Shown here: piece after piece, positions 1 through 52,952 of the stretch | Layout: each line of letters begins with the position of its first letter | How positions within the stretch are numbered: the stretch's first letter is position 1 | IMG/VR virus record: IMGVR_UViG_3300027833_000068 | Span: 1 to 52,952 of that record | Length of the DNA stretch: 52,952 nt | Strand: one strand, 5' to 3' | Source: a virus | Program-made: the position numbers and the translations under genes | Notes under the pieces: model-generated | What the model saw: only the letters and a program-made list of their open reading frames with translations | Told to the model about the DNA's origin: nothing | Database searches by the model: none

Positions 1-1603
1 CAATAGTATTAAACAGTTCGGTTGCTTCTGTTTGTCTAATTTCTGTACCGTCACATAAGTACCATCCTGGAGGAGCAACTTCTCCGCCAAATGGCACAAT
101 CATTCCTACTGGATTAGTTGGAACACCCTTTAGTAAGTTAGATTGCGTAATTCTAAATAATCCGCCATCGCCCTGTGTTCTGTTTATTAATATTTCATCT
201 CCAGTTTGCGGAGTAACAACAACACTTTTATCTGTTATAAATCTATCACTAAGTACTGTTGTAAATGTCTTAGTTAAATCGCCTGCACCGTCAAACACAA
301 TAGCATCTGAACTTACATCGCCTGACAGTTGAAATACTGTTTTATTATTAAGTTTTGCTGCACTTGATGCTGTACCATTAATAGTACCTGACATACTTCC
401 GTTAAAAAATCCTTCAAATGTATCTGCTTTAACTGTACCAAAGCCTTCCATGTTTGGCTTAGTTAGTGCATCAGGGTCTGCAACAATATCGCCGCCTATA
501 TTTGTTTGACCTTTTACTGTAAGTTTGTTTCCAATTTTTACATTCTTAGCAACACTTAATCCACCGGAAGTTACAATAGTTCCTTCTGTTAGTGTATCAT
601 TAAATGAGGCATCTGCATCTTCTATACCGTTTACATCTAAGTTACCAGTAAATCTTCCGCTACCTGTAACATCTAATGGTACTTGAGGATTTTCGTTGTT
701 AATGCCTACATTAGTATCAGACTTAATCCTAATTGCTGTTTGCTCGCCTTGATCGTTTTTTACTTTAAAATCTAGACTAGCACCATTAAAGTTACTTTTT
801 ACAACTCCGCTTTCGCCCGATGCTTCAAGTGCAAGCTGTGAATTAGCACCTACTTGTACACCTTGGTTATTCTTTACATAAATTATGCCTGACGATGTTG
901 TGTTTACATCTGCACGTAAAAAGTTAGCTGCAGGAATTGCAACATTTTGTATTCTAAGAGAATCTGCTGATTCTGCTGTGCCGTTATATCTTGCAATAGT
1001 ATTAGATAGTGTTAAACTAGTTAGGTTAAATCCTGGTTTGAGTTCTGAAAAACCTCTAATATTTACTTTTGGTATAAATTGAGCGTTAGTAATAATTGCT
1101 ACTGGTTGTGCTCCGACTTCAACTTTTAATACAGTATAAGTTAAATCGTCAGTGCCTTGAATTTGTTCTGCTTTAGTACCAGATGAAAGACCTTCACTAA
1201 ATTCAGGACCTACTAATATCCAACTAGACCCATTATTTAAATATAGTTGCTGGTTACTAGTATCTACCCAAAGGTCACCTATTACACTATTACCAACTTC
1301 TGGTTGTGCGGCACCTTTTTTAATACCGCCGGACTCTACCCAGTTTGTTCCGTCATATACTTTAAGTGCATCAACTCCAACTGTTGTATCATACCATGTT
1401 TGGCCTTCTACAGGATTTGCTGGTGCATTGTTATTTGCAAAATTTTCTAACAAATGTAAGAAGTTACCTGCAATAGCTTCACCATATGCGGTACTATTTC
1501 TACCAGGTAATTGTAAACTAGTGTCTGTAGAGTTTATTTCTCTATCTTCGACAATAATCGATCCTTTATTTGTATAATCTGTGAATTGGATTTGATAAGC
1601 CAT
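1..1603 (-). CDS. Tail fibre protein with phage tail-collar domain (3' end cut off by window edge)
   Basis: The gene starts with ATG at 1603 and runs out of the window after about 534 codons. The N-terminal part (roughly residues 1-110) contains short motifs of the form 'GxxWYDTTVGVDALKVYDGTNW', repeated in looser form further on, which are typical of trimeric fibre shafts. The middle is beta-rich with 'LTVKGQTNIGGDIV'-type fibre repeats. The last visible part (about residues 490-534) matches the phage tail collar pattern: GMIVPFGGEVAPPGWYLCDG followed by a Thr/Leu-Phe segment. In the collar family this domain sits near the tip of short or long fibres. The ATG overlaps the stop of the upstream 206-residue gene (TAATG), so translation is probably coupled. 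It is the last gene seen of the leftward baseplate operon. Host-receptor contact is an inference from the domain. The C-terminal tip is not visible. Confidence 0.8.
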   Translation of the reverse strand, partial: MAYQIQFTDYTNKGSIIVEDREINSTDTSLQLPGRNSTAYGEAIAGNFLHLLENFANNNAPANPVEGQTWYDTTVGVDALKVYDGTNWVESGGIKKGAAQPEVGNSVIGDLWVDTSNQQLYLNNGSSWILVGPEFSEGLSSGTKAEQIQGTDDLTYTVLKVEVGAQPVAIITNAQFIPKVNIRGFSELKPGFNLTSLTLSNTIARYNGTAESADSLRIQNVAIPAANFLRADVNTTSSGIIYVKNNQGVQVGANSQLALEASGESGVVKSNFNGASLDFKVKNDQGEQTAIRIKSDTNVGINNENPQVPLDVTGSGRFTGNLDVNGIEDADASFNDTLTEGTIVTSGGLSVAKNVKIGNKLTVKGQTNIGGDIVADPDALTKPNMEGFGTVKADTFEGFFNGSMSGTINGTASSAAKLNNKTVFQLSGDVSSDAIVFDGAGDLTKTFTTVLSDRFITDKSVVVTPQTGDEILINRTQGDGGLFRITQSNLLKGVPTNPVGMIVPFGGEVAPPGWYLCDGTEIRQTEATELFNTI

Positions 1604-2223
1604 TAGCTATTACCTCCACTAAGGCTCTGTACTCTAACTGTATAGTCAACTTGTATTAGTCTATTAAGTGATTTTTGTACAGGATGGAAAATGACATGTG
1701 TTAGTAATCTACCATTACCTAAAACACCATCTGTACTAGCACTTCGTAACCCTAATTCGTCAAATACAAAACTATTATCTGCATCAGATGCTGTATCAAA
1801 TGCGTCTTGCCCATTTGGTTCACCGTAATCTAATAAACATGTAATAACAATATCAGTATAGTTAGTACCATTTACGTGCCTAGTTTCAATCTTATTTCTA
1901 GTAGGATCTAAATTATCTGTATTTCGATCATCAACTATTTTTGTAAATGTTTGATTGTATAATCCGGCGTTTGTACCTGTTGAGTTCGGAGTAAGGTATG
2001 TTATAACTCCTGTTGAATCTATATTTGTACCGCCATTACCAAAACTCATTACAGCAATAGGCCCTTGCCCTGCGTTGCCCAAAGACTCTGCAAGTGCAAT
2101 ACTCATATTTTCATAGTGTATAGCGTTCTTTTTGTTTACAAAAACTTCGCCACTGGCCGGGTCACTTATTTTAATGTGACCTTGCACAAATACACCGCTT
2201 TTTTCATTTATTGTGTTTGTCAT
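1603..2223 (-). CDS. Small virion structural protein, function unknown (206 aa)
   Basis: I do not recognise a named family. The 206-residue product has no signal peptide or membrane segment and looks like a soluble beta-rich protein: a short N-terminal segment with FVQGHIKISDPASGEVFVNKKNA, a Gly/Ser/Asn-rich middle and a regular C-terminal sheet ending in VDYTVRVQSLSGGNS. It lies between the giant baseplate protein and the collar fibre, and its stop overlaps the fibre start by one base. An AGGAAT ribosome site lies 6-7 nt before the ATG, and a late-type promoter box lies about 20 nt upstream inside the end of the previous gene. Position suggests a fibre-attachment or baseplate-edge protein; that is inference only. 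Confidence 0.7.
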   Translation of the reverse strand: MTNTINEKSGVFVQGHIKISDPASGEVFVNKKNAIHYENMSIALAESLGNAGQGPIAVMSFGNGGTNIDSTGVITYLTPNSTGTNAGLYNQTFTKIVDDRNTDNLDPTRNKIETRHVNGTNYTDIVITCLLDYGEPNGQDAFDTASDADNSFVFDELGLRSASTDGVLGNGRLLTHVIFHPVQKSLNRLIQVDYTVRVQSLSGGNS

Positions 2224-2241
2224 TTTCTATTCCTACTAGTA

Positions 2242-2249
2242 TATTTATT
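2242..2249 (-). promoter_or_regulatory. T4-type late promoter box AATAAATA
   Basis: On the minus strand the sequence reads GAATAAATATACTAG, one base from the T4 late consensus TATAAATA. It overlaps the last codons and stop of the giant gene and lies about 20 nt before the ATG at 2223. It would give the 206-residue protein and collar fibre their own late transcript. Confidence 0.5.
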
Positions 2250-5200
2250 CGGGTAATTCACTTTGCGCTCCACGTAAGAAACTACCGATATCGTTTTGAG
2301 CATCTTTTAATGGAGTGCCCGGTGTTGTCCACAATTTGCCTATTTTCCTAATAACAACTAACTTTTGATTTGCACTCATTGGGTTAGTTAATGTTAGTAC
2401 ATTGCCACTTACAGTGAACTCTGCTGGTGTATTTACATCACCTTCCGGTGAGTCAATGGCTATAGCTGGATTAAACTTAACTATAGCAGCTTTATTTAAC
2501 CTCGTTCCTGCAGCAAATACTTCAAATTCATTTACACTATTTGGAGTAAAATCAAGTGTAAAATCAGTTTGTCCTTCAGTTACAGCATCTACTGGTGACC
2601 AAACTATTGTTTCGTCACGGTATGGAATATTTTTATCTATTCCGCCACCGTATACTGGTGTATTTGTTGGATATGTATCTTTAACTCCTGTGCCCAAAGT
2701 ACCTCTTCTAAGTTGTCTTAGATCATTGCCTGTTTTAGCAAAGTATTCTATGCGTTCTCCGTCTAGCCAAATTACGCCTGGCTTATTAGAACGCTTATCA
2801 GGTGTTGGTAATCTGTCTGCTCCTTCAACAACTACAACTCTAAGATCATCATAATTTAATGGTTGAGATAGTTTAATTCCATCGTTGTTATCAACACGTT
2901 TATAATGTGTTCTATTTAAAATATCTTTAAATTGTTGCCATGCAATAGTTGGTGTACTAATTGGTGCTGTAAAGTGTATAATATCAATTATATCATTTTC
3001 AGCAGGCACTGTTACTAACTGTATAACCTTCATATTAGATTCTAATTTATAATCAACACTTGGTGCTAACATTCTACCATTTTGGAATATCCAAACATTT
3101 TCTACACCGGATGCTGGCGAATTAAGTTCTATTCTGCCTCCAGTTAAAGAGTGGTAAGCTGAATAGTTATCTGTTCCAGGTGTTAATGTACTTCTATTAA
3201 TAACATCATAACTTATACGGTTAATATCTACAATATCATGATTACTAAATGTATACACATTTATTTCTTGATCTTCAATTGGCGCACTATTAAATGTAAC
3301 TTGGTTACCTACTACCCTGTAGTCTGCATTTCTAAAGTATACTGATAATATGTCGTTTTCTGATAGTATATTGTTTTCTAAAATAATACTACTTTGCCCA
3401 ATATTAACAGCATAACTATCTTGTTGATTTAAAAGGTTGCCATTTAAGTAAACTTCTGTATCAGCAGCACTTAATGTTGATTCCTGTACTTGGAAGGTTT
3501 CTAACTCGTACTCTCTAAGTGTAGGATCTGTAATTTTAAATATCTTAGAATAGCCTGGCTTCTTAACAATTCCGTCTACTTCAACAATAGTAAAAAACTC
3601 TGCTGGTGTTTCGTAGATTGCACTAGTTGATAAGTTGTATGTAACACTTGACCCGTCTGCAATTATATTATCTTTTTGTATTTTACTATAATTAATTTGA
3701 TCACTGTTTGAATAAATTTCATAATCTAATCTAGTACCAACTACTGGTGGTTGTGGACTAAACACAAATTCAATAAATCCGTTAACATTATCTTTCCTTG
3801 CAATAAGCTCAAGTCCGTCTGGTGTGTTACCATCTTTTCTAAGGAAGATTTGATAATTATCGTCCCAAAGTATGTTTGTTTGATATACATTTTCATCGGC
3901 TACACTAATTATTGTACCTATATCAATTATGTTTTGACCGTTTACGCCAACTGTTAAAATTGTTAATATTTGATCAGTTACCGGAGCAACTTTAAATGCC
4001 AATGTAAGTGTTTTATAATCAACAGTATACAAACTAGCATCAATTATTGTATTACCTAATTTAACAATAACAGCATCGTTGCTGTTTGGTAACAATCCTA
4101 ATGGGTACTCAGTTGTTGTTCCGTCAGTTATATAATTTTGATTATATATTTGTCCTTGGCCTTCACCGGTTCTTTCAAACACTGTAATATTGACCGAGTC
4201 CATAACTTGCCCGTTAACTAATTCTTCAGGACCGCCTGCATTTAGCGGAGTAACAAATAAATCACCGTCTAAAATAATATCATCTGCGTTTACACCTGCT
4301 GCATTACCATAGTCTAATTGGCCGCCTGTTAACAGTGTGTCATAAGAATCAGGATCTGGTTTAAAACTACCATCACTAGTTATTTTTCTTATAGTAACAA
4401 TATCACCATCGCTAACTTCTATATCGTTTTCTGCTAAATTAATAGTCTGTGTTACACCGTCACCTGTAAGTGTTTGCATCTTTGCAAGTGTATTTGCAGG
4501 ATTATTACCGTAGTTAGGATCATCAATTCTAATTGCTTTAGTTTGTCCAGAACGTTTTAGGTATACATTATATTGTATTCCGTCTTCTAATGGATTATCT
4601 AGTTCTATAGCAACAGTAGTGCCGTCTGCAAAGAATATTTCGTCTTGGAATTCGTTATCATAGCTATCCCAAGTATCTGCACCATACTCGTCAGTCATCC
4701 AACCCGATGTACCTTCGAACCCAAAGCTCTTAACTTCAACTCCGCCATAGTCAATGCCAGTCATTAATTGACTTAATTCTTTACCTAGCATTCCTGTAGT
4801 AGGATTATACAAATGGTTTATTCTGTCTTGTGCATTTAGTATAGTTGATTGTTTTTCATACTCTACGACAATTATTGATCCTAGCGGCGGTGTTGTTGTA
4901 AGTTGTACTTGCCCTTTGTATCGCTTATAGGTATAAGTATTGTCTTCTATATTAGTAAACGTATACTCACTACGTAGTAAAATTTGACCATTTAACGTAA
5001 TTTTTACTTTGTTACGTCTTAAGTTCATTGGCCATTTTAGTGCAAACTTATCGTTAATTGCTGTACCAGTAAATGTTTCTGTTTCTGGTAATTCAATTAT
5101 AACATATTCGCCCGATACTCTATCAAACTTCATTTCGACATGCATACTTCTAACAACAGTTTCGCCTATTTGTGCTGATGCTATTGCTGTTGTAGATCCG

Positions 5201-8200
5201 TCTGCCTGTGATCCAGTAATAGTAACTGTTGGTGCAGATGTATATCCAGTACCTGTATTTGTAACTACAATGTTTACAACTTTGCCTGCACCAAGATATG
5301 CTTTTGCTGTTGCACCTGTGCCGCCTCCGCCTGCAATAGTAACTGTTGGAGGATATGTATAATTACTTCCGCCATTGTAAATGTTTACAGCAATAACTTT
5401 AAATCCGTAGTTCTCGCTCCAGTTTTTATATGGATAATCATCAAAGAACGAATCTACACCAACTAATGAGTTGTCAGTAATTTTAACTGACTTAGTTTTG
5501 ATTCCGTTTTGTGTAAAATCATAATAAGGAGGAACATCAAAATCACTTGTTTGTGTTTTTGTGTTATCAACGTTTTCATAAGAACTTAAATATTCACGTA
5601 CATTTGTTTTGTAAGGCTTAACTTCGTTTATGTAGTCATTGTAACTTTCTAAATTATCATTCTGATAATTTATTTTTTGTGTTAAGTCGCCTACATTATG
5701 TTTTGCTTTTACAAAACTTGTTTTATAAACCCAATCAACATTTTGTTGTTCTGAAAGCACATATCTAATACTTGCAAAAAACAGCTCTTGCCATTTAACA
5801 GCAAGATTGTCAACAAATATATCATTCTTTAGTGCTGTCATTATTTGTCTGGCTTCTGTAACAGGTTCAGTATCAAAGAATCTATTATCGTAACCTAATA
5901 AGTCGTAACCAACAGTGTTTTCAATAACATTGTATAGTTTACTATTAATTTCAATTGTGCCGTTTTCTCTGCCAATTGTATCATAGTCAATTGTGTAATC
6001 AGTTGAGTTTGTTTCTGCTGTACGTTTTAGTAGTAACCAGCCGCCGTTGCCAATATTGTCAATTTTTACAATTTGTCCAAGTTTAGCATTTGTTGACGCT
6101 AGTTGGTAACTTTCGTCTACTCTATGATCAATTCTAGTAAACTGAGTATAGTTAGGTGCATACCAATCTACATAATCCCAATATTCTGTAGTATCGTAAC
6201 TTTGTGATAGTATTCTGTTCCATACGTTTGAATTTTTATTGTATTCGTATGTAGCCCATTTGTTATTTACTGTTGAATCATTTTCAACAAGTACTGTAAG
6301 TGGTCTAACTTCAATTCTTAAATTTTCATCGTATCCAGATCCACCATTAATAATATTTACTTTACTAATTTGACCTAAGTTATTAATCTCTAAATTAAAA
6401 TCTAGTCCGCTGCCGTTGCCAAATAATTCAAAACTTGGTCCATGTCTAACAGTTGATGTTGTAATATCATATGTAGGGTCTGAATATCCTCTACCAGAAT
6501 TTATTATTCTTATATCTGTAACAGTGCCGCCATGTATTGATGCTCGAAGTATCGCTGTTTGTATTTTATTAATGCCAATAAAATCAAGCTCATCCAATGT
6601 ATCAATTTTATAATCATATGTTCTATTAGTAACAAAAGGTTGTACATCGGCACTATTAAGTGTACTAAAACTAAAATCATCTACAATAATATTTTCTTTT
6701 AAAGTTATATTTGCTCTTTCAATAACTTGTTTGAATGCTTCTTGTCTATTTACAAACCAACTTTGTCTTGGACTGTTTAATGTTCCGTATTTTTCTCGTA
6801 AACTTAACTCTGGATTCGGAACAGGTCGACCCCTAGTGTCGTATCCAATTAAACTATCAATCCACTTTCTTTCTATATCTGCTTTAGGAACACTTGTTTC
6901 TAAGCCTTCTGTAACAATATGATATTCAAGATGTGAATTCTGTTCTTGTGTATCTTGTGTATAGTAACTTACATGTAATGCAACGTCTTTATCTTTAAGT
7001 AGGCGCTCGCTATTATATAACACAAATCTGTCATTACTTAATAATGCTAAGAAACTATAACCTTGTCCTCTTGGATTTCCAATTAATCCTTCTGCTTCAA
7101 ACCCACTAATTGATCTTGTTGGATCACCAGCTGGTATTGTTTTCTTATTTTTTACCCAGAAGTAATACTTGTCGCTAAATGTTTGGGACAATGTATCGTA
7201 TGCTAGTTTTTGACTATATGCATTATTACCATACTTAGACGTTCCGCTAATACCTTTAGCATAACCTTCACTTGTGTCTGCTAATGAATCCCATTTATCT
7301 GGGGGAATGGTGCTTTCAACCCATTCATAAACATCAACTGAGTAGTTAGGTATTAATTTACTCCAGACATTTGCTTGATTAACAATGTCTTGTTGATATG
7401 GATTATAGAATCTTGTTGTGCTAAGATCCCACCATAATTTTCCTACATACTTTTCTTCCCAATTACTTGTTTCGCTAAAGTAATCAGGTAGTGTTGTAAC
7501 ATTGTAACGTGCAAGGTCAATATTAGATTTAAATGTTAATTCTTGTTCTGCTGGTCCTGCAATTTTACCTTGTATTGGATCAATATAATCTAAGTACTCA
7601 ACAAGGCTATTTGTTTTTGTATTATACAAAAATGCTGATTTAATCTTTTTAATATCAACAATTTCATTAGGTGATCTTAATGTAGTCCAAGGTTTAGTAC
7701 CCCGATTAACTTGATAATCAACAAAACTGCCTGGATTTGTATCTTCAGTATAGTAATCATTTGGATCACCAGGTACACCAACATAAACATGATTGTCATT
7801 AATTAATACTTGCTCACCAAATCTACTTGCTGATAATACTGTAAGGTCACCATCATAATCTAGTTCTTCTGCTAGTATAAATGCATCCTTTACTTTTTGA
7901 TACAGCCTAACACTTCCGCTATCAATTTTCTTATCGGGGAAGGATGTAAATGTATCGTCAAATGTTGTTATGGCGCCATCGAATAATGTATCAGTTGCTA
8001 CATCACCGTTTCCGCTTGTAACAGCAATTATATCTTTTGAAATACTAACTTTGTTACCAAACTTTTCTGATTGTGTGCCTGTACCGGATAATACTTGGTG
8101 CATTTCAAATGTGCTGTTTGATTTAGCGTACACATAAACTTTTCCTGTATTGTATCCGTCTATATCACTTTCAGGATCTGCAATAACTAAAGTGTCTCCA

Positions 8201-11200
8201 TCTTCACTAAGATCAATACTACTGCCCCAACCAGTGTTTGATACTGGTGCAACAATTGTTTGATCTATTACATACCTGTCATCTAATATTCTATACACAA
8301 GAACTTTGTTATCTGCATCAACAGACACATCTGTTACAATACTAATTGCAAGTACTTGTCCATTATCGCTTACTGTAATTTGTTTAGTAAAGTCTGTTAC
8401 ACTTTCGCCTAAGTCGTCAAACGCCGGATCGTTAAATATATTAACAGCATTTGGTAAAGTTGGCAAATAGTTAACTTGACTGTTAAGTATTCTCCACTTA
8501 AGAGTGCTTGTCGGTGTTACACCTTTAACAAAAGTTAATGCAGAATATAATTGGTTACTATATAACACAATTTCATCTGTTTTATATGTTGCGTCTACAT
8601 TATATTCACCTCTGTAATGAGGATTAATATCAAATGCATAGTTATATTGTTTGCCGTACTTGTCAGTACCGTGTTTTATAACTGTTAAATTTTCTTTTGA
8701 TCCAATGTAGAATCTATATAAATCATTTTCTTGACTTACAGCAACTTGCTGACCTACATTACTATTTGTACTACTATTAGGAATTTCAAAAGTGCCTCGG
8801 TTAACCCATGTACTACCTATTCTGTTAAAGATACTGTAGACACCTTGGTTAGCTGGCTTGCTTACTTGTGACCCTGCTGTAGTAACTGGCAGGTTGTAAA
8901 CTAATTGCCAATCACTATTTGATGTACTAGGAATACTTGCTGGAGCATCTGTTCCGGCCTCTGTTAAGTTTTCTTTGTAAATCCAAAATTCTTTGTTTAC
9001 ATATGCAAAAGAATTTAAATCTCTAAACTGATCTAAACCACCATATGACTCTGGGTGAGCTGGAAACGTTGTTCCTTTTTGCATTACAGCAATTTTACCT
9101 GTATTATTTCCTGTTACAGATATTTTATTGATCGGACCCATGATACGCAAGTTATCTAGTTCTGCTACGCCTTCTTTTGTTTCAAGTAACATTCTGTTGC
9201 CTTGTACAAAAGTGCCTGTAACATCTTTAAGATAAACTCTGCCTTGATCAGTAGCTCTTCGAATATAATAAGCTACTCTAGCCCTTGCACCTGTAATTTC
9301 ATCTCTTATAAAGTCGCCATCTGCTCCATTTATATTTACAATTACACCGTTTATGTCTGTAAACACTTTGCCTATGTATGCAGGTTCAAAGAAGTCGCCA
9401 GTATCAATGTCCTGGTCTGATAACATAACAACGTCTGCACCCTGTGTTTTAGTAAATGTAAAGTCAATATATCCTTCCCACATATCTATAACAGTGTGTT
9501 CGTTGTCGTTAATATAACTAGCGTCAATACCTAGTAAATCAAAATCCGCTGGTACCGCTTGATCGTCAATGTAAGCTCTAAATTTATCGTTAGGCTGATT
9601 AATTTGTCCAGCTAAACTTGGAGGTATTCTAAGTAACCATCTATTATCTAAAATATTTTGTACACCATCATTATCAACATTAGTGTATGCTGCACCTCTA
9701 TGGGATAGTACACTTGCAAATCCCGGTTCATCTCTAGTTGGAAAAATAGTAGAGTTAACATCATCAAGTATGTTGTTATAAAAGTTTGGTGTTGTTCTTG
9801 CATACGAGTCATTAACTTCGTCGTAAACTAATATATCTTGATATACTAAACCATACGCAGGAATACCATAATCACTAGGATTAGTAAATTCATCCGATGT
9901 TAAGTAAGTTTGGGTAGCAGGCATATTGATATACCACCAACCACCAATTGCGTTAGTTGTGCCATTGTAATTAGGCTGTGTATAATTACCAATTAATGTA
10001 CCATTAGAATTATTAATAGTACCTGATGGTCCAAATATTCCGTTAGTATCTTTTATGTAAAGTACAAGTTTAAAGTCTCTTTGGAATGCTTTATAAATTG
10101 TTGCTGAACCACTTGCTGTTTCAATTATGTCGCCGTCTTGTGGCGGATCTGTAAATGGCTCTACAAGCAATACTGAATCAATTTTTTCTATAATTAAATG
10201 CTCGCCTTCGATAAAGTTTGCATTTGGTTCAGTGTATTGTGATGCTGTATTTTGTGCGTTAATTCCTTGCGGAAACAATTCAACTGAGTTAGACGAACCT
10301 GTATTTCGATTAAAGTTAGTAAACGAATTCCAATTAAGTACTAACTTGTCTTGAGGTTTTGTACCTCTGTATTGGTCAAACGGTGCAGCTATTAATAAAT
10401 GGTCTGTTGAAGTATTAGGAAGGTATGGATTACCTTGTAATACCAATGTTAATAAACTACTGTCACTTGCTCTTTCAAGATTTGCATAACTATCAAACGT
10501 ACTAAATGCAATGCTTCCACTTTCAGGAGTAATAGTTCTTACAGCCTTCCAATAGTTTTCGTCATACTTAACTATGTCATTTTCGCTGTACTCTATGCTT
10601 GTTGCATAGTTACTTTTATAATTTGATGCTACGTCAGACGCTGTGCTAGAACCTACAATAAGATACTTACCATCAGCACTAATGTCAATATCTGTACCAA
10701 AACGGTGATCGTCACTTACTGGGTAAACACTAGTATCTAATTCAAGTGTTGCTTCGTAAAGTAACTCTCTTAAATTTGACCCTCTTTGATAAGTGTAAAC
10801 TAATCCTTTATTGTTATTAGCACTATGGTCTCCAAACGCTAATTTAGTATTTGAAGAATTTGATGTCATTGAAGACCCAAACTCGTATGTCGAAGTGTTA
10901 TCGTAGTCTGACGGATTATTGTAATGTGTTTTTTCTGTGTAAACACTATTCTTAATCGGAACTATCCAATTGCCTGTATCACCTACCCATATTTTTTGAT
11001 TTTTTAGAACTTTATTTTCTAGTATAGCATTTGCTTCTTTTATAGTGTCATATTTTACTGACCTAAGTACACTAACAAATCCATCTGTTTCTTCTAACGT
11101 TTCAATTGTTTGATTTTGACCTGACAGCACTTCGATAGAATTAGCAAACACTGATTCAACTGAGTAAAATGCATCGTTAGATGCTGATGTACTTTGTACA

Positions 11201-14200
11201 CCAATAATATCACCTCTAACAAACGGATGAGCTTTATTAAATGTAAACAAGCCTCCCGGTCCTTCAGTGCCATCTATTGTATCTCGTCCTGCAGCAAATG
11301 ATGATATTGCTGTTACTCGCAGGTCAGTAGTAACATGCTGAAGTACGTCCCAGTTACTATTTTCTCCTGTTACCCAAACATAATCATCTGCACCTATAAC
11401 AGATATATCAGCTGTAAGTATGTCTGACTTATCATTAATTCTGTAACTAATATCTTGATCAAATACAAATCCAGCGTCTTTTACAAACGATGTGTAATCA
11501 GTAATTGTTGGAAACGGTTTATGATCGTAGTTTTGTGGCTTTAAATATACTTCTTCAGGAGTTAATTTGTAAATAGTATCGGTATCATTGGCTGGTATAC
11601 TAGATACTAATTCAATTGGTTGCGGATTAGTTTTAATTTTTGACTCGTCAAGTAAAAACTCTACATTATCAAAATTTTCAGTTGCGCCATATTGACCTAC
11701 TCTTAACGCCCATTCTTCGTAAAATTCTAAACTTTCTTTGTCAGCACTCGCAAGTGCATCAAATAAATTAATTAAAGAATTTGATGTTCCTTTATCTTGT
11801 AACATACCTTGATAAAACTTATATTGTGAAACTTCATCATTAATAATGTTTTCAAGATATTTTCTTTTCTGGTAACCAATTAAATGTTGTGCATGTTTCT
11901 GTTGCTCTAGATCAAAGTTGTCTGTATCTAAATCATAAAAGTCTGCAAACTGATTTATTTTGTATTCAAAGTTTGGTATTAGTTTTGCTTCTGGACGTTC
12001 GTCTAAACGTTGCCATTGGTTGTCAATAAAGAATTCTGTCCCAGTAACATCTATTATTGCAACATAATAAAATTCTTTGTGTTTTACTAGCTTTCCTATT
12101 CCGTAATCTTTATAAGGCGTCCAATCTCTTACTTCAGCTTCGTCATAAACAAATCCAGGAATATTTAATCCGCCACTCCAATTATCACTTCTATAACCAG
12201 TAACTTTAATTCTCTCTTGTCTGTAACCTGCTTCTTGGTCGTAAATTACATCTCCAAAAACTGTTTTATTATCTAATAATATAACATGTTCTCTTTGTAC
12301 TAACGGAAGTTTTACACTGTAAATGCCGTCTGCTGAATTTTTAACAGTTAGCCCAAACTGGTTTTCACTGTCTCTAGCAATACTACTAAAGCTCTTATCT
12401 AATTTTTGACCATCTGCTTTTAATAAACTATAATCATAAAAATTATCAAAGATATTATCAACTACAACATATGGACGGGTAAAGTTAAATTGTTGTGCGC
12501 CTGGACTAAGTGTAATAACTGTGCCTGCTGCCCAATTCTGTGTGGTCCAGAACATAAATTCTTTTACACTGTAAGTCCAATCTTCAACTACACTAATATC
12601 TTTATTGTAGTATTCAAATACAAAACCTTGCTGTTTTAAATACGCTTCATAGCCCAATAAAAAGTCAACTACGTCTTGTGTTGTTCTTAGTAATGTACCG
12701 TATGATATAGTCTTAACTCTGTTTGTAAACTGTCGTCTAAGTACATTTGACCTGCCTCCAACTAACGGAAGCTCTGCCAATTTAGACATTTTAGTAGTAT
12801 CAAAAGATTGTCCACTTACATGACTGTCGCTTACTCTATAGTAAAAGCTATCAAATCTTACATTTTGGCCTTTAACATATTGTTTGCCTGAATCCCAATT
12901 AACAAATGTTTCTGATATTCCGCCAATATTAATTACAGGATCCCTTTGACTTGCAATAGGCTCGTAGTATTTAAATGTTGATAATGCCTGATCGTAACCC
13001 TTTACTACATACCCATTTGTATTTTTTTGTATAACAACACCGCTGTAAGTTGCGATATCAACTGGTGACGAAGTATTAAGAAATAACTTATAATTTTCTG
13101 TAGGTACAAAAACATTACCTTGATTTAATGGGGTTCTGCTATCTAATATTAATTTAAACTTACTCTTATCTGTAAAGCCGCCTACTTTTAATGCTAGTCT
13201 GTTAGACAATGATGTTAATTCTGTTTGATATTCATTATAGTTTGTATTAATATCACTTACAATATAATTGTATATAAAGTTTACGAGTCCACTAGTTATA
13301 ACTCTTTGATTATCAGTATATGTATTAGGAAATAATAAATCTTTTAATCTAATAATAGCATTAGTAGGTTTGTAAACAAGGTTGCCTACTTTATTTCTTT
13401 CAATCCTTGATAAATCAAACGCTGTGCCCATTACTTTTGCAGGTTGATTTAATAACCATGAAGTAATTAATGCAAACGGATATTCACTACTTTTTCTCCA
13501 AGCACTCTCAGCAGGAGTATGGTCTCCAAATGCATAAGGATCTCTTGTCTTAACAGCAATAAAGTTTTGTGCATAGTTGCTGTCTAACGGACTTAATAAA
13601 TTACCATTTTCGTCTACCGGTATATGATTAACTAAATTTGGTCTTTTGTATTTCTTAACTACTTTTGCAGGAACACCAGGTTCTCTTACAATACCATTTT
13701 GTAAATCTTCCCAAAGTACAAAGTTATTTCTAGTATACGGAGCTGCACCGTATTCTGTTTCCCACCATGTTGGCTTAATACTAAATCCTAACATTTCCCA
13801 AGGATGACTGTGAGGACGATCAGTATCGTATGCGTTTATATATACGCCTCTCCAAAATCCAGGTAACGTATTACCTTGTGGAGATGACATATTTTTATAG
13901 TTGTATCTAAATGTATCAGTGTCTTTCCAAAAACTATTAGAAGTATAATCAGGATCGCCTGCAATAACACTCCACTGTACAAAATCCGAAACCATTGCAT
14001 TATTAATATCAATATTATTAAACCCTGTATCTCTAAAGTTGCCGCCTTGGAAATCAGTGATGTCAAAAATGTCTGTGTTGTACTTTTGTTTTAAATTATT
14101 ATATATTCTTCTTTCAAAATCTAATATTAAGTTATCTCTAAAATCCCCGTAAGCAAACGTAATGCTTCCGTCATGACCTTGAATAACAGTCTTTGGTGTT

Positions 14201-17200
14201 TGGTATGTTGTATCTAAAAATATTTCAGGTTTATATGCTGGATACAATCCTAACTTAGTCGGTGTAGTAGGAACAAAGCAAGCATCAGTTGTATCGTATT
14301 CGTATATTTCTACTTCATCGCCAACAGCTAATGTTGCTGAAATATTTACAAAGCCTTCTATAGTAAAAACATAATCTGTTCCATGACATAGTAACTGATC
14401 GTTAAGGTATACTAATACACCATTTGGCGACAAAGTGTCAAGTGTAAAAACTTTTGACAATGCAAAAAATGTACCAGTACTTGCTGTTACTGAATGTAGT
14501 GTTCTTTTAGATGCACCATGCGGCAACATATCTGAGAAGTAAAACGACATGCCTTCAGTTTTTTGGCTGTTTATTTCTTCTAATACTTTATCAACATGTT
14601 CTTTGGTAGGACCATCATATCCTAGATTTTCTGCAACTTGTAAAAATACTCTTTTATATTTTGCGTACTCTATTCTAGCATATTTTAATGCTTTTACAAT
14701 GTTTGCATTTTTATCTGTTAAGTGGTAACTAGCTAATGCTATTGGACCACTATGTTTTACAAATCGTGTTCCGTACTTGCTCGTGTTACCAATATCTCTT
14801 AGATTGCTTACTCCGGGAAATGTATTTCCGTCATACTCAAATGTATTTTCAATAATTGTGCTAACATGATCGTTAACTTCAGCTATTGTAAAATCGCCTA
14901 TGTTTTCGTTCATAGGATTGCGTTCTAAGTTATATGCTAATTCATAATAACCGTTTTCGTTTTTAGTTGTAGCACTGTAGCATCTTAATACTACTACATC
15001 GTCTTCTGTAAGATCATTATTAAATCTTACATATGCAATGCTATTAATTCTGTTAATTTCGTAGTGTGTTGTTTCTTGTTTGAAAGAATTATTTACATAA
15101 ACTTTTACAACTAAATCATTTAGGTCGCCGCTTGCATCAAAAACGTCAACAGCAAAATCATTTGTTGTAGTATCTACAACGTACTGTCTTATTATTGCTT
15201 GACTACTTAATGCATGTGCTTTAGTCCAGCCATTTTCACTAACGTAAGTATTAAGGCCAGTATATTTTCTTAAATATCCTGTTTCAACTTTAACATTTAT
15301 ATTTTCGTTATTTTCTTCGTATACAAATGAATCAGTAACTAGTGGAAAATTAAATTGTATATCGCCAAAGTTTTCAATTGCCCTGTACGATAATGGAAAT
15401 CCTAGCTCTGAATCATTAGTGCCAGTGCCTTGTTTGTAACCAAATAATTGTGTTCCACTAAACGTAGAAGCATTGTAAGTAGTAAAACTATCATCGTTAT
15501 TATCAAATACATCAAATAACGGTTGCTGATTTACTTTAATTTTGTCTTGTGCAGCTTTCCACATAGATCCGTTAAAGTAAAATAAATTACCTTTATAAGT
15601 TGTTCCGCCTTTAACTAATAGTGTTTCATTTACTAACGGAGTCGAATCAGTATCTTCAATTAAACTAATTTGTCTAATATTATCAATTAGAATAAAGTTA
15701 ACTGTGTAAATTTTACCTACTACATTTCTATCTGTATCTGCATTGAAAACTATACGCATACCTTCAGCAACATTTGTGCCGTCAATATTATATCCTGTAG
15801 CATTTTCTACTGTACTAAATGCATCTTTAGTTTTAAAATCAATTAGATCAACATCATTTTTAGCCTTAGTACCAAAGTTAAATAATTTTAAGCCTGCATT
15901 AAATTCAATAATAGGTCTTGATGCTCTAGCACTTTGATCTACTGTAGGCACTTGTCCATTATATTCTGCAGATTTTTCAATTACATCTTTATGGAACCAT
16001 TTGTTGTAACGTGACCAAGCGTTTCTATCAACACTTGCTCTATTAACTATAATGTAATCTTTAGTTCCTGCAAAGGCACTTGCATTACCAAATGGCAATC
16101 TATCAAACCCTTCACTATCAAACGGAACTAATTTATCTCCAACATAACTAGCAGGAATAACTAAGTCACTTTCCTTAACTAGTTTAATGTCGCTACCGAC
16201 ACCTTCAATAAACCATTCGTCATTTTTATAAATTTCAGGTGTAACATTTCCAGCAAACTTAACTTTTAGTCCGTTACTAAATTTAACTTTATTAGAACTT
16301 GTATAAGTTTTCTTTCCAATAATATCGGTGACATCAATTTCAGTGTTTTCAATTATGTCAAATACTTTAATATAGCCACTAGTGTTAACGTCACTTTGGC
16401 TTGAATAATATAATTGCTCTGGTGCATTAAATGGAACTGTGAATGTAATAAAGCCTTCTTCAACATTTACAGGATTAATTTCATTGCCGTTTAAGTCTGT
16501 TGCTGTTATGCCTTGTACATATAAACTAGATATATTTTCTGCACTTCCAGTTGATACAATATTATAACTGCCATCTGCTTGTTTAACTACATCAAATGGT
16601 GCATCAGTAAATCGTCTATCTGTAGAGAACGAAAATGGATGTCCTAGTGTGTTAATTTCAAATGTATAAGTTTGACCTCTATATAAAGTCAATGCCGGAT
16701 TAGGTGTAAACCCTGGTGGTGAAAATTTGTAAACAACATTGTCGTCTTGGTCTTCTGTTGTTACAGTATATGTACTAACTTCTTCTAAACTTTTTCCAAA
16801 AACTGTTACAGTTTGAGGACCGTTTGGCAACCAATAATACTCACGGAAATTTGTAAACTTATCCCAATCAATGTTTGGATTCCAAGCATAATATTCTTGG
16901 CTATTTAATTTACTCTGATTTGCAACACTTCCAGCAAAATTGTTAACTTGATTAACATAGTCAGGATAATCAGCAAAGAAGTTTACATTACCTAAATCAT
17001 CAACAGAAACTGTTGCTGGTTCTAACTGCCTGTTTTCTCTTTGTTCAGTAACATCAGCAATGTATGTGTCGTCGGCCCTAAATGCTTTTGCATTTTTTCG
17101 TCCCATATAGCCACTAACTTTTTCTGCTGTGCCAGGTTGTACTAACTGATCTATTGTACTAGAAAGTATTTTCTTATTTGCTTGTGTTCTAAAATATTTA

Positions 17201-17280
17201 GGAAGTAAGTCAACACTCTTTCTATTAGAGTTGTCGCCTGCTGGCAACGGTGAATCTGTCTGATCGTTATCGTAAGACAT
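2245..17280 (-). CDS. Giant baseplate/tail structural protein in the gp7 position (5011 aa)
   Basis: One uninterrupted 15-kb frame, over a quarter of the window. It directly follows gp6 with a TAATG overlap, where T4 carries gp7 (1032 aa), so a baseplate-wedge role is likely by position; I see no sequence proof of gp7 homology. Visible parts: an N-terminal segment (about 1-170) rich in Asp/Asn/Tyr; several W/Y-rich modules of the form Y-x(4)-G/D-x-V-x-Y/F-x(4-5)-Y near residues 1470, 1730, 2235 and 2905 that resemble carbohydrate-binding modules; FG-GAP-like beta-propeller blades (FGDHSANNNKGLVYTY, WGSSIDLSEDGDTLVIADP, FGEQVLINDNHVYVGVPGD) near 2150-2210 and 2960-3170; paired Gly-rich motifs (NGGSNYTYPPTVTIAGGGGT, NTGTGYTSAPTVTITG) near 3600-3655 and 3965-4020; and beta-sandwich fibre-like repeats to the C-terminus. 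No signal peptide or membrane segment is seen. It probably combines wedge and receptor-binding roles. Confidence 0.8.
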   Translation of the reverse strand: MSYDNDQTDSPLPAGDNSNRKSVDLLPKYFRTQANKKILSSTIDQLVQPGTAEKVSGYMGRKNAKAFRADDTYIADVTEQRENRQLEPATVSVDDLGNVNFFADYPDYVNQVNNFAGSVANQSKLNSQEYYAWNPNIDWDKFTNFREYYWLPNGPQTVTVFGKSLEEVSTYTVTTEDQDDNVVYKFSPPGFTPNPALTLYRGQTYTFEINTLGHPFSFSTDRRFTDAPFDVVKQADGSYNIVSTGSAENISSLYVQGITATDLNGNEINPVNVEEGFITFTVPFNAPEQLYYSSQSDVNTSGYIKVFDIIENTEIDVTDIIGKKTYTSSNKVKFSNGLKVKFAGNVTPEIYKNDEWFIEGVGSDIKLVKESDLVIPASYVGDKLVPFDSEGFDRLPFGNASAFAGTKDYIIVNRASVDRNAWSRYNKWFHKDVIEKSAEYNGQVPTVDQSARASRPIIEFNAGLKLFNFGTKAKNDVDLIDFKTKDAFSTVENATGYNIDGTNVAEGMRIVFNADTDRNVVGKIYTVNFILIDNIRQISLIEDTDSTPLVNETLLVKGGTTYKGNLFYFNGSMWKAAQDKIKVNQQPLFDVFDNNDDSFTTYNASTFSGTQLFGYKQGTGTNDSELGFPLSYRAIENFGDIQFNFPLVTDSFVYEENNENINVKVETGYLRKYTGLNTYVSENGWTKAHALSSQAIIRQYVVDTTTNDFAVDVFDASGDLNDLVVKVYVNNSFKQETTHYEINRINSIAYVRFNNDLTEDDVVVLRCYSATTKNENGYYELAYNLERNPMNENIGDFTIAEVNDHVSTIIENTFEYDGNTFPGVSNLRDIGNTSKYGTRFVKHSGPIALASYHLTDKNANIVKALKYARIEYAKYKRVFLQVAENLGYDGPTKEHVDKVLEEINSQKTEGMSFYFSDMLPHGASKRTLHSVTASTGTFFALSKVFTLDTLSPNGVLVYLNDQLLCHGTDYVFTIEGFVNISATLAVGDEVEIYEYDTTDACFVPTTPTKLGLYPAYKPEIFLDTTYQTPKTVIQGHDGSITFAYGDFRDNLILDFERRIYNNLKQKYNTDIFDITDFQGGNFRDTGFNNIDINNAMVSDFVQWSVIAGDPDYTSNSFWKDTDTFRYNYKNMSSPQGNTLPGFWRGVYINAYDTDRPHSHPWEMLGFSIKPTWWETEYGAAPYTRNNFVLWEDLQNGIVREPGVPAKVVKKYKRPNLVNHIPVDENGNLLSPLDSNYAQNFIAVKTRDPYAFGDHTPAESAWRKSSEYPFALITSWLLNQPAKVMGTAFDLSRIERNKVGNLVYKPTNAIIRLKDLLFPNTYTDNQRVITSGLVNFIYNYIVSDINTNYNEYQTELTSLSNRLALKVGGFTDKSKFKLILDSRTPLNQGNVFVPTENYKLFLNTSSPVDIATYSGVVIQKNTNGYVVKGYDQALSTFKYYEPIASQRDPVINIGGISETFVNWDSGKQYVKGQNVRFDSFYYRVSDSHVSGQSFDTTKMSKLAELPLVGGRSNVLRRQFTNRVKTISYGTLLRTTQDVVDFLLGYEAYLKQQGFVFEYYNKDISVVEDWTYSVKEFMFWTTQNWAAGTVITLSPGAQQFNFTRPYVVVDNIFDNFYDYSLLKADGQKLDKSFSSIARDSENQFGLTVKNSADGIYSVKLPLVQREHVILLDNKTVFGDVIYDQEAGYRQERIKVTGYRSDNWSGGLNIPGFVYDEAEVRDWTPYKDYGIGKLVKHKEFYYVAIIDVTGTEFFIDNQWQRLDERPEAKLIPNFEYKINQFADFYDLDTDNFDLEQQKHAQHLIGYQKRKYLENIINDEVSQYKFYQGMLQDKGTSNSLINLFDALASADKESLEFYEEWALRVGQYGATENFDNVEFLLDESKIKTNPQPIELVSSIPANDTDTIYKLTPEEVYLKPQNYDHKPFPTITDYTSFVKDAGFVFDQDISYRINDKSDILTADISVIGADDYVWVTGENSNWDVLQHVTTDLRVTAISSFAAGRDTIDGTEGPGGLFTFNKAHPFVRGDIIGVQSTSASNDAFYSVESVFANSIEVLSGQNQTIETLEETDGFVSVLRSVKYDTIKEANAILENKVLKNQKIWVGDTGNWIVPIKNSVYTEKTHYNNPSDYDNTSTYEFGSSMTSNSSNTKLAFGDHSANNNKGLVYTYQRGSNLRELLYEATLELDTSVYPVSDDHRFGTDIDISADGKYLIVGSSTASDVASNYKSNYATSIEYSENDIVKYDENYWKAVRTITPESGSIAFSTFDSYANLERASDSSLLTLVLQGNPYLPNTSTDHLLIAAPFDQYRGTKPQDKLVLNWNSFTNFNRNTGSSNSVELFPQGINAQNTASQYTEPNANFIEGEHLIIEKIDSVLLVEPFTDPPQDGDIIETASGSATIYKAFQRDFKLVLYIKDTNGIFGPSGTINNSNGTLIGNYTQPNYNGTTNAIGGWWYINMPATQTYLTSDEFTNPSDYGIPAYGLVYQDILVYDEVNDSYARTTPNFYNNILDDVNSTIFPTRDEPGFASVLSHRGAAYTNVDNDGVQNILDNRWLLRIPPSLAGQINQPNDKFRAYIDDQAVPADFDLLGIDASYINDNEHTVIDMWEGYIDFTFTKTQGADVVMLSDQDIDTGDFFEPAYIGKVFTDINGVIVNINGADGDFIRDEITGARARVAYYIRRATDQGRVYLKDVTGTFVQGNRMLLETKEGVAELDNLRIMGPINKISVTGNNTGKIAVMQKGTTFPAHPESYGGLDQFRDLNSFAYVNKEFWIYKENLTEAGTDAPASIPSTSNSDWQLVYNLPVTTAGSQVSKPANQGVYSIFNRIGSTWVNRGTFEIPNSSTNSNVGQQVAVSQENDLYRFYIGSKENLTVIKHGTDKYGKQYNYAFDINPHYRGEYNVDATYKTDEIVLYSNQLYSALTFVKGVTPTSTLKWRILNSQVNYLPTLPNAVNIFNDPAFDDLGESVTDFTKQITVSDNGQVLAISIVTDVSVDADNKVLVYRILDDRYVIDQTIVAPVSNTGWGSSIDLSEDGDTLVIADPESDIDGYNTGKVYVYAKSNSTFEMHQVLSGTGTQSEKFGNKVSISKDIIAVTSGNGDVATDTLFDGAITTFDDTFTSFPDKKIDSGSVRLYQKVKDAFILAEELDYDGDLTVLSASRFGEQVLINDNHVYVGVPGDPNDYYTEDTNPGSFVDYQVNRGTKPWTTLRSPNEIVDIKKIKSAFLYNTKTNSLVEYLDYIDPIQGKIAGPAEQELTFKSNIDLARYNVTTLPDYFSETSNWEEKYVGKLWWDLSTTRFYNPYQQDIVNQANVWSKLIPNYSVDVYEWVESTIPPDKWDSLADTSEGYAKGISGTSKYGNNAYSQKLAYDTLSQTFSDKYYFWVKNKKTIPAGDPTRSISGFEAEGLIGNPRGQGYSFLALLSNDRFVLYNSERLLKDKDVALHVSYYTQDTQEQNSHLEYHIVTEGLETSVPKADIERKWIDSLIGYDTRGRPVPNPELSLREKYGTLNSPRQSWFVNRQEAFKQVIERANITLKENIIVDDFSFSTLNSADVQPFVTNRTYDYKIDTLDELDFIGINKIQTAILRASIHGGTVTDIRIINSGRGYSDPTYDITTSTVRHGPSFELFGNGSGLDFNLEINNLGQISKVNIINGGSGYDENLRIEVRPLTVLVENDSTVNNKWATYEYNKNSNVWNRILSQSYDTTEYWDYVDWYAPNYTQFTRIDHRVDESYQLASTNAKLGQIVKIDNIGNGGWLLLKRTAETNSTDYTIDYDTIGRENGTIEINSKLYNVIENTVGYDLLGYDNRFFDTEPVTEARQIMTALKNDIFVDNLAVKWQELFFASIRYVLSEQQNVDWVYKTSFVKAKHNVGDLTQKINYQNDNLESYNDYINEVKPYKTNVREYLSSYENVDNTKTQTSDFDVPPYYDFTQNGIKTKSVKITDNSLVGVDSFFDDYPYKNWSENYGFKVIAVNIYNGGSNYTYPPTVTIAGGGGTGATAKAYLGAGKVVNIVVTNTGTGYTSAPTVTITGSQADGSTTAIASAQIGETVVRSMHVEMKFDRVSGEYVIIELPETETFTGTAINDKFALKWPMNLRRNKVKITLNGQILLRSEYTFTNIEDNTYTYKRYKGQVQLTTTPPLGSIIVVEYEKQSTILNAQDRINHLYNPTTGMLGKELSQLMTGIDYGGVEVKSFGFEGTSGWMTDEYGADTWDSYDNEFQDEIFFADGTTVAIELDNPLEDGIQYNVYLKRSGQTKAIRIDDPNYGNNPANTLAKMQTLTGDGVTQTINLAENDIEVSDGDIVTIRKITSDGSFKPDPDSYDTLLTGGQLDYGNAAGVNADDIILDGDLFVTPLNAGGPEELVNGQVMDSVNITVFERTGEGQGQIYNQNYITDGTTTEYPLGLLPNSNDAVIVKLGNTIIDASLYTVDYKTLTLAFKVAPVTDQILTILTVGVNGQNIIDIGTIISVADENVYQTNILWDDNYQIFLRKDGNTPDGLELIARKDNVNGFIEFVFSPQPPVVGTRLDYEIYSNSDQINYSKIQKDNIIADGSSVTYNLSTSAIYETPAEFFTIVEVDGIVKKPGYSKIFKITDPTLREYELETFQVQESTLSAADTEVYLNGNLLNQQDSYAVNIGQSSIILENNILSENDILSVYFRNADYRVVGNQVTFNSAPIEDQEINVYTFSNHDIVDINRISYDVINRSTLTPGTDNYSAYHSLTGGRIELNSPASGVENVWIFQNGRMLAPSVDYKLESNMKVIQLVTVPAENDIIDIIHFTAPISTPTIAWQQFKDILNRTHYKRVDNNDGIKLSQPLNYDDLRVVVVEGADRLPTPDKRSNKPGVIWLDGERIEYFAKTGNDLRQLRRGTLGTGVKDTYPTNTPVYGGGIDKNIPYRDETIVWSPVDAVTEGQTDFTLDFTPNSVNEFEVFAAGTRLNKAAIVKFNPAIAIDSPEGDVNTPAEFTVSGNVLTLTNPMSANQKLVVIRKIGKLWTTPGTPLKDAQNDIGSFLRGAQSELPE

Positions 17281-20200
17281 TAGTAATAACTTCCTCCGCT
17301 ACTTGAATTGTTTGAACTGTTTGAACTAGTGAATGATGTTGCACTTGTAATCCCTGTGTTTGCTGTCTCGCTTGATGTAACAACTCTGCCAGACGCATTT
17401 AGTCTAGTAGCTGTAATTTGATCTATTATTTCTATATCTGCTACAGTTGCACTATTAATAAAAATTTCATCAACTTCGCTTCTTACTTCAAATAAACTAC
17501 CAAACGACTGTGTTGGCTGATCAGGTACAATTACTACACTTACTAAGTCTGGTGCAAGTCTGTTTGTAATATATGTTGCCAATTCTTGAAAGTAAAAAGT
17601 GTCTCCAAAATTCCAATTTTCTAATGCAAAGTATTGATTAATTGCTTCAATACATCTTGTTTTTACATCGTTGTCGTTAAGGACTTGATCTGGATTCTTT
17701 ACTACTTTAAATGTTGCTTGTAAATTTGTCTTAGCAAGTGAACCAAATAATTCCTTATATTTTACTGGATGATAAATTACTTCATCACTTATTGATTTTA
17801 TTTTATTAAGTTGTCGACCATATGATCTATACAACTCATCTGAGCTTGGCGGTAGTGGTTGCTGTAGAATTTGTCCATCTATGAAAAGTCTATAATTCCT
17901 GTCATATGTTTTAGTTAACATATAAGTATCAATTATGTTACTTGCACTTGGATCAATTCTGTTGTTTGTATCAGCAACATGTACATAATGGAATTTAAGT
18001 TTGTCTCTTCCAACAAATGCTTTATAATCACTATTTGTTACTAATTCTAATATTGTCGAATCTAGTTTTTTAAATACATTGTTATCTCTAAAGTAAAATA
18101 CTTGTCCGTCTGTATAAGAACTTAAAGGACCTGCATTTGTTTGTGATTCAAGTATTTGAATATTTGTTGATTCAACATATCTAAATTCTTCAACGCCTGC
18201 ATCTGTGAGATATTTTTCGTGTATAATAATTTTATTTAAAGGATTAACATCTTCATCTACAATATGTAAAAATAATTCTGGATCATCAATTACGCCATCT
18301 GCATCTTTGTCTGCAAATGTTACTTCTATTTTTTTAGTATCTACGTAACCTTCTTTATCTCTATAAGACTCTAAAATATCAAAGTCAAAACCGCTAGTAA
18401 ACGGTAATGCACTATCAGGCTGTGTGTTTATATTTAAAACACATAATTTATCTCTTATAACTTTACCTTTTTGTGTGTCGTATATTTTGTCTGAACTGTC
18501 GTAGTAGAATTTTATTTCTCTATCACTTTCAAAGACATATCTCAAACCTCTATATGTAATTTTATATGTTTCGCCATTAGTTTCAAAAAGTAATAACCAA
18601 CTTGCATCAAGATTTCCGTTACTTACATTTCCTGCAAAGCCTGTACTAAAGTTACTTCTTTTATCTAGGTCAGTTGCTTTTACTAATCTCCAAACTCTAT
18701 TAACATCGTCATACCGCAATCCAAAGTCATTGTAAGCAAAAGTTTGATCAATAATTTCTACCTTAACATCATCAAGTAGACTATTTGCTAACATAGGACG
18801 TATTTGTATTAGTCTACAGTTAGTAGGAATTTTATCAGCTAGTGCTATAGGCCCTTGTGTTTCTGCTAGGCCTACATCTAGTCCGTTGCCTGCAACAGCA
18901 ATAACCTTAGTCCATTTGTATAAAGCACTTCCAAGGTGATCAGCATCACCTGCCATTAATGATCCATCTTCCATAAAATGGAAGCCAGTCGGTGCTTGGA
19001 ACTTAATTGCTGTTCCTGCTTCAATATACTTTAAACTATTTGTAGTAAAAGTACCAACTTGATAACCTGCGGCAGCTAATGATTGAAATTTACCTGTGTA
19101 AGTATTTGTTTGTTCAGTAACAGCGTTCCAATAAACATTTAGGTCAACTGTATTAATTTTTGGAAACTTGTCTAGGTAAAAATGTTTTACTTTTTTGTTA
19201 TCAAGAATAGGCTCAACATTGTTTATTATAATACCTTCAATGTCAGTCTGTGTATTAAAGTTAAAACTTGTTTTTTCAGTAGTATACTCTTTGTATATTA
19301 CTCCATCGTTTCCGTATAAGTTAGTATTACTGTATTTTCCTGTTGCATCGTTTAAGTCGAAATATCTTGATATGCCGCTTGATGTTCTGTTAACACTTTT
19401 TACTTTTACTATTTCTTGGCTTATACCTAAAGGAGCAACATTATAGTCTTCTCCTGTAATCATTCTATTTTGTGTATAATATGTTGCAGGAGCATTTTGT
19501 TTAATACTTAAACTTGTTTCAGCTCTTGCACTATTTGCAACAGTTGTTTCTAAACTCATTGTTAATGTAAGTGTATGAACTCTGCCCTTTTTACTTAGGT
19601 ACGGTATATTAACAGAAATATTACTAATAGATGTTGGTGTAATAACCATATTTCTATTTTCACTTGTTCTAAAATAAGTTTTAAAATTACCCTTTGGAAG
19701 GTTTCCAAAAACTCCATCACTAAACGCTAAATTAATTCTATCGTCAACTCTTGTTAAGACACTATAAATATTTCTTACTTTTTTATTAATACTATTATAG
19801 ATTACATTGTTGCCTTCAACAGCATCAAGTTTTGACCATAACTCTGATTCATTGTTGTTGCCGTCTAGTTTAAATAACCAAACATCTGAGTCATTAATAT
19901 TTTCAGTATCAATCGAAACTGTTTGATTTGGTGTAGGTTGTGTTACAGAAAACTGTCCACTTTCTAATCTTCCCTGACGGAAGTGTGCAAAGAATCCAGT
20001 GTTACTACTTCCAGGTCCTTGTGCATCGTTTCTATACATAAACGCAAAATTATTTCCTGGTACTGGTGCTTCCTCTATTAAACTGCCATCTTCAATATCA
20101 GTAGATACAATTTCAAATGGTGTTGTTTTACCTTCAATAGGTTTTTCAAATGCAAATACAGGAACATCAGTATTAACACCGTTTACTCTATACTGGTCAG

Positions 20201-20750
20201 TTGAAATGCCAGATACTATTTCGCTTTTGTTTGGTTTACCAAATACACCGTTTACCGGCAATGAGGAATTTATAACTTTAATAAACTGTTCATACCAATT
20301 TGAGTTAGTACTATCGTTCCATTGTATTGTTTGACTTGCTAAGTTAGTACCGTTAGAATCTATTAAATCTTCTGTTGTGCTAATTGCTGTGAATTTTAAA
20401 AGTCCATTAGCTGATTGATTTCTACGAGGATTGTAATTTAAAAGTCTTGCTAGTCTTAAAACAGACTCTCTACGTTCTGCAAGTTCGAGGAAATTTTCTC
20501 TTGCATTTAAGTCAATTCTAAAGGATAAATTTTGCCCAAGGAATGCAACTAAATCAATTAGTGCAAGGTATTCACTTGATTCAATGTAATCGTTAAAATC
20601 CTCAGGATAGTTAGTCCTAAGATATTCTATCATTGTTCGTCTTAAATTGTCAAAGTCATAACTTTGAAAATCGGCATTGCGAAAGGATTGGTATATTGTT
20701 TTCCAATCCTCTGCAACTAGTAATCTGTTTTGTCTATCCGTAGCTGACAT
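17280..20750 (-). CDS. gp6: Baseplate wedge protein gp6
   Basis: The 1156-residue product matches T4 gp6 in character: an N-terminal helical region (about 25-120) with the motifs YDFDNLRRTMIEYLRTNYP, SEYLALIDLVAFLGQNLSFR and ESVLRLARLLNYNPR, followed by beta-rich wedge domains and a C-terminal region containing ALENWNFGDTFYFQELATYI. T4 gp6 forms the inner ring that joins baseplate wedges. This copy is longer (T4 gp6 is 660 aa), which is usual for marine relatives. The last about 40 residues are Ser/Asn/Thr-rich low complexity. An AGAGGA ribosome site lies 7 nt before ATG 20750, and a late promoter box lies about 20 nt upstream. Its stop overlaps the start of the giant gene (TAATG). Order gp5-gp25-gp6 agrees. 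Confidence 0.9.
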   Translation of the reverse strand: MSATDRQNRLLVAEDWKTIYQSFRNADFQSYDFDNLRRTMIEYLRTNYPEDFNDYIESSEYLALIDLVAFLGQNLSFRIDLNARENFLELAERRESVLRLARLLNYNPRRNQSANGLLKFTAISTTEDLIDSNGTNLASQTIQWNDSTNSNWYEQFIKVINSSLPVNGVFGKPNKSEIVSGISTDQYRVNGVNTDVPVFAFEKPIEGKTTPFEIVSTDIEDGSLIEEAPVPGNNFAFMYRNDAQGPGSSNTGFFAHFRQGRLESGQFSVTQPTPNQTVSIDTENINDSDVWLFKLDGNNNESELWSKLDAVEGNNVIYNSINKKVRNIYSVLTRVDDRINLAFSDGVFGNLPKGNFKTYFRTSENRNMVITPTSISNISVNIPYLSKKGRVHTLTLTMSLETTVANSARAETSLSIKQNAPATYYTQNRMITGEDYNVAPLGISQEIVKVKSVNRTSSGISRYFDLNDATGKYSNTNLYGNDGVIYKEYTTEKTSFNFNTQTDIEGIIINNVEPILDNKKVKHFYLDKFPKINTVDLNVYWNAVTEQTNTYTGKFQSLAAAGYQVGTFTTNSLKYIEAGTAIKFQAPTGFHFMEDGSLMAGDADHLGSALYKWTKVIAVAGNGLDVGLAETQGPIALADKIPTNCRLIQIRPMLANSLLDDVKVEIIDQTFAYNDFGLRYDDVNRVWRLVKATDLDKRSNFSTGFAGNVSNGNLDASWLLLFETNGETYKITYRGLRYVFESDREIKFYYDSSDKIYDTQKGKVIRDKLCVLNINTQPDSALPFTSGFDFDILESYRDKEGYVDTKKIEVTFADKDADGVIDDPELFLHIVDEDVNPLNKIIIHEKYLTDAGVEEFRYVESTNIQILESQTNAGPLSSYTDGQVFYFRDNNVFKKLDSTILELVTNSDYKAFVGRDKLKFHYVHVADTNNRIDPSASNIIDTYMLTKTYDRNYRLFIDGQILQQPLPPSSDELYRSYGRQLNKIKSISDEVIYHPVKYKELFGSLAKTNLQATFKVVKNPDQVLNDNDVKTRCIEAINQYFALENWNFGDTFYFQELATYITNRLAPDLVSVVIVPDQPTQSFGSLFEVRSEVDEIFINSATVADIEIIDQITATRLNASGRVVTSSETANTGITSATSFTSSNSSNNSSSGGSYY

Positions 20751-20769
20751 CTAATTTCCTCTTATAACG

Positions 20770-20777
20770 TATTTATT
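20770..20777 (-). promoter_or_regulatory. T4-type late promoter box AATAAATA before gp6
   Basis: The minus strand reads ATGAATAAATACGTTATAAG in the 55-nt gap between gp25 and gp6. The box matches seven of eight positions of TATAAATA, and the expected start about 6 nt downstream leaves a short leader ending in the AGAGGA ribosome site of gp6. Confidence 0.6.
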
Positions 20778-20805
20778 CATAATAGTTATGTACGTATTTT
20801 ATTTT

Positions 20806-21252
20806 TTAAGCAAGTAAGCCAATGTCTCTATCAAATTGTAGTGTCATAGCTTCAGCAATGCTGTATTTTAAATATATTAGAGTACATTCAATTTGTATGC
20901 CGCTTTCGTATGTGTCAACAATGATATTATTAACAGAAACACGCGGATCATAGTTAACAATATCTTCTACATTTTCTATAATTGCAGCTTTTAGTCCTTC
21001 GGTTAGTGGGTCAAACAATGTGTCCCAAATAATAGTTCCAAATTCAGGATTCTCTAACTTTTCTCCTTGACGTATATGAAAGTGATTTATTATATCTTGT
21101 TTAATAACAGCAAGATCATATAGTCTATACCCTTCGTTTGCAGGGTTAACTGTGCTAATAGACCTATAAGCAGAACTTGAAGCTGGCTGTTTAGGTTTTT
21201 TAGAGCTCGATACCTTTACTCTTTTGTATATGTTTTTTTCTAATGTACTCAT
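20806..21252 (-). CDS. gp25: Baseplate wedge subunit gp25
   Basis: This 148-residue protein fits the GPW/gp25 family. After a basic, Ser/Lys-rich N-terminal tail (about 1-35) it shows the family order: YDLAVIKQDIINHFHIRQGE, then LENPEFGTIIWDTLFDPL, the helix GLKAAIIENVEDIV, and the hallmark D/EPRV motif (NYDPRVSVNNI, about residues 98-108) followed by two beta-strands ending in YLKYS. In T4, gp25 sits at the sheath-baseplate junction and nucleates sheath assembly with gp53 and gp6. The start follows an AGAGGG element that overlaps the gp5 stop region, with longer than usual spacing (about 11 nt). A TAAATA also lies in that gap but is too close to the ribosome site to call as a promoter. Confidence 0.95.
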   Translation of the reverse strand: MSTLEKNIYKRVKVSSSKKPKQPASSSAYRSISTVNPANEGYRLYDLAVIKQDIINHFHIRQGEKLENPEFGTIIWDTLFDPLTEGLKAAIIENVEDIVNYDPRVSVNNIIVDTYESGIQIECTLIYLKYSIAEAMTLQFDRDIGLLA

Positions 21253-21267
21253 AGTAATATTTACCCT

Positions 21268-23670
21268 CTATGCATAACCGTCTGATTTAATAACGTTAAC
21301 AGCCGCAAGTAATTGTGTTGGAGATATTCTTGACTTATTTCCAGCAACACCAGCATAATAACTTTCACCAGGATTAACAACTCGTTTTGCTGGCTTAGAA
21401 TATGTTTTTTCAATTACTGGTAAACTTGCCCACTCTTGTGCCATTGATAAACAGAATGATTTTCTAGATTTTGAACCAGACCTAAATGCATCAACTCCTC
21501 TACGCTGTAGCAACTTACGACACAATTTATCTTGGTTAGCAGGACTAAACAGCTCTGTTCTGCTTAATACTCCATCTCCGTCAATAAGACTTTTAAGAGT
21601 CTTATTAATTATTTGATATTTGCCTGCAGCACTACTAATTGAACCTGCATTTACTGATGCTGTTTGCCAATCTAAAACTTCTTGCACTGTTAGTTCTGAA
21701 AGCTGTTTTCCATAATACGATATTGGTGTTATGTTACTTCCGCCATAAGGAGTATTGTAACCTGCACCTTCAGCTGCTCCAATAATATCTAGTATATTTC
21801 CGTCGGCTCCAACAGTAGAATATTTTTGTGCTAGTGCTTTATCATCGGCGCCACCGGCACCGGCAGTTCCTACACCACCATAAACTCTTTTAGTGCCGCT
21901 TGTATCTGCTACATTTGAGGAGTCCGATCTTGTGCCACCTGTAAAACTCTTTCTAAAAGTATCTACAGTATTAAGTAATGCAGCATTAGGTAATGAAACA
22001 TCATTATTAATATCTGTTCTTTCACTTTTAAGCATTACAGGATCTAAATTTTCATGATGTGCATATGGCTCGTGACTTGGCATCCTTTTTACAAAAGTAA
22101 TTACGTCTGATGGAACTATTGTTCCTGGGCTTGTTTTAGGTACAGTCCATGTAGGTAACGGTATTGCAGACACAGCGTCTGTTGCATCAGTAGCATCTGT
22201 ACCTGCACTTGATGTAGCACTGTTTAAATTAATATCTGTGGAGCCGTCAATTTCAACGTTGCCGCCTACGGCATTAATATTAATTGCTCCTTCTGTTGCT
22301 GTTAAGTATGATGCTTTTCCTACTAAGTTAAGAGTTTCTGTAGAATTAATAAGCATGTTTGTTCCAGCTTTTATATGTCCTTCTTCATCTGCTAATATGT
22401 ATAAATTTGCATTTGTATGATGATGTATATCACCCGTAACTAATGTCTTTTGTATTCCGCCAATTTTAATATCTTGATCCTTAGCAACATCTACAAACAT
22501 ATTAGTTTCAGCTCTTAAAGTTGTATTAGTTTGGCTTTCTATTTTTACTTCACCGCCTGAAGCAAAATTATCATATCTACCACTGGCTCGCATGTTTACA
22601 TTTCTGCCACCTTCGATGTTTACATCTCTATCTGCTGTAAGATTAATATCTGCATCACTATGAATAGATATACTATCTAATCCGTATACGTCTATTTTCC
22701 CGTCACTAGTTAATTCTACCCAAGCTGTGCCTCTACTGTTTGCAATATAGATAAAGTCTTCACTATTATGCATTAATATTTGATGCCCTGTTCTAGTTCT
22801 AAATCTTAACAGTTCGTTGTGAGGTATTGTACTTTGGCCAAAGTCTTCGCCGGCTTCAATATTAGCATATGCTGGAGGACCTGCTGATGCATGCGAAACT
22901 CTTAATAGTTTGTCATCACCGTCATCCATAACAAAACTCGAGCCGCCTAATCGATTTACAAAAGCAGAATGTTTAAGGCCTGCTTCTCCCTTTAATCCTT
23001 TAGGTGCACCTTGTCGTTTATCTACTGGTCCAGGTGTGCTTATTCCAAATACAGTACTCGGTACTTCTCGTCTTGCACTTGAAGAAGTTAGTCCTCTATT
23101 TTCGTCTCTAATTAATCCTTGTACTTCTAGTGTTTGTGTAAAATCTTTGTTGTATGGTTTAAGATATCTTGTTGGATCTCTGCCATTACCCTTTTCAACT
23201 TTTTTGTTATATTCGCCTGTTGGTAATTTAAGTCCTTGTACATTGTCAGGTGTTTGCGGAGTTGTAAGTGAAGTTGATGCACGGCCATCTGGAACCATAA
23301 AGTTCATAAACTTGTCCTGCACACACCCAATCCAAAAACCGTTAGCAATATCGCCTTCTGCAAAAGTTACTAATACTCTAGCACCTACATCAGGTGGAAC
23401 AAACCACATACCATAACTTTTTTGTGTTGCTGCATATCCATCATTATTTGTTGTGTGCTGGGGATTAGTAACACCATAAAACGGTGATAGATATCTAACT
23501 TCAATTGATGTGCCTAATTTTTCAGGTAAACTGCCTGAAGAATTATTTCTTAAAATATCAACTTTTAATGTGCCCATGTAAGTAGTATCTAAATTGCTCA
23601 CTACGATGGCTTCAAATGGTCCTGGTCCAATATCAAGTTTCTTTAAATTAGTTCTTTTACTTTTTGCCAA
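21268..23670 (-). CDS. gp5: Baseplate hub/spike gp5 with C-terminal lambda-lysozyme-like muramidase domain
   Basis: The 800-residue protein has three parts. Residues about 10-130 form the gp5 OB-fold, with FEAIVVSNLDTTYMGTLKVDIL, GMWFVPPDVGARVLVTFAEGD and GFWIGCVQD. Residues about 320-480 carry short alternating repeats (IDVYGLDSISIHSDADINLT, VNIEGGRNVNMRASG, ININAVGGNVEIDGS) typical of the triple beta-helix spike. Residues about 625-790 resemble lambda endolysin (GH104-like): IIGAAEG with a candidate catalytic Glu634, SSAAGKYQI, LFSPANQDKLCRKLLQRRG and AQEWASLPV. In T4 gp5 the lysozyme is of T4 (GH24) type and lies before the beta-helix; here it is C-terminal and of another type. The start is TTG at 23670 with GGAAG 6 nt upstream. 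It follows the hub gene closely. The role is local murein digestion as the tail tube penetrates. Confidence 0.88.
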   Translation of the reverse strand: MAKSKRTNLKKLDIGPGPFEAIVVSNLDTTYMGTLKVDILRNNSSGSLPEKLGTSIEVRYLSPFYGVTNPQHTTNNDGYAATQKSYGMWFVPPDVGARVLVTFAEGDIANGFWIGCVQDKFMNFMVPDGRASTSLTTPQTPDNVQGLKLPTGEYNKKVEKGNGRDPTRYLKPYNKDFTQTLEVQGLIRDENRGLTSSSARREVPSTVFGISTPGPVDKRQGAPKGLKGEAGLKHSAFVNRLGGSSFVMDDGDDKLLRVSHASAGPPAYANIEAGEDFGQSTIPHNELLRFRTRTGHQILMHNSEDFIYIANSRGTAWVELTSDGKIDVYGLDSISIHSDADINLTADRDVNIEGGRNVNMRASGRYDNFASGGEVKIESQTNTTLRAETNMFVDVAKDQDIKIGGIQKTLVTGDIHHHTNANLYILADEEGHIKAGTNMLINSTETLNLVGKASYLTATEGAININAVGGNVEIDGSTDINLNSATSSAGTDATDATDAVSAIPLPTWTVPKTSPGTIVPSDVITFVKRMPSHEPYAHHENLDPVMLKSERTDINNDVSLPNAALLNTVDTFRKSFTGGTRSDSSNVADTSGTKRVYGGVGTAGAGGADDKALAQKYSTVGADGNILDIIGAAEGAGYNTPYGGSNITPISYYGKQLSELTVQEVLDWQTASVNAGSISSAAGKYQIINKTLKSLIDGDGVLSRTELFSPANQDKLCRKLLQRRGVDAFRSGSKSRKSFCLSMAQEWASLPVIEKTYSKPAKRVVNPGESYYAGVAGNKSRISPTQLLAAVNVIKSDGYA

Positions 23671-23682
23671 TGTAAACTTCCA

Positions 23683-26600
23683 TTAAATTGCTGTTGTGCC
23701 AGGATTGAATTGCTGAGTTTCTGGTTCTACTGTTACGTCTCGTGCTGTTGCTGTATTTACTTCATCTCCGAACTCGTTATAAGTAACCCCGGACGATAAT
23801 TGTGTTACTGGTCTACTTGTTTCTACACCCTGAGCTGTGTAAAATGCAGATATTGCTTTTACCTTGTCACCTAGTTGTATATTGTATAGATTGTCAGTTG
23901 GGTCTGTAGGAAAGTATGGTCGTATACTTGATTCGCCACGTACACTATTTTGAAATGCACTTTCGTATCCTGCATATTGGGTCGTTGTCATTGAACGTGT
24001 GCCACTAACTCTGTACCCGTCATCTAGTGCTGCTGTTTTTTGTTTAGGATCTTTTGTGTCAGCGCCGTCTGGTCTTGTTGGTCCAACAAATGGCGTTCCT
24101 CCAGGAATTAATCCGTTTGCCGGCCATTCAAACGAGCCTTGTTCAGCTTTTGCTGCACAAAAATGCATAGCATCTGTTGAACTGTTCCAGTTACCGCCCC
24201 ATCCTAGTCCATACTTCTCACCTAGTGCTACCATAACTGATCCGGTTCCGTCTTCCGGCATGTCTGTAAAATCATCTGTAACTCTTCCGGTTTTCTTAAT
24301 TTTTCTAAAAGGATTTTCTGCTGGGTTAATATCAATTGCAAGTCCACTAGCATGATAGCTAGGTCTTGATCCGCCTTCTATAGCTCTTTGCGCATACCCG
24401 CCTAATGATTTTATTTCGTAATTGTATTCTGTTTCTAATTCGTCAATTAATCCTTGGAAGTTTTTTGCAAACATTGCAGCAACCTGTGTTGTTTTTCCTG
24501 TTGATGTTCTAATTGTTGCCAACGGCCCATTAGTTCCTGTTGGAGGCACTACACCAATGTCTTGATTAGTAGTATCTTCTGAATAATCTGAACCAGGTTC
24601 TCCAGCAGGCCCTATGTCGTTAGGATTAAGACTTTCGCAACCTGGTTTTTCAACAAGTGCTTTAACTTTATTAATGCCTGCTGTACTTTGATTTCTACGT
24701 CTTACTAGTTCTAAAGTTTGTGTAAATTTATTGCCGCTTATTTTTGATTGAACAGTTATTACCTGATATACTCCGCTGAAACTGTCTACAGCAAGAGTGT
24801 CTGCTCCTGAGAAAAACATTGTGCCGTCACTGTTATAATCAACTGGAGTTCTAAAGTTTACAATAATATCTATTTCATTCCTTTGGTGATCAACGCCGCC
24901 GCCAGCTGTTATATTTTTTGTGCCGCCTCGAGGTGCTGTATAATTTCCAATTCCGCTATCTGGTAAAAAGTAAGGATCTCCCCAAATTTCTAGTTCTGCT
25001 GTGATTAAATCAACAGGACTGTTTATTAGAGCATTATGGAACATCTTAGCAAGCTCTTCGCCGTACTGTTTATTATAACTACCACCATTAAAATTGCCAG
25101 GCTTCATAACAGACCTTGATTTACCTTCTGGTATAACATTACCGTCTGTTGGTTTTCCTGTTACAGGAGTTTGTGGTGTAATCGTAGTTTTTTCTCTATC
25201 ATTAACTACAGCTGATGCGTTTAGTTGGCCCATATCCATTTGTATTGCTTGGTAAAATGCTGCATCGAATTTAATATCAAAGCCTAACACATCTTCATTT
25301 TTTCCAGAGTAAATATAGTTGTATGTTTTTACACAATGTTTTGCTTTTTCAATTAAGCCAGGCCCTGCTTGGTTAGGCGCACTAAATCTACTTGCATCTA
25401 CTTTATAAGGAACTACATCATACACATAAATTTTTGCTGGTTCACCATTTGCACTTTCATATGCTTGGTCACTTATAATATAACACTGTGACTCAATTCT
25501 AAACCAACTAAGTTCACCTTTTTGGTCTGCTCTTTGTAGTGCTGTTCTACCATACTCACTTACAATTACAAGTTCTTCAATTATCTTAGTAATCGGTGTT
25601 CCTTGATCAAACTTAAATGTTCTATTTTTATCGCTAATAGTAAGTTCTACACCATTACGTTTGTAAATATTTGTTTCTTTATCATATGCATACAATCCTA
25701 ATCCAAAAGGATTGTCGCCACCTTCTTTATAATCGGATATCATTTTACTGGCACCGATAGCATTTAAATCAGTAATGCCGGATGCTTTGAGCGTTTGAAG
25801 TAATGAACTATTAGTAGCGTCTACGCCAACACTGTTAAAGAATGATGTTAATCCATCTTCTTCAGGTACGTCTGCTGTTTGGCTTCCTTTGCGAGATGCC
25901 CTTGCTTCTGAATCTGTCTGGGTTGCTTTATTAGTATCCGGGGGTGCTAACATTGACTTCGTTATTGGAGGTGTACGCTTTGTAGGAAATCTAATAAGAT
26001 AATAGTTAGTTGCCGGTTGACAAGTTTTTTTAGCAATTTCTTCTAGCTTAGAATTAATTATAGTTGATAATCCTTGTTCTCCTACTGAAAGTACATCAAG
26101 CAATGATTCACCTGTAAGACTTACAGGATCTGTTATTTTTTGTACCTCTTCATCAAAGGATTGTTCGTTCCAAGGTATACATTCTACTTGATAAGTGCTT
26201 CCTCCACTTTCTACACTAAATTCAATATTAATTAATTTAAACGGAAATGATCTTTTGCTGTATGCAGCTGGCCTGCCGCCCGCGTCGTCAAATCCTACAA
26301 AGTCAAGTTCTAACAAATACGGTGCTTGTAAATAGTTTTCAAATCCTGCATCAAAAGCAGCACCCTGCAATGCTTGTAAAAATATTCCCATTGAGTAAGG
26401 TTCTTTTACTGAGAAACTAAAATTAATTGCTTGAGTAGCGCCTGTTCTACTATTGGCTGCTAAAATAGCAGTCATATCAAAGTCATCTATGAAGTATTCT
26501 AAATTGCCCTTTTCTTCACCGGCACTATCATATGCTGTTTGTATACGCTTGTCGTCGATGCCGCCGCCGCCACTGTTTAATATAGTAAAGTCTGCACCGT

Positions 26601-27237
26601 TTTTAAGATATGTGTCAACAGGATTATTTGCACTATCTGCCGTTAACACTCCTAAAGAAAAAATGGCGTTAACACTATTAAATAATCTAAGTGGATTTTT
26701 AATTGTTATTCCCGGACCTTTAGGTTCCTTTTCGGGTTCGCTGTTTGATCCTTTTTGCGAACCAGGGTGACCATCTAATATCTTTTCTATATCTGTAAGT
26801 ACGGATTGAAATTCAGCGTCAACAAGGCTATCAAGTTTATCACTTACAGCTGCGTTAAGATCGACATCAGTCATAACGCTGTTAGCTAAAGGAATTACTT
26901 GTTGTATAAGACTATCTGCTTTGCTTTGTAAACTTGCGCCGAAGCCATTTGCAAGGGCATTTAGACTTGGTGGATATATTGAACTTGGAGACGGATCTAC
27001 ATTTACTAACTGTGGTATACTTCTACCTAAAGATGCAACTTTTTGTCCTAGACCTTGAATATCAGTTTTAGAAAAAGGATTTTCAAGAACACTTAATGCA
27101 CCCGATGCATCATATACATTTGTTGCTATGTTTTTTATATCGCCAAACTGTGCCGAAGCATCAAAATTATCTAATCCTAAGTTGCTAGTAAGAGTTTTTG
27201 CTTTGTTTTCAATAATAGCTTTTGGATTAATGCTCAT
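23683..27237 (-). CDS. Baseplate hub protein with C-terminal M15-type peptidase domain
   Basis: This 1184-residue protein lies between gp53 and gp5, where a gp27-like hub would be expected. Two internal regions look like hub domains: about 245-370 (INFSFSVKEPYSMGIFLQAL ... LINIEFSVESGGSTYQVECI) and about 745-850 (ELEIWGDPYFLP, FSGVYQVITVQSKISG, FTQTLELVRRR), the last resembling gp27/VgrG-type hubs. The C-terminal part (about 915-1040) matches M15/VanY-like peptidoglycan peptidases: SYHASGLAIDINP with candidate zinc ligands His962 and Asp969, and STDAMHF with His1025. Such domains cleave peptide cross-links or stems. The start ATG follows the gp53 stop with no gap (TAAATG), so it is coupled. 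Equivalence to gp27 is inference; the peptidase motif is directly visible. Confidence 0.8.
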   Translation of the reverse strand: MSINPKAIIENKAKTLTSNLGLDNFDASAQFGDIKNIATNVYDASGALSVLENPFSKTDIQGLGQKVASLGRSIPQLVNVDPSPSSIYPPSLNALANGFGASLQSKADSLIQQVIPLANSVMTDVDLNAAVSDKLDSLVDAEFQSVLTDIEKILDGHPGSQKGSNSEPEKEPKGPGITIKNPLRLFNSVNAIFSLGVLTADSANNPVDTYLKNGADFTILNSGGGGIDDKRIQTAYDSAGEEKGNLEYFIDDFDMTAILAANSRTGATQAINFSFSVKEPYSMGIFLQALQGAAFDAGFENYLQAPYLLELDFVGFDDAGGRPAAYSKRSFPFKLINIEFSVESGGSTYQVECIPWNEQSFDEEVQKITDPVSLTGESLLDVLSVGEQGLSTIINSKLEEIAKKTCQPATNYYLIRFPTKRTPPITKSMLAPPDTNKATQTDSEARASRKGSQTADVPEEDGLTSFFNSVGVDATNSSLLQTLKASGITDLNAIGASKMISDYKEGGDNPFGLGLYAYDKETNIYKRNGVELTISDKNRTFKFDQGTPITKIIEELVIVSEYGRTALQRADQKGELSWFRIESQCYIISDQAYESANGEPAKIYVYDVVPYKVDASRFSAPNQAGPGLIEKAKHCVKTYNYIYSGKNEDVLGFDIKFDAAFYQAIQMDMGQLNASAVVNDREKTTITPQTPVTGKPTDGNVIPEGKSRSVMKPGNFNGGSYNKQYGEELAKMFHNALINSPVDLITAELEIWGDPYFLPDSGIGNYTAPRGGTKNITAGGGVDHQRNEIDIIVNFRTPVDYNSDGTMFFSGADTLAVDSFSGVYQVITVQSKISGNKFTQTLELVRRRNQSTAGINKVKALVEKPGCESLNPNDIGPAGEPGSDYSEDTTNQDIGVVPPTGTNGPLATIRTSTGKTTQVAAMFAKNFQGLIDELETEYNYEIKSLGGYAQRAIEGGSRPSYHASGLAIDINPAENPFRKIKKTGRVTDDFTDMPEDGTGSVMVALGEKYGLGWGGNWNSSTDAMHFCAAKAEQGSFEWPANGLIPGGTPFVGPTRPDGADTKDPKQKTAALDDGYRVSGTRSMTTTQYAGYESAFQNSVRGESSIRPYFPTDPTDNLYNIQLGDKVKAISAFYTAQGVETSRPVTQLSSGVTYNEFGDEVNTATARDVTVEPETQQFNPGTTAI

Positions 27238-27540
27238 TTATATTCCCAATTTTCTTTTAAGTTTGGCCGGATTAGGTAAAAATATAGTTGTTCCGGCAAC
27301 CATATCAAATACCGGATCTTTAATTATATCCATATTTCTCTGTGCAAACACCCACCATAGTTTTGGTGTTCCATAAAGGTCATATGCCAATAAGTCTGGT
27401 CTATGAGTATATTGTGTTTCAATAGTGTAACTCGAATCGTCTGATGATTTAGGCACAGGTCTTATTCTAAGTATATCTAGTGCGCCGTTTCTAGTGTATG
27501 GTGTTTGCTTCCACGGACTTGATGATGTATAATTTGCCAT
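27238..27540 (-). CDS. gp53: Baseplate wedge protein gp53
   Basis: At 100 residues it carries the gp53 family core: THRPDLLAYDLYGTPKLWWV, FAQRNMDIIKDPVFD and the LysM-like end MVAGTTIFLPNPAKL. T4 gp53 (196 aa) clamps the wedge and central hub together; marine relatives are often shorter, as here. The ATG overlaps the stop of the gp48-like gene (TAATG) and its own stop is followed without a gap by the hub ATG. It therefore belongs to a tightly coupled gp48-gp53-hub-gp5 unit. Confidence 0.93.
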   Translation of the reverse strand: MANYTSSSPWKQTPYTRNGALDILRIRPVPKSSDDSSYTIETQYTHRPDLLAYDLYGTPKLWWVFAQRNMDIIKDPVFDMVAGTTIFLPNPAKLKRKLGI

Positions 27541-28433
27541 TAAATAAAGCCCTCTGAGCCGCTAATGTAATCACCATTAACAAACTTTTGTAAATTAAAT
27601 TCACTAGTTCTTCTTCTTGAAAAAGTAGGTTTAAGTGTTACAGATATTTGACTGTTTGTAGGCACCCATGAAGTTGCTCCTTCAATATCGGCGCCTTCTA
27701 GTGCTGTAGCAATATAATCAACATCTGCTGGAAGGTCTACTGTAAAGTTTGCTATAACTACAGGAACATTATTAAAGATATAATCTCCATATCCATTTAA
27801 TCTTACCATAGGAGGCGGTGATCCAGCATTTGCTGATGTTTCTCCATAAAACATTTTTGTTACAGTACGCAAGTAATGTATAGCACCAATCCAATATTTT
27901 GCATCGTCTGGGCTTTCTACAGGAAACTCACCAGTAATTACAATGTCATCTGCTTGACTGTTTTCGTAAATTTGAAATGGGTAATTAGTATGCACAGGTT
28001 GCAACGTATTATAATTTGCACTATGACTTACAATTATTGTAGGAGTAATTGGAAAACAGAAGCCATTAGTTTTTATTAGCGGGGATAACAGTTTAGAATT
28101 ATCTAGTGTTGGACTTGCAGGCAGACTAAGTTTTACACGCCAATCAGCATCTTTTGCAGATTGTGCAAACCCGGCGCCAACTTTGGAATCTACTTTGCCA
28201 GTTTCTGCACTTGGTAGATTAATACTTCTAGCTTGTTTTGCAAACCCTAAGGCTCCAAATATTTCACTAGTTATATTTTTAATTGTACTATCTATAAAGC
28301 CTACACCAGTGTTTAAAGTATCACCAACAAATTTTTCAACTGATGCTTGAGCACCTGCGGTTAGTGATGCTTGTGCTTTGTTTGCTTGTGTCTTTACAGC
28401 TTTTCCTACTGCGCCAAACGGATCTGTTGCCAT
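27540..28433 (-). CDS. gp48: Baseplate tail-tube cap protein, gp48-like
   Basis: The first gene of the leftward baseplate operon. The N-terminus (about 1-90) is helical and Ala/Gln/Lys-rich with an ALGFAKQA segment. Residues about 100-290 are beta-rich: FCFPITPTIIVSHSANYNTL, YPFQIYENSQADDIVITGEF, YWIGAIHYLRTVTKMFYG and PPPMVRLNGYGDYIFNNVPV, a tube-like fold expected of tube-initiator proteins. In T4-like phages gp48 and gp54 cap the baseplate and start the tail tube. Two in-frame ATGs exist; AGGAG at 28442-28446 is 8 nt from ATG 28433 but only 2 nt from ATG 28439, so 28433 (MATDPFG) is preferred. The assignment to gp48 rather than gp54 rests on position and character. Confidence 0.68.
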   Translation of the reverse strand: MATDPFGAVGKAVKTQANKAQASLTAGAQASVEKFVGDTLNTGVGFIDSTIKNITSEIFGALGFAKQARSINLPSAETGKVDSKVGAGFAQSAKDADWRVKLSLPASPTLDNSKLLSPLIKTNGFCFPITPTIIVSHSANYNTLQPVHTNYPFQIYENSQADDIVITGEFPVESPDDAKYWIGAIHYLRTVTKMFYGETSANAGSPPPMVRLNGYGDYIFNNVPVVIANFTVDLPADVDYIATALEGADIEGATSWVPTNSQISVTLKPTFSRRRTSEFNLQKFVNGDYISGSEGFI

Positions 28434-28454
28434 TTTCATATCTCCTATATGTAT

Positions 28455-28461
28455 TATTTAG
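28455..28461 (-). promoter_or_regulatory. T4-type late promoter box CTAAATA for the baseplate operon
   Basis: The minus strand reads CTAAATAATACATATAGGAG, placing the box about 10 nt before the AGGAG of the gp48-like gene. It directly abuts the TTGACA of the rightward sigma70 promoter for gp55. It fits the other late boxes, which keep TAAATA and vary in the first two bases. Confidence 0.55.
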
Positions 28462-28490
28462 TTGACATAATTAAGTATGTAGTTTATAAT
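28462..28490 (+). promoter_or_regulatory. Consensus sigma70 promoter for gp55
   Basis: TTGACA at 28462-28467, a 17-nt spacer and TATAAT at 28485-28490: a perfect match to the bacterial housekeeping consensus with ideal spacing. The expected start near 28497 leaves a leader of about 20 nt to the gp55 TTG. It implies gp55 is made early by unmodified host RNA polymerase. Confidence 0.9.
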
Positions 28491-28516
28491 AGTGTTAATT
28501 AACTTGGAGAATACCA

Positions 28517-29377
28517 TTGAGAAAACGTAATTACCTTAATAATAAGGACATATTGTCAGAAATCCATAAATCTAAGAACACTTTTAATAGTTATGTGGAA
28601 TCTTCATATCATCAGTACGATTTGATACTGTTAGATATAGCTAAAATTAATAGACTAACTATTGCTGAAGCAAAAAGAGCGAAGGCTAAGAGGCTCAGCT
28701 CTGCTGAATACGAAAGACGAAAAATGGCCGGTGAAAAGGTCAAGCAAGCTGAATGTGAAACAGATTGGAAAAAGATAACAAAAGAAGAACTAATCTTCCG
28801 TGTTATGTCATTTGATCATATTCCAGAAGAGCCTGGACGTAAGAAGAATCCTAAAACTATAGCAGACACTAAGACTAAACTTAACTTTCCACCATTTCAT
28901 CATTACAAATTTAATGACGAAGGTGAGCTTGTTTTAGTTGGTAAAAGTCATTGGGTCGGTGGTATGGACAACGGGCACTTTGACAAAACACATGGTAAGG
29001 CAACAAATACACTTGCTACTATGTGGTTAAAGTTAGTAGACCGTTATGCTACTCGAGGCAATGTACGTGGTTACACATACAATGACGAAATGAAGGGTCA
29101 AGCAATACTACAATTAGCGCAGATTGGTTTACAATTTGACGAATCAAAGTCAAACAATCCGTTTGCATACTATACAGCAGCCGTTACTAACAGTTTTGTA
29201 CGTGTTATTAATATAGAAAAACGTAATCAAAACATTAGAGACGACATTTTAGAAATGAACGATCTTAATCCTTCTTACACAAGACAAGCACAAGGTGAAT
29301 GGGAAGCAGCTGTAAAACGTAACGAACAAGCACCTATTACAATCTTTAAAGATAAAAAACCGGTTGACAACAGCTAA
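28517..29377 (+). CDS. gp55: Late-transcription sigma factor gp55
   Basis: The product is 286 residues (T4 gp55 is 185). The diagnostic region lies at about 185-245: YTYNDEMKGQAILQLAQIGL, FDESKSNNPFAYYTAAVTNS, FVRVINIEKRNQNIRDDI. It matches T4 gp55's sigma2-like segment, where '[22 protein letters not shown]' lies in front of a basic helix. gp55 directs host core polymerase to TATAAATA late promoters, acting with gp33 and the sliding clamp gp45. The C-terminal PITIFKDK could be a clamp-contact motif (inference). The N-terminal half is basic, helical and has no T4 counterpart that I can see. The start is TTG at 28517 with TTGGAG 7 nt upstream; no ATG is available nearby. A perfect sigma70 promoter lies just upstream. 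Confidence 0.9.
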   Translation: MRKRNYLNNKDILSEIHKSKNTFNSYVESSYHQYDLILLDIAKINRLTIAEAKRAKAKRLSSAEYERRKMAGEKVKQAECETDWKKITKEELIFRVMSFDHIPEEPGRKKNPKTIADTKTKLNFPPFHHYKFNDEGELVLVGKSHWVGGMDNGHFDKTHGKATNTLATMWLKLVDRYATRGNVRGYTYNDEMKGQAILQLAQIGLQFDESKSNNPFAYYTAAVTNSFVRVINIEKRNQNIRDDILEMNDLNPSYTRQAQGEWEAAVKRNEQAPITIFKDKKPVDNS

Positions 29378-29392
29378 TTGTTTCGCTATAAT
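29364..29392 (+). promoter_or_regulatory. Consensus sigma70 promoter for gp47-gp46
   Basis: TTGACA at 29364-29369, a 17-nt spacer and TATAAT at 29387-29392. It overlaps the last codons and stop of gp55. A transcript from about 29399 would reach the GGAGG of gp47 after some 12 nt. Confidence 0.9.
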
Positions 29393-29423
29393 ATTAATAT
29401 AAGAGCCTAATGGAGGACTGACT

Positions 29424-30446
29424 TTGTTTAAGAAAGCCGCTGTCTTTACCGATATTCACTTCGGTTTAAAAAGCAATTCGCGTGTTCATAATGACGACTG
29501 TGAAGAATTTATTGATTGGTACATAGAACAAGCACAAGCTGCCGGTTGTGAAACTGGTATCTTCTGCGGAGACTGGCATCACAACAGAAATAGCCTTAAC
29601 CTTACAACTATGGATGCAACTATTAGATCCATGGAAAAATTGGGTAATGCATTTGAAAAGTTTTATTTCTTTGATGGTAATCATGATTTATACTACAAAG
29701 ACAAAAGAGATGTAAATTCAACAGCATTTGCAAAACACATTCCCGGAATTACGTTTGTTGACGAAATGATGGTTGAAGAAGATGTTGCACTTGTTCCTTG
29801 GTTAGTAGGCGATGAATGGAAGAAAATACAAAAGTGTAAAGCAAAGTATATGTTTGGTCACTTTGAACTTCCTAGTTTTTATATGAACGCAATGGTTAAG
29901 ATGCCCGATCACGGAGGCGATCTTAACAAACAACATTTTGCAAATCAAGATTATGTGTTTAGTGGACACTTTCACAAAAGACAAACACAGGGTAAAATAC
30001 ATTATATCGGTAATGCGTTTCCACACAACTATGCAGATGCGTGGGACGACGATAGAGGTATGATGATATTAGATCGTGAAAACGATTTAGAACCAGAATA
30101 CATCAATTGGGAAGATTGTCCAAAGTATCGGACTGTAAAACTTTCAAAACTAATTGATGAACAGAGCACTCTTATTAAGAGTAGAATGTATCTGCGTGTA
30201 GAACTTGACATTGACATTAGTTACGAAGAAGCAAGTTTTATTAAAGAAACATTTATAAGAGATTATAAATGTAGAGAAATTACACTTATTCCCCAATCAC
30301 AAATTGAGGAAATATCAACAGACTTAGACATTAGCAAATTTGTTAGTGTTGACCAAATTGTTGCAGGTGAAATAGCAGAACTAGATACAGACTCTTTTGA
30401 TAAGGTAAAACTTTTGGAGATTTATAACGGATTGGCACATGATTAA
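29424..30446 (+). CDS. gp47: Recombination endonuclease subunit gp47 (Mre11/SbcD-like)
   Basis: At 340 residues it is the size of T4 gp47 (339). All calcineurin-like phosphoesterase motifs are present: DIHFG (D10, H12), GDWHH (D50, H52), GNHD (N86, H87), GHFE and SGHFHKR. These bind two metal ions and give nuclease activity. With gp46 it forms the Mre11/Rad50-type complex that resects DNA ends for phage recombination and recombination-primed replication, and helps degrade host DNA. The start is TTG at 29424 with TGGAGG 7 nt upstream. It overlaps gp46 by eight bases (ATGATTAA), so the subunits are translationally coupled. A perfect sigma70 promoter lies about 30 nt upstream. Confidence 0.96.
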   Translation: MFKKAAVFTDIHFGLKSNSRVHNDDCEEFIDWYIEQAQAAGCETGIFCGDWHHNRNSLNLTTMDATIRSMEKLGNAFEKFYFFDGNHDLYYKDKRDVNSTAFAKHIPGITFVDEMMVEEDVALVPWLVGDEWKKIQKCKAKYMFGHFELPSFYMNAMVKMPDHGGDLNKQHFANQDYVFSGHFHKRQTQGKIHYIGNAFPHNYADAWDDDRGMMILDRENDLEPEYINWEDCPKYRTVKLSKLIDEQSTLIKSRMYLRVELDIDISYEEASFIKETFIRDYKCREITLIPQSQIEEISTDLDISKFVSVDQIVAGEIAELDTDSFDKVKLLEIYNGLAHD

Positions 30447-32211
30447 AATTCAAGACCTAACAGTAAGAAATTTTATGAGTGTTGGGAATCAAACCCAAGC
30501 GGTAGATTTCGACAAACAACAACTTACATTAGTACTCGGCGAAAACTTAGATCAAGGAGGTGACGATTCTGGCTCGCGAAACGGTACTGGTAAAACTACA
30601 ATCATCAATGCACTAAGTTATGCACTCTACGGAAATGCATTAACTAATATTAGAAAAAATAACTTAATTAACAAAACTAATTCTAAAGGTATGTTAGTTA
30701 CTCTTTCTTTTGAGAAAGATAGTCTTCAATATCGCATTGAACGTGGTAGATCCCCAAATTTATTAAAGTTCTACATTAACAATGAAGAACAAGTTGACAT
30801 AGATGAATCGCAAGGCGATAGTCGTAAGACTCAAGAATCAATAGACCATTTGCTAGGTATGAGCCATGATATGTTTAAGCACATTGTTGCATTAAACACA
30901 TACACAGAGCCATTCCTAAGTATGCGTACTAACGATCAAAGAGCTATTATTGAACAACTTTTAGGTATTACAATATTATCCGAAAAGGCAGATGTACTTA
31001 AAGATGATATTAGAGATACTAAGGATAATCTAAGTCAAGAGACAATGCGTATTAATGCATTACAAACAGCAAACGAAAAAATTGACGAAACAATTAACGG
31101 TCTTAAAAGTAAACAGAAAGCATGGCTATCTAAACGTACTACAGACACAATAAAGTTACGTGAAGCAATTGACGAATTAGAACATTTGGACATTGAATTA
31201 GAACTAGAATCACATGAAAAATTAACAAATTGGTCTGAACTAAACAATTCTATTTTGGCTCTTAATAAAGAGAAAAGCACACTAGAGACTGCACAGTTAC
31301 GTGCTACTAAGTCTGTGTCTAAAGTTGAAAAAGATATCTTACAACTAGATAATGCTGCTTGTCATACATGTGGACAATCATTACATGCTGACAAAAAAGC
31401 AGAAATATTAGATAACAAATCTAAAGAACTAACTGACGCTGATGCATATCTTACTGAAGTATCTGATAAGTTAAATGTTGTAATTACTGAACTTTCAAAC
31501 ATTGGAGACATTAACGGTCGTCCAAATACTTTTTATGAAACTTCTAAAGAAGCGTATGCTCATAAGAGTAATGTTAGCAACTTAACACAGGCATGGAGCA
31601 ACAAAAAAGACGAAGCTGATCCATATCAAGAACAAATTGACGATCTTGAAAATAGTGCAAAACAAGAGATTGATTGGGAAGAAATTAATACGTTAACTTC
31701 GCTCAAAGAACATCAAGAATTTTTATTGAAACTACTTACTAATAAAGATAGCTTTATACGTAAAAAGATTATTGATCAAAATTTAGCATATTTAAACAAT
31801 AGACTTACTAACTATCTTGATAGATTAGGACTACCGCACAGTGTTACATTCCAAAATGATCTTAGTGTAGAAATTACACAACTTGGTCAAGACTTAGACT
31901 TTGATAACTTGTCAAGAGGCGAACGTAACAGACTTATACTTGGTATGAGTTTTGCGTTCAGAGATGTATGGGAAAGTTTGTATCAAAATATTAACTTACT
32001 ATTCATTGACGAACTTATTGACAGTGGCATGGATGCTAACGGAGTTGAAAACTCGTTAAGTGTACTTAAAAAGATGGCTAGAGAACGTGATAAAAATATC
32101 TACTTAATATCACATAAAGATGAATTAATTGGTAGAGTTAACAATGTTCTTAAAGTTATAAAAGAGAACGGATTTACAAGTTATGAAAACGATGTTCAAG
32201 TGATAGAATAA
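30439..32211 (+). CDS. gp46: Recombination endonuclease subunit gp46 (Rad50/SbcC-like ATPase)
   Basis: The 590-residue protein has the SMC/Rad50 plan: Walker A near residues 45-54 (GSRNGTGKTT), a long coiled coil (about 180-450) interrupted by a zinc hook C308-H-T-C311, the ABC signature NLSRGERNRL (about 489-498), and Walker B LLFIDELIDSGMD with a following ISHKDEL switch region. T4 gp46 is 560 aa. The ATPase clamps DNA and regulates gp47 nuclease. The start overlaps gp47; the stop overlaps the next gene (TAATG). The ABC head, hook and signature are all intact. Confidence 0.96.
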   Translation: MIKIQDLTVRNFMSVGNQTQAVDFDKQQLTLVLGENLDQGGDDSGSRNGTGKTTIINALSYALYGNALTNIRKNNLINKTNSKGMLVTLSFEKDSLQYRIERGRSPNLLKFYINNEEQVDIDESQGDSRKTQESIDHLLGMSHDMFKHIVALNTYTEPFLSMRTNDQRAIIEQLLGITILSEKADVLKDDIRDTKDNLSQETMRINALQTANEKIDETINGLKSKQKAWLSKRTTDTIKLREAIDELEHLDIELELESHEKLTNWSELNNSILALNKEKSTLETAQLRATKSVSKVEKDILQLDNAACHTCGQSLHADKKAEILDNKSKELTDADAYLTEVSDKLNVVITELSNIGDINGRPNTFYETSKEAYAHKSNVSNLTQAWSNKKDEADPYQEQIDDLENSAKQEIDWEEINTLTSLKEHQEFLLKLLTNKDSFIRKKIIDQNLAYLNNRLTNYLDRLGLPHSVTFQNDLSVEITQLGQDLDFDNLSRGERNRLILGMSFAFRDVWESLYQNINLLFIDELIDSGMDANGVENSLSVLKKMARERDKNIYLISHKDELIGRVNNVLKVIKENGFTSYENDVQVIE

Positions 32212-32399
32212 TGGACGATACACACGATAAACTTATTAAAGCATATCTTATGTACTTTGAAGAAAATGAAAAGTTCGAAGCACGTAATTCTGTGAGAACA
32301 CACGGAAGTGCAAGACGTGCTTTAAGACAGTTACGTATGTTAGCAAAAGAACGTATGGACGAAATACACACTAAACATAAAGGCAAAAGTCAGAACTAG
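32211..32399 (+). CDS. Small basic helical protein downstream of gp46 (62 aa)
   Basis: Translation is coupled to gp46 through TAATG. The product is mostly helical and Arg/Lys-rich: KLIKAYLMYFEENEKFE, ARRALRQLRMLAKERMDEI, ending KHKGKSQN. This pattern (acidic-aromatic helix, then an A-R-A/R-AL-x-L helix and KER) recurs in small phage and bacterial proteins sometimes labelled histone-H1-like; that is a resemblance, not a firm family call. Its position in the early recombination operon and its basic charge suggest nucleic-acid binding, perhaps with the gp46/47 complex. Function unknown. Confidence 0.7.
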   Translation: MDDTHDKLIKAYLMYFEENEKFEARNSVRTHGSARRALRQLRMLAKERMDEIHTKHKGKSQN

Positions 32400-32406
32400 T
32401 CTAACA

Positions 32407-32437
32407 CCATGCAAGAAGGAAATAATTACTTGCATGG
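32407..32437 (+). promoter_or_regulatory. RNA hairpin sequestering the start of the GIY-YIG gene
   Basis: CCATGCAAG (32407-32415) and CTTGCATGG (32429-32437) form a perfect 9-bp stem. The 13-nt loop contains AAGGA, the only good ribosome site, while the start ATG (32434-32436) lies inside the 3' arm. Folded mRNA should block initiation or force an unusual start. Confidence 0.75.
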
Positions 32438-32883
32438 AGTGGACGTACAAAGGCAAAAAACTTAAAGAAATACCAGACGAGTACGAAGGCTTCGTTTATT
32501 TAATAACGAACAAAAAGACTGGTCAAAAATACGTAGGCAAAAAACTAGCAAAATTTAAGACCACAAAGCCACCACTCAAAGGCAGAAAAAACAAACGCAG
32601 AGGATACAAAGAGTCAGACTGGAAAACTTACTATGGTAGTTCAGACAGACTTAATGCAGATGTTGCAACACTAGGCGAAAAGCACTTCACAAGAGAAATA
32701 CTATACCTATGTAAAGGTAGGGGCGAAATGTCCTACATAGAGGCAAGAGAGCAGTTTGACAGGCGAGTACTTGAAACAGATGATTACTATAATGGAATCA
32801 TTAATGTTAGAGTAGGCGGATCAGATAAACTCAAACAGGCATTACTAGAACACCACATCAAGGCAAAACAAACCAACACATAA
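32434..32883 (+). CDS. GIY-YIG family endonuclease, probable homing nuclease
   Basis: The 149-residue protein has the two catalytic strands of the GIY-YIG fold near the N-terminus: GFVYLI (19-24) and QKYVGKK (31-37), then a basic region (GRKNKRRGYKESDW) and the motif TYYGSSDRLN. A later EAREQFDRRVLE helix supplies a candidate catalytic Glu. Similar small nucleases in T4-like phages are free-standing homing enzymes (Seg type) or repair-like nucleases. No separate DNA-binding domain is obvious beyond Lys/Arg clusters. It follows the early gp47-gp46 operon after a 34-nt gap with the hairpin. The AAGGA-to-ATG spacing is 13 nt, longer than optimal, unless folding changes the geometry. Confidence 0.75.
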   Translation: MEWTYKGKKLKEIPDEYEGFVYLITNKKTGQKYVGKKLAKFKTTKPPLKGRKNKRRGYKESDWKTYYGSSDRLNADVATLGEKHFTREILYLCKGRGEMSYIEAREQFDRRVLETDDYYNGIINVRVGGSDKLKQALLEHHIKAKQTNT

Positions 32884-33200
32884 GGTTGGCGGGCCAGACT
32901 AGAAATACCGCTGTGGAAAAAGCTCTCGTATAGAAGCACACGTACATATTGATTGACACACCAGAGTGTGGAAGCCATCAAACAAATTGGGCTCACTAGT
33001 TGATATAGATTGCATGTTGGCAGTCGAAAAACACAAACACAGTACATAAAAACTCTTTAGCAATAGGAACGAAGCGAGAGGTAGCGCAAGCGATGTCGAC
33101 GTAGGTTGGGAAAGGTCAGAGCCCATTGTACTTTGTGTATAAACAATTACCTACTTCCAATGTCTCGGCTGGTGCGACTCACATGAAGCGTATTTTGAGA

Positions 33201-33230
33201 TTAGATGGGACCGTAACAGGTTCCGTCTGA
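33201..33230 (+). other. Strong 12-bp RNA hairpin in the gene-free region
   Basis: TTAGATGGGACC pairs with GGTTCCGTCTGA across a 6-nt loop (GTAACA), using three G-U pairs. The wobble pairs are favourable only on the plus-strand transcript, which suggests an RNA read rightward. No T-run follows, so it is not a simple terminator. Confidence 0.5.
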
Positions 33231-33256
33231 CTGAAACAATCTACATGAAACTTAAA

Positions 33257-33278
33257 CATTATTACATTCGTAATAATG
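33257..33278. other. AT-rich perfect hairpin
   Basis: CATTATTAC and GTAATAATG form a perfect 9-bp stem with a 4-nt loop (ATTC). It is AT-rich with no clean T-run on either side. It may be part of the structured region or a weak terminator. Confidence 0.35.
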
Positions 33279-33342
33279 CATTTGTTCATATTATAATCAC
33301 TTCTATCAAACAAAAAAGTTAGTTTGAGCGTTAGCGAAAACA

Positions 33343-33362
33343 TTAAGAGCTTTAGCTCTTAA
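33343..33362 (-). terminator. Possible terminator hairpin, best read leftward
   Basis: TTAAGAGC and GCTCTTAA form a perfect 8-bp stem with a 4-nt loop. On the minus strand the stem is followed by TGTTTTCG, on the plus strand by ACAAAAAC. It could stop transcripts leaking leftward, but the T-run is broken. Confidence 0.35.
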
Positions 33363-33368
33363 CAAAAA

Positions 33369-33376
33369 CATAAATA
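33369..33376 (+). promoter_or_regulatory. T4-type late promoter box CATAAATA
   Basis: The plus strand reads CATAAATAGTATTAG, one mismatch from TATAAATA, 30 nt before the ATG at 33407. The downstream GTATTAG resembles the CTATT tail of other late boxes here. Confidence 0.6.
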
Positions 33377-33406
33377 GTATTAGTAAACTTATAAGGTATA
33401 TTCAAG

Positions 33407-34147
33407 ATGAAAATAAATGATATTCTAATAGAAGCAAAAGCTGATCCTGATGTAGTAAAAAGATTTGCAGGAGTTGCTGATAGCCAACGTTCATATTACA
33501 TACACCATTGGGCAAAAGAAAAAGGCATAGACACTGATGATGCTATGCACATGGCAGGCTATGTACAAAATGGTTACTTAGGTGCTGGTGCTTGGAACTG
33601 GCGTTATGTAGGTATGGAGGAAAGTTTAGCAACCGAAGCTCCTGTAGGAATGTTAAAAAGAGCTGGACAGGCCGTAGGTGCTAAAGCACTTGGAGCAATT
33701 GGCATGAAGGGCAAAGCAGGCAACTTAGCAGGCAAAGCAGATCTTAGTGCTACAGCAAATACCTTATACAATCAATTTAGACAGTACCTTGGAACACAAG
33801 AACTAGATATAAAAAATGCAACAGGAGCATCTTTAGTTGCGTTTTTAAAATCTAAGCGTGTTAAGAAAATTGGTGCTGTTCCTAAAGGTCCACTAACTAA
33901 GCAAGTTATGGACACAGCATTTATGCAAGCCGCAAAAGAAGCAATGAATACACAGCAAGGCGTAAAAGGACCAGTTGCTAGTCCTGCTCCTAAGAAAGCT
34001 GTTGCTAAAAAAGTTCCAGTTGGATCTAGTGGTTATGTAAAGACTAAGGATGCTGCACTTCAACTCAATGCAAAAGAGAAAAGAAGATTAATTCAACAGA
34101 TTGAAAAAAGTATTAAAGTTAGTCCGGCTAAGAAACCTACTGTTTAA
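33407..34147 (+). CDS. Unknown late protein with basic Ala/Lys-rich tail (246 aa)
   Basis: I do not recognise the family. It begins MKINDILIEA, an opening seen in many phage virion-associated proteins. Residues about 15-75 form a compact W/Y-rich unit (SYYIHHWAKEKGI, DAMHMAGYVQNGYLG, AWNWRYVGMEE). A Gly/Ala/Lys-rich stretch (about 80-110) follows, then a helical unit (TLYNQFRQYLG, GASLVAFLKSKRVKK, about 115-170) and a basic Pro/Ala/Lys-rich C-terminus. It has its own late promoter box and an AAGG ribosome site about 10 nt upstream, so late expression is likely. Its stop overlaps the end of the convergent gp26 extension frame by four bases. A DNA-contacting or packaged protein is possible from the charge; not shown. 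Confidence 0.65.
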   Translation: MKINDILIEAKADPDVVKRFAGVADSQRSYYIHHWAKEKGIDTDDAMHMAGYVQNGYLGAGAWNWRYVGMEESLATEAPVGMLKRAGQAVGAKALGAIGMKGKAGNLAGKADLSATANTLYNQFRQYLGTQELDIKNATGASLVAFLKSKRVKKIGAVPKGPLTKQVMDTAFMQAAKEAMNTQQGVKGPVASPAPKKAVAKKVPVGSSGYVKTKDAALQLNAKEKRRLIQQIEKSIKVSPAKKPTV

Positions 34148-34374
34148 AAATAAGGTAAACCGGACTTTTTAGTTGTTTCTAAATTTTCTTTGATAATATC
34201 AGAAATAATATCTCTATCTTCAGGCGGAAGTTCAAACGCCTCATTCATAGTTAACGATCCGCGCATATGCCATGCAAGTTTAAAAAGATTGTAACGCATT
34301 TGCTTAACTTCGTCATCTAGGACCTTAACTTCGTTAAGGATTTGTTGTACTGGTAGTGCTAAGATCCTGATGCG
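34144..34374 (-). CDS. Frameshift extension of gp26 (C-terminal part of a 359-aa fusion)
   Basis: This frame lies -1 to gp26. It opens just after an in-frame TGA six codons upstream of the slip site, passes the gp26 stop and ends at TAA 34146-34144. It has no ATG, GTG or TTG before an internal ATG some 26 codons in, yet the residues before that ATG look coding (LPVQQILNEVKVLDDEVKQM). The core is a compact helical domain, RYNLFKLAWHMRGSLTMNEA then FELPPEDRDIISDII and TTKKSGLPYF. The 'L-AWHMRG-LT-EA--L---R' character resembles C-terminal extensions of tail-assembly chaperones. Expression by -1 slippage at TTTTTTC would add 76 codons after gp26 residue 283. Separate initiation at the internal ATG (51 aa) is the alternative. 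Confidence 0.65.
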   Translation of the reverse strand, partial: RIRILALPVQQILNEVKVLDDEVKQMRYNLFKLAWHMRGSLTMNEAFELPPEDRDIISDIIKENLETTKKSGLPYF

Positions 34375-35222
34375 AAAAAACTTGATTGATCAAATGTTAC
34401 AGGAACTTCATAAGTTTCTGGCACACCTGCTTCTATTTCTTCCGGAGTAGCATCTACTACTAGCGGCTTAACTTGAAACTTAGTTCTTTGTTCTTCAATA
34501 TGATTAGTAACACTTTCAAAAAGCCCTTGGTCTGTATTTGCAATAAACTCTTTGATATGGGCTTGGTCAGTAACAACATCATCGCCAACCTCAATTGATG
34601 CAATTGACTTTTCAAGGGTTAGTATAGTAAGGTCTGTTAGTTTTTTAAAACTTTCAGTAAACGTTGCTAACTTATCGCCTTCGGCCATATCAGTATCATT
34701 AATTACGTTAAATATTCTTTGTTCGTCAAATGTCTTTCTACTTGTTTCAGTAAACTCTCCGTAGGTTAACGGTCTTAGATTTACAATCATGCCATCTAAC
34801 TGAATAGCACTGTTGTAATCTACATTTGAAAACTGATCTAACATTATTCTTAGGTCTAAGTCAAAGTCTTTATCTTCACCAGTAACTGGTACTTTAATAC
34901 TAACTTCCATCATTTCGCCGTATGTTGCTATGCGAATAGCAATCAAACATGCATCAAGATCCATAGAAGGCATATTAAATGGATCTTTAATTGCCGGTAT
35001 ACAGCTGGTAATAACACTAGCTGTTGCTTGCCCGTTCAATAAAGCGTCCGGTGTTTTGATCATTATTTCGTCTCTAGCCGTCATAGGAAATACTGGATAC
35101 TCTCCGTTTTCTGATATTTCCAAACTTCCGGCAGGGTAATATTTTCCGTTACTTGGTAATGACAAATATATCTTAGGTTGTCTAAAATATTTCTGTAACG
35201 GATTAGTGTTTTTGTTTTCCAT
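34359..35222 (-). CDS. gp26: Baseplate hub assembly protein gp26 (tail-assembly chaperone candidate)
   Basis: This 287-residue protein matches the T4 baseplate protein (gp26-type) family as found in marine T4-like phages: QPKIYLSLPSNGKYYPAGSL (about 14-33), EYPVFPMTARDEIMIKTPDA, LLNGQATASVITSCIPAIKD and ACLIAIRIATYGEMMEVSI. The C-terminal half is helical. In T4, gp26 is required for hub assembly. AGGAG lies 5 nt before the ATG, and a perfect TATAAATA late box lies about 45 nt upstream. It stands alone on the minus strand between two plus-strand blocks, back to back with a tape-measure-like gene. The end of the gene carries a TTTTTTC slip site four codons before the stop, giving a short and a long product. 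Confidence 0.82.
   Translation of the reverse strand: MENKNTNPLQKYFRQPKIYLSLPSNGKYYPAGSLEISENGEYPVFPMTARDEIMIKTPDALLNGQATASVITSCIPAIKDPFNMPSMDLDACLIAIRIATYGEMMEVSIKVPVTGEDKDFDLDLRIMLDQFSNVDYNSAIQLDGMIVNLRPLTYGEFTETSRKTFDEQRIFNVINDTDMAEGDKLATFTESFKKLTDLTILTLEKSIASIEVGDDVVTDQAHIKEFIANTDQGLFESVTNHIEEQRTKFQVKPLVVDATPEEIEAGVPETYEVPVTFDQSSFFASGS
34374..34380 (-). promoter_or_regulatory. -1 programmed frameshift slip site TTTTTTC in gp26
   Basis: In the gp26 frame the heptamer reads T TTT TTC, the X XXY YYZ form needed for tandem -1 slippage. The gp26 stop TAG lies 15 nt downstream. A 7-bp hairpin (CCTTAAC/GTTAAGG, 34323-34339) begins 34 nt after the slip site; this is further than usual for a stimulator. 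Confidence 0.7.
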
Positions 35223-35234
35223 TTTTTCTCCTGG

Positions 35235-35241
35235 CTAAATA
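35235..35241 (+). promoter_or_regulatory. T4-type late promoter box CTAAATA before the tape-measure-like gene
   Basis: The plus strand reads GGCTAAATACTATTGTAAATG, sharing AAATACTATTGT with the 44802 promoter. It points at the gene at 35302, leaving a leader of about 55 nt. Confidence 0.55.
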
Positions 35242-35266
35242 CTATTGTAAATGTATATACCATTAT

Positions 35267-35274
35267 TATTTATA
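35267..35274 (-). promoter_or_regulatory. Perfect T4 late promoter box TATAAATA for gp26
   Basis: The minus strand reads GCGTATATAAATAATAATGG. It is an exact TATAAATA match about 45 nt before the gp26 start. It faces the rightward late box only 25 nt away, so the two late transcripts overlap at their 5' ends. Confidence 0.7.
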
Positions 35275-35301
35275 TACGCACATAACTGGAATTGACTATA
35301 A

Positions 35302-37950
35302 ATGGCTGATGAAATTAAAATTGAAAACATAGGCGGTGAAAACGGCGTAGCAAGTGAAGTTACACTTGTTAGACTAGTTAATGCTATGGAAAAAATGGCC
35401 AAGACTTCGGGGGCCGATCCTAAGTCACAAGCAGCCAAAACACAACAAGCATATAACAAAGCTCAACAGTCTGGTGTTAAAGTTTCAACTAAACATAGAG
35501 ATGCTGTTAAAGACAATACTAGCGCGGTACAATCAAACACCAAATATTTAAACCTAGCAGCCGGCGGCCTGATGAGATTAGCCGCAGGCGGAATTGGGTC
35601 TGCTATCGGAAGTCTTAAAGGGTTTGCTGAAGAACTAATATCCGGTGGTGACAGCTTAACAAGTTTTGTACAACACATACCTATATTTGGTGGTGCGTTA
35701 TCCATGCTTACAGGAGTTATGGATAGGAGTTATGTTTCATTCCAATCAATGGCCAAATCAGGCGGCGACCTCGGCTACGATTTAGAAAGTTTAAGAACAA
35801 CAGCAGCTGAATCAAGATTAAGCATTGAAGAATTTAGTTCATTCGTAGCTCAAAGTTCTACTATGTTAGCAGCGTTTGGCGGAACAGTTAGTATTGGTGC
35901 TAAACAAGTTGCCGGCATGACAGATGCTCTAGGCAATGACCTACGAACAGAGTTACAGATGATGGGCTTATCGTTTGAAGAGATTAACGAATCAATGGCT
36001 ATGAGTGCTTACCTAAACAGAACAGGAAGCAAGATGGAAGCACGAGATAAACAAGTACAAGCAGAAGCTGCCGCTGGTTTAACAAAGAATATGCTACAAC
36101 TTGCAAAATTAACAGGCGAAGATGTAAAAGCACAACAAGATAAACTTGCACAAGCTTCAATGGACTTAGCATTCCAAAGGGAACTAGGAAAACTTGAAGG
36201 CGATGAGAAAAAGAATATGCTTTTAGCAATGGCAGAAGCACAAGCTACAGGCGGTGAAGTTGCTGTTAATGCACTAAAAGCACAATTTTTAGGAATGCCA
36301 CCAATAACAAGAGAATTGCAATTATTTACAGCAACAATGCCAGAAAGTGCAGCTCTTATAAAAAAATTACTCAATGACGCTGTTAACTCAGGTATGGCTC
36401 ATGACACATTCCAGAAAGGACAAGAAAAAAGAGTTGTTGACTATACAGCGTCTTTGATAACCTCATCAAAAAATCTTGACGCTATTATTAGAGTTGGTGC
36501 TATATCAGGCGCAGGAGTTGCTGGTGAAATATCCGCCATGGCCAACACAACTATGGATAGAATTCTACCGTATATTGAATCTGGCGGGGAAGATATTGAA
36601 GCAGCTAAAAAGGCAATTGCTAAAAACTACAAAGAAATTTTACCACTACCGCCGAAAGACGGTGAACTAGGTGCAATGGCACAATTTTTAGAAACAGTTA
36701 AAGACGCAAAACTAGCGATTGTTACAAATTTAATTAACCCGCTCGTAGGCGCAGCTGTTGAAGTGTTTGGGCCAGTGACTGGATGGTTTAAAGGATTTGT
36801 TGGTGAAAAAGGCGAAGCAACTACTTTTCAAACAACGTTGGCAGGGTTCAGCAAGTATATAAAAGAAACAGTTAATCCTGCACTTAAAGCCTTTTTCGAA
36901 GCATTTGGAAAAGATCCCAAGAAAGCATTGAAAGAAGCAATGTTTGGTGACGGCAAAGACAAAAAAGGTCTTCTCAAAACAATTATGGAACCAGTAGGAG
37001 AAGCTCTAGTAGCAGGATTTAAAACCGGCCTTGCAGCATTGTTTGAGAATATTGATGTTAGAACGGCATTGATAGCAGGAATTGCTGGATTATTTGCAGC
37101 AAAAGCGGTTGTGGCTGCAATGGCGGCAGGTGCAGCATCGTTAGCTGCATTAGCAATGCCAAAAACATCACCTACGGGAGCACCAATTGCCGACGGCGGT
37201 AAGCCTAAGGGTAAAATGAACTTATCCAAACAGGCTTTAAAAAGACTAGGGCCTCTAGCACTATTGTTTGGAGCATACGAAGTTGGCTCAACAGCAATGA
37301 ACACTGACTTAACACAAGGTCAAAAAAAGGAAGAATATGGCGCAATTGGCGGCGGAATGGCAGGCGCAGCCGCAGGAGCCTTAGCTGGCTCATTTATTCC
37401 TTTTATTGGTACAGCAATAGGTGGACTACTTGGCGGTACACTAGGATATTTTGGCGGTAGTGCTGCAGGTAGAGCGATAATGAAGGACGATGGCACTGTT
37501 AGTACTGACACACCGTCGGCAACAGACAAAGATGTAGCAGAAACACTTGGCGTAACACCAGATACTGTAAAATTATTAGAAAGAATGTCCGGAATTGGCG
37601 GAGGAATGGAAAGAGTTGCTAGTGCGTTTGAAAGAATTGACAAATTAGAAAGATTTAGCGAAAATGTAAATGCAATACAAAAAGGACTTGACATATCAGA
37701 GCTTTCCAAGTATAATAATAATATGCAAGAAATAGCAAGGTCATTAGAAGATATGAATAAAGCCTTAGCAGAAGATAATAAAGGTTTATTTGGCGGCACA
37801 GGCGTAGCATCAGCTGATCTACTTAAAAAGATGGGCGGATCAGGTCCTAGTACAGAACTAATAAATTCAATAAATAAGAACATGAGCGATATGAATATTC
37901 ATCTAAAAGCAATTGTAAGATCAAATAAAACAATCGCAGGCGAATCTTAG
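35302..37950 (+). CDS. Tape-measure-like tail protein (882 aa)
   Basis: No catalytic motif is visible. The character is that of a tail tape measure: long Ala/Lys/Gln-rich helices (about 10-80, 190-330, 420-470), hydrophobic Gly/Ala segments (NLAAGGLMRLAAGGIGSAIG about 82-101; TALIAGIAGLFAAKAVVAAM about 590-610; a glycine-zipper around 670-735 with AGAAAGALAGSFIPFIGTAI and LGGTLGYFGGSAAG), and a C-terminal coiled region. In T4 the tape measure is gp29 (590 aa); I see no direct sequence match to it. Its neighbour is gp26, transcribed divergently, and gp20 follows. If it is a ruler at about 0.15 nm per residue, the tail would be near 130 nm (inference). The ribosome site is weak (TGGAA, about 11 nt). 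Confidence 0.65.
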   Translation: MADEIKIENIGGENGVASEVTLVRLVNAMEKMAKTSGADPKSQAAKTQQAYNKAQQSGVKVSTKHRDAVKDNTSAVQSNTKYLNLAAGGLMRLAAGGIGSAIGSLKGFAEELISGGDSLTSFVQHIPIFGGALSMLTGVMDRSYVSFQSMAKSGGDLGYDLESLRTTAAESRLSIEEFSSFVAQSSTMLAAFGGTVSIGAKQVAGMTDALGNDLRTELQMMGLSFEEINESMAMSAYLNRTGSKMEARDKQVQAEAAAGLTKNMLQLAKLTGEDVKAQQDKLAQASMDLAFQRELGKLEGDEKKNMLLAMAEAQATGGEVAVNALKAQFLGMPPITRELQLFTATMPESAALIKKLLNDAVNSGMAHDTFQKGQEKRVVDYTASLITSSKNLDAIIRVGAISGAGVAGEISAMANTTMDRILPYIESGGEDIEAAKKAIAKNYKEILPLPPKDGELGAMAQFLETVKDAKLAIVTNLINPLVGAAVEVFGPVTGWFKGFVGEKGEATTFQTTLAGFSKYIKETVNPALKAFFEAFGKDPKKALKEAMFGDGKDKKGLLKTIMEPVGEALVAGFKTGLAALFENIDVRTALIAGIAGLFAAKAVVAAMAAGAASLAALAMPKTSPTGAPIADGGKPKGKMNLSKQALKRLGPLALLFGAYEVGSTAMNTDLTQGQKKEEYGAIGGGMAGAAAGALAGSFIPFIGTAIGGLLGGTLGYFGGSAAGRAIMKDDGTVSTDTPSATDKDVAETLGVTPDTVKLLERMSGIGGGMERVASAFERIDKLERFSENVNAIQKGLDISELSKYNNNMQEIARSLEDMNKALAEDNKGLFGGTGVASADLLKKMGGSGPSTELINSINKNMSDMNIHLKAIVRSNKTIAGES

Positions 37951-37978
37951 ATGATAATAACGATTAGGCAGGAATAAT

Positions 37979-39727
37979 ATGAGCTGGAAAAAATATTTTA
38001 CACCAGTACCAACGGGTACTAACGCAGAAGGCAGCTATAGTCCCTTCAGCGGCTATAATGGTGGTATGCAACCAGGTCCTGCAACAAAAAATTATAACTC
38101 ACACTTACCAGATGTGTATGTTGGTAGTCCAAATCGTGTTGAGCGTTACGGTCAATACAATACAATGGACAGCGATTCGGAAGTTAATGCGGCACTAGAC
38201 ATACTTGCTGAGTTTTGCACACAAAAGAATGAACAAAACGGTACTAACTTTACTTTAGAGTTCAAACAAAAAGCAACAAACTCCGAAACAACTATTTTAG
38301 CAAAGTATCTACAGCAATGGTGTAAACTTAACAAGTTCGAAACACGTATGTTTAGGCTAATACGTAATGCATTTAAGTACGGAGATCAAATTTTTGTTAG
38401 AGATCCAGAAACTAAAAAGTTATACCATGTAGATACAGCAAACCTAACAAAAATTATTGTTAACGAATCAGAAGGCAAGACTCCTGAGCAATATATCATC
38501 AAAGATTTTAATTTAAACTTTGGTGAAATGGTAGCAACTACTCCGCATCAGACAAATGGTCAAACAAATAATGGTGGCGCAGGCAGTTATCAAAGTGCAA
38601 GTGCTGGTAAAGGCTTTATAGGAAGTCAGCAAGGTAGCCAAGCAGGCACACGTTGGAGTAGAGAAGAGTCGGAAATAGCAGTTGATGCTGATCATATTGT
38701 ACACCTTAGTATGAGTGAAGGCTTAGACAACAACTATCCATTTGGTAATTCGTTATTAGAAACAATTTTTAAAGTATACAAGCAAAAAGAACTATTAGAA
38801 GACGCAATCATTATATACAGAGTACAACGTGCTCCTGAAAGACGTGTTTTTTATGTTGATGTTGGTAACATGCCAAGTCACCTTGCTATGCAATTCGTAG
38901 AACGTGTTAAAACAGAGATACACCAAAGACGTATTCCAAGCCAATCAGGCGGGGGTACCAATGTTATAGACAGTAGTTACAACCCGTTAAGTATTAATGA
39001 AGACTATTTCTTTCCGCAAACAGCAGAAGGACGTGGTTCTAAAGTAGAAACGTTACCAGGTGGTACAAATTTAGGAGAAATTGATGACCTTAGATATTTT
39101 ACTAATAAGCTCGTACGCGGTTTACGAATTCCTAGCTCATACTTGCCTACAGGGGCTGAAGATGCAAGTAGTCAGTACAATGATGGTAGAGTCGGAACAG
39201 CATATATACAAGAATTAAGGTTCAATACTTACTGTGAACGCTTACAAGGCATGCTTGTTGAAGAATTTGACCAAGAATTTAAGAAATATTTGTTAGAAAA
39301 GGGTGTAAACGTTGATACTTCAATGTTTGACCTAGTTTTCCAGCCTCCACAGAACTTTGCATCGTACAGACAGTCAGAAGTAGACAATGCTCGTGTACCA
39401 ACTTACACACAAATGAGTGCAATACCTTATATTAGTAATAGATTTGCTCTAAAACGCTTCTTAGGCATGACAGATGAAGAAATTGCAGAGAATGAACGTA
39501 TGTGGAGAGAAGAAAATGATGAAAATCTTGAAACTCCAGCAACAGATGCTGCAGGCGAAATGCGCGGTGGTGGCATATCAGGAGCAGGTATGGATGCAGA
39601 CCTAGGCGGAATAGAAGATGAAGATACTTCTGTACCGACAGAAGATGGCGGAGAAGCAACACCGCCAGAAACAACAACAGGAGCCGAACTTGGTGGCGGA
39701 GCAGCAACAACGGACCAAACGGTATAA
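37979..39727 (+). CDS. gp20: Portal vertex protein gp20
   Basis: At 582 residues it is slightly longer than T4 gp20 (524). Clear portal segments are present: DSDSEVNAALDILAEFCTQ (about 62-80), FRLIRNAFKYGDQIFVRDPE, IYRVQRAPERRVFYVDVGNM, YFFPQTAEGRGSKVETLPGG and LRYFTNKLVRGLRIPSSYLP (wing, stem and crown parts). Twelve copies form the DNA-packaging channel and start prohead assembly. The C-terminus (about 515-582) is a Gly/Glu/Thr-rich acidic tail. AGGA lies about 8 nt before the ATG. It follows the tape-measure-like gene after 28 nt with no own promoter box, so it is probably on the same late transcript. Confidence 0.95.
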   Translation: MSWKKYFTPVPTGTNAEGSYSPFSGYNGGMQPGPATKNYNSHLPDVYVGSPNRVERYGQYNTMDSDSEVNAALDILAEFCTQKNEQNGTNFTLEFKQKATNSETTILAKYLQQWCKLNKFETRMFRLIRNAFKYGDQIFVRDPETKKLYHVDTANLTKIIVNESEGKTPEQYIIKDFNLNFGEMVATTPHQTNGQTNNGGAGSYQSASAGKGFIGSQQGSQAGTRWSREESEIAVDADHIVHLSMSEGLDNNYPFGNSLLETIFKVYKQKELLEDAIIIYRVQRAPERRVFYVDVGNMPSHLAMQFVERVKTEIHQRRIPSQSGGGTNVIDSSYNPLSINEDYFFPQTAEGRGSKVETLPGGTNLGEIDDLRYFTNKLVRGLRIPSSYLPTGAEDASSQYNDGRVGTAYIQELRFNTYCERLQGMLVEEFDQEFKKYLLEKGVNVDTSMFDLVFQPPQNFASYRQSEVDNARVPTYTQMSAIPYISNRFALKRFLGMTDEEIAENERMWREENDENLETPATDAAGEMRGGGISGAGMDADLGGIEDEDTSVPTEDGGEATPPETTTGAELGGGAATTDQTV

Positions 39728-39730
39728 ATA
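39723..39730 (+). promoter_or_regulatory. TATAAATA sequence across the gp20 stop
   Basis: An exact late-box match lies only four nt before the ATG at 39735. The usual late start point falls at or after that ATG, so it could serve the genes further downstream or be chance. Confidence 0.35.
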
Positions 39731-39734
39731 CAAT

Positions 39735-39986
39735 ATGATACTTAGAGAACTATTTTACTTTGACCCAGAAACAATTGAGCCTGTAAACAATAAAGGTTAC
39801 GAGCCTCAACACGATGAGTCCCCAGTTAAAGCAACTGACACTAGAAAGACTAGACTAACACTAGGCCAAATCAATAGAATTCGTAAAGCATCCGAATTAC
39901 ATCAAGAAGAAATAACAAATGAATTAGATTTTGTTAGACAGATGTACGGAATAGCAGCACAAGCGGAGGCCGGCGGTGCTATTTAA
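39735..39986 (+). CDS. Small head-region protein between gp20 and the Rossmann-like gene (83 aa)
   Basis: The frame stays open upstream to 39618 inside gp20, but that part is a shadow of gp20; the ATG at 39735 gives MILRELFYFDPETIEP, 7 nt after the gp20 stop. The body is charged and helical: TRKTRLTLGQINRIRKASEL and HQEEITNELDFVRQMYGIAA. Small genes in this place in T4 (67, 68) encode prohead core proteins, and a core or portal-associated role is plausible from position. No good ribosome site is seen; reinitiation after gp20 is likely. The stop overlaps the next gene (TAATG). Confidence 0.65.
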   Translation: MILRELFYFDPETIEPVNNKGYEPQHDESPVKATDTRKTRLTLGQINRIRKASELHQEEITNELDFVRQMYGIAAQAEAGGAI

Positions 39987-40705
39987 TGGCAAAAATAGAT
40001 AAATCTCTATACACCAAACAAGAATGGCTTGTTATACGCAACCAACGAAGACTCCAAAAGCAATTACAAAAACAAAAAGAACATATATCAAACTCTGTAT
40101 CTAATAAAGATAACAGCGTTGCTTTTGTATTAGGTAACGGCACTAGCAGATCTGTTATAGAGCCAGAATCATTATTAGAATTAGGTACTGTCTACGGTTG
40201 TAATGCTTTATACAGGACGTTTTCTCCAGACTACTTAATAGCAGTAGATGTAAAAATGATACTAGAGCTTAGTAAAAGCGGTTATCAAAATAATAACAAA
40301 GTATGGACTAATCATAATAATGCATTTACAGCAATAAAGAATGTAAATTATTTTCAACCTAGTAAAGGTTGGAGTAGTGGCCCAACAGCGTTGTGGTTAG
40401 CAGCAGAACACGGATATGATGATATTTATATATTAGGATTTGACTTTGCAGGTCTTGAGAACAATAGTAAATTAAATAACATATATGCTGGCACAAAAAA
40501 CTATAAAAGAAGCAACGAAGGTGCTACTTTCTACGGTAATTGGCTACGACAAACTAAAACTGTTATAAGAGATAACAAGAAAATTAACTTCCATCGAGTT
40601 ATAGCATCTGATAATTATAAACCAGATGAACTAAATACTTTTGAGAACTTTAACACAATAGAGCTTGGAGATTTCCAAAAAATCTTCAGTTTTCCCCAGA
40701 TATAA
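39986..40705 (+). CDS. Rossmann-like enzyme of unknown function inserted between gp20 and gp21 (239 aa)
   Basis: After a basic helical start (1-40) residues about 45-60 read VAFVLGNGTSRSVIEPE, a glycine-rich loop like the 'GNGPS' loop of DUF115/MptE-like and GT42 sialyltransferase-type proteins. Then come TVYGCNALYRTFSPDYLIAV and a conserved Asp-Val-Lys, GWSSGPTALWLAAEHGYDDI (about 130-150) and YILGFDFAGLEN. This order suggests a nucleotide-binding alpha/beta fold, perhaps a glycosyl- or pyrophospho-transferase. No structural-protein features are seen, so it is an odd neighbour for the portal and protease genes. It is coupled to the preceding gene by TAATG and followed by a terminator-like hairpin. 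Confidence 0.6.
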   Translation: MAKIDKSLYTKQEWLVIRNQRRLQKQLQKQKEHISNSVSNKDNSVAFVLGNGTSRSVIEPESLLELGTVYGCNALYRTFSPDYLIAVDVKMILELSKSGYQNNNKVWTNHNNAFTAIKNVNYFQPSKGWSSGPTALWLAAEHGYDDIYILGFDFAGLENNSKLNNIYAGTKNYKRSNEGATFYGNWLRQTKTVIRDNKKINFHRVIASDNYKPDELNTFENFNTIELGDFQKIFSFPQI

Positions 40706-40712
40706 ACAAAAT

Positions 40713-40733
40713 GGCTCGTTTTGAGCCTGTTTG
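40713..40733 (+). terminator. Hairpin after the Rossmann-like gene, probable terminator
   Basis: GGCTC/GAGCC stem with a GTTTT loop, followed by TGTTTG, 8 nt after the stop at 40705. The T-run is imperfect, so partial read-through is likely. Confidence 0.5.
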
Positions 40734-40747
40734 ACCACACATTCTTG

Positions 40748-40755
40748 CATAAATA
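40748..40755 (+). promoter_or_regulatory. T4-type late promoter box CATAAATA before the prohead core gene
   Basis: The plus strand reads GCATAAATAGTAAATAC. Further TAAATA boxes follow at 40757-40762 and 40785-40790. The first gives a leader of about 45 nt to the gene at 40810; the third would give almost none. Confidence 0.6.
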
Positions 40756-40809
40756 GTAAATACAAATGACAGCCTTACCATAGGTAAATACTTTTATAGG
40801 AGAAAAGAA

Positions 40810-41784
40810 ATGGCAGATAAAAATAAGTTCGAAGAAATGCTCGAACGTCTTGTTAATGAAGACAAGGCCGGCGCAGAAGAACTATTCCACGATATTGTTG
40901 TAGAGAAGTCAAGAGACATCTATGCAAGTCTAATTGAATCAGATATTGAAATCGAAGAAGACGATACAGAAGTAGAAGAAACTACTGATGAAGAAGTTGA
41001 CGAAGCAACTGATGAAGAAGTTGATGAAACAACTGATGAAGAAACAAACGAAAATTTTGACCTAGACGAATTTGAAGTTGAAGCAGACCCAATGGACATG
41101 GGCGGCGATCCAACTGACGATATGATGGGTGACATCGAAGCAGGTGATGACGAAGGTGAAGAAGGCGAAGAAGAAGGCGACATTGAAGATCGTGTTGTAG
41201 ACCTTGAAGACGCATTAGACGACCTAAAATCAGAATTTGAAAAAATGATGGGTGACGAAGAAGGCGAAGGCGATGAAGAAGGTGATGATGAACCTGAAGA
41301 AGAAGCATTTGCATTTGAAGCAACTGATGAAGAAGTTGACGAAGCCTCCGACGAGGAAGTTGACGAAGCTTCAGACGAAGAAGTTGATGAAGCTTCAGAC
41401 GAAGAAGTTGAAGAGTCATCAAAGTCAGACAGAGAACAAATGCGTGAGTACGTCGATAAAGTAGCAGGCGGACACGGCGCAGAGAAAAAAAGCACAGGCG
41501 ATAATGGAGACAGCGGTAAGTCACCAGTAGCAAGTGCAAATAACATGGGTGGCACATCAGCTAACATCTTAAAAGGTGGAGAAGCAGGTAGTGGCGACCA
41601 TGCTGGTTTAGGCGATTTAAACGCTAAAGACCAAGATGGCGGAAACATCAATGTACCAGGCGGTAAAGCGTCTAAAGCTGGCAAATCAGAGCCAGGACAC
41701 GGTGCAGAGAAAAAAGGGAAGCCAGAACAAGCCGATAAAGGTGCAGGTTCACCATTAAACGGCGCTCCTAAAAGAGCAAAATAA
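40810..41784 (+). CDS. Highly acidic prohead core protein (gp68/gp67-like position)
   Basis: The 324-residue protein opens with a conserved-looking helical domain (FEEMLERLVNEDKAGAEELF, HDIVVEKSRDIYASLIE, about 6-42) and then becomes extremely Glu/Asp-rich. Two blocks of an 8-residue repeat (E-A/T-S/T-D-E-E-V-D) occur at about residues 57-80 and 170-201. A second segment (VVDLEDALDDLKSEFEKMMG, about 131-150) may be a coiled coil. The C-terminus is Gly/Lys/Asn-rich and disordered. T4 genes 67 and 68, in the same place before 21, encode acidic core proteins that are cut by gp21 and partly packaged. The role is inferred from position and charge. A strong ribosome leader (ATAGGAGAAAAG) precedes the ATG. 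Confidence 0.7.
   Translation: MADKNKFEEMLERLVNEDKAGAEELFHDIVVEKSRDIYASLIESDIEIEEDDTEVEETTDEEVDEATDEEVDETTDEETNENFDLDEFEVEADPMDMGGDPTDDMMGDIEAGDDEGEEGEEEGDIEDRVVDLEDALDDLKSEFEKMMGDEEGEGDEEGDDEPEEEAFAFEATDEEVDEASDEEVDEASDEEVDEASDEEVEESSKSDREQMREYVDKVAGGHGAEKKSTGDNGDSGKSPVASANNMGGTSANILKGGEAGSGDHAGLGDLNAKDQDGGNINVPGGKASKAGKSEPGHGAEKKGKPEQADKGAGSPLNGAPKRAK
40978..41049 (+). repeat. Tandem 24-nt repeat, three units, coding E-T/A-T-D-E-E-V-D
   Basis: Three in-frame units of 24 nt (40978-41001, 41002-41025, 41026-41049) encode ETTDEEVD, EATDEEVD and ETTDEETN. Confidence 0.8.
41317..41412 (+). repeat. Tandem 24-nt repeat, four units, coding E-A-S/T-D-E-E-V-D/E
   Basis: Four in-frame units at 41317, 41341, 41365 and 41389 encode EATDEEVD, EASDEEVD, EASDEEVD and EASDEEVE. 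The last two differ in only one base, which suggests recent duplication. Confidence 0.85.
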
Positions 41785-41794
41785 GGGAAACTGA

Positions 41795-42430
41795 ATGCAA
41801 AACTTTCTAAGAGAGCATCTGACATTTGACCAAGCGAATATGGTCGTTGAGTCTGCTGAAAATTCCAATGGAGGAAAAGACTTATACCTAAAAGGTATTT
41901 GTATACAAGGCGGTGTGCGTAATGCTAACCAACGTGTTTATCCTGTAAACGAAATTGGCAGGGCTGTCAAAACTCTTAATGACCAAATCCAGGGAGGATA
42001 TAGTGTTCTTGGAGAAGTTGATCATCCAGAAGGCCTTAACATTAACCTAGACCGTGTATCACACATGATTACTGAAACGTGGATGGACGGACCTAACGGT
42101 TATGGTAAATTAAAAGTATTACCAACCCCAATGGGACAACTAGTGCAGACAATGCTGGAAAGCGGCGTCAAGCTAGGTGTTTCATCTAGGGGCTCTGGTA
42201 ACGTAAGTGAAGACGGTAGCGGAAACGTTAGCGACTTCGAAATTATTACAGTGGACGTTGTTGCACAACCAAGTGCACCAGGTGCGTACCCAACGCCAAT
42301 TTACGAACACTTGATGAACACCCGCGGAGGGTACCAGGCATTTGAACTAGCACAGGCAACTAAAGAAGACACCAAGGCACAAAAATATTTAAAAGAGAGC
42401 TTATTAGGAATAATAAGCGGGCTCCGATAA
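41795..42430 (+). CDS. gp21: Prohead core scaffold and protease gp21
   Basis: The 211-residue protein is the size of T4 gp21 (212) and carries the serine-protease pattern of the family: YSVLGEVDHPEG with candidate catalytic His77, and GVKLGVSSRGSGNV with candidate Ser130/131, followed by ISD-like FEIITVDVVAQPSAPGAYPT. It cleaves the core and shell proteins after (L/I)-x-E during prohead maturation. The gene starts 10 nt after the acidic core gene and is followed 14 nt later by gp22, all apparently on one late transcript. The C-terminal tail (about 185-211) is helical and basic. Confidence 0.95.
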   Translation: MQNFLREHLTFDQANMVVESAENSNGGKDLYLKGICIQGGVRNANQRVYPVNEIGRAVKTLNDQIQGGYSVLGEVDHPEGLNINLDRVSHMITETWMDGPNGYGKLKVLPTPMGQLVQTMLESGVKLGVSSRGSGNVSEDGSGNVSDFEIITVDVVAQPSAPGAYPTPIYEHLMNTRGGYQAFELAQATKEDTKAQKYLKESLLGIISGLR

Positions 42431-42444
42431 CTGAGGAGAATAAT

Positions 42445-43542
42445 ATGTTGGAAGCATTAAAATCACTCTTCGAGAGCAGCGCACTTTCAGAAGAAGTACA
42501 AGCAGAAATACAAGAAGCATGGGACGCGAAGATCACTGAGAATCGCCAACTTGCTACCGCTGAACTTCGTGAAGAATTCGCAAAGAAATACGAGCATGAC
42601 AAATCTACGATGGTGGAAGCTATTGATAGTATGTTGTCAGAAAAATTAGCAGAAGAAATTGCTGAATTTTCAGATGATCGTAAACAACTTGCTGAGGCAA
42701 AAGCAAAATATGCAATAGCAATGCGTGAAAACGCAGACCTAATGCAAAAATTTGTAATGGAAACTCTTGGTAAAGAAGTTGGTGAATTACACGAAGACAA
42801 GAAGGCAATGGCATCTAAGTATGCACAGCTTGAGGAATTTGTAATAGAAGCTCTTTCTAAAGAAATTGCAGAGTTCTACGAAGACAAAAAAGATTTAGCA
42901 GAAACGAAAGTACGTTTAGTACGTGAAGCTAAAGAACACTTCAAGAAAGTTAAAACTAACTTTGTTGAAAGAAGTGCAACCGCTGTATCTGAAACTGTTG
43001 ATAAGGTCCTTAAAGGGGAAATTACACAACTTAAAGAAGATATTGAAGAAGCACGAAGAAACGATTTTGGTCGCAAAATATTTGAAGCATTCAGTAATGA
43101 ATATTCAGGTAGCTACCTAAATGAAAAAAGCGAAAGTGCCCAGCTATTGAAAGTTGTTGAGTTGAAAAACAAACAACTAGCAGAAGCAAAAGCATTTGCT
43201 GCAAAAGCTAAAAACTTAGCAGAAGCTCAGGCAACTGAGAAGAAGCAAATAGTTGAAGCAGCAAGACGCGAAAGAACCATAAACGAATTGATTGCACCAT
43301 TAGGCAATGATCAACGCGACATTATGACTGACTTACTGGAAAGTGTACAAACTGATAGATTACAAAGATCTTTTGATAAGTACCTACCGTCTGTAATAGA
43401 TGGCCATACTCCAGCAAAGCGTAAGGCAAAAGTATTATCAGAGGCGAAAGAAATAACAGGCAACAGAGAAAAAACAACGACACATGTCAAAGCAGACGAA
43501 TCAAATGTATTAGATATACGCCGTCTAGCTGGATTAAATTAA
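42445..43542 (+). CDS. gp22: Major prohead scaffold protein gp22
   Basis: The 365-residue protein is almost wholly helical and rich in Glu/Lys/Ala, with long heptad stretches (about 30-270), for example AELREEFAKKYEHDKSTMVE and KLAEEIAEFSDDRKQLAEAK. The motif family KE-(V/I)-x-E-(F/L)-(Y/H)-EDKK is repeated three times (around residues 73-83, 111-121 and 138-149). The C-terminal DIRRLAGLN end is typical. It forms the inner core around which gp23 assembles and is degraded by gp21. GAGGAG lies about 8 nt before the ATG. T4 gp22 is 269 aa, so this copy is longer. Confidence 0.9.
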   Translation: MLEALKSLFESSALSEEVQAEIQEAWDAKITENRQLATAELREEFAKKYEHDKSTMVEAIDSMLSEKLAEEIAEFSDDRKQLAEAKAKYAIAMRENADLMQKFVMETLGKEVGELHEDKKAMASKYAQLEEFVIEALSKEIAEFYEDKKDLAETKVRLVREAKEHFKKVKTNFVERSATAVSETVDKVLKGEITQLKEDIEEARRNDFGRKIFEAFSNEYSGSYLNEKSESAQLLKVVELKNKQLAEAKAFAAKAKNLAEAQATEKKQIVEAARRERTINELIAPLGNDQRDIMTDLLESVQTDRLQRSFDKYLPSVIDGHTPAKRKAKVLSEAKEITGNREKTTTHVKADESNVLDIRRLAGLN

Positions 43543-43552
43543 GGAGAAAATG

Positions 43553-44728
43553 ATGTCAGAACTATTAGAAAGTCGCTGGACAGAAACCAAAGACGCTCTT
43601 CTTGAAGGCCTAGACGGTAACAAGAAAAGTGTGATGGCTGCCACACTAGAAAACACTCGCAGATATTTGTCTGAGAGTGCAACAGCAGGTGCAACTTCAG
43701 CTGGTAACGTAGCAACACTTAACCGTGTTATCCTACCTGTTATCAGACGTGTTATGCCAACTGTTATTGCCAACGAATTAGTTGGTGTACAACCAATGAC
43801 TGGCCCAGTCGGTCAGATTCACACGTTACGTGTACGTTACGCAGATGCTTTTGATAGCGCAAACGGAACAGACACAACAGCTGGTGAAGAGGCATTAAGC
43901 CCATTTAAGATTGCTGAAGGCTATTCAGGCGCAGCGGACGATAAAGCAGCTCAAACAGCAGCTTTAGAAGGCCAAGCTGGACGTAAGTTAAGCATTCAAA
44001 TCTTAAAGCAAACTGTAGAAGCAAAGTCAAGAAAGCTATCAGCTAGATGGACTTTTGAAGCTGCACAGGATGCACAATCAATGCACGGTATTGACGTTGA
44101 AGCAGAAATTATGGCTGCTTTAGCACAAGAAATTACCGCTGAGATTGATCAAGAAGTTTTAGCAAGCCTTAACAGCCTAGCTGGTAATGCCGCTGAAACA
44201 TATGACCAAGCTGCTGTATCAGGTACAGCTACATTTGTTGGTGACGAGCATGCTGCATTAGCTGTTCAAATCAACCGTGTTGCTAACTTGATTGCACAGC
44301 GTACACGTAGAGGCGCAGGTAACTACGCCGTAGTTAGCCCATTTGCGTTAACAATTCTACAAAGTGCAACAACTTCTGCGTTCGCAAGAACAACTGAAGG
44401 TACTTTTGAAGCTCCAACTAACACTAAGATGGTTGGTACTTTGAACAATGCAATGAAAGTGTACGTTAACACTTACTCAGCTGATAACGCTGATGTACTT
44501 GTTGGTTATAAAGGAGCATCTGAATCAGACGCACCTGCATTCTATTGCCCATACATTCCATTAATGAGTAGTGGTGTTGTATTAGATCCGTCAACATTTG
44601 AACCAACTGTGTCATTTATGACACGTTACGGTTATGTTGAACTGTCTAACACAGCTTCGTCACTTGGTAATGCAGCAGATTACTTAGGTAAAGTTGCAAT
44701 TACTAATGGTAACGTTAGCTTTAGCTAA
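43553..44728 (+). CDS. gp23: Major capsid protein gp23
   Basis: The sequence shows the gp23 core: NRVILPVIRRVMPTVIANEL, VGVQPMTGPVGQIHTLRVRY (HK97-fold N-arm and E-loop region), SRKLSARWTFEAAQDAQSMH, and TLNNAMKVYVNTYSADNADV with a C-terminal FMTRYGYVELSNT. At 391 residues it is much shorter than T4 gp23 (521), so parts of T4's inserted domain are missing. A gp21-type cut site L-S-E is present near residues 39-41, which would remove a short helical propeptide. Two adjacent ATGs exist; AAGGAG is 6 nt from ATG 43553 and 3 nt from 43550, so 43553 is preferred. A strong terminator follows the gene. Confidence 0.95.
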   Translation: MSELLESRWTETKDALLEGLDGNKKSVMAATLENTRRYLSESATAGATSAGNVATLNRVILPVIRRVMPTVIANELVGVQPMTGPVGQIHTLRVRYADAFDSANGTDTTAGEEALSPFKIAEGYSGAADDKAAQTAALEGQAGRKLSIQILKQTVEAKSRKLSARWTFEAAQDAQSMHGIDVEAEIMAALAQEITAEIDQEVLASLNSLAGNAAETYDQAAVSGTATFVGDEHAALAVQINRVANLIAQRTRRGAGNYAVVSPFALTILQSATTSAFARTTEGTFEAPTNTKMVGTLNNAMKVYVNTYSADNADVLVGYKGASESDAPAFYCPYIPLMSSGVVLDPSTFEPTVSFMTRYGYVELSNTASSLGNAADYLGKVAITNGNVSFS

Positions 44729-44745
44729 GTTTTATTAAAACTGAG

Positions 44746-44773
44746 AAATAGGACCTTCGGGTCCTATTTTTTT
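44746..44773 (+). terminator. Strong intrinsic terminator after gp23
   Basis: AAATAGGACC/GGTCCTATTT makes a 10-bp stem closed by a TTCG tetraloop, followed by TTTT. This is the strongest terminator in the window and sits 17 nt after the gp23 stop. Confidence 0.95.
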
Positions 44774-44801
44774 GACTTAAAGTCCTTTACTGTTTTAGAT
44801 T

Positions 44802-44809
44802 GATAAATA
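44802..44809 (+). promoter_or_regulatory. T4-type late promoter box GATAAATA
   Basis: The plus strand reads TTGATAAATACTATTGTC, nearly the same as at 52887 and 35235. It restarts late transcription just after the gp23 terminator. Confidence 0.75.
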
Positions 44810-44871
44810 CTATTGTCAAATAGTGTGCCGCAAGGCGGACTTATGCTGTACCCACAGCGTAGCTCATAGAA
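44809..44871 (+). promoter_or_regulatory. Structured 5' leader with three consecutive hairpins
   Basis: Directly after the late box: ACTATT/AATAGT (loop GTCA), GCC/GGC with a GNRA loop (GCAA), and a 9-bp stem TTATGCTGT/ACAGCGTAG with two G-U pairs (loop ACCC). The leader then runs to ATAGGAG before the ATG at 44906. Possible roles are mRNA stability or translation control. Confidence 0.5.
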
Positions 44872-44905
44872 CGGGCATAGGACTACTTTTTATAGGAGAA
44901 AAAAA

Positions 44906-45358
44906 ATGGGAAGACCACTTAATAAAAGATTTTTTGGACCAGCTACAGCAGATGGTAATGAAATCAAAGTAGACTTTTATAACGGTGCAGCCGTTGTTGA
45001 AGGCTATATCGTAAAGCAATTAGGATCTAAAAAGTTTCGTGTAGCGGCTATCGGTACACCAGCAACAACTTACGATCGTGTATTAACAACTGGTAAACTA
45101 CCAGCTGCGCTAACTGGCACAGAAATGTCCATTAGTGTAAAAGGTGATGACGGTGAAACTTATGGAGTAAGCAAAATTGCAGGACGTAAAGTAACACTAG
45201 CACAACCAAGTGCAACAGGTGCAAACGCATTAGATGGAACATCTATTTCGTGGAACTTTACAGCTAGTGATGGCGATTACGCTGTTGAAGTTGAAGAAGC
45301 TGGTGACGATGATACATTAATCGGAACTGACGATTCAGACTTTACTGAAAACGCATAA
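44906..45358 (+). CDS. Abundant-type virion protein, possible head decoration (150 aa)
   Basis: Not assigned to a named family. It begins MGRPLNKRFFGPATADGNEI, then a compact beta-rich body (VVEGYIVKQLGSKKFRVAAI, MSISVKGDDGETYGVSKIAG) and an acidic C-terminal tail (EVEEAGDDDTLIGTDDSD). It directly follows gp23 but has its own promoter, structured leader and optimal ribosome site (ATAGGAG, 8 nt), which suggests high late expression. A capsid-decorating or head-completion protein is a reasonable inference from place and size; no direct evidence. No signal peptide or membrane segment. Confidence 0.7.
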   Translation: MGRPLNKRFFGPATADGNEIKVDFYNGAAVVEGYIVKQLGSKKFRVAAIGTPATTYDRVLTTGKLPAALTGTEMSISVKGDDGETYGVSKIAGRKVTLAQPSATGANALDGTSISWNFTASDGDYAVEVEEAGDDDTLIGTDDSDFTENA

Positions 45359-45368
45359 GGAATAACTT

Positions 45369-46382
45369 ATGGACAAGTATCTTAGAGTAGCAGACGGCAA
45401 TTACAGAGTAGTTGTTAAGAGCGGTGGTAGAATTACACTAGACACAGGAACAGAAGTTGGTGATGTTTACATTACCGGCAACTTAACTGTTGAAGGCACG
45501 CAAACTACTCTAGATACTGTCAACAGTACAATTGAAGACAACATAATTGAACTAAACAAAGGCGAAACCGGAAATGGCATCACTAGAGATGGCTCTTCCG
45601 GTATTCGTGTTGATAGAGGAACAATTGAAGACGGCCAATGGCTGTTTGTCGAAAGTATAAATTGGACAGATACACAGAACAGTGGTACTACAGACTTAGG
45701 CGCATGGAGTGTAAGATCTCCAAGTGGAAGAGTAGGCGGTATCGAAACAGTAAGTATTGTAACACCGGGTGTTGATTTAAACCTAATGGGGCAATACAAT
45801 TTATCAGGTAACGTAACACCTAACCCTGGTATGTTAACTGTAAAAGGTACAGCTAGTTATGAAGCTAGAGTACTAGATGACGATCACATTCCAAATAAGA
45901 AATATGTTGACGACACGGTATCAAACTTCTTTGGAACTGTTGTTCCAAACAGAATACAAGTAGGCGACACTAAAGTACATGTATACGATAATTCAGTATC
46001 AGGACCAAGTAGAATTGAAACAGAAATAGACGGCACTCTTATACAAGATGTACGTCCAAATTATTCAGATCAATACGGTATTAGGATTGAACAAACTCTA
46101 TACGGTACTGAAATAAAAACACTTGGCACAAGTCAAGAAGACTTAATTTTAAGTGCAACAGGAACAGGACATGTTGTTGTTGATGATAATTTAAGACTAG
46201 GATATACACCGCATGAAGGCGTTGACGGTGTAACAGATCCAGTAGAACCATCAGACGGAATACTATTTTATGCTAAGCCGTCACAAGCTGCAGGAACAGG
46301 AATGTATTTCGTTAATGCAGAAAGTCAACGTGATGAAATAATAAGTAAAAATAGAGCATTAATTTTTAGTATGCTTTTTTAA
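45369..46382 (+). CDS. Virion structural protein with fibre-type N-terminal repeat (337 aa)
   Basis: The first half carries a pattern found in phage fibres: VGDVYITGNLTVEGTQTTLD, TVNSTIEDNIIELNKGE (about 35-75). The middle has DDDHIPNKKYVDDTVSNFF, the type of sequence that marks repeated trimeric fibre modules. Near residues 255-275 SATGTGHVVVDDNLRLGY echoes the repeats of the tail-fibre gene downstream. The gene begins 10 nt after its neighbour with AAGGA 8 nt before ATG. It is probably a fibre- or whisker-like virion component; exact place unknown. Confidence 0.7.
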   Translation: MDKYLRVADGNYRVVVKSGGRITLDTGTEVGDVYITGNLTVEGTQTTLDTVNSTIEDNIIELNKGETGNGITRDGSSGIRVDRGTIEDGQWLFVESINWTDTQNSGTTDLGAWSVRSPSGRVGGIETVSIVTPGVDLNLMGQYNLSGNVTPNPGMLTVKGTASYEARVLDDDHIPNKKYVDDTVSNFFGTVVPNRIQVGDTKVHVYDNSVSGPSRIETEIDGTLIQDVRPNYSDQYGIRIEQTLYGTEIKTLGTSQEDLILSATGTGHVVVDDNLRLGYTPHEGVDGVTDPVEPSDGILFYAKPSQAAGTGMYFVNAESQRDEIISKNRALIFSMLF

Positions 46383-46391
46383 GGAAACAAT

Positions 46392-46763
46392 ATGGCAATA
46401 GTAAATGAAGCAATAACTGATCAAGGCGGTGGCGACTACAGACACATTATGTTAACTGTGCCTGCAAATAAGTCATATGCTATTACAAATATTTTAATTT
46501 GTAACACATACGATCCAAGTGCAGCAAATCCAGAAAATGAAACTTGTGAATTTGATTTACATTTTGTCCCGGCAAGCGGATCATACAGTGATACAGTTAC
46601 TTCAGTAGTTAGAAGATTATCTCTACCTGCAGGAGAAACATTCACATTAGACACAGAAAAAGTTGTGATAGATGCGGGCGACAGTGTACAAGTTAACGGT
46701 GGACCTTCAGCAAGTGGTACAGGCAGATTAGCTTGTACAGTGAGTTATTTGGATATTACATAA
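46392..46763 (+). CDS. Small beta-rich virion protein (123 aa)
   Basis: No named family. The whole protein looks like one beta-sandwich: HIMLTVPANKSYAITNILIC, CEFDLHFVPASGSYSD, VVRRLSLPAGETFTLDTEKV, GRLACTVSYLDIT. This is the pattern of small phage proteins that decorate tail fibres or heads. AAGGA lies 6 nt before the ATG, 9 nt after the previous stop. Its stop overlaps the next start (TAATG), so the two are coupled. Confidence 0.65.
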   Translation: MAIVNEAITDQGGGDYRHIMLTVPANKSYAITNILICNTYDPSAANPENETCEFDLHFVPASGSYSDTVTSVVRRLSLPAGETFTLDTEKVVIDAGDSVQVNGGPSASGTGRLACTVSYLDIT

Positions 46764-47293
46764 TGAGATTACTCAAGGCACAAAATACAAATAGAAGAAC
46801 TATCTATGGTAGAGGTGTACAGTTTGATGTAGATGATCAAGTGTATATGGAATCTACTAACAGTATACGTGTGCCTAAAGGTACAACAGCTGAACGCCCT
46901 GCTAATCCTGAAAATGGACACTTTAGATATAATACAACAGATGATAGATTTGAAGTATACGAAGCTAGTGTATGGGCAGGCGTTAGAGGAGCAACACCTG
47001 TGCTTGTTGGAATTACACAACAAGGTTTAGGCAATGGCGATGCAACTGAAACTGTATTTGGACCATTAGCAAGCGGAGATCCTGAATTTCCTGTTCCAGT
47101 AGCCGCAGAGAATGTTTTAGTATTTGTTGAAAACGTATTTCAAATATCAACTACAAACTATACACTAGAACAAAGTGTAAGCGGTAACTTAACCGGCCCC
47201 GGCGCACCATATGCTGATGGTTGGTATCTTAAATTTACTTCCCCAGTAGACTTGGGCAAACCAGTAACAGTCCTACATAACTTCGATAAGTAA
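46763..47293 (+). CDS. Virion structural protein, fibre-associated type (176 aa)
   Basis: The frame is open from 46733 upstream, but the ATG at 46763 overlaps the preceding stop and is the natural coupled start. The N-terminus is basic (MRLLKAQNTNRRTIYGRG). The region about 35-75 (VPKGTTAERPANPENGHFRY, NTTDDRFEVYEASVWAG) is the common 'AERPA-PENG--RYNT-D---E-Y-G--W' module of phage fibre and baseplate proteins; a very similar module ends the large fibre downstream (GELRYNTDSG ... YNGTEWVSVAG). The C-terminal part is beta-rich with VLVFVENVFQISTTNYTLEQ, as in gp7-like and fibre proteins. Function inferred as fibre attachment or shaft. Confidence 0.7.
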   Translation: MRLLKAQNTNRRTIYGRGVQFDVDDQVYMESTNSIRVPKGTTAERPANPENGHFRYNTTDDRFEVYEASVWAGVRGATPVLVGITQQGLGNGDATETVFGPLASGDPEFPVPVAAENVLVFVENVFQISTTNYTLEQSVSGNLTGPGAPYADGWYLKFTSPVDLGKPVTVLHNFDK

Positions 47294-47297
47294 ATCC

Positions 47298-47305
47298 TAT
47301 AAATA
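47298..47305 (+). promoter_or_regulatory. Perfect T4 late promoter box TATAAATA before the large tail fibre
   Basis: The plus strand reads CCTATAAATACTACTGTAGGAG, an exact consensus 21 nt before the ATG at 47327. The ribosome site AGGAG falls about 7 nt from the expected transcript start, so the leader is very short. Confidence 0.75.
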
Positions 47306-47326
47306 CTACTGTAGGAGAACAGTAAT

Positions 47327-50300
47327 ATGTCACAAGTAGGTAGAATATCAGGTCCATTATTATTTGCCAATCTGGAAAGAAATGGCGTTGACCTTGCGTT
47401 CGAAACAGACTTAATTTATCTTGATGTTAGTGCCGGCAAGATTGGTATTAATAACTCTTCTCCTAGTAATGATTTACAGATTTTAGATACTACAAGGACA
47501 GTATCTTTAATAACTGATACACAAGCAGACATTGCAAACATTAATATTCAAGACACAACTATACAGCCGTTTCCTGGCAATTTGTTTCTTGATGCACGTT
47601 ATAAAATTACAGCAAGTAATATACAAACAGGCGATGTGTTTATTGATGATAATTATATTTCAACTACAAATAGTAATTCGAACTTAGAACTAAGACCTAA
47701 CGGAACAGGGCGAGTTGAAGTATATAATAACTTAGAAGTTAACGGAGATATACACGCAGATGGTAATATTACACTTGAAGGTAATATTACATTTGGTGAT
47801 TCAGTTGCACAAGACACTATAACATTTGAAACTGATATTACAAGTGATATAGATCCTAATACAACAATACCACAATCAATATACGATTTAGGTAAAGCAG
47901 ACAAACGTTGGTTAGAAGCAAATAATAGACTAACAAACATTTCAAGAATTAATGCTACAGACTTTGCACTAGGCGGCGTTGATCTTACACTATCGCCTGG
48001 AAAAACTATTTACGTTGCTAAGAATGGTGATAATGATAGCAGTGGCACAAACATACAAGCACCTTTTGAAACAATCGATTATGCTGTAACACAAGCAACT
48101 TCAGGAGATACTATATATGTTCTTCCAGGAGAGTACGAAGAAAGTTGTCCTATAGTTGTTCCTGCAGGAGTAACTGTTGTAGGCCACGATGTGAGAAATA
48201 CAATAATTTCTCCACCAAGCAGTGCAAGTACTACAGACATATTTCATCTTAATGGTGAAACAACTGTCCAAAATTTTACAATTAAAGATTTCTTTTATAA
48301 TAGTGGCACTGATGTAGGATATGCATTTAGATTTGCACCTAACGCAACTGTTACATCACGTAGTCCTTACATACAAAATATTACAGTAAGCACACAAGGT
48401 ACAACTACAAGTGCAAGTGATCCAAGAGGATTTGCAAGTGCTGATGCAGGTAAAGGTGCATTAGTTGACGGTGCAAGTGTACTAAGCACAAGTAATGATG
48501 CAAGTATGTTATTCCACGCTGTAACATTTATTACACCGGGCGTTGATGCACTTACAATGACTAATGGTGTAAGAGTCGAATGGTTAAATTCATTTACATA
48601 CTTTGCTAATAGGGGATTGTATGCTGTCAACGGCACCACAGGACATTTAAGTACAGACGGGTCGACAGTACTTTATGGTGCTGAATTAAGATCAATAGGA
48701 TCAGCAAACGTATATGGAAACAAAGGTGCTGTAGCAGATGGCGCAGACACATTAATGTATCTTATTCAACACAACTTTGGATACATAGGTGCAGGAAAAT
48801 TTGTTGACAATGATCCAAGTAGAGCAATACAAGTAAACGAAACTGAAGAATTAAATTCAGGTACAATATACTTTAGTTCAACAGACCATTTAGGAAACTT
48901 TAGAGTCGGTGAACAGTTTTTTGTTGACCTAGATACAGGAAACAGTACATTAACAATTGACGAATCAACAGTTGATGCACTTGCAGGACTAACTGTTACT
49001 ACAAACGGCAACATTGCAATTATCGACGGCACAAAAGTACAAAATCAAAATATTAGATTAAGCGGCAATACAATAGAAAGCCTCAGCGGCGGCATAACTA
49101 TTGATAGTCCTGTATCAACATTTATAAATTTAAATGCTAACACTAGTCTTACTGGTAACTTGGATATTACTGACAACTTTACATTTGACGGCACACTTTC
49201 GTTAGCAGGCAACCAGCCAACAGATACCGTAACATTTAATACTGAGTTTAGCCAGGACTTAGAGCCTAACCAGCACGAAACATTTACACTAGGTAAGCCA
49301 GACAAGCGTTGGAATATTGCTCATGTAAATGATGCTAGACTAAATGACATTGATATAGAAACTAATTTTATAACTACAACTGTTTCTAATGCAGACTTAG
49401 AACTACGTGCTAATGGAACAGGTACAGTAAATATTACTGATAATTTTACTATTGGTAATAATTTTACAGTAGATGGCACAAGTACATACCAAGATATACA
49501 GGTTAGTACAATTGATGTAGATGCTGATTTAACATCAACTAACTTTACAATCAAAAACTTTAATATAGATGGTAGCTTGGGACAACTAGGTCGCACACAA
49601 TTTGAAAATATAGTAATTGACGATAACTTTATTTCTACTACAGTAAGTAATAGTGATTTAGAATTACGTGCTGCAGGAACAGGTTCAATTACAACTGATG
49701 AATTTGTAAGAATTAATAATACATTATATGTTGAAGGTACAACTACTACTGGTGATGTTTCAGTAACTAATGATGTTACATTTACTACTATCGAAACTGA
49801 CGATATAAGAATTACGTCAAACACTATTACAGGTTTAAATTCAAATCAAGATATAATTTTAGAAGCACCTGATACTGTAGATTTGTTAAACGGTGATGTT
49901 GAAATTACACAAAACTTAACAGTAAACGGTAATACTACTCTAAATGATTTATCAGTTAACGGTTCGATAACACAAACTGGAGATACAACACAGACAGGTA
50001 ATTTAAATATTTCAGGCGAAATAAGCAACGGTAATATTTTAATTGAAGATAACTTTATTACAGCAACAGAATCAAACAGTGATTTAGAACTTCGTGCTAA
50101 TGGCACTGGAGAAATTTACATACCTGAGAGTGTAACTGTAAACAATAATTTAGATGTAAACGGAACAAGTACATTTAGTAACTTTACTGTTACAGGAACA
50201 TTTGCACCAGGATTTTCATACGTTGATGGCGATAGAGGGTTTACAGGCAACTTAACAGTTACACAAAATATTGACGTTACACAACAAGCACAGTTTGAAG

Positions 50301-52864
50301 AAATATTAATTGATGATAATTTTATTACTACTACGTCAAGTAATGCAGATTTAGAACTTCGTGCTGTAGGCACAGGCGAAGTATTAATACCAAACAACAA
50401 TGTAGAAATTACAAATGATTTAAGTGTAGCAAATGCACAAGTTGTAAATGTTAATATTGCACAAGACTTAGTGTTAAATGAATTAATTATACCACCTAGC
50501 ATTATAGAAATAGATGATAATTTTATTAGCACAAGAATATCAAATGCTGATTTAGATTTACGTGCAGACGGTAATGGAAATATTGTGTTCACTGATAATA
50601 CAACTATTACTAACGCACTCAGTGTTAACACACTAAGCACTTTAGATGATGTTGAAATTACAGGCATTACAAATATTAATGGCAATACAACATTTACTAA
50701 TGATTATACTGTTACAGGTACACTTACTACAGACGAACTAGTTCTTACTGAAAGCAAACAAGAATTTGAAGGTATTACTATTGATGGCAACGTTATTAAA
50801 AGTGTTAACAGTAATAGTGATTTAGAACTACGTGCAAATGGTACAGGTAAAGTTGTTTTTCAAGAAGATGTTGTTTTTGAAAATGATGTAAGCGCAGATA
50901 ATCTTACAGCATTTAATATTATTGCAGACCAAGATTTTGAAGCAGCACTATTAGATAGTGACGATGTTGAATTTTTTAATAATGTTGTAACAACTACATT
51001 AAGCAATAGTAATTTAGAATTACGTGCAAATGGTACAGGTATAATTGATGTACAAAATGATTTAGATATTACAAACAATTTAACTGTTAATGATCTAACA
51101 ACAATTAATAATGTTGTAAATATCAGCGATCCAGTTACGGTGAATAATAATGTAACAATGACTGGTGATTTACAAACTACTTCCGGTGCTACAATTAATG
51201 GTACACTTACAGTAGAGCATACAACAGGTCCTTTACAATACGATTCAATTGCAAACTTTTATATTGATAATAATCAAATTATATTATCTACCACAAGCGA
51301 CCTTACATTAAATGCAAGCGGAACTGGAGTTGTATCTTTAACAGATACAATAGTAAGTCAAGATATGTCAGCAAATGCTGCATCGTTTGGTAGTTTACGA
51401 ATATTAGATAGTGTTGCACTAGAAAACATGGTCAGTTCAACTGATATTGAAATATTTGACAATGTTATAACAACAACAAATAGTAATAGTAATTTAGAAT
51501 TACGTGCTGCCGGTGATGTAGAAATTGATAATAATTTTGACGTAACAGGCAACGTAGTAGTTGATGGTGCAAATAGTTTACAAGATACTAATATTAATGC
51601 AACACTTAATATTAACTCTAATGTTAATCAAAGCGGCGACAGAGATATTACAGGCAATGTTTCGGTAACAAACTTAACTGTAGATAGACAAACCGATTTA
51701 GGAAACTTTACGTTTGAAGACAGTACATTAACAAATAATAATGCTGGTGATTTAACATTTACAGCATCAGGAACAGGTAATGTAGTTATCGAACAAGGCG
51801 GTGCTAATAACGTTTCTGCAACTAGAGCATTGAGTGATGGGTTTATTATTAACAATGTTGTTACAGCAAATAAATTTGTAACAACGGATGATATAGAAAT
51901 ATTCCAAAATGTAATTACAACTACAAACAGTAATAGTAATTTAGAGTTGCGTACATCAGGTACTGGCACAGTGTTTATTGAAGATTTAGAATTTGATGCC
52001 TCTACGTTAACGTCCAATGATGATATTATAATAACATCTGAAAATGTTATTTTTGATAATGTGCGCTCTATATCACTTCCACAAGGTGATAACTCACAAC
52101 GTATTGTAGCAACAGGCGGAACGTTTGTACTAGACGGTGGTAACGGAGTTAATGATCCGCATCTATCTACAGTATCAGGCGGGAATGCAACAACTGTGTT
52201 TGGACCGAGTGATGTATTTTATGATGCAGGAACATCATTAGAGCCTAATGGTAATCCGGGTGATTTAAGATTTAATACTGAGTCTAACTTATTTGAAGGA
52301 TTTAGTCAAGCAAATCAATATTTTGGTGGTGTGTTTAGTGAAGATGCTCGAACTAATGTACAAACTAATAACAACGAAATAGAATTTACAATATCAGATA
52401 CAAAAGTAGGTAGTGTTGCATATGACGGTGTAACTATTAATACGTCATTACAAACAGCAAGTTTAATTATTGAAAACAATACTATAACAGCACCTGTTAA
52501 TACATCATTACAATTAACACCAAATGGCGCGGGTACTGTACAATTCTTTGATCATACTAGATTAAACGATAACAAGATACAAAACTTAGCAAACGACGGT
52601 CCGTTAACACTATCATCTACTGATAACGGTTATATTAAGATCAATACTCTTGTAAACGGGTTTGTAGTTCCAGTTGGTGATGATACAAATAGAGGATTAA
52701 CACCTGTAGTTGGCGAATTGCGATACAATACTGACTCCGGTGACACTGGAGGCCAAGAAGTTTATAATGGCACTGAATGGGTATCTGTTGCAGGTGATAA
52801 CAGTCAAGCAGACGCACTAGTTATTGGTGAAGCTATTGATGAATGGACTCTTATACTAGGGTAA
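47327..52864 (+). CDS. Large repetitive tail-fibre protein with pectin-lyase-like segment (1845 aa)
   Basis: Three parts are visible. After an N-terminal attachment-type segment (1-100), a region at about 215-430 resembles right-handed beta-helix/DUF1565 proteins: KTIYVAKNGDNDSSGTNIQA, PFETIDYAVTQATSGDTIYV, LPGEYEES. The rest (about 105-210 and 490-1750) is built of a repeated module ending in I-x-D-N-F/V-I-(S/T)-T-T-x-S-N-(S/A)-(D/N)-L-E-L-R-A-x-G-T-G, with about ten clear and three degenerate copies, each followed by 'NLTVNG'-type strands. The motif LGK-DKRW occurs twice. The C-terminus (about 1750-1845) has GELRYNTDSG and YNGTEWVSVAG. It is probably a long fibre that reaches the host surface; the beta-helix could bind or cleave glycans (inference, no catalytic residues identified). 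Confidence 0.85.
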   Translation: MSQVGRISGPLLFANLERNGVDLAFETDLIYLDVSAGKIGINNSSPSNDLQILDTTRTVSLITDTQADIANINIQDTTIQPFPGNLFLDARYKITASNIQTGDVFIDDNYISTTNSNSNLELRPNGTGRVEVYNNLEVNGDIHADGNITLEGNITFGDSVAQDTITFETDITSDIDPNTTIPQSIYDLGKADKRWLEANNRLTNISRINATDFALGGVDLTLSPGKTIYVAKNGDNDSSGTNIQAPFETIDYAVTQATSGDTIYVLPGEYEESCPIVVPAGVTVVGHDVRNTIISPPSSASTTDIFHLNGETTVQNFTIKDFFYNSGTDVGYAFRFAPNATVTSRSPYIQNITVSTQGTTTSASDPRGFASADAGKGALVDGASVLSTSNDASMLFHAVTFITPGVDALTMTNGVRVEWLNSFTYFANRGLYAVNGTTGHLSTDGSTVLYGAELRSIGSANVYGNKGAVADGADTLMYLIQHNFGYIGAGKFVDNDPSRAIQVNETEELNSGTIYFSSTDHLGNFRVGEQFFVDLDTGNSTLTIDESTVDALAGLTVTTNGNIAIIDGTKVQNQNIRLSGNTIESLSGGITIDSPVSTFINLNANTSLTGNLDITDNFTFDGTLSLAGNQPTDTVTFNTEFSQDLEPNQHETFTLGKPDKRWNIAHVNDARLNDIDIETNFITTTVSNADLELRANGTGTVNITDNFTIGNNFTVDGTSTYQDIQVSTIDVDADLTSTNFTIKNFNIDGSLGQLGRTQFENIVIDDNFISTTVSNSDLELRAAGTGSITTDEFVRINNTLYVEGTTTTGDVSVTNDVTFTTIETDDIRITSNTITGLNSNQDIILEAPDTVDLLNGDVEITQNLTVNGNTTLNDLSVNGSITQTGDTTQTGNLNISGEISNGNILIEDNFITATESNSDLELRANGTGEIYIPESVTVNNNLDVNGTSTFSNFTVTGTFAPGFSYVDGDRGFTGNLTVTQNIDVTQQAQFEEILIDDNFITTTSSNADLELRAVGTGEVLIPNNNVEITNDLSVANAQVVNVNIAQDLVLNELIIPPSIIEIDDNFISTRISNADLDLRADGNGNIVFTDNTTITNALSVNTLSTLDDVEITGITNINGNTTFTNDYTVTGTLTTDELVLTESKQEFEGITIDGNVIKSVNSNSDLELRANGTGKVVFQEDVVFENDVSADNLTAFNIIADQDFEAALLDSDDVEFFNNVVTTTLSNSNLELRANGTGIIDVQNDLDITNNLTVNDLTTINNVVNISDPVTVNNNVTMTGDLQTTSGATINGTLTVEHTTGPLQYDSIANFYIDNNQIILSTTSDLTLNASGTGVVSLTDTIVSQDMSANAASFGSLRILDSVALENMVSSTDIEIFDNVITTTNSNSNLELRAAGDVEIDNNFDVTGNVVVDGANSLQDTNINATLNINSNVNQSGDRDITGNVSVTNLTVDRQTDLGNFTFEDSTLTNNNAGDLTFTASGTGNVVIEQGGANNVSATRALSDGFIINNVVTANKFVTTDDIEIFQNVITTTNSNSNLELRTSGTGTVFIEDLEFDASTLTSNDDIIITSENVIFDNVRSISLPQGDNSQRIVATGGTFVLDGGNGVNDPHLSTVSGGNATTVFGPSDVFYDAGTSLEPNGNPGDLRFNTESNLFEGFSQANQYFGGVFSEDARTNVQTNNNEIEFTISDTKVGSVAYDGVTINTSLQTASLIIENNTITAPVNTSLQLTPNGAGTVQFFDHTRLNDNKIQNLANDGPLTLSSTDNGYIKINTLVNGFVVPVGDDTNRGLTPVVGELRYNTDSGDTGGQEVYNGTEWVSVAGDNSQADALVIGEAIDEWTLILG
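47631..52545 (+). repeat. Dispersed protein-level repeat 'IDDNFISTT-SNSDLELRANGTG' in the tail fibre
   Basis: About ten clear copies (first near 47631, last clear copy near 51980) plus degenerate ones to about 52545. DNA of the copies keeps runs such as GATTTAGAACTACGTGC with varied third bases, so they are old enough to have drifted yet could still recombine. Confidence 0.8.
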
Positions 52865-52880
52865 GTCAACCCTTTTCTCT
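52858..52880 (+). terminator. Weak terminator overlapping the tail-fibre stop
   Basis: AGGGT/ACCCT, a 5-bp stem with a 6-nt loop that includes the stop codon, is followed by TTTCTCTTT. Short stem, so only partial termination is likely. Confidence 0.4.
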
Positions 52881-52886
52881 TTAATT

Positions 52887-52894
52887 GATAAATA
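52887..52894 (+). promoter_or_regulatory. T4-type late promoter box GATAAATA for the gene beyond the window
   Basis: The plus strand reads TTGATAAATACTATTAATG, almost identical to the 44802 promoter. The 58 nt left in the window show no start codon with a ribosome site, so the next gene lies outside. Confidence 0.7.
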
Positions 52895-52952
52895 CTATTA
52901 ATGCAATGTACGACCATACTTGCAGGGTCAAACTGTGGTTAGCCAGCAAAGA

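Follow-up and report, generated by a model that had tools for sequence, protein, structure and literature searches.

The window analysed here, a virus record of 52,952 bases that represents a metagenomic contig, carries on its minus strand a gp26-family gene of 287 aa (34359..35222, minus), preceded by the Shine-Dalgarno sequence AGGAG (35228..35232, minus; AGGAGAAAAAATG). The end of the gene reads AGT TTT TTC GCA TCA GGA TCT TAG, with TAG at 34361-34359 (minus), and contains the -1 slippery heptamer T TTT TTC (34374..34380, minus), which is separated from the stop by the four codons GCA TCA GGA TCT. A shift into the -1 frame at this point leads into an extension (34144..34374, minus) of 76 codons, closed by TAA at 34146-34144 (minus), and would give a product of 283+76 = 359 residues. 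Upstream of the slip the -1 frame is closed by TGA (34392-34390, minus), and its first ATG lies at 34299, 25 codons past the slip, which leaves the extension with no usable start. The preliminary description had reported a heptamer four codons ahead of the gp26 stop, a 76-codon extension to TAA at 34144 with a fusion of 359 residues, and a -1 frame closed by TGA just upstream and holding an internal ATG only; all of these readings are confirmed from the sequence. Among the 16,650 codons of the window genes, the gp26 heptamer is the sole in-register case of TTTTTT[C/T], and an open frame of 76 codons would arise by chance, on base composition alone, with P of about 0.004. The late-promoter motif TATAAATA upstream of gp26 (35274-35267) did not rise above chance, as 5 cases were found against 8.4 expected. 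A convergent 246-aa ORF (33407-34147, plus) with a weak PHROG match to an Hsp70 family overlaps the stop codon of the extension with its end.

The 0-frame product, which corresponds to the short form (TAC-N), matches PF12322 (T4_baseplate) with E 1.6e-11 and 44.7 bits, above the curated cut-off of 24.5, and the baseplate hub family phrog_150 among the PHROG profiles with E 4.7e-14. Its AlphaFold2 model is confident (pLDDT 84.4) and matches T4-like baseplate hub assembly proteins in a viral structure library (E 2e-22); a fold search of the PDB with the same model returned no match (best E 0.49). The extension, which would form the C-terminal domain in the long form of 359 aa (TAC-NC), is predicted as an all-helical domain (pLDDT 90.5), for which no viral fold matched below E 0.66. 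The family annotation "baseplate hub subunit" and older T4 genetics that put gp26 in the hub (PMC3004832) would accord with gp26 being a structural hub subunit, in which case the long form would have another role and the neighbouring 882-aa gene would not be its client. We consider this improbable, since the same source also counts gp26 and gp51 among the hub assembly chaperones, with gp51 absent from the particle, and since excerpts of two further papers give a tail-assembly-chaperone assignment (PMC10885494; PMC12846349). The view of gp26 as a tail-assembly chaperone, already proposed in the preliminary description, agrees with published work on T4-like phages (Vladimirov et al., 2022, via PMC10885494 and PMC12846349).

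The gene had initially been placed in a marine T4-like lineage with cyanophage and pelagiphage kin. The slip is indeed shared with these phages; the closest cultured relatives in tblastn are instead the jumbo phages Atu_ph07, Phosso, PA5oct, 121Q and their kin, at 28-32% identity. All eight jumbo-phage relatives examined carry TTTTTTC at the same Phe-Phe pair, followed by a -1 frame of 70-77 codons. Two scans of IMG/VR brought the set to 128 loci, and in each of the 123 with a complete gp26 end TTTTTTC stands in register at the homologous Phe-Phe, with protein identity reaching down to ~28%. The base after the heptamer is G in 122/123, and the 123 loci hold 89 distinct extension sequences, 70-77 codons long where complete. 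The remaining Phe-Phe pairs in the same genes (n=38) are written TTTTTT (20), TTCTTT (13), TTTTTC (3) and TTCTTC (2). Beyond this set, TTTTTTC or TTTTTTT was found in 92 of the 93 P-SSM2-like, HTVC008M-like and 121Q-like viral contigs with a readable end, and in 11/11 cultured phages of other groups, where the -1 frame spans 56-66 codons (the cyanophages P-SSM2 and S-SSM5, the pelagiphage HTVC008M, Aeh1, a Vibrio T4-like phage, Cr30, Marzo, Melnitz-2, OLIVR5, ZPAH1 and S13). The alignment of related gp26 loci that had been suggested as a check, cyanophages and a pelagiphage included, hence finds both the heptamer and the frame relation kept (123/123, 92/93 and 11/11). The single exception among the 93 contigs (L226) is an HTVC008M-like gp26 interrupted by a premature stop, which reflects either sequencing error or decay.

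A homopolymer in a metagenomic contig also raises the suspicion that a single gene has been split at the T run, by a sequencing error or by decay. This is hardly credible for an arrangement that is repeated in >200 independent contigs as well as in finished phage genomes, and an in-frame fusion is known only as the gp51 paralogue. An error in the six-T run, which the preliminary description had named as a possible refutation, is itself refuted by comparison of >200 independent loci.

Comparison of the coding sequences indicates that purifying selection acts on the extension. In a sample of 80 distinct 76-codon extensions, which provided 232 comparable pairs, the median dN/dS is 0.36 and every pair lies below 1; the three codon positions of the -1 frame have entropies of 0.99, 0.60 and 1.48. 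A selected reading frame could also belong to a small gene of its own, whose translation begins close to the gp26 stop through reinitiation or coupling, in the manner of the cyanophage "gp51" annotation. Databases do list the extension as a separate CDS, and some relatives have an ATG overlapping the gp26 stop or just past it, as in the ATGA of Atu_ph07, Phosso and three further loci (L044-L046), or at extension codon 3, as in 77 P-SSM2-like loci. This origin of the extension is nevertheless unlikely, because in the window, as in most of its clade, the first ATG comes only after 18-36 codons, though the sequence is conserved from the slip onward, and because the heptamer is invariant even in relatives that possess a start. 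The GGAGG of the P-SSM2 group, which lies 10 nt before the heptamer, is too distant from the ATG to be its ribosome site. No consistent start codon for the extension exists across the 123 complete loci, and an independent start was rejected on this ground.

The RNA around the slip carries signals of its own. Folding of the 84 nt past the heptamer exceeds that of synonymous-codon shuffles (mean z -2.04, n=89 loci, vs +0.13 in a control region), and in the window a predicted stem of 11 bp is formed by a 5' arm that begins 5 nt past the heptamer (34358..34368, minus) and a 3' arm at 34319..34329 (minus). Within the 22 sequences with window-type pairing, a group picked by predicted fold and made up of sequences related to one another, 97.5% of cells are paired and both-side (compensatory) changes occur in 7/11 pairs, a level of covariation that was reached in 0/500 shuffles and of which slid controls also fell short. 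In another 38 loci, likewise grouped by predicted fold, the same 5' arm pairs with a nearer 3' arm, for which the support is weaker. Counted in columns from the heptamer, the 3' arm is located mainly at 52-62 or 37-44 and further downstream in a few loci. RNAalifold returned no structure for 80 loci taken together because the 3' arm differs between groups, and splitting the loci by predicted pairing resolved this; a search of Rfam gave no match for the RNA. The P-SSM2-like loci show strong downstream folding (mean z -2.95) and a second element, as the Glu residue ahead of the slip is encoded by GAG in 71/74 vs 24% elsewhere, a choice that creates GAGG or GGAGG ending 10 nt before the heptamer. 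This GAGG-type upstream element is absent from the window clade (88/89). Judging from these patterns, a conserved RNA hairpin downstream probably drives slipping.

The same signals bear on transcriptional slippage, which could make the long form on the T6 run and would yield a similar protein product from the homopolymer that is present. A run of 6-7 T is short for slippage by RNA polymerase. The run here, of this length, always stands in exact X XXY YYZ register, and a stem 5 nt downstream together with a Shine-Dalgarno-like element upstream in another clade are features of a ribosomal shift, such that we see very little room for a transcriptional origin.

Programmed -1 frameshifting, as the preliminary description had proposed, therefore receives strong comparative support from the slip, the selection on the extension, the RNA folding and the covarying stem, and gp26 very probably encodes a short/long pair of tail-assembly chaperone forms in this way. 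We infer that frameshifting takes place in the cell, that the products function as chaperones and that they have a client. The majority of ribosomes would halt at TAG and release the 287-aa short form, while some would move back one base on T TTT TTC, aided by the stem 5 nt downstream, and read 76 further codons to produce the 359-aa long form with its helical C-terminal domain. By analogy with lambda G/GT, both forms may coat and present the tape measure protein during polymerisation of the tail tube.

The presumed client is encoded next door by a divergent 882-aa gene (35302..37950, plus), a probable tape measure protein, and the T4-like portal gene (gp20; 37979..39727, plus; PF07230, E 1.9e-109) that follows marks a conserved neighbourhood. 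In 89 loci whose ORF is complete, a homologue of 702-1172 aa adjoins gp26 in divergent orientation, and those of Phosso, PA5oct and 121Q are recovered by hhalign with E 5e-17 to 4e-11; the annotation of the PA5oct homologue names it a virion protein detected by mass spectrometry. The 882-aa protein has hydrophobic segments and almost no W or C, a tape-measure-like composition. Its matches to PHROG tape measures are weak, and homology to annotated tape measures was not detected. HTVC008M and Cr30 have an annotated tape measure on the same strand just downstream of gp26, past the extension and one small gene, and in Atu_ph07 gp26 adjoins neither the portal nor the 882-aa homologue. Taken together, it is plausible that the 882-aa neighbour is the tape measure client of gp26. 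Atu_ph07 gp701 (L239:8510-9127), named a "tail length tape measure protein", is only 205 aa long and looks misannotated; it showed no similarity to the 882-aa family or to a 1184-aa window protein. The latter (23683-27237, minus), a homologue of Atu_ph07 gp698, has endolysin-like matches near residues 906-1083, and its gene sits between gp53-like and tail-lysozyme genes. Elsewhere in the window, a 5011-aa ORF (2245-17280, minus) matches the giant virion structural protein family phrog_10938 and contains a head-closure-like (Hc2) match, and a 149-aa gene (32434-32883, plus) matches phrog_447 ("NAD synthetase", a doubtful name) as well as homing-endonuclease families.

T4 itself appears to encode the two forms in two genes. 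Its gp26 lacks the slip, and gene 25 comes next. Residues 1-201 of T4 gp51 match PF12322 (E 3.9e-52), the Pfam family of T4 gp26; the first part of gp51 matches gp26 of cyano/Straboviridae phages (E 2.7e-15), and the C-terminal ~50 residues align with the frameshift extensions of these phages (hhalign prob 97.6, E 4.8e-12). Since gp51 belongs to the gp26 family and its C-terminus matches frameshift extensions, both forms would therefore exist as separate genes, and by homology gp51 consists of a gp26-like protein that continues in frame into the C-terminal domain which a frameshift supplies in other phages. The window-clade extension resembles the gp51-type extensions weakly, though collinearly (hhalign prob 13-20). 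Full-length gp51 was found by tblastn in 1334 phage records, and the slip is absent in 4/4 gp51-bearing phages examined: T4, Aeromonas phage 31 and phiP4-3, which are arranged like T4, and RB43. In RB43 (L142:3001-4294), the gp51 and gp26 paralogues stand in tandem, overlapping, upstream of gp25. This tandem may represent a stage midway between one frameshifting gene and the two separated genes of T4. Cyanophage gp51 has been described as devoid of ~200 N-terminal residues and as reaching just ~20% of the T4 gp51 length, and Aeh1 gp51 as missing (Sullivan et al., 2010; PMC3037559). In the cyanophages examined, the small "gp51" proves to be the frameshift extension; Aeh1 has this extension too, with no gene annotated for it. 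Cyanophage gp51 would thus be short, and Aeh1 gp51 missing, because the extension is reached by frameshift.

We speculate, at roughly even odds, that the chaperone frameshift of the T4 superfamily is driven by dedicated and evolving RNA signals. On this view, lineages would retain the slip and the 5' arm but differ in the place of the 3' arm, an internal Shine-Dalgarno sequence 10 nt upstream would be an addition of Kyanoviridae, and Tevenvirinae, with a separate in-frame gp51 gene, would need none of these signals. The comparison of loci indicates that a two-form tail chaperone from one slip site is a general property of gp26 across T4-like phages, jumbo phages included, and as an annotation rule gp26 should be joined with its -1 ORF in hundreds of genomes.

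The 2022 study by Vladimirov and colleagues reportedly names genes 26 and 51 and describes frameshifting as conserved in several T4-like groups. Excerpts relayed by later papers state that T4-like tail assembly chaperones use a frameshift in some groups and separate genes in others (Vladimirov, Gautam, Davidson, Virology 2022, 566:9-15, via PMC10885494 and PMC12846349), that some T4-like phages have one short and one fused long gene (PRFect, PMC10885494) and that poly-T slip signals occur in the TAC-N genes of that study (PMC12846349). The core discovery is already known in kind for T4-like phages; what is added here is the reach into jumbo phages and the RNA stimulators. A partial literature search found no paper on frameshifting in the 121Q, PA5oct or Atu_ph07 lineages.

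Several known systems offer themselves for comparison. Phage lambda slips on GGGAAAG. The slip sequence at gp26 differs from it, and gp26 is transcribed divergently from its presumed tape measure; in lambda gpG/gpGT and the conserved chaperone frameshift of dsDNA phages the gene is positioned near the tape measure (Xu, Hendrix, Duda, 2004), as gp26 may be in the window. The tail chaperone locus of Vandenendeviridae and Andersonviridae, as excerpted for phage Adele (PMC12846349), belongs to phage families that differ from the window lineage. In T4, gp26 is the counterpart of the short form and gp51 combines a gp26-like part with the extension domain, whereby T4 uses two genes without a slip site, unlike the window. 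A close parallel is offered by the T4-like chaperones of Vladimirov et al. (2022), with which the present system has in common the gp26/gp51 PF12322 family and the choice between a frameshift pair and two genes, and from which it differs in its jumbo-phage and environmental lineages and in its covarying stem.
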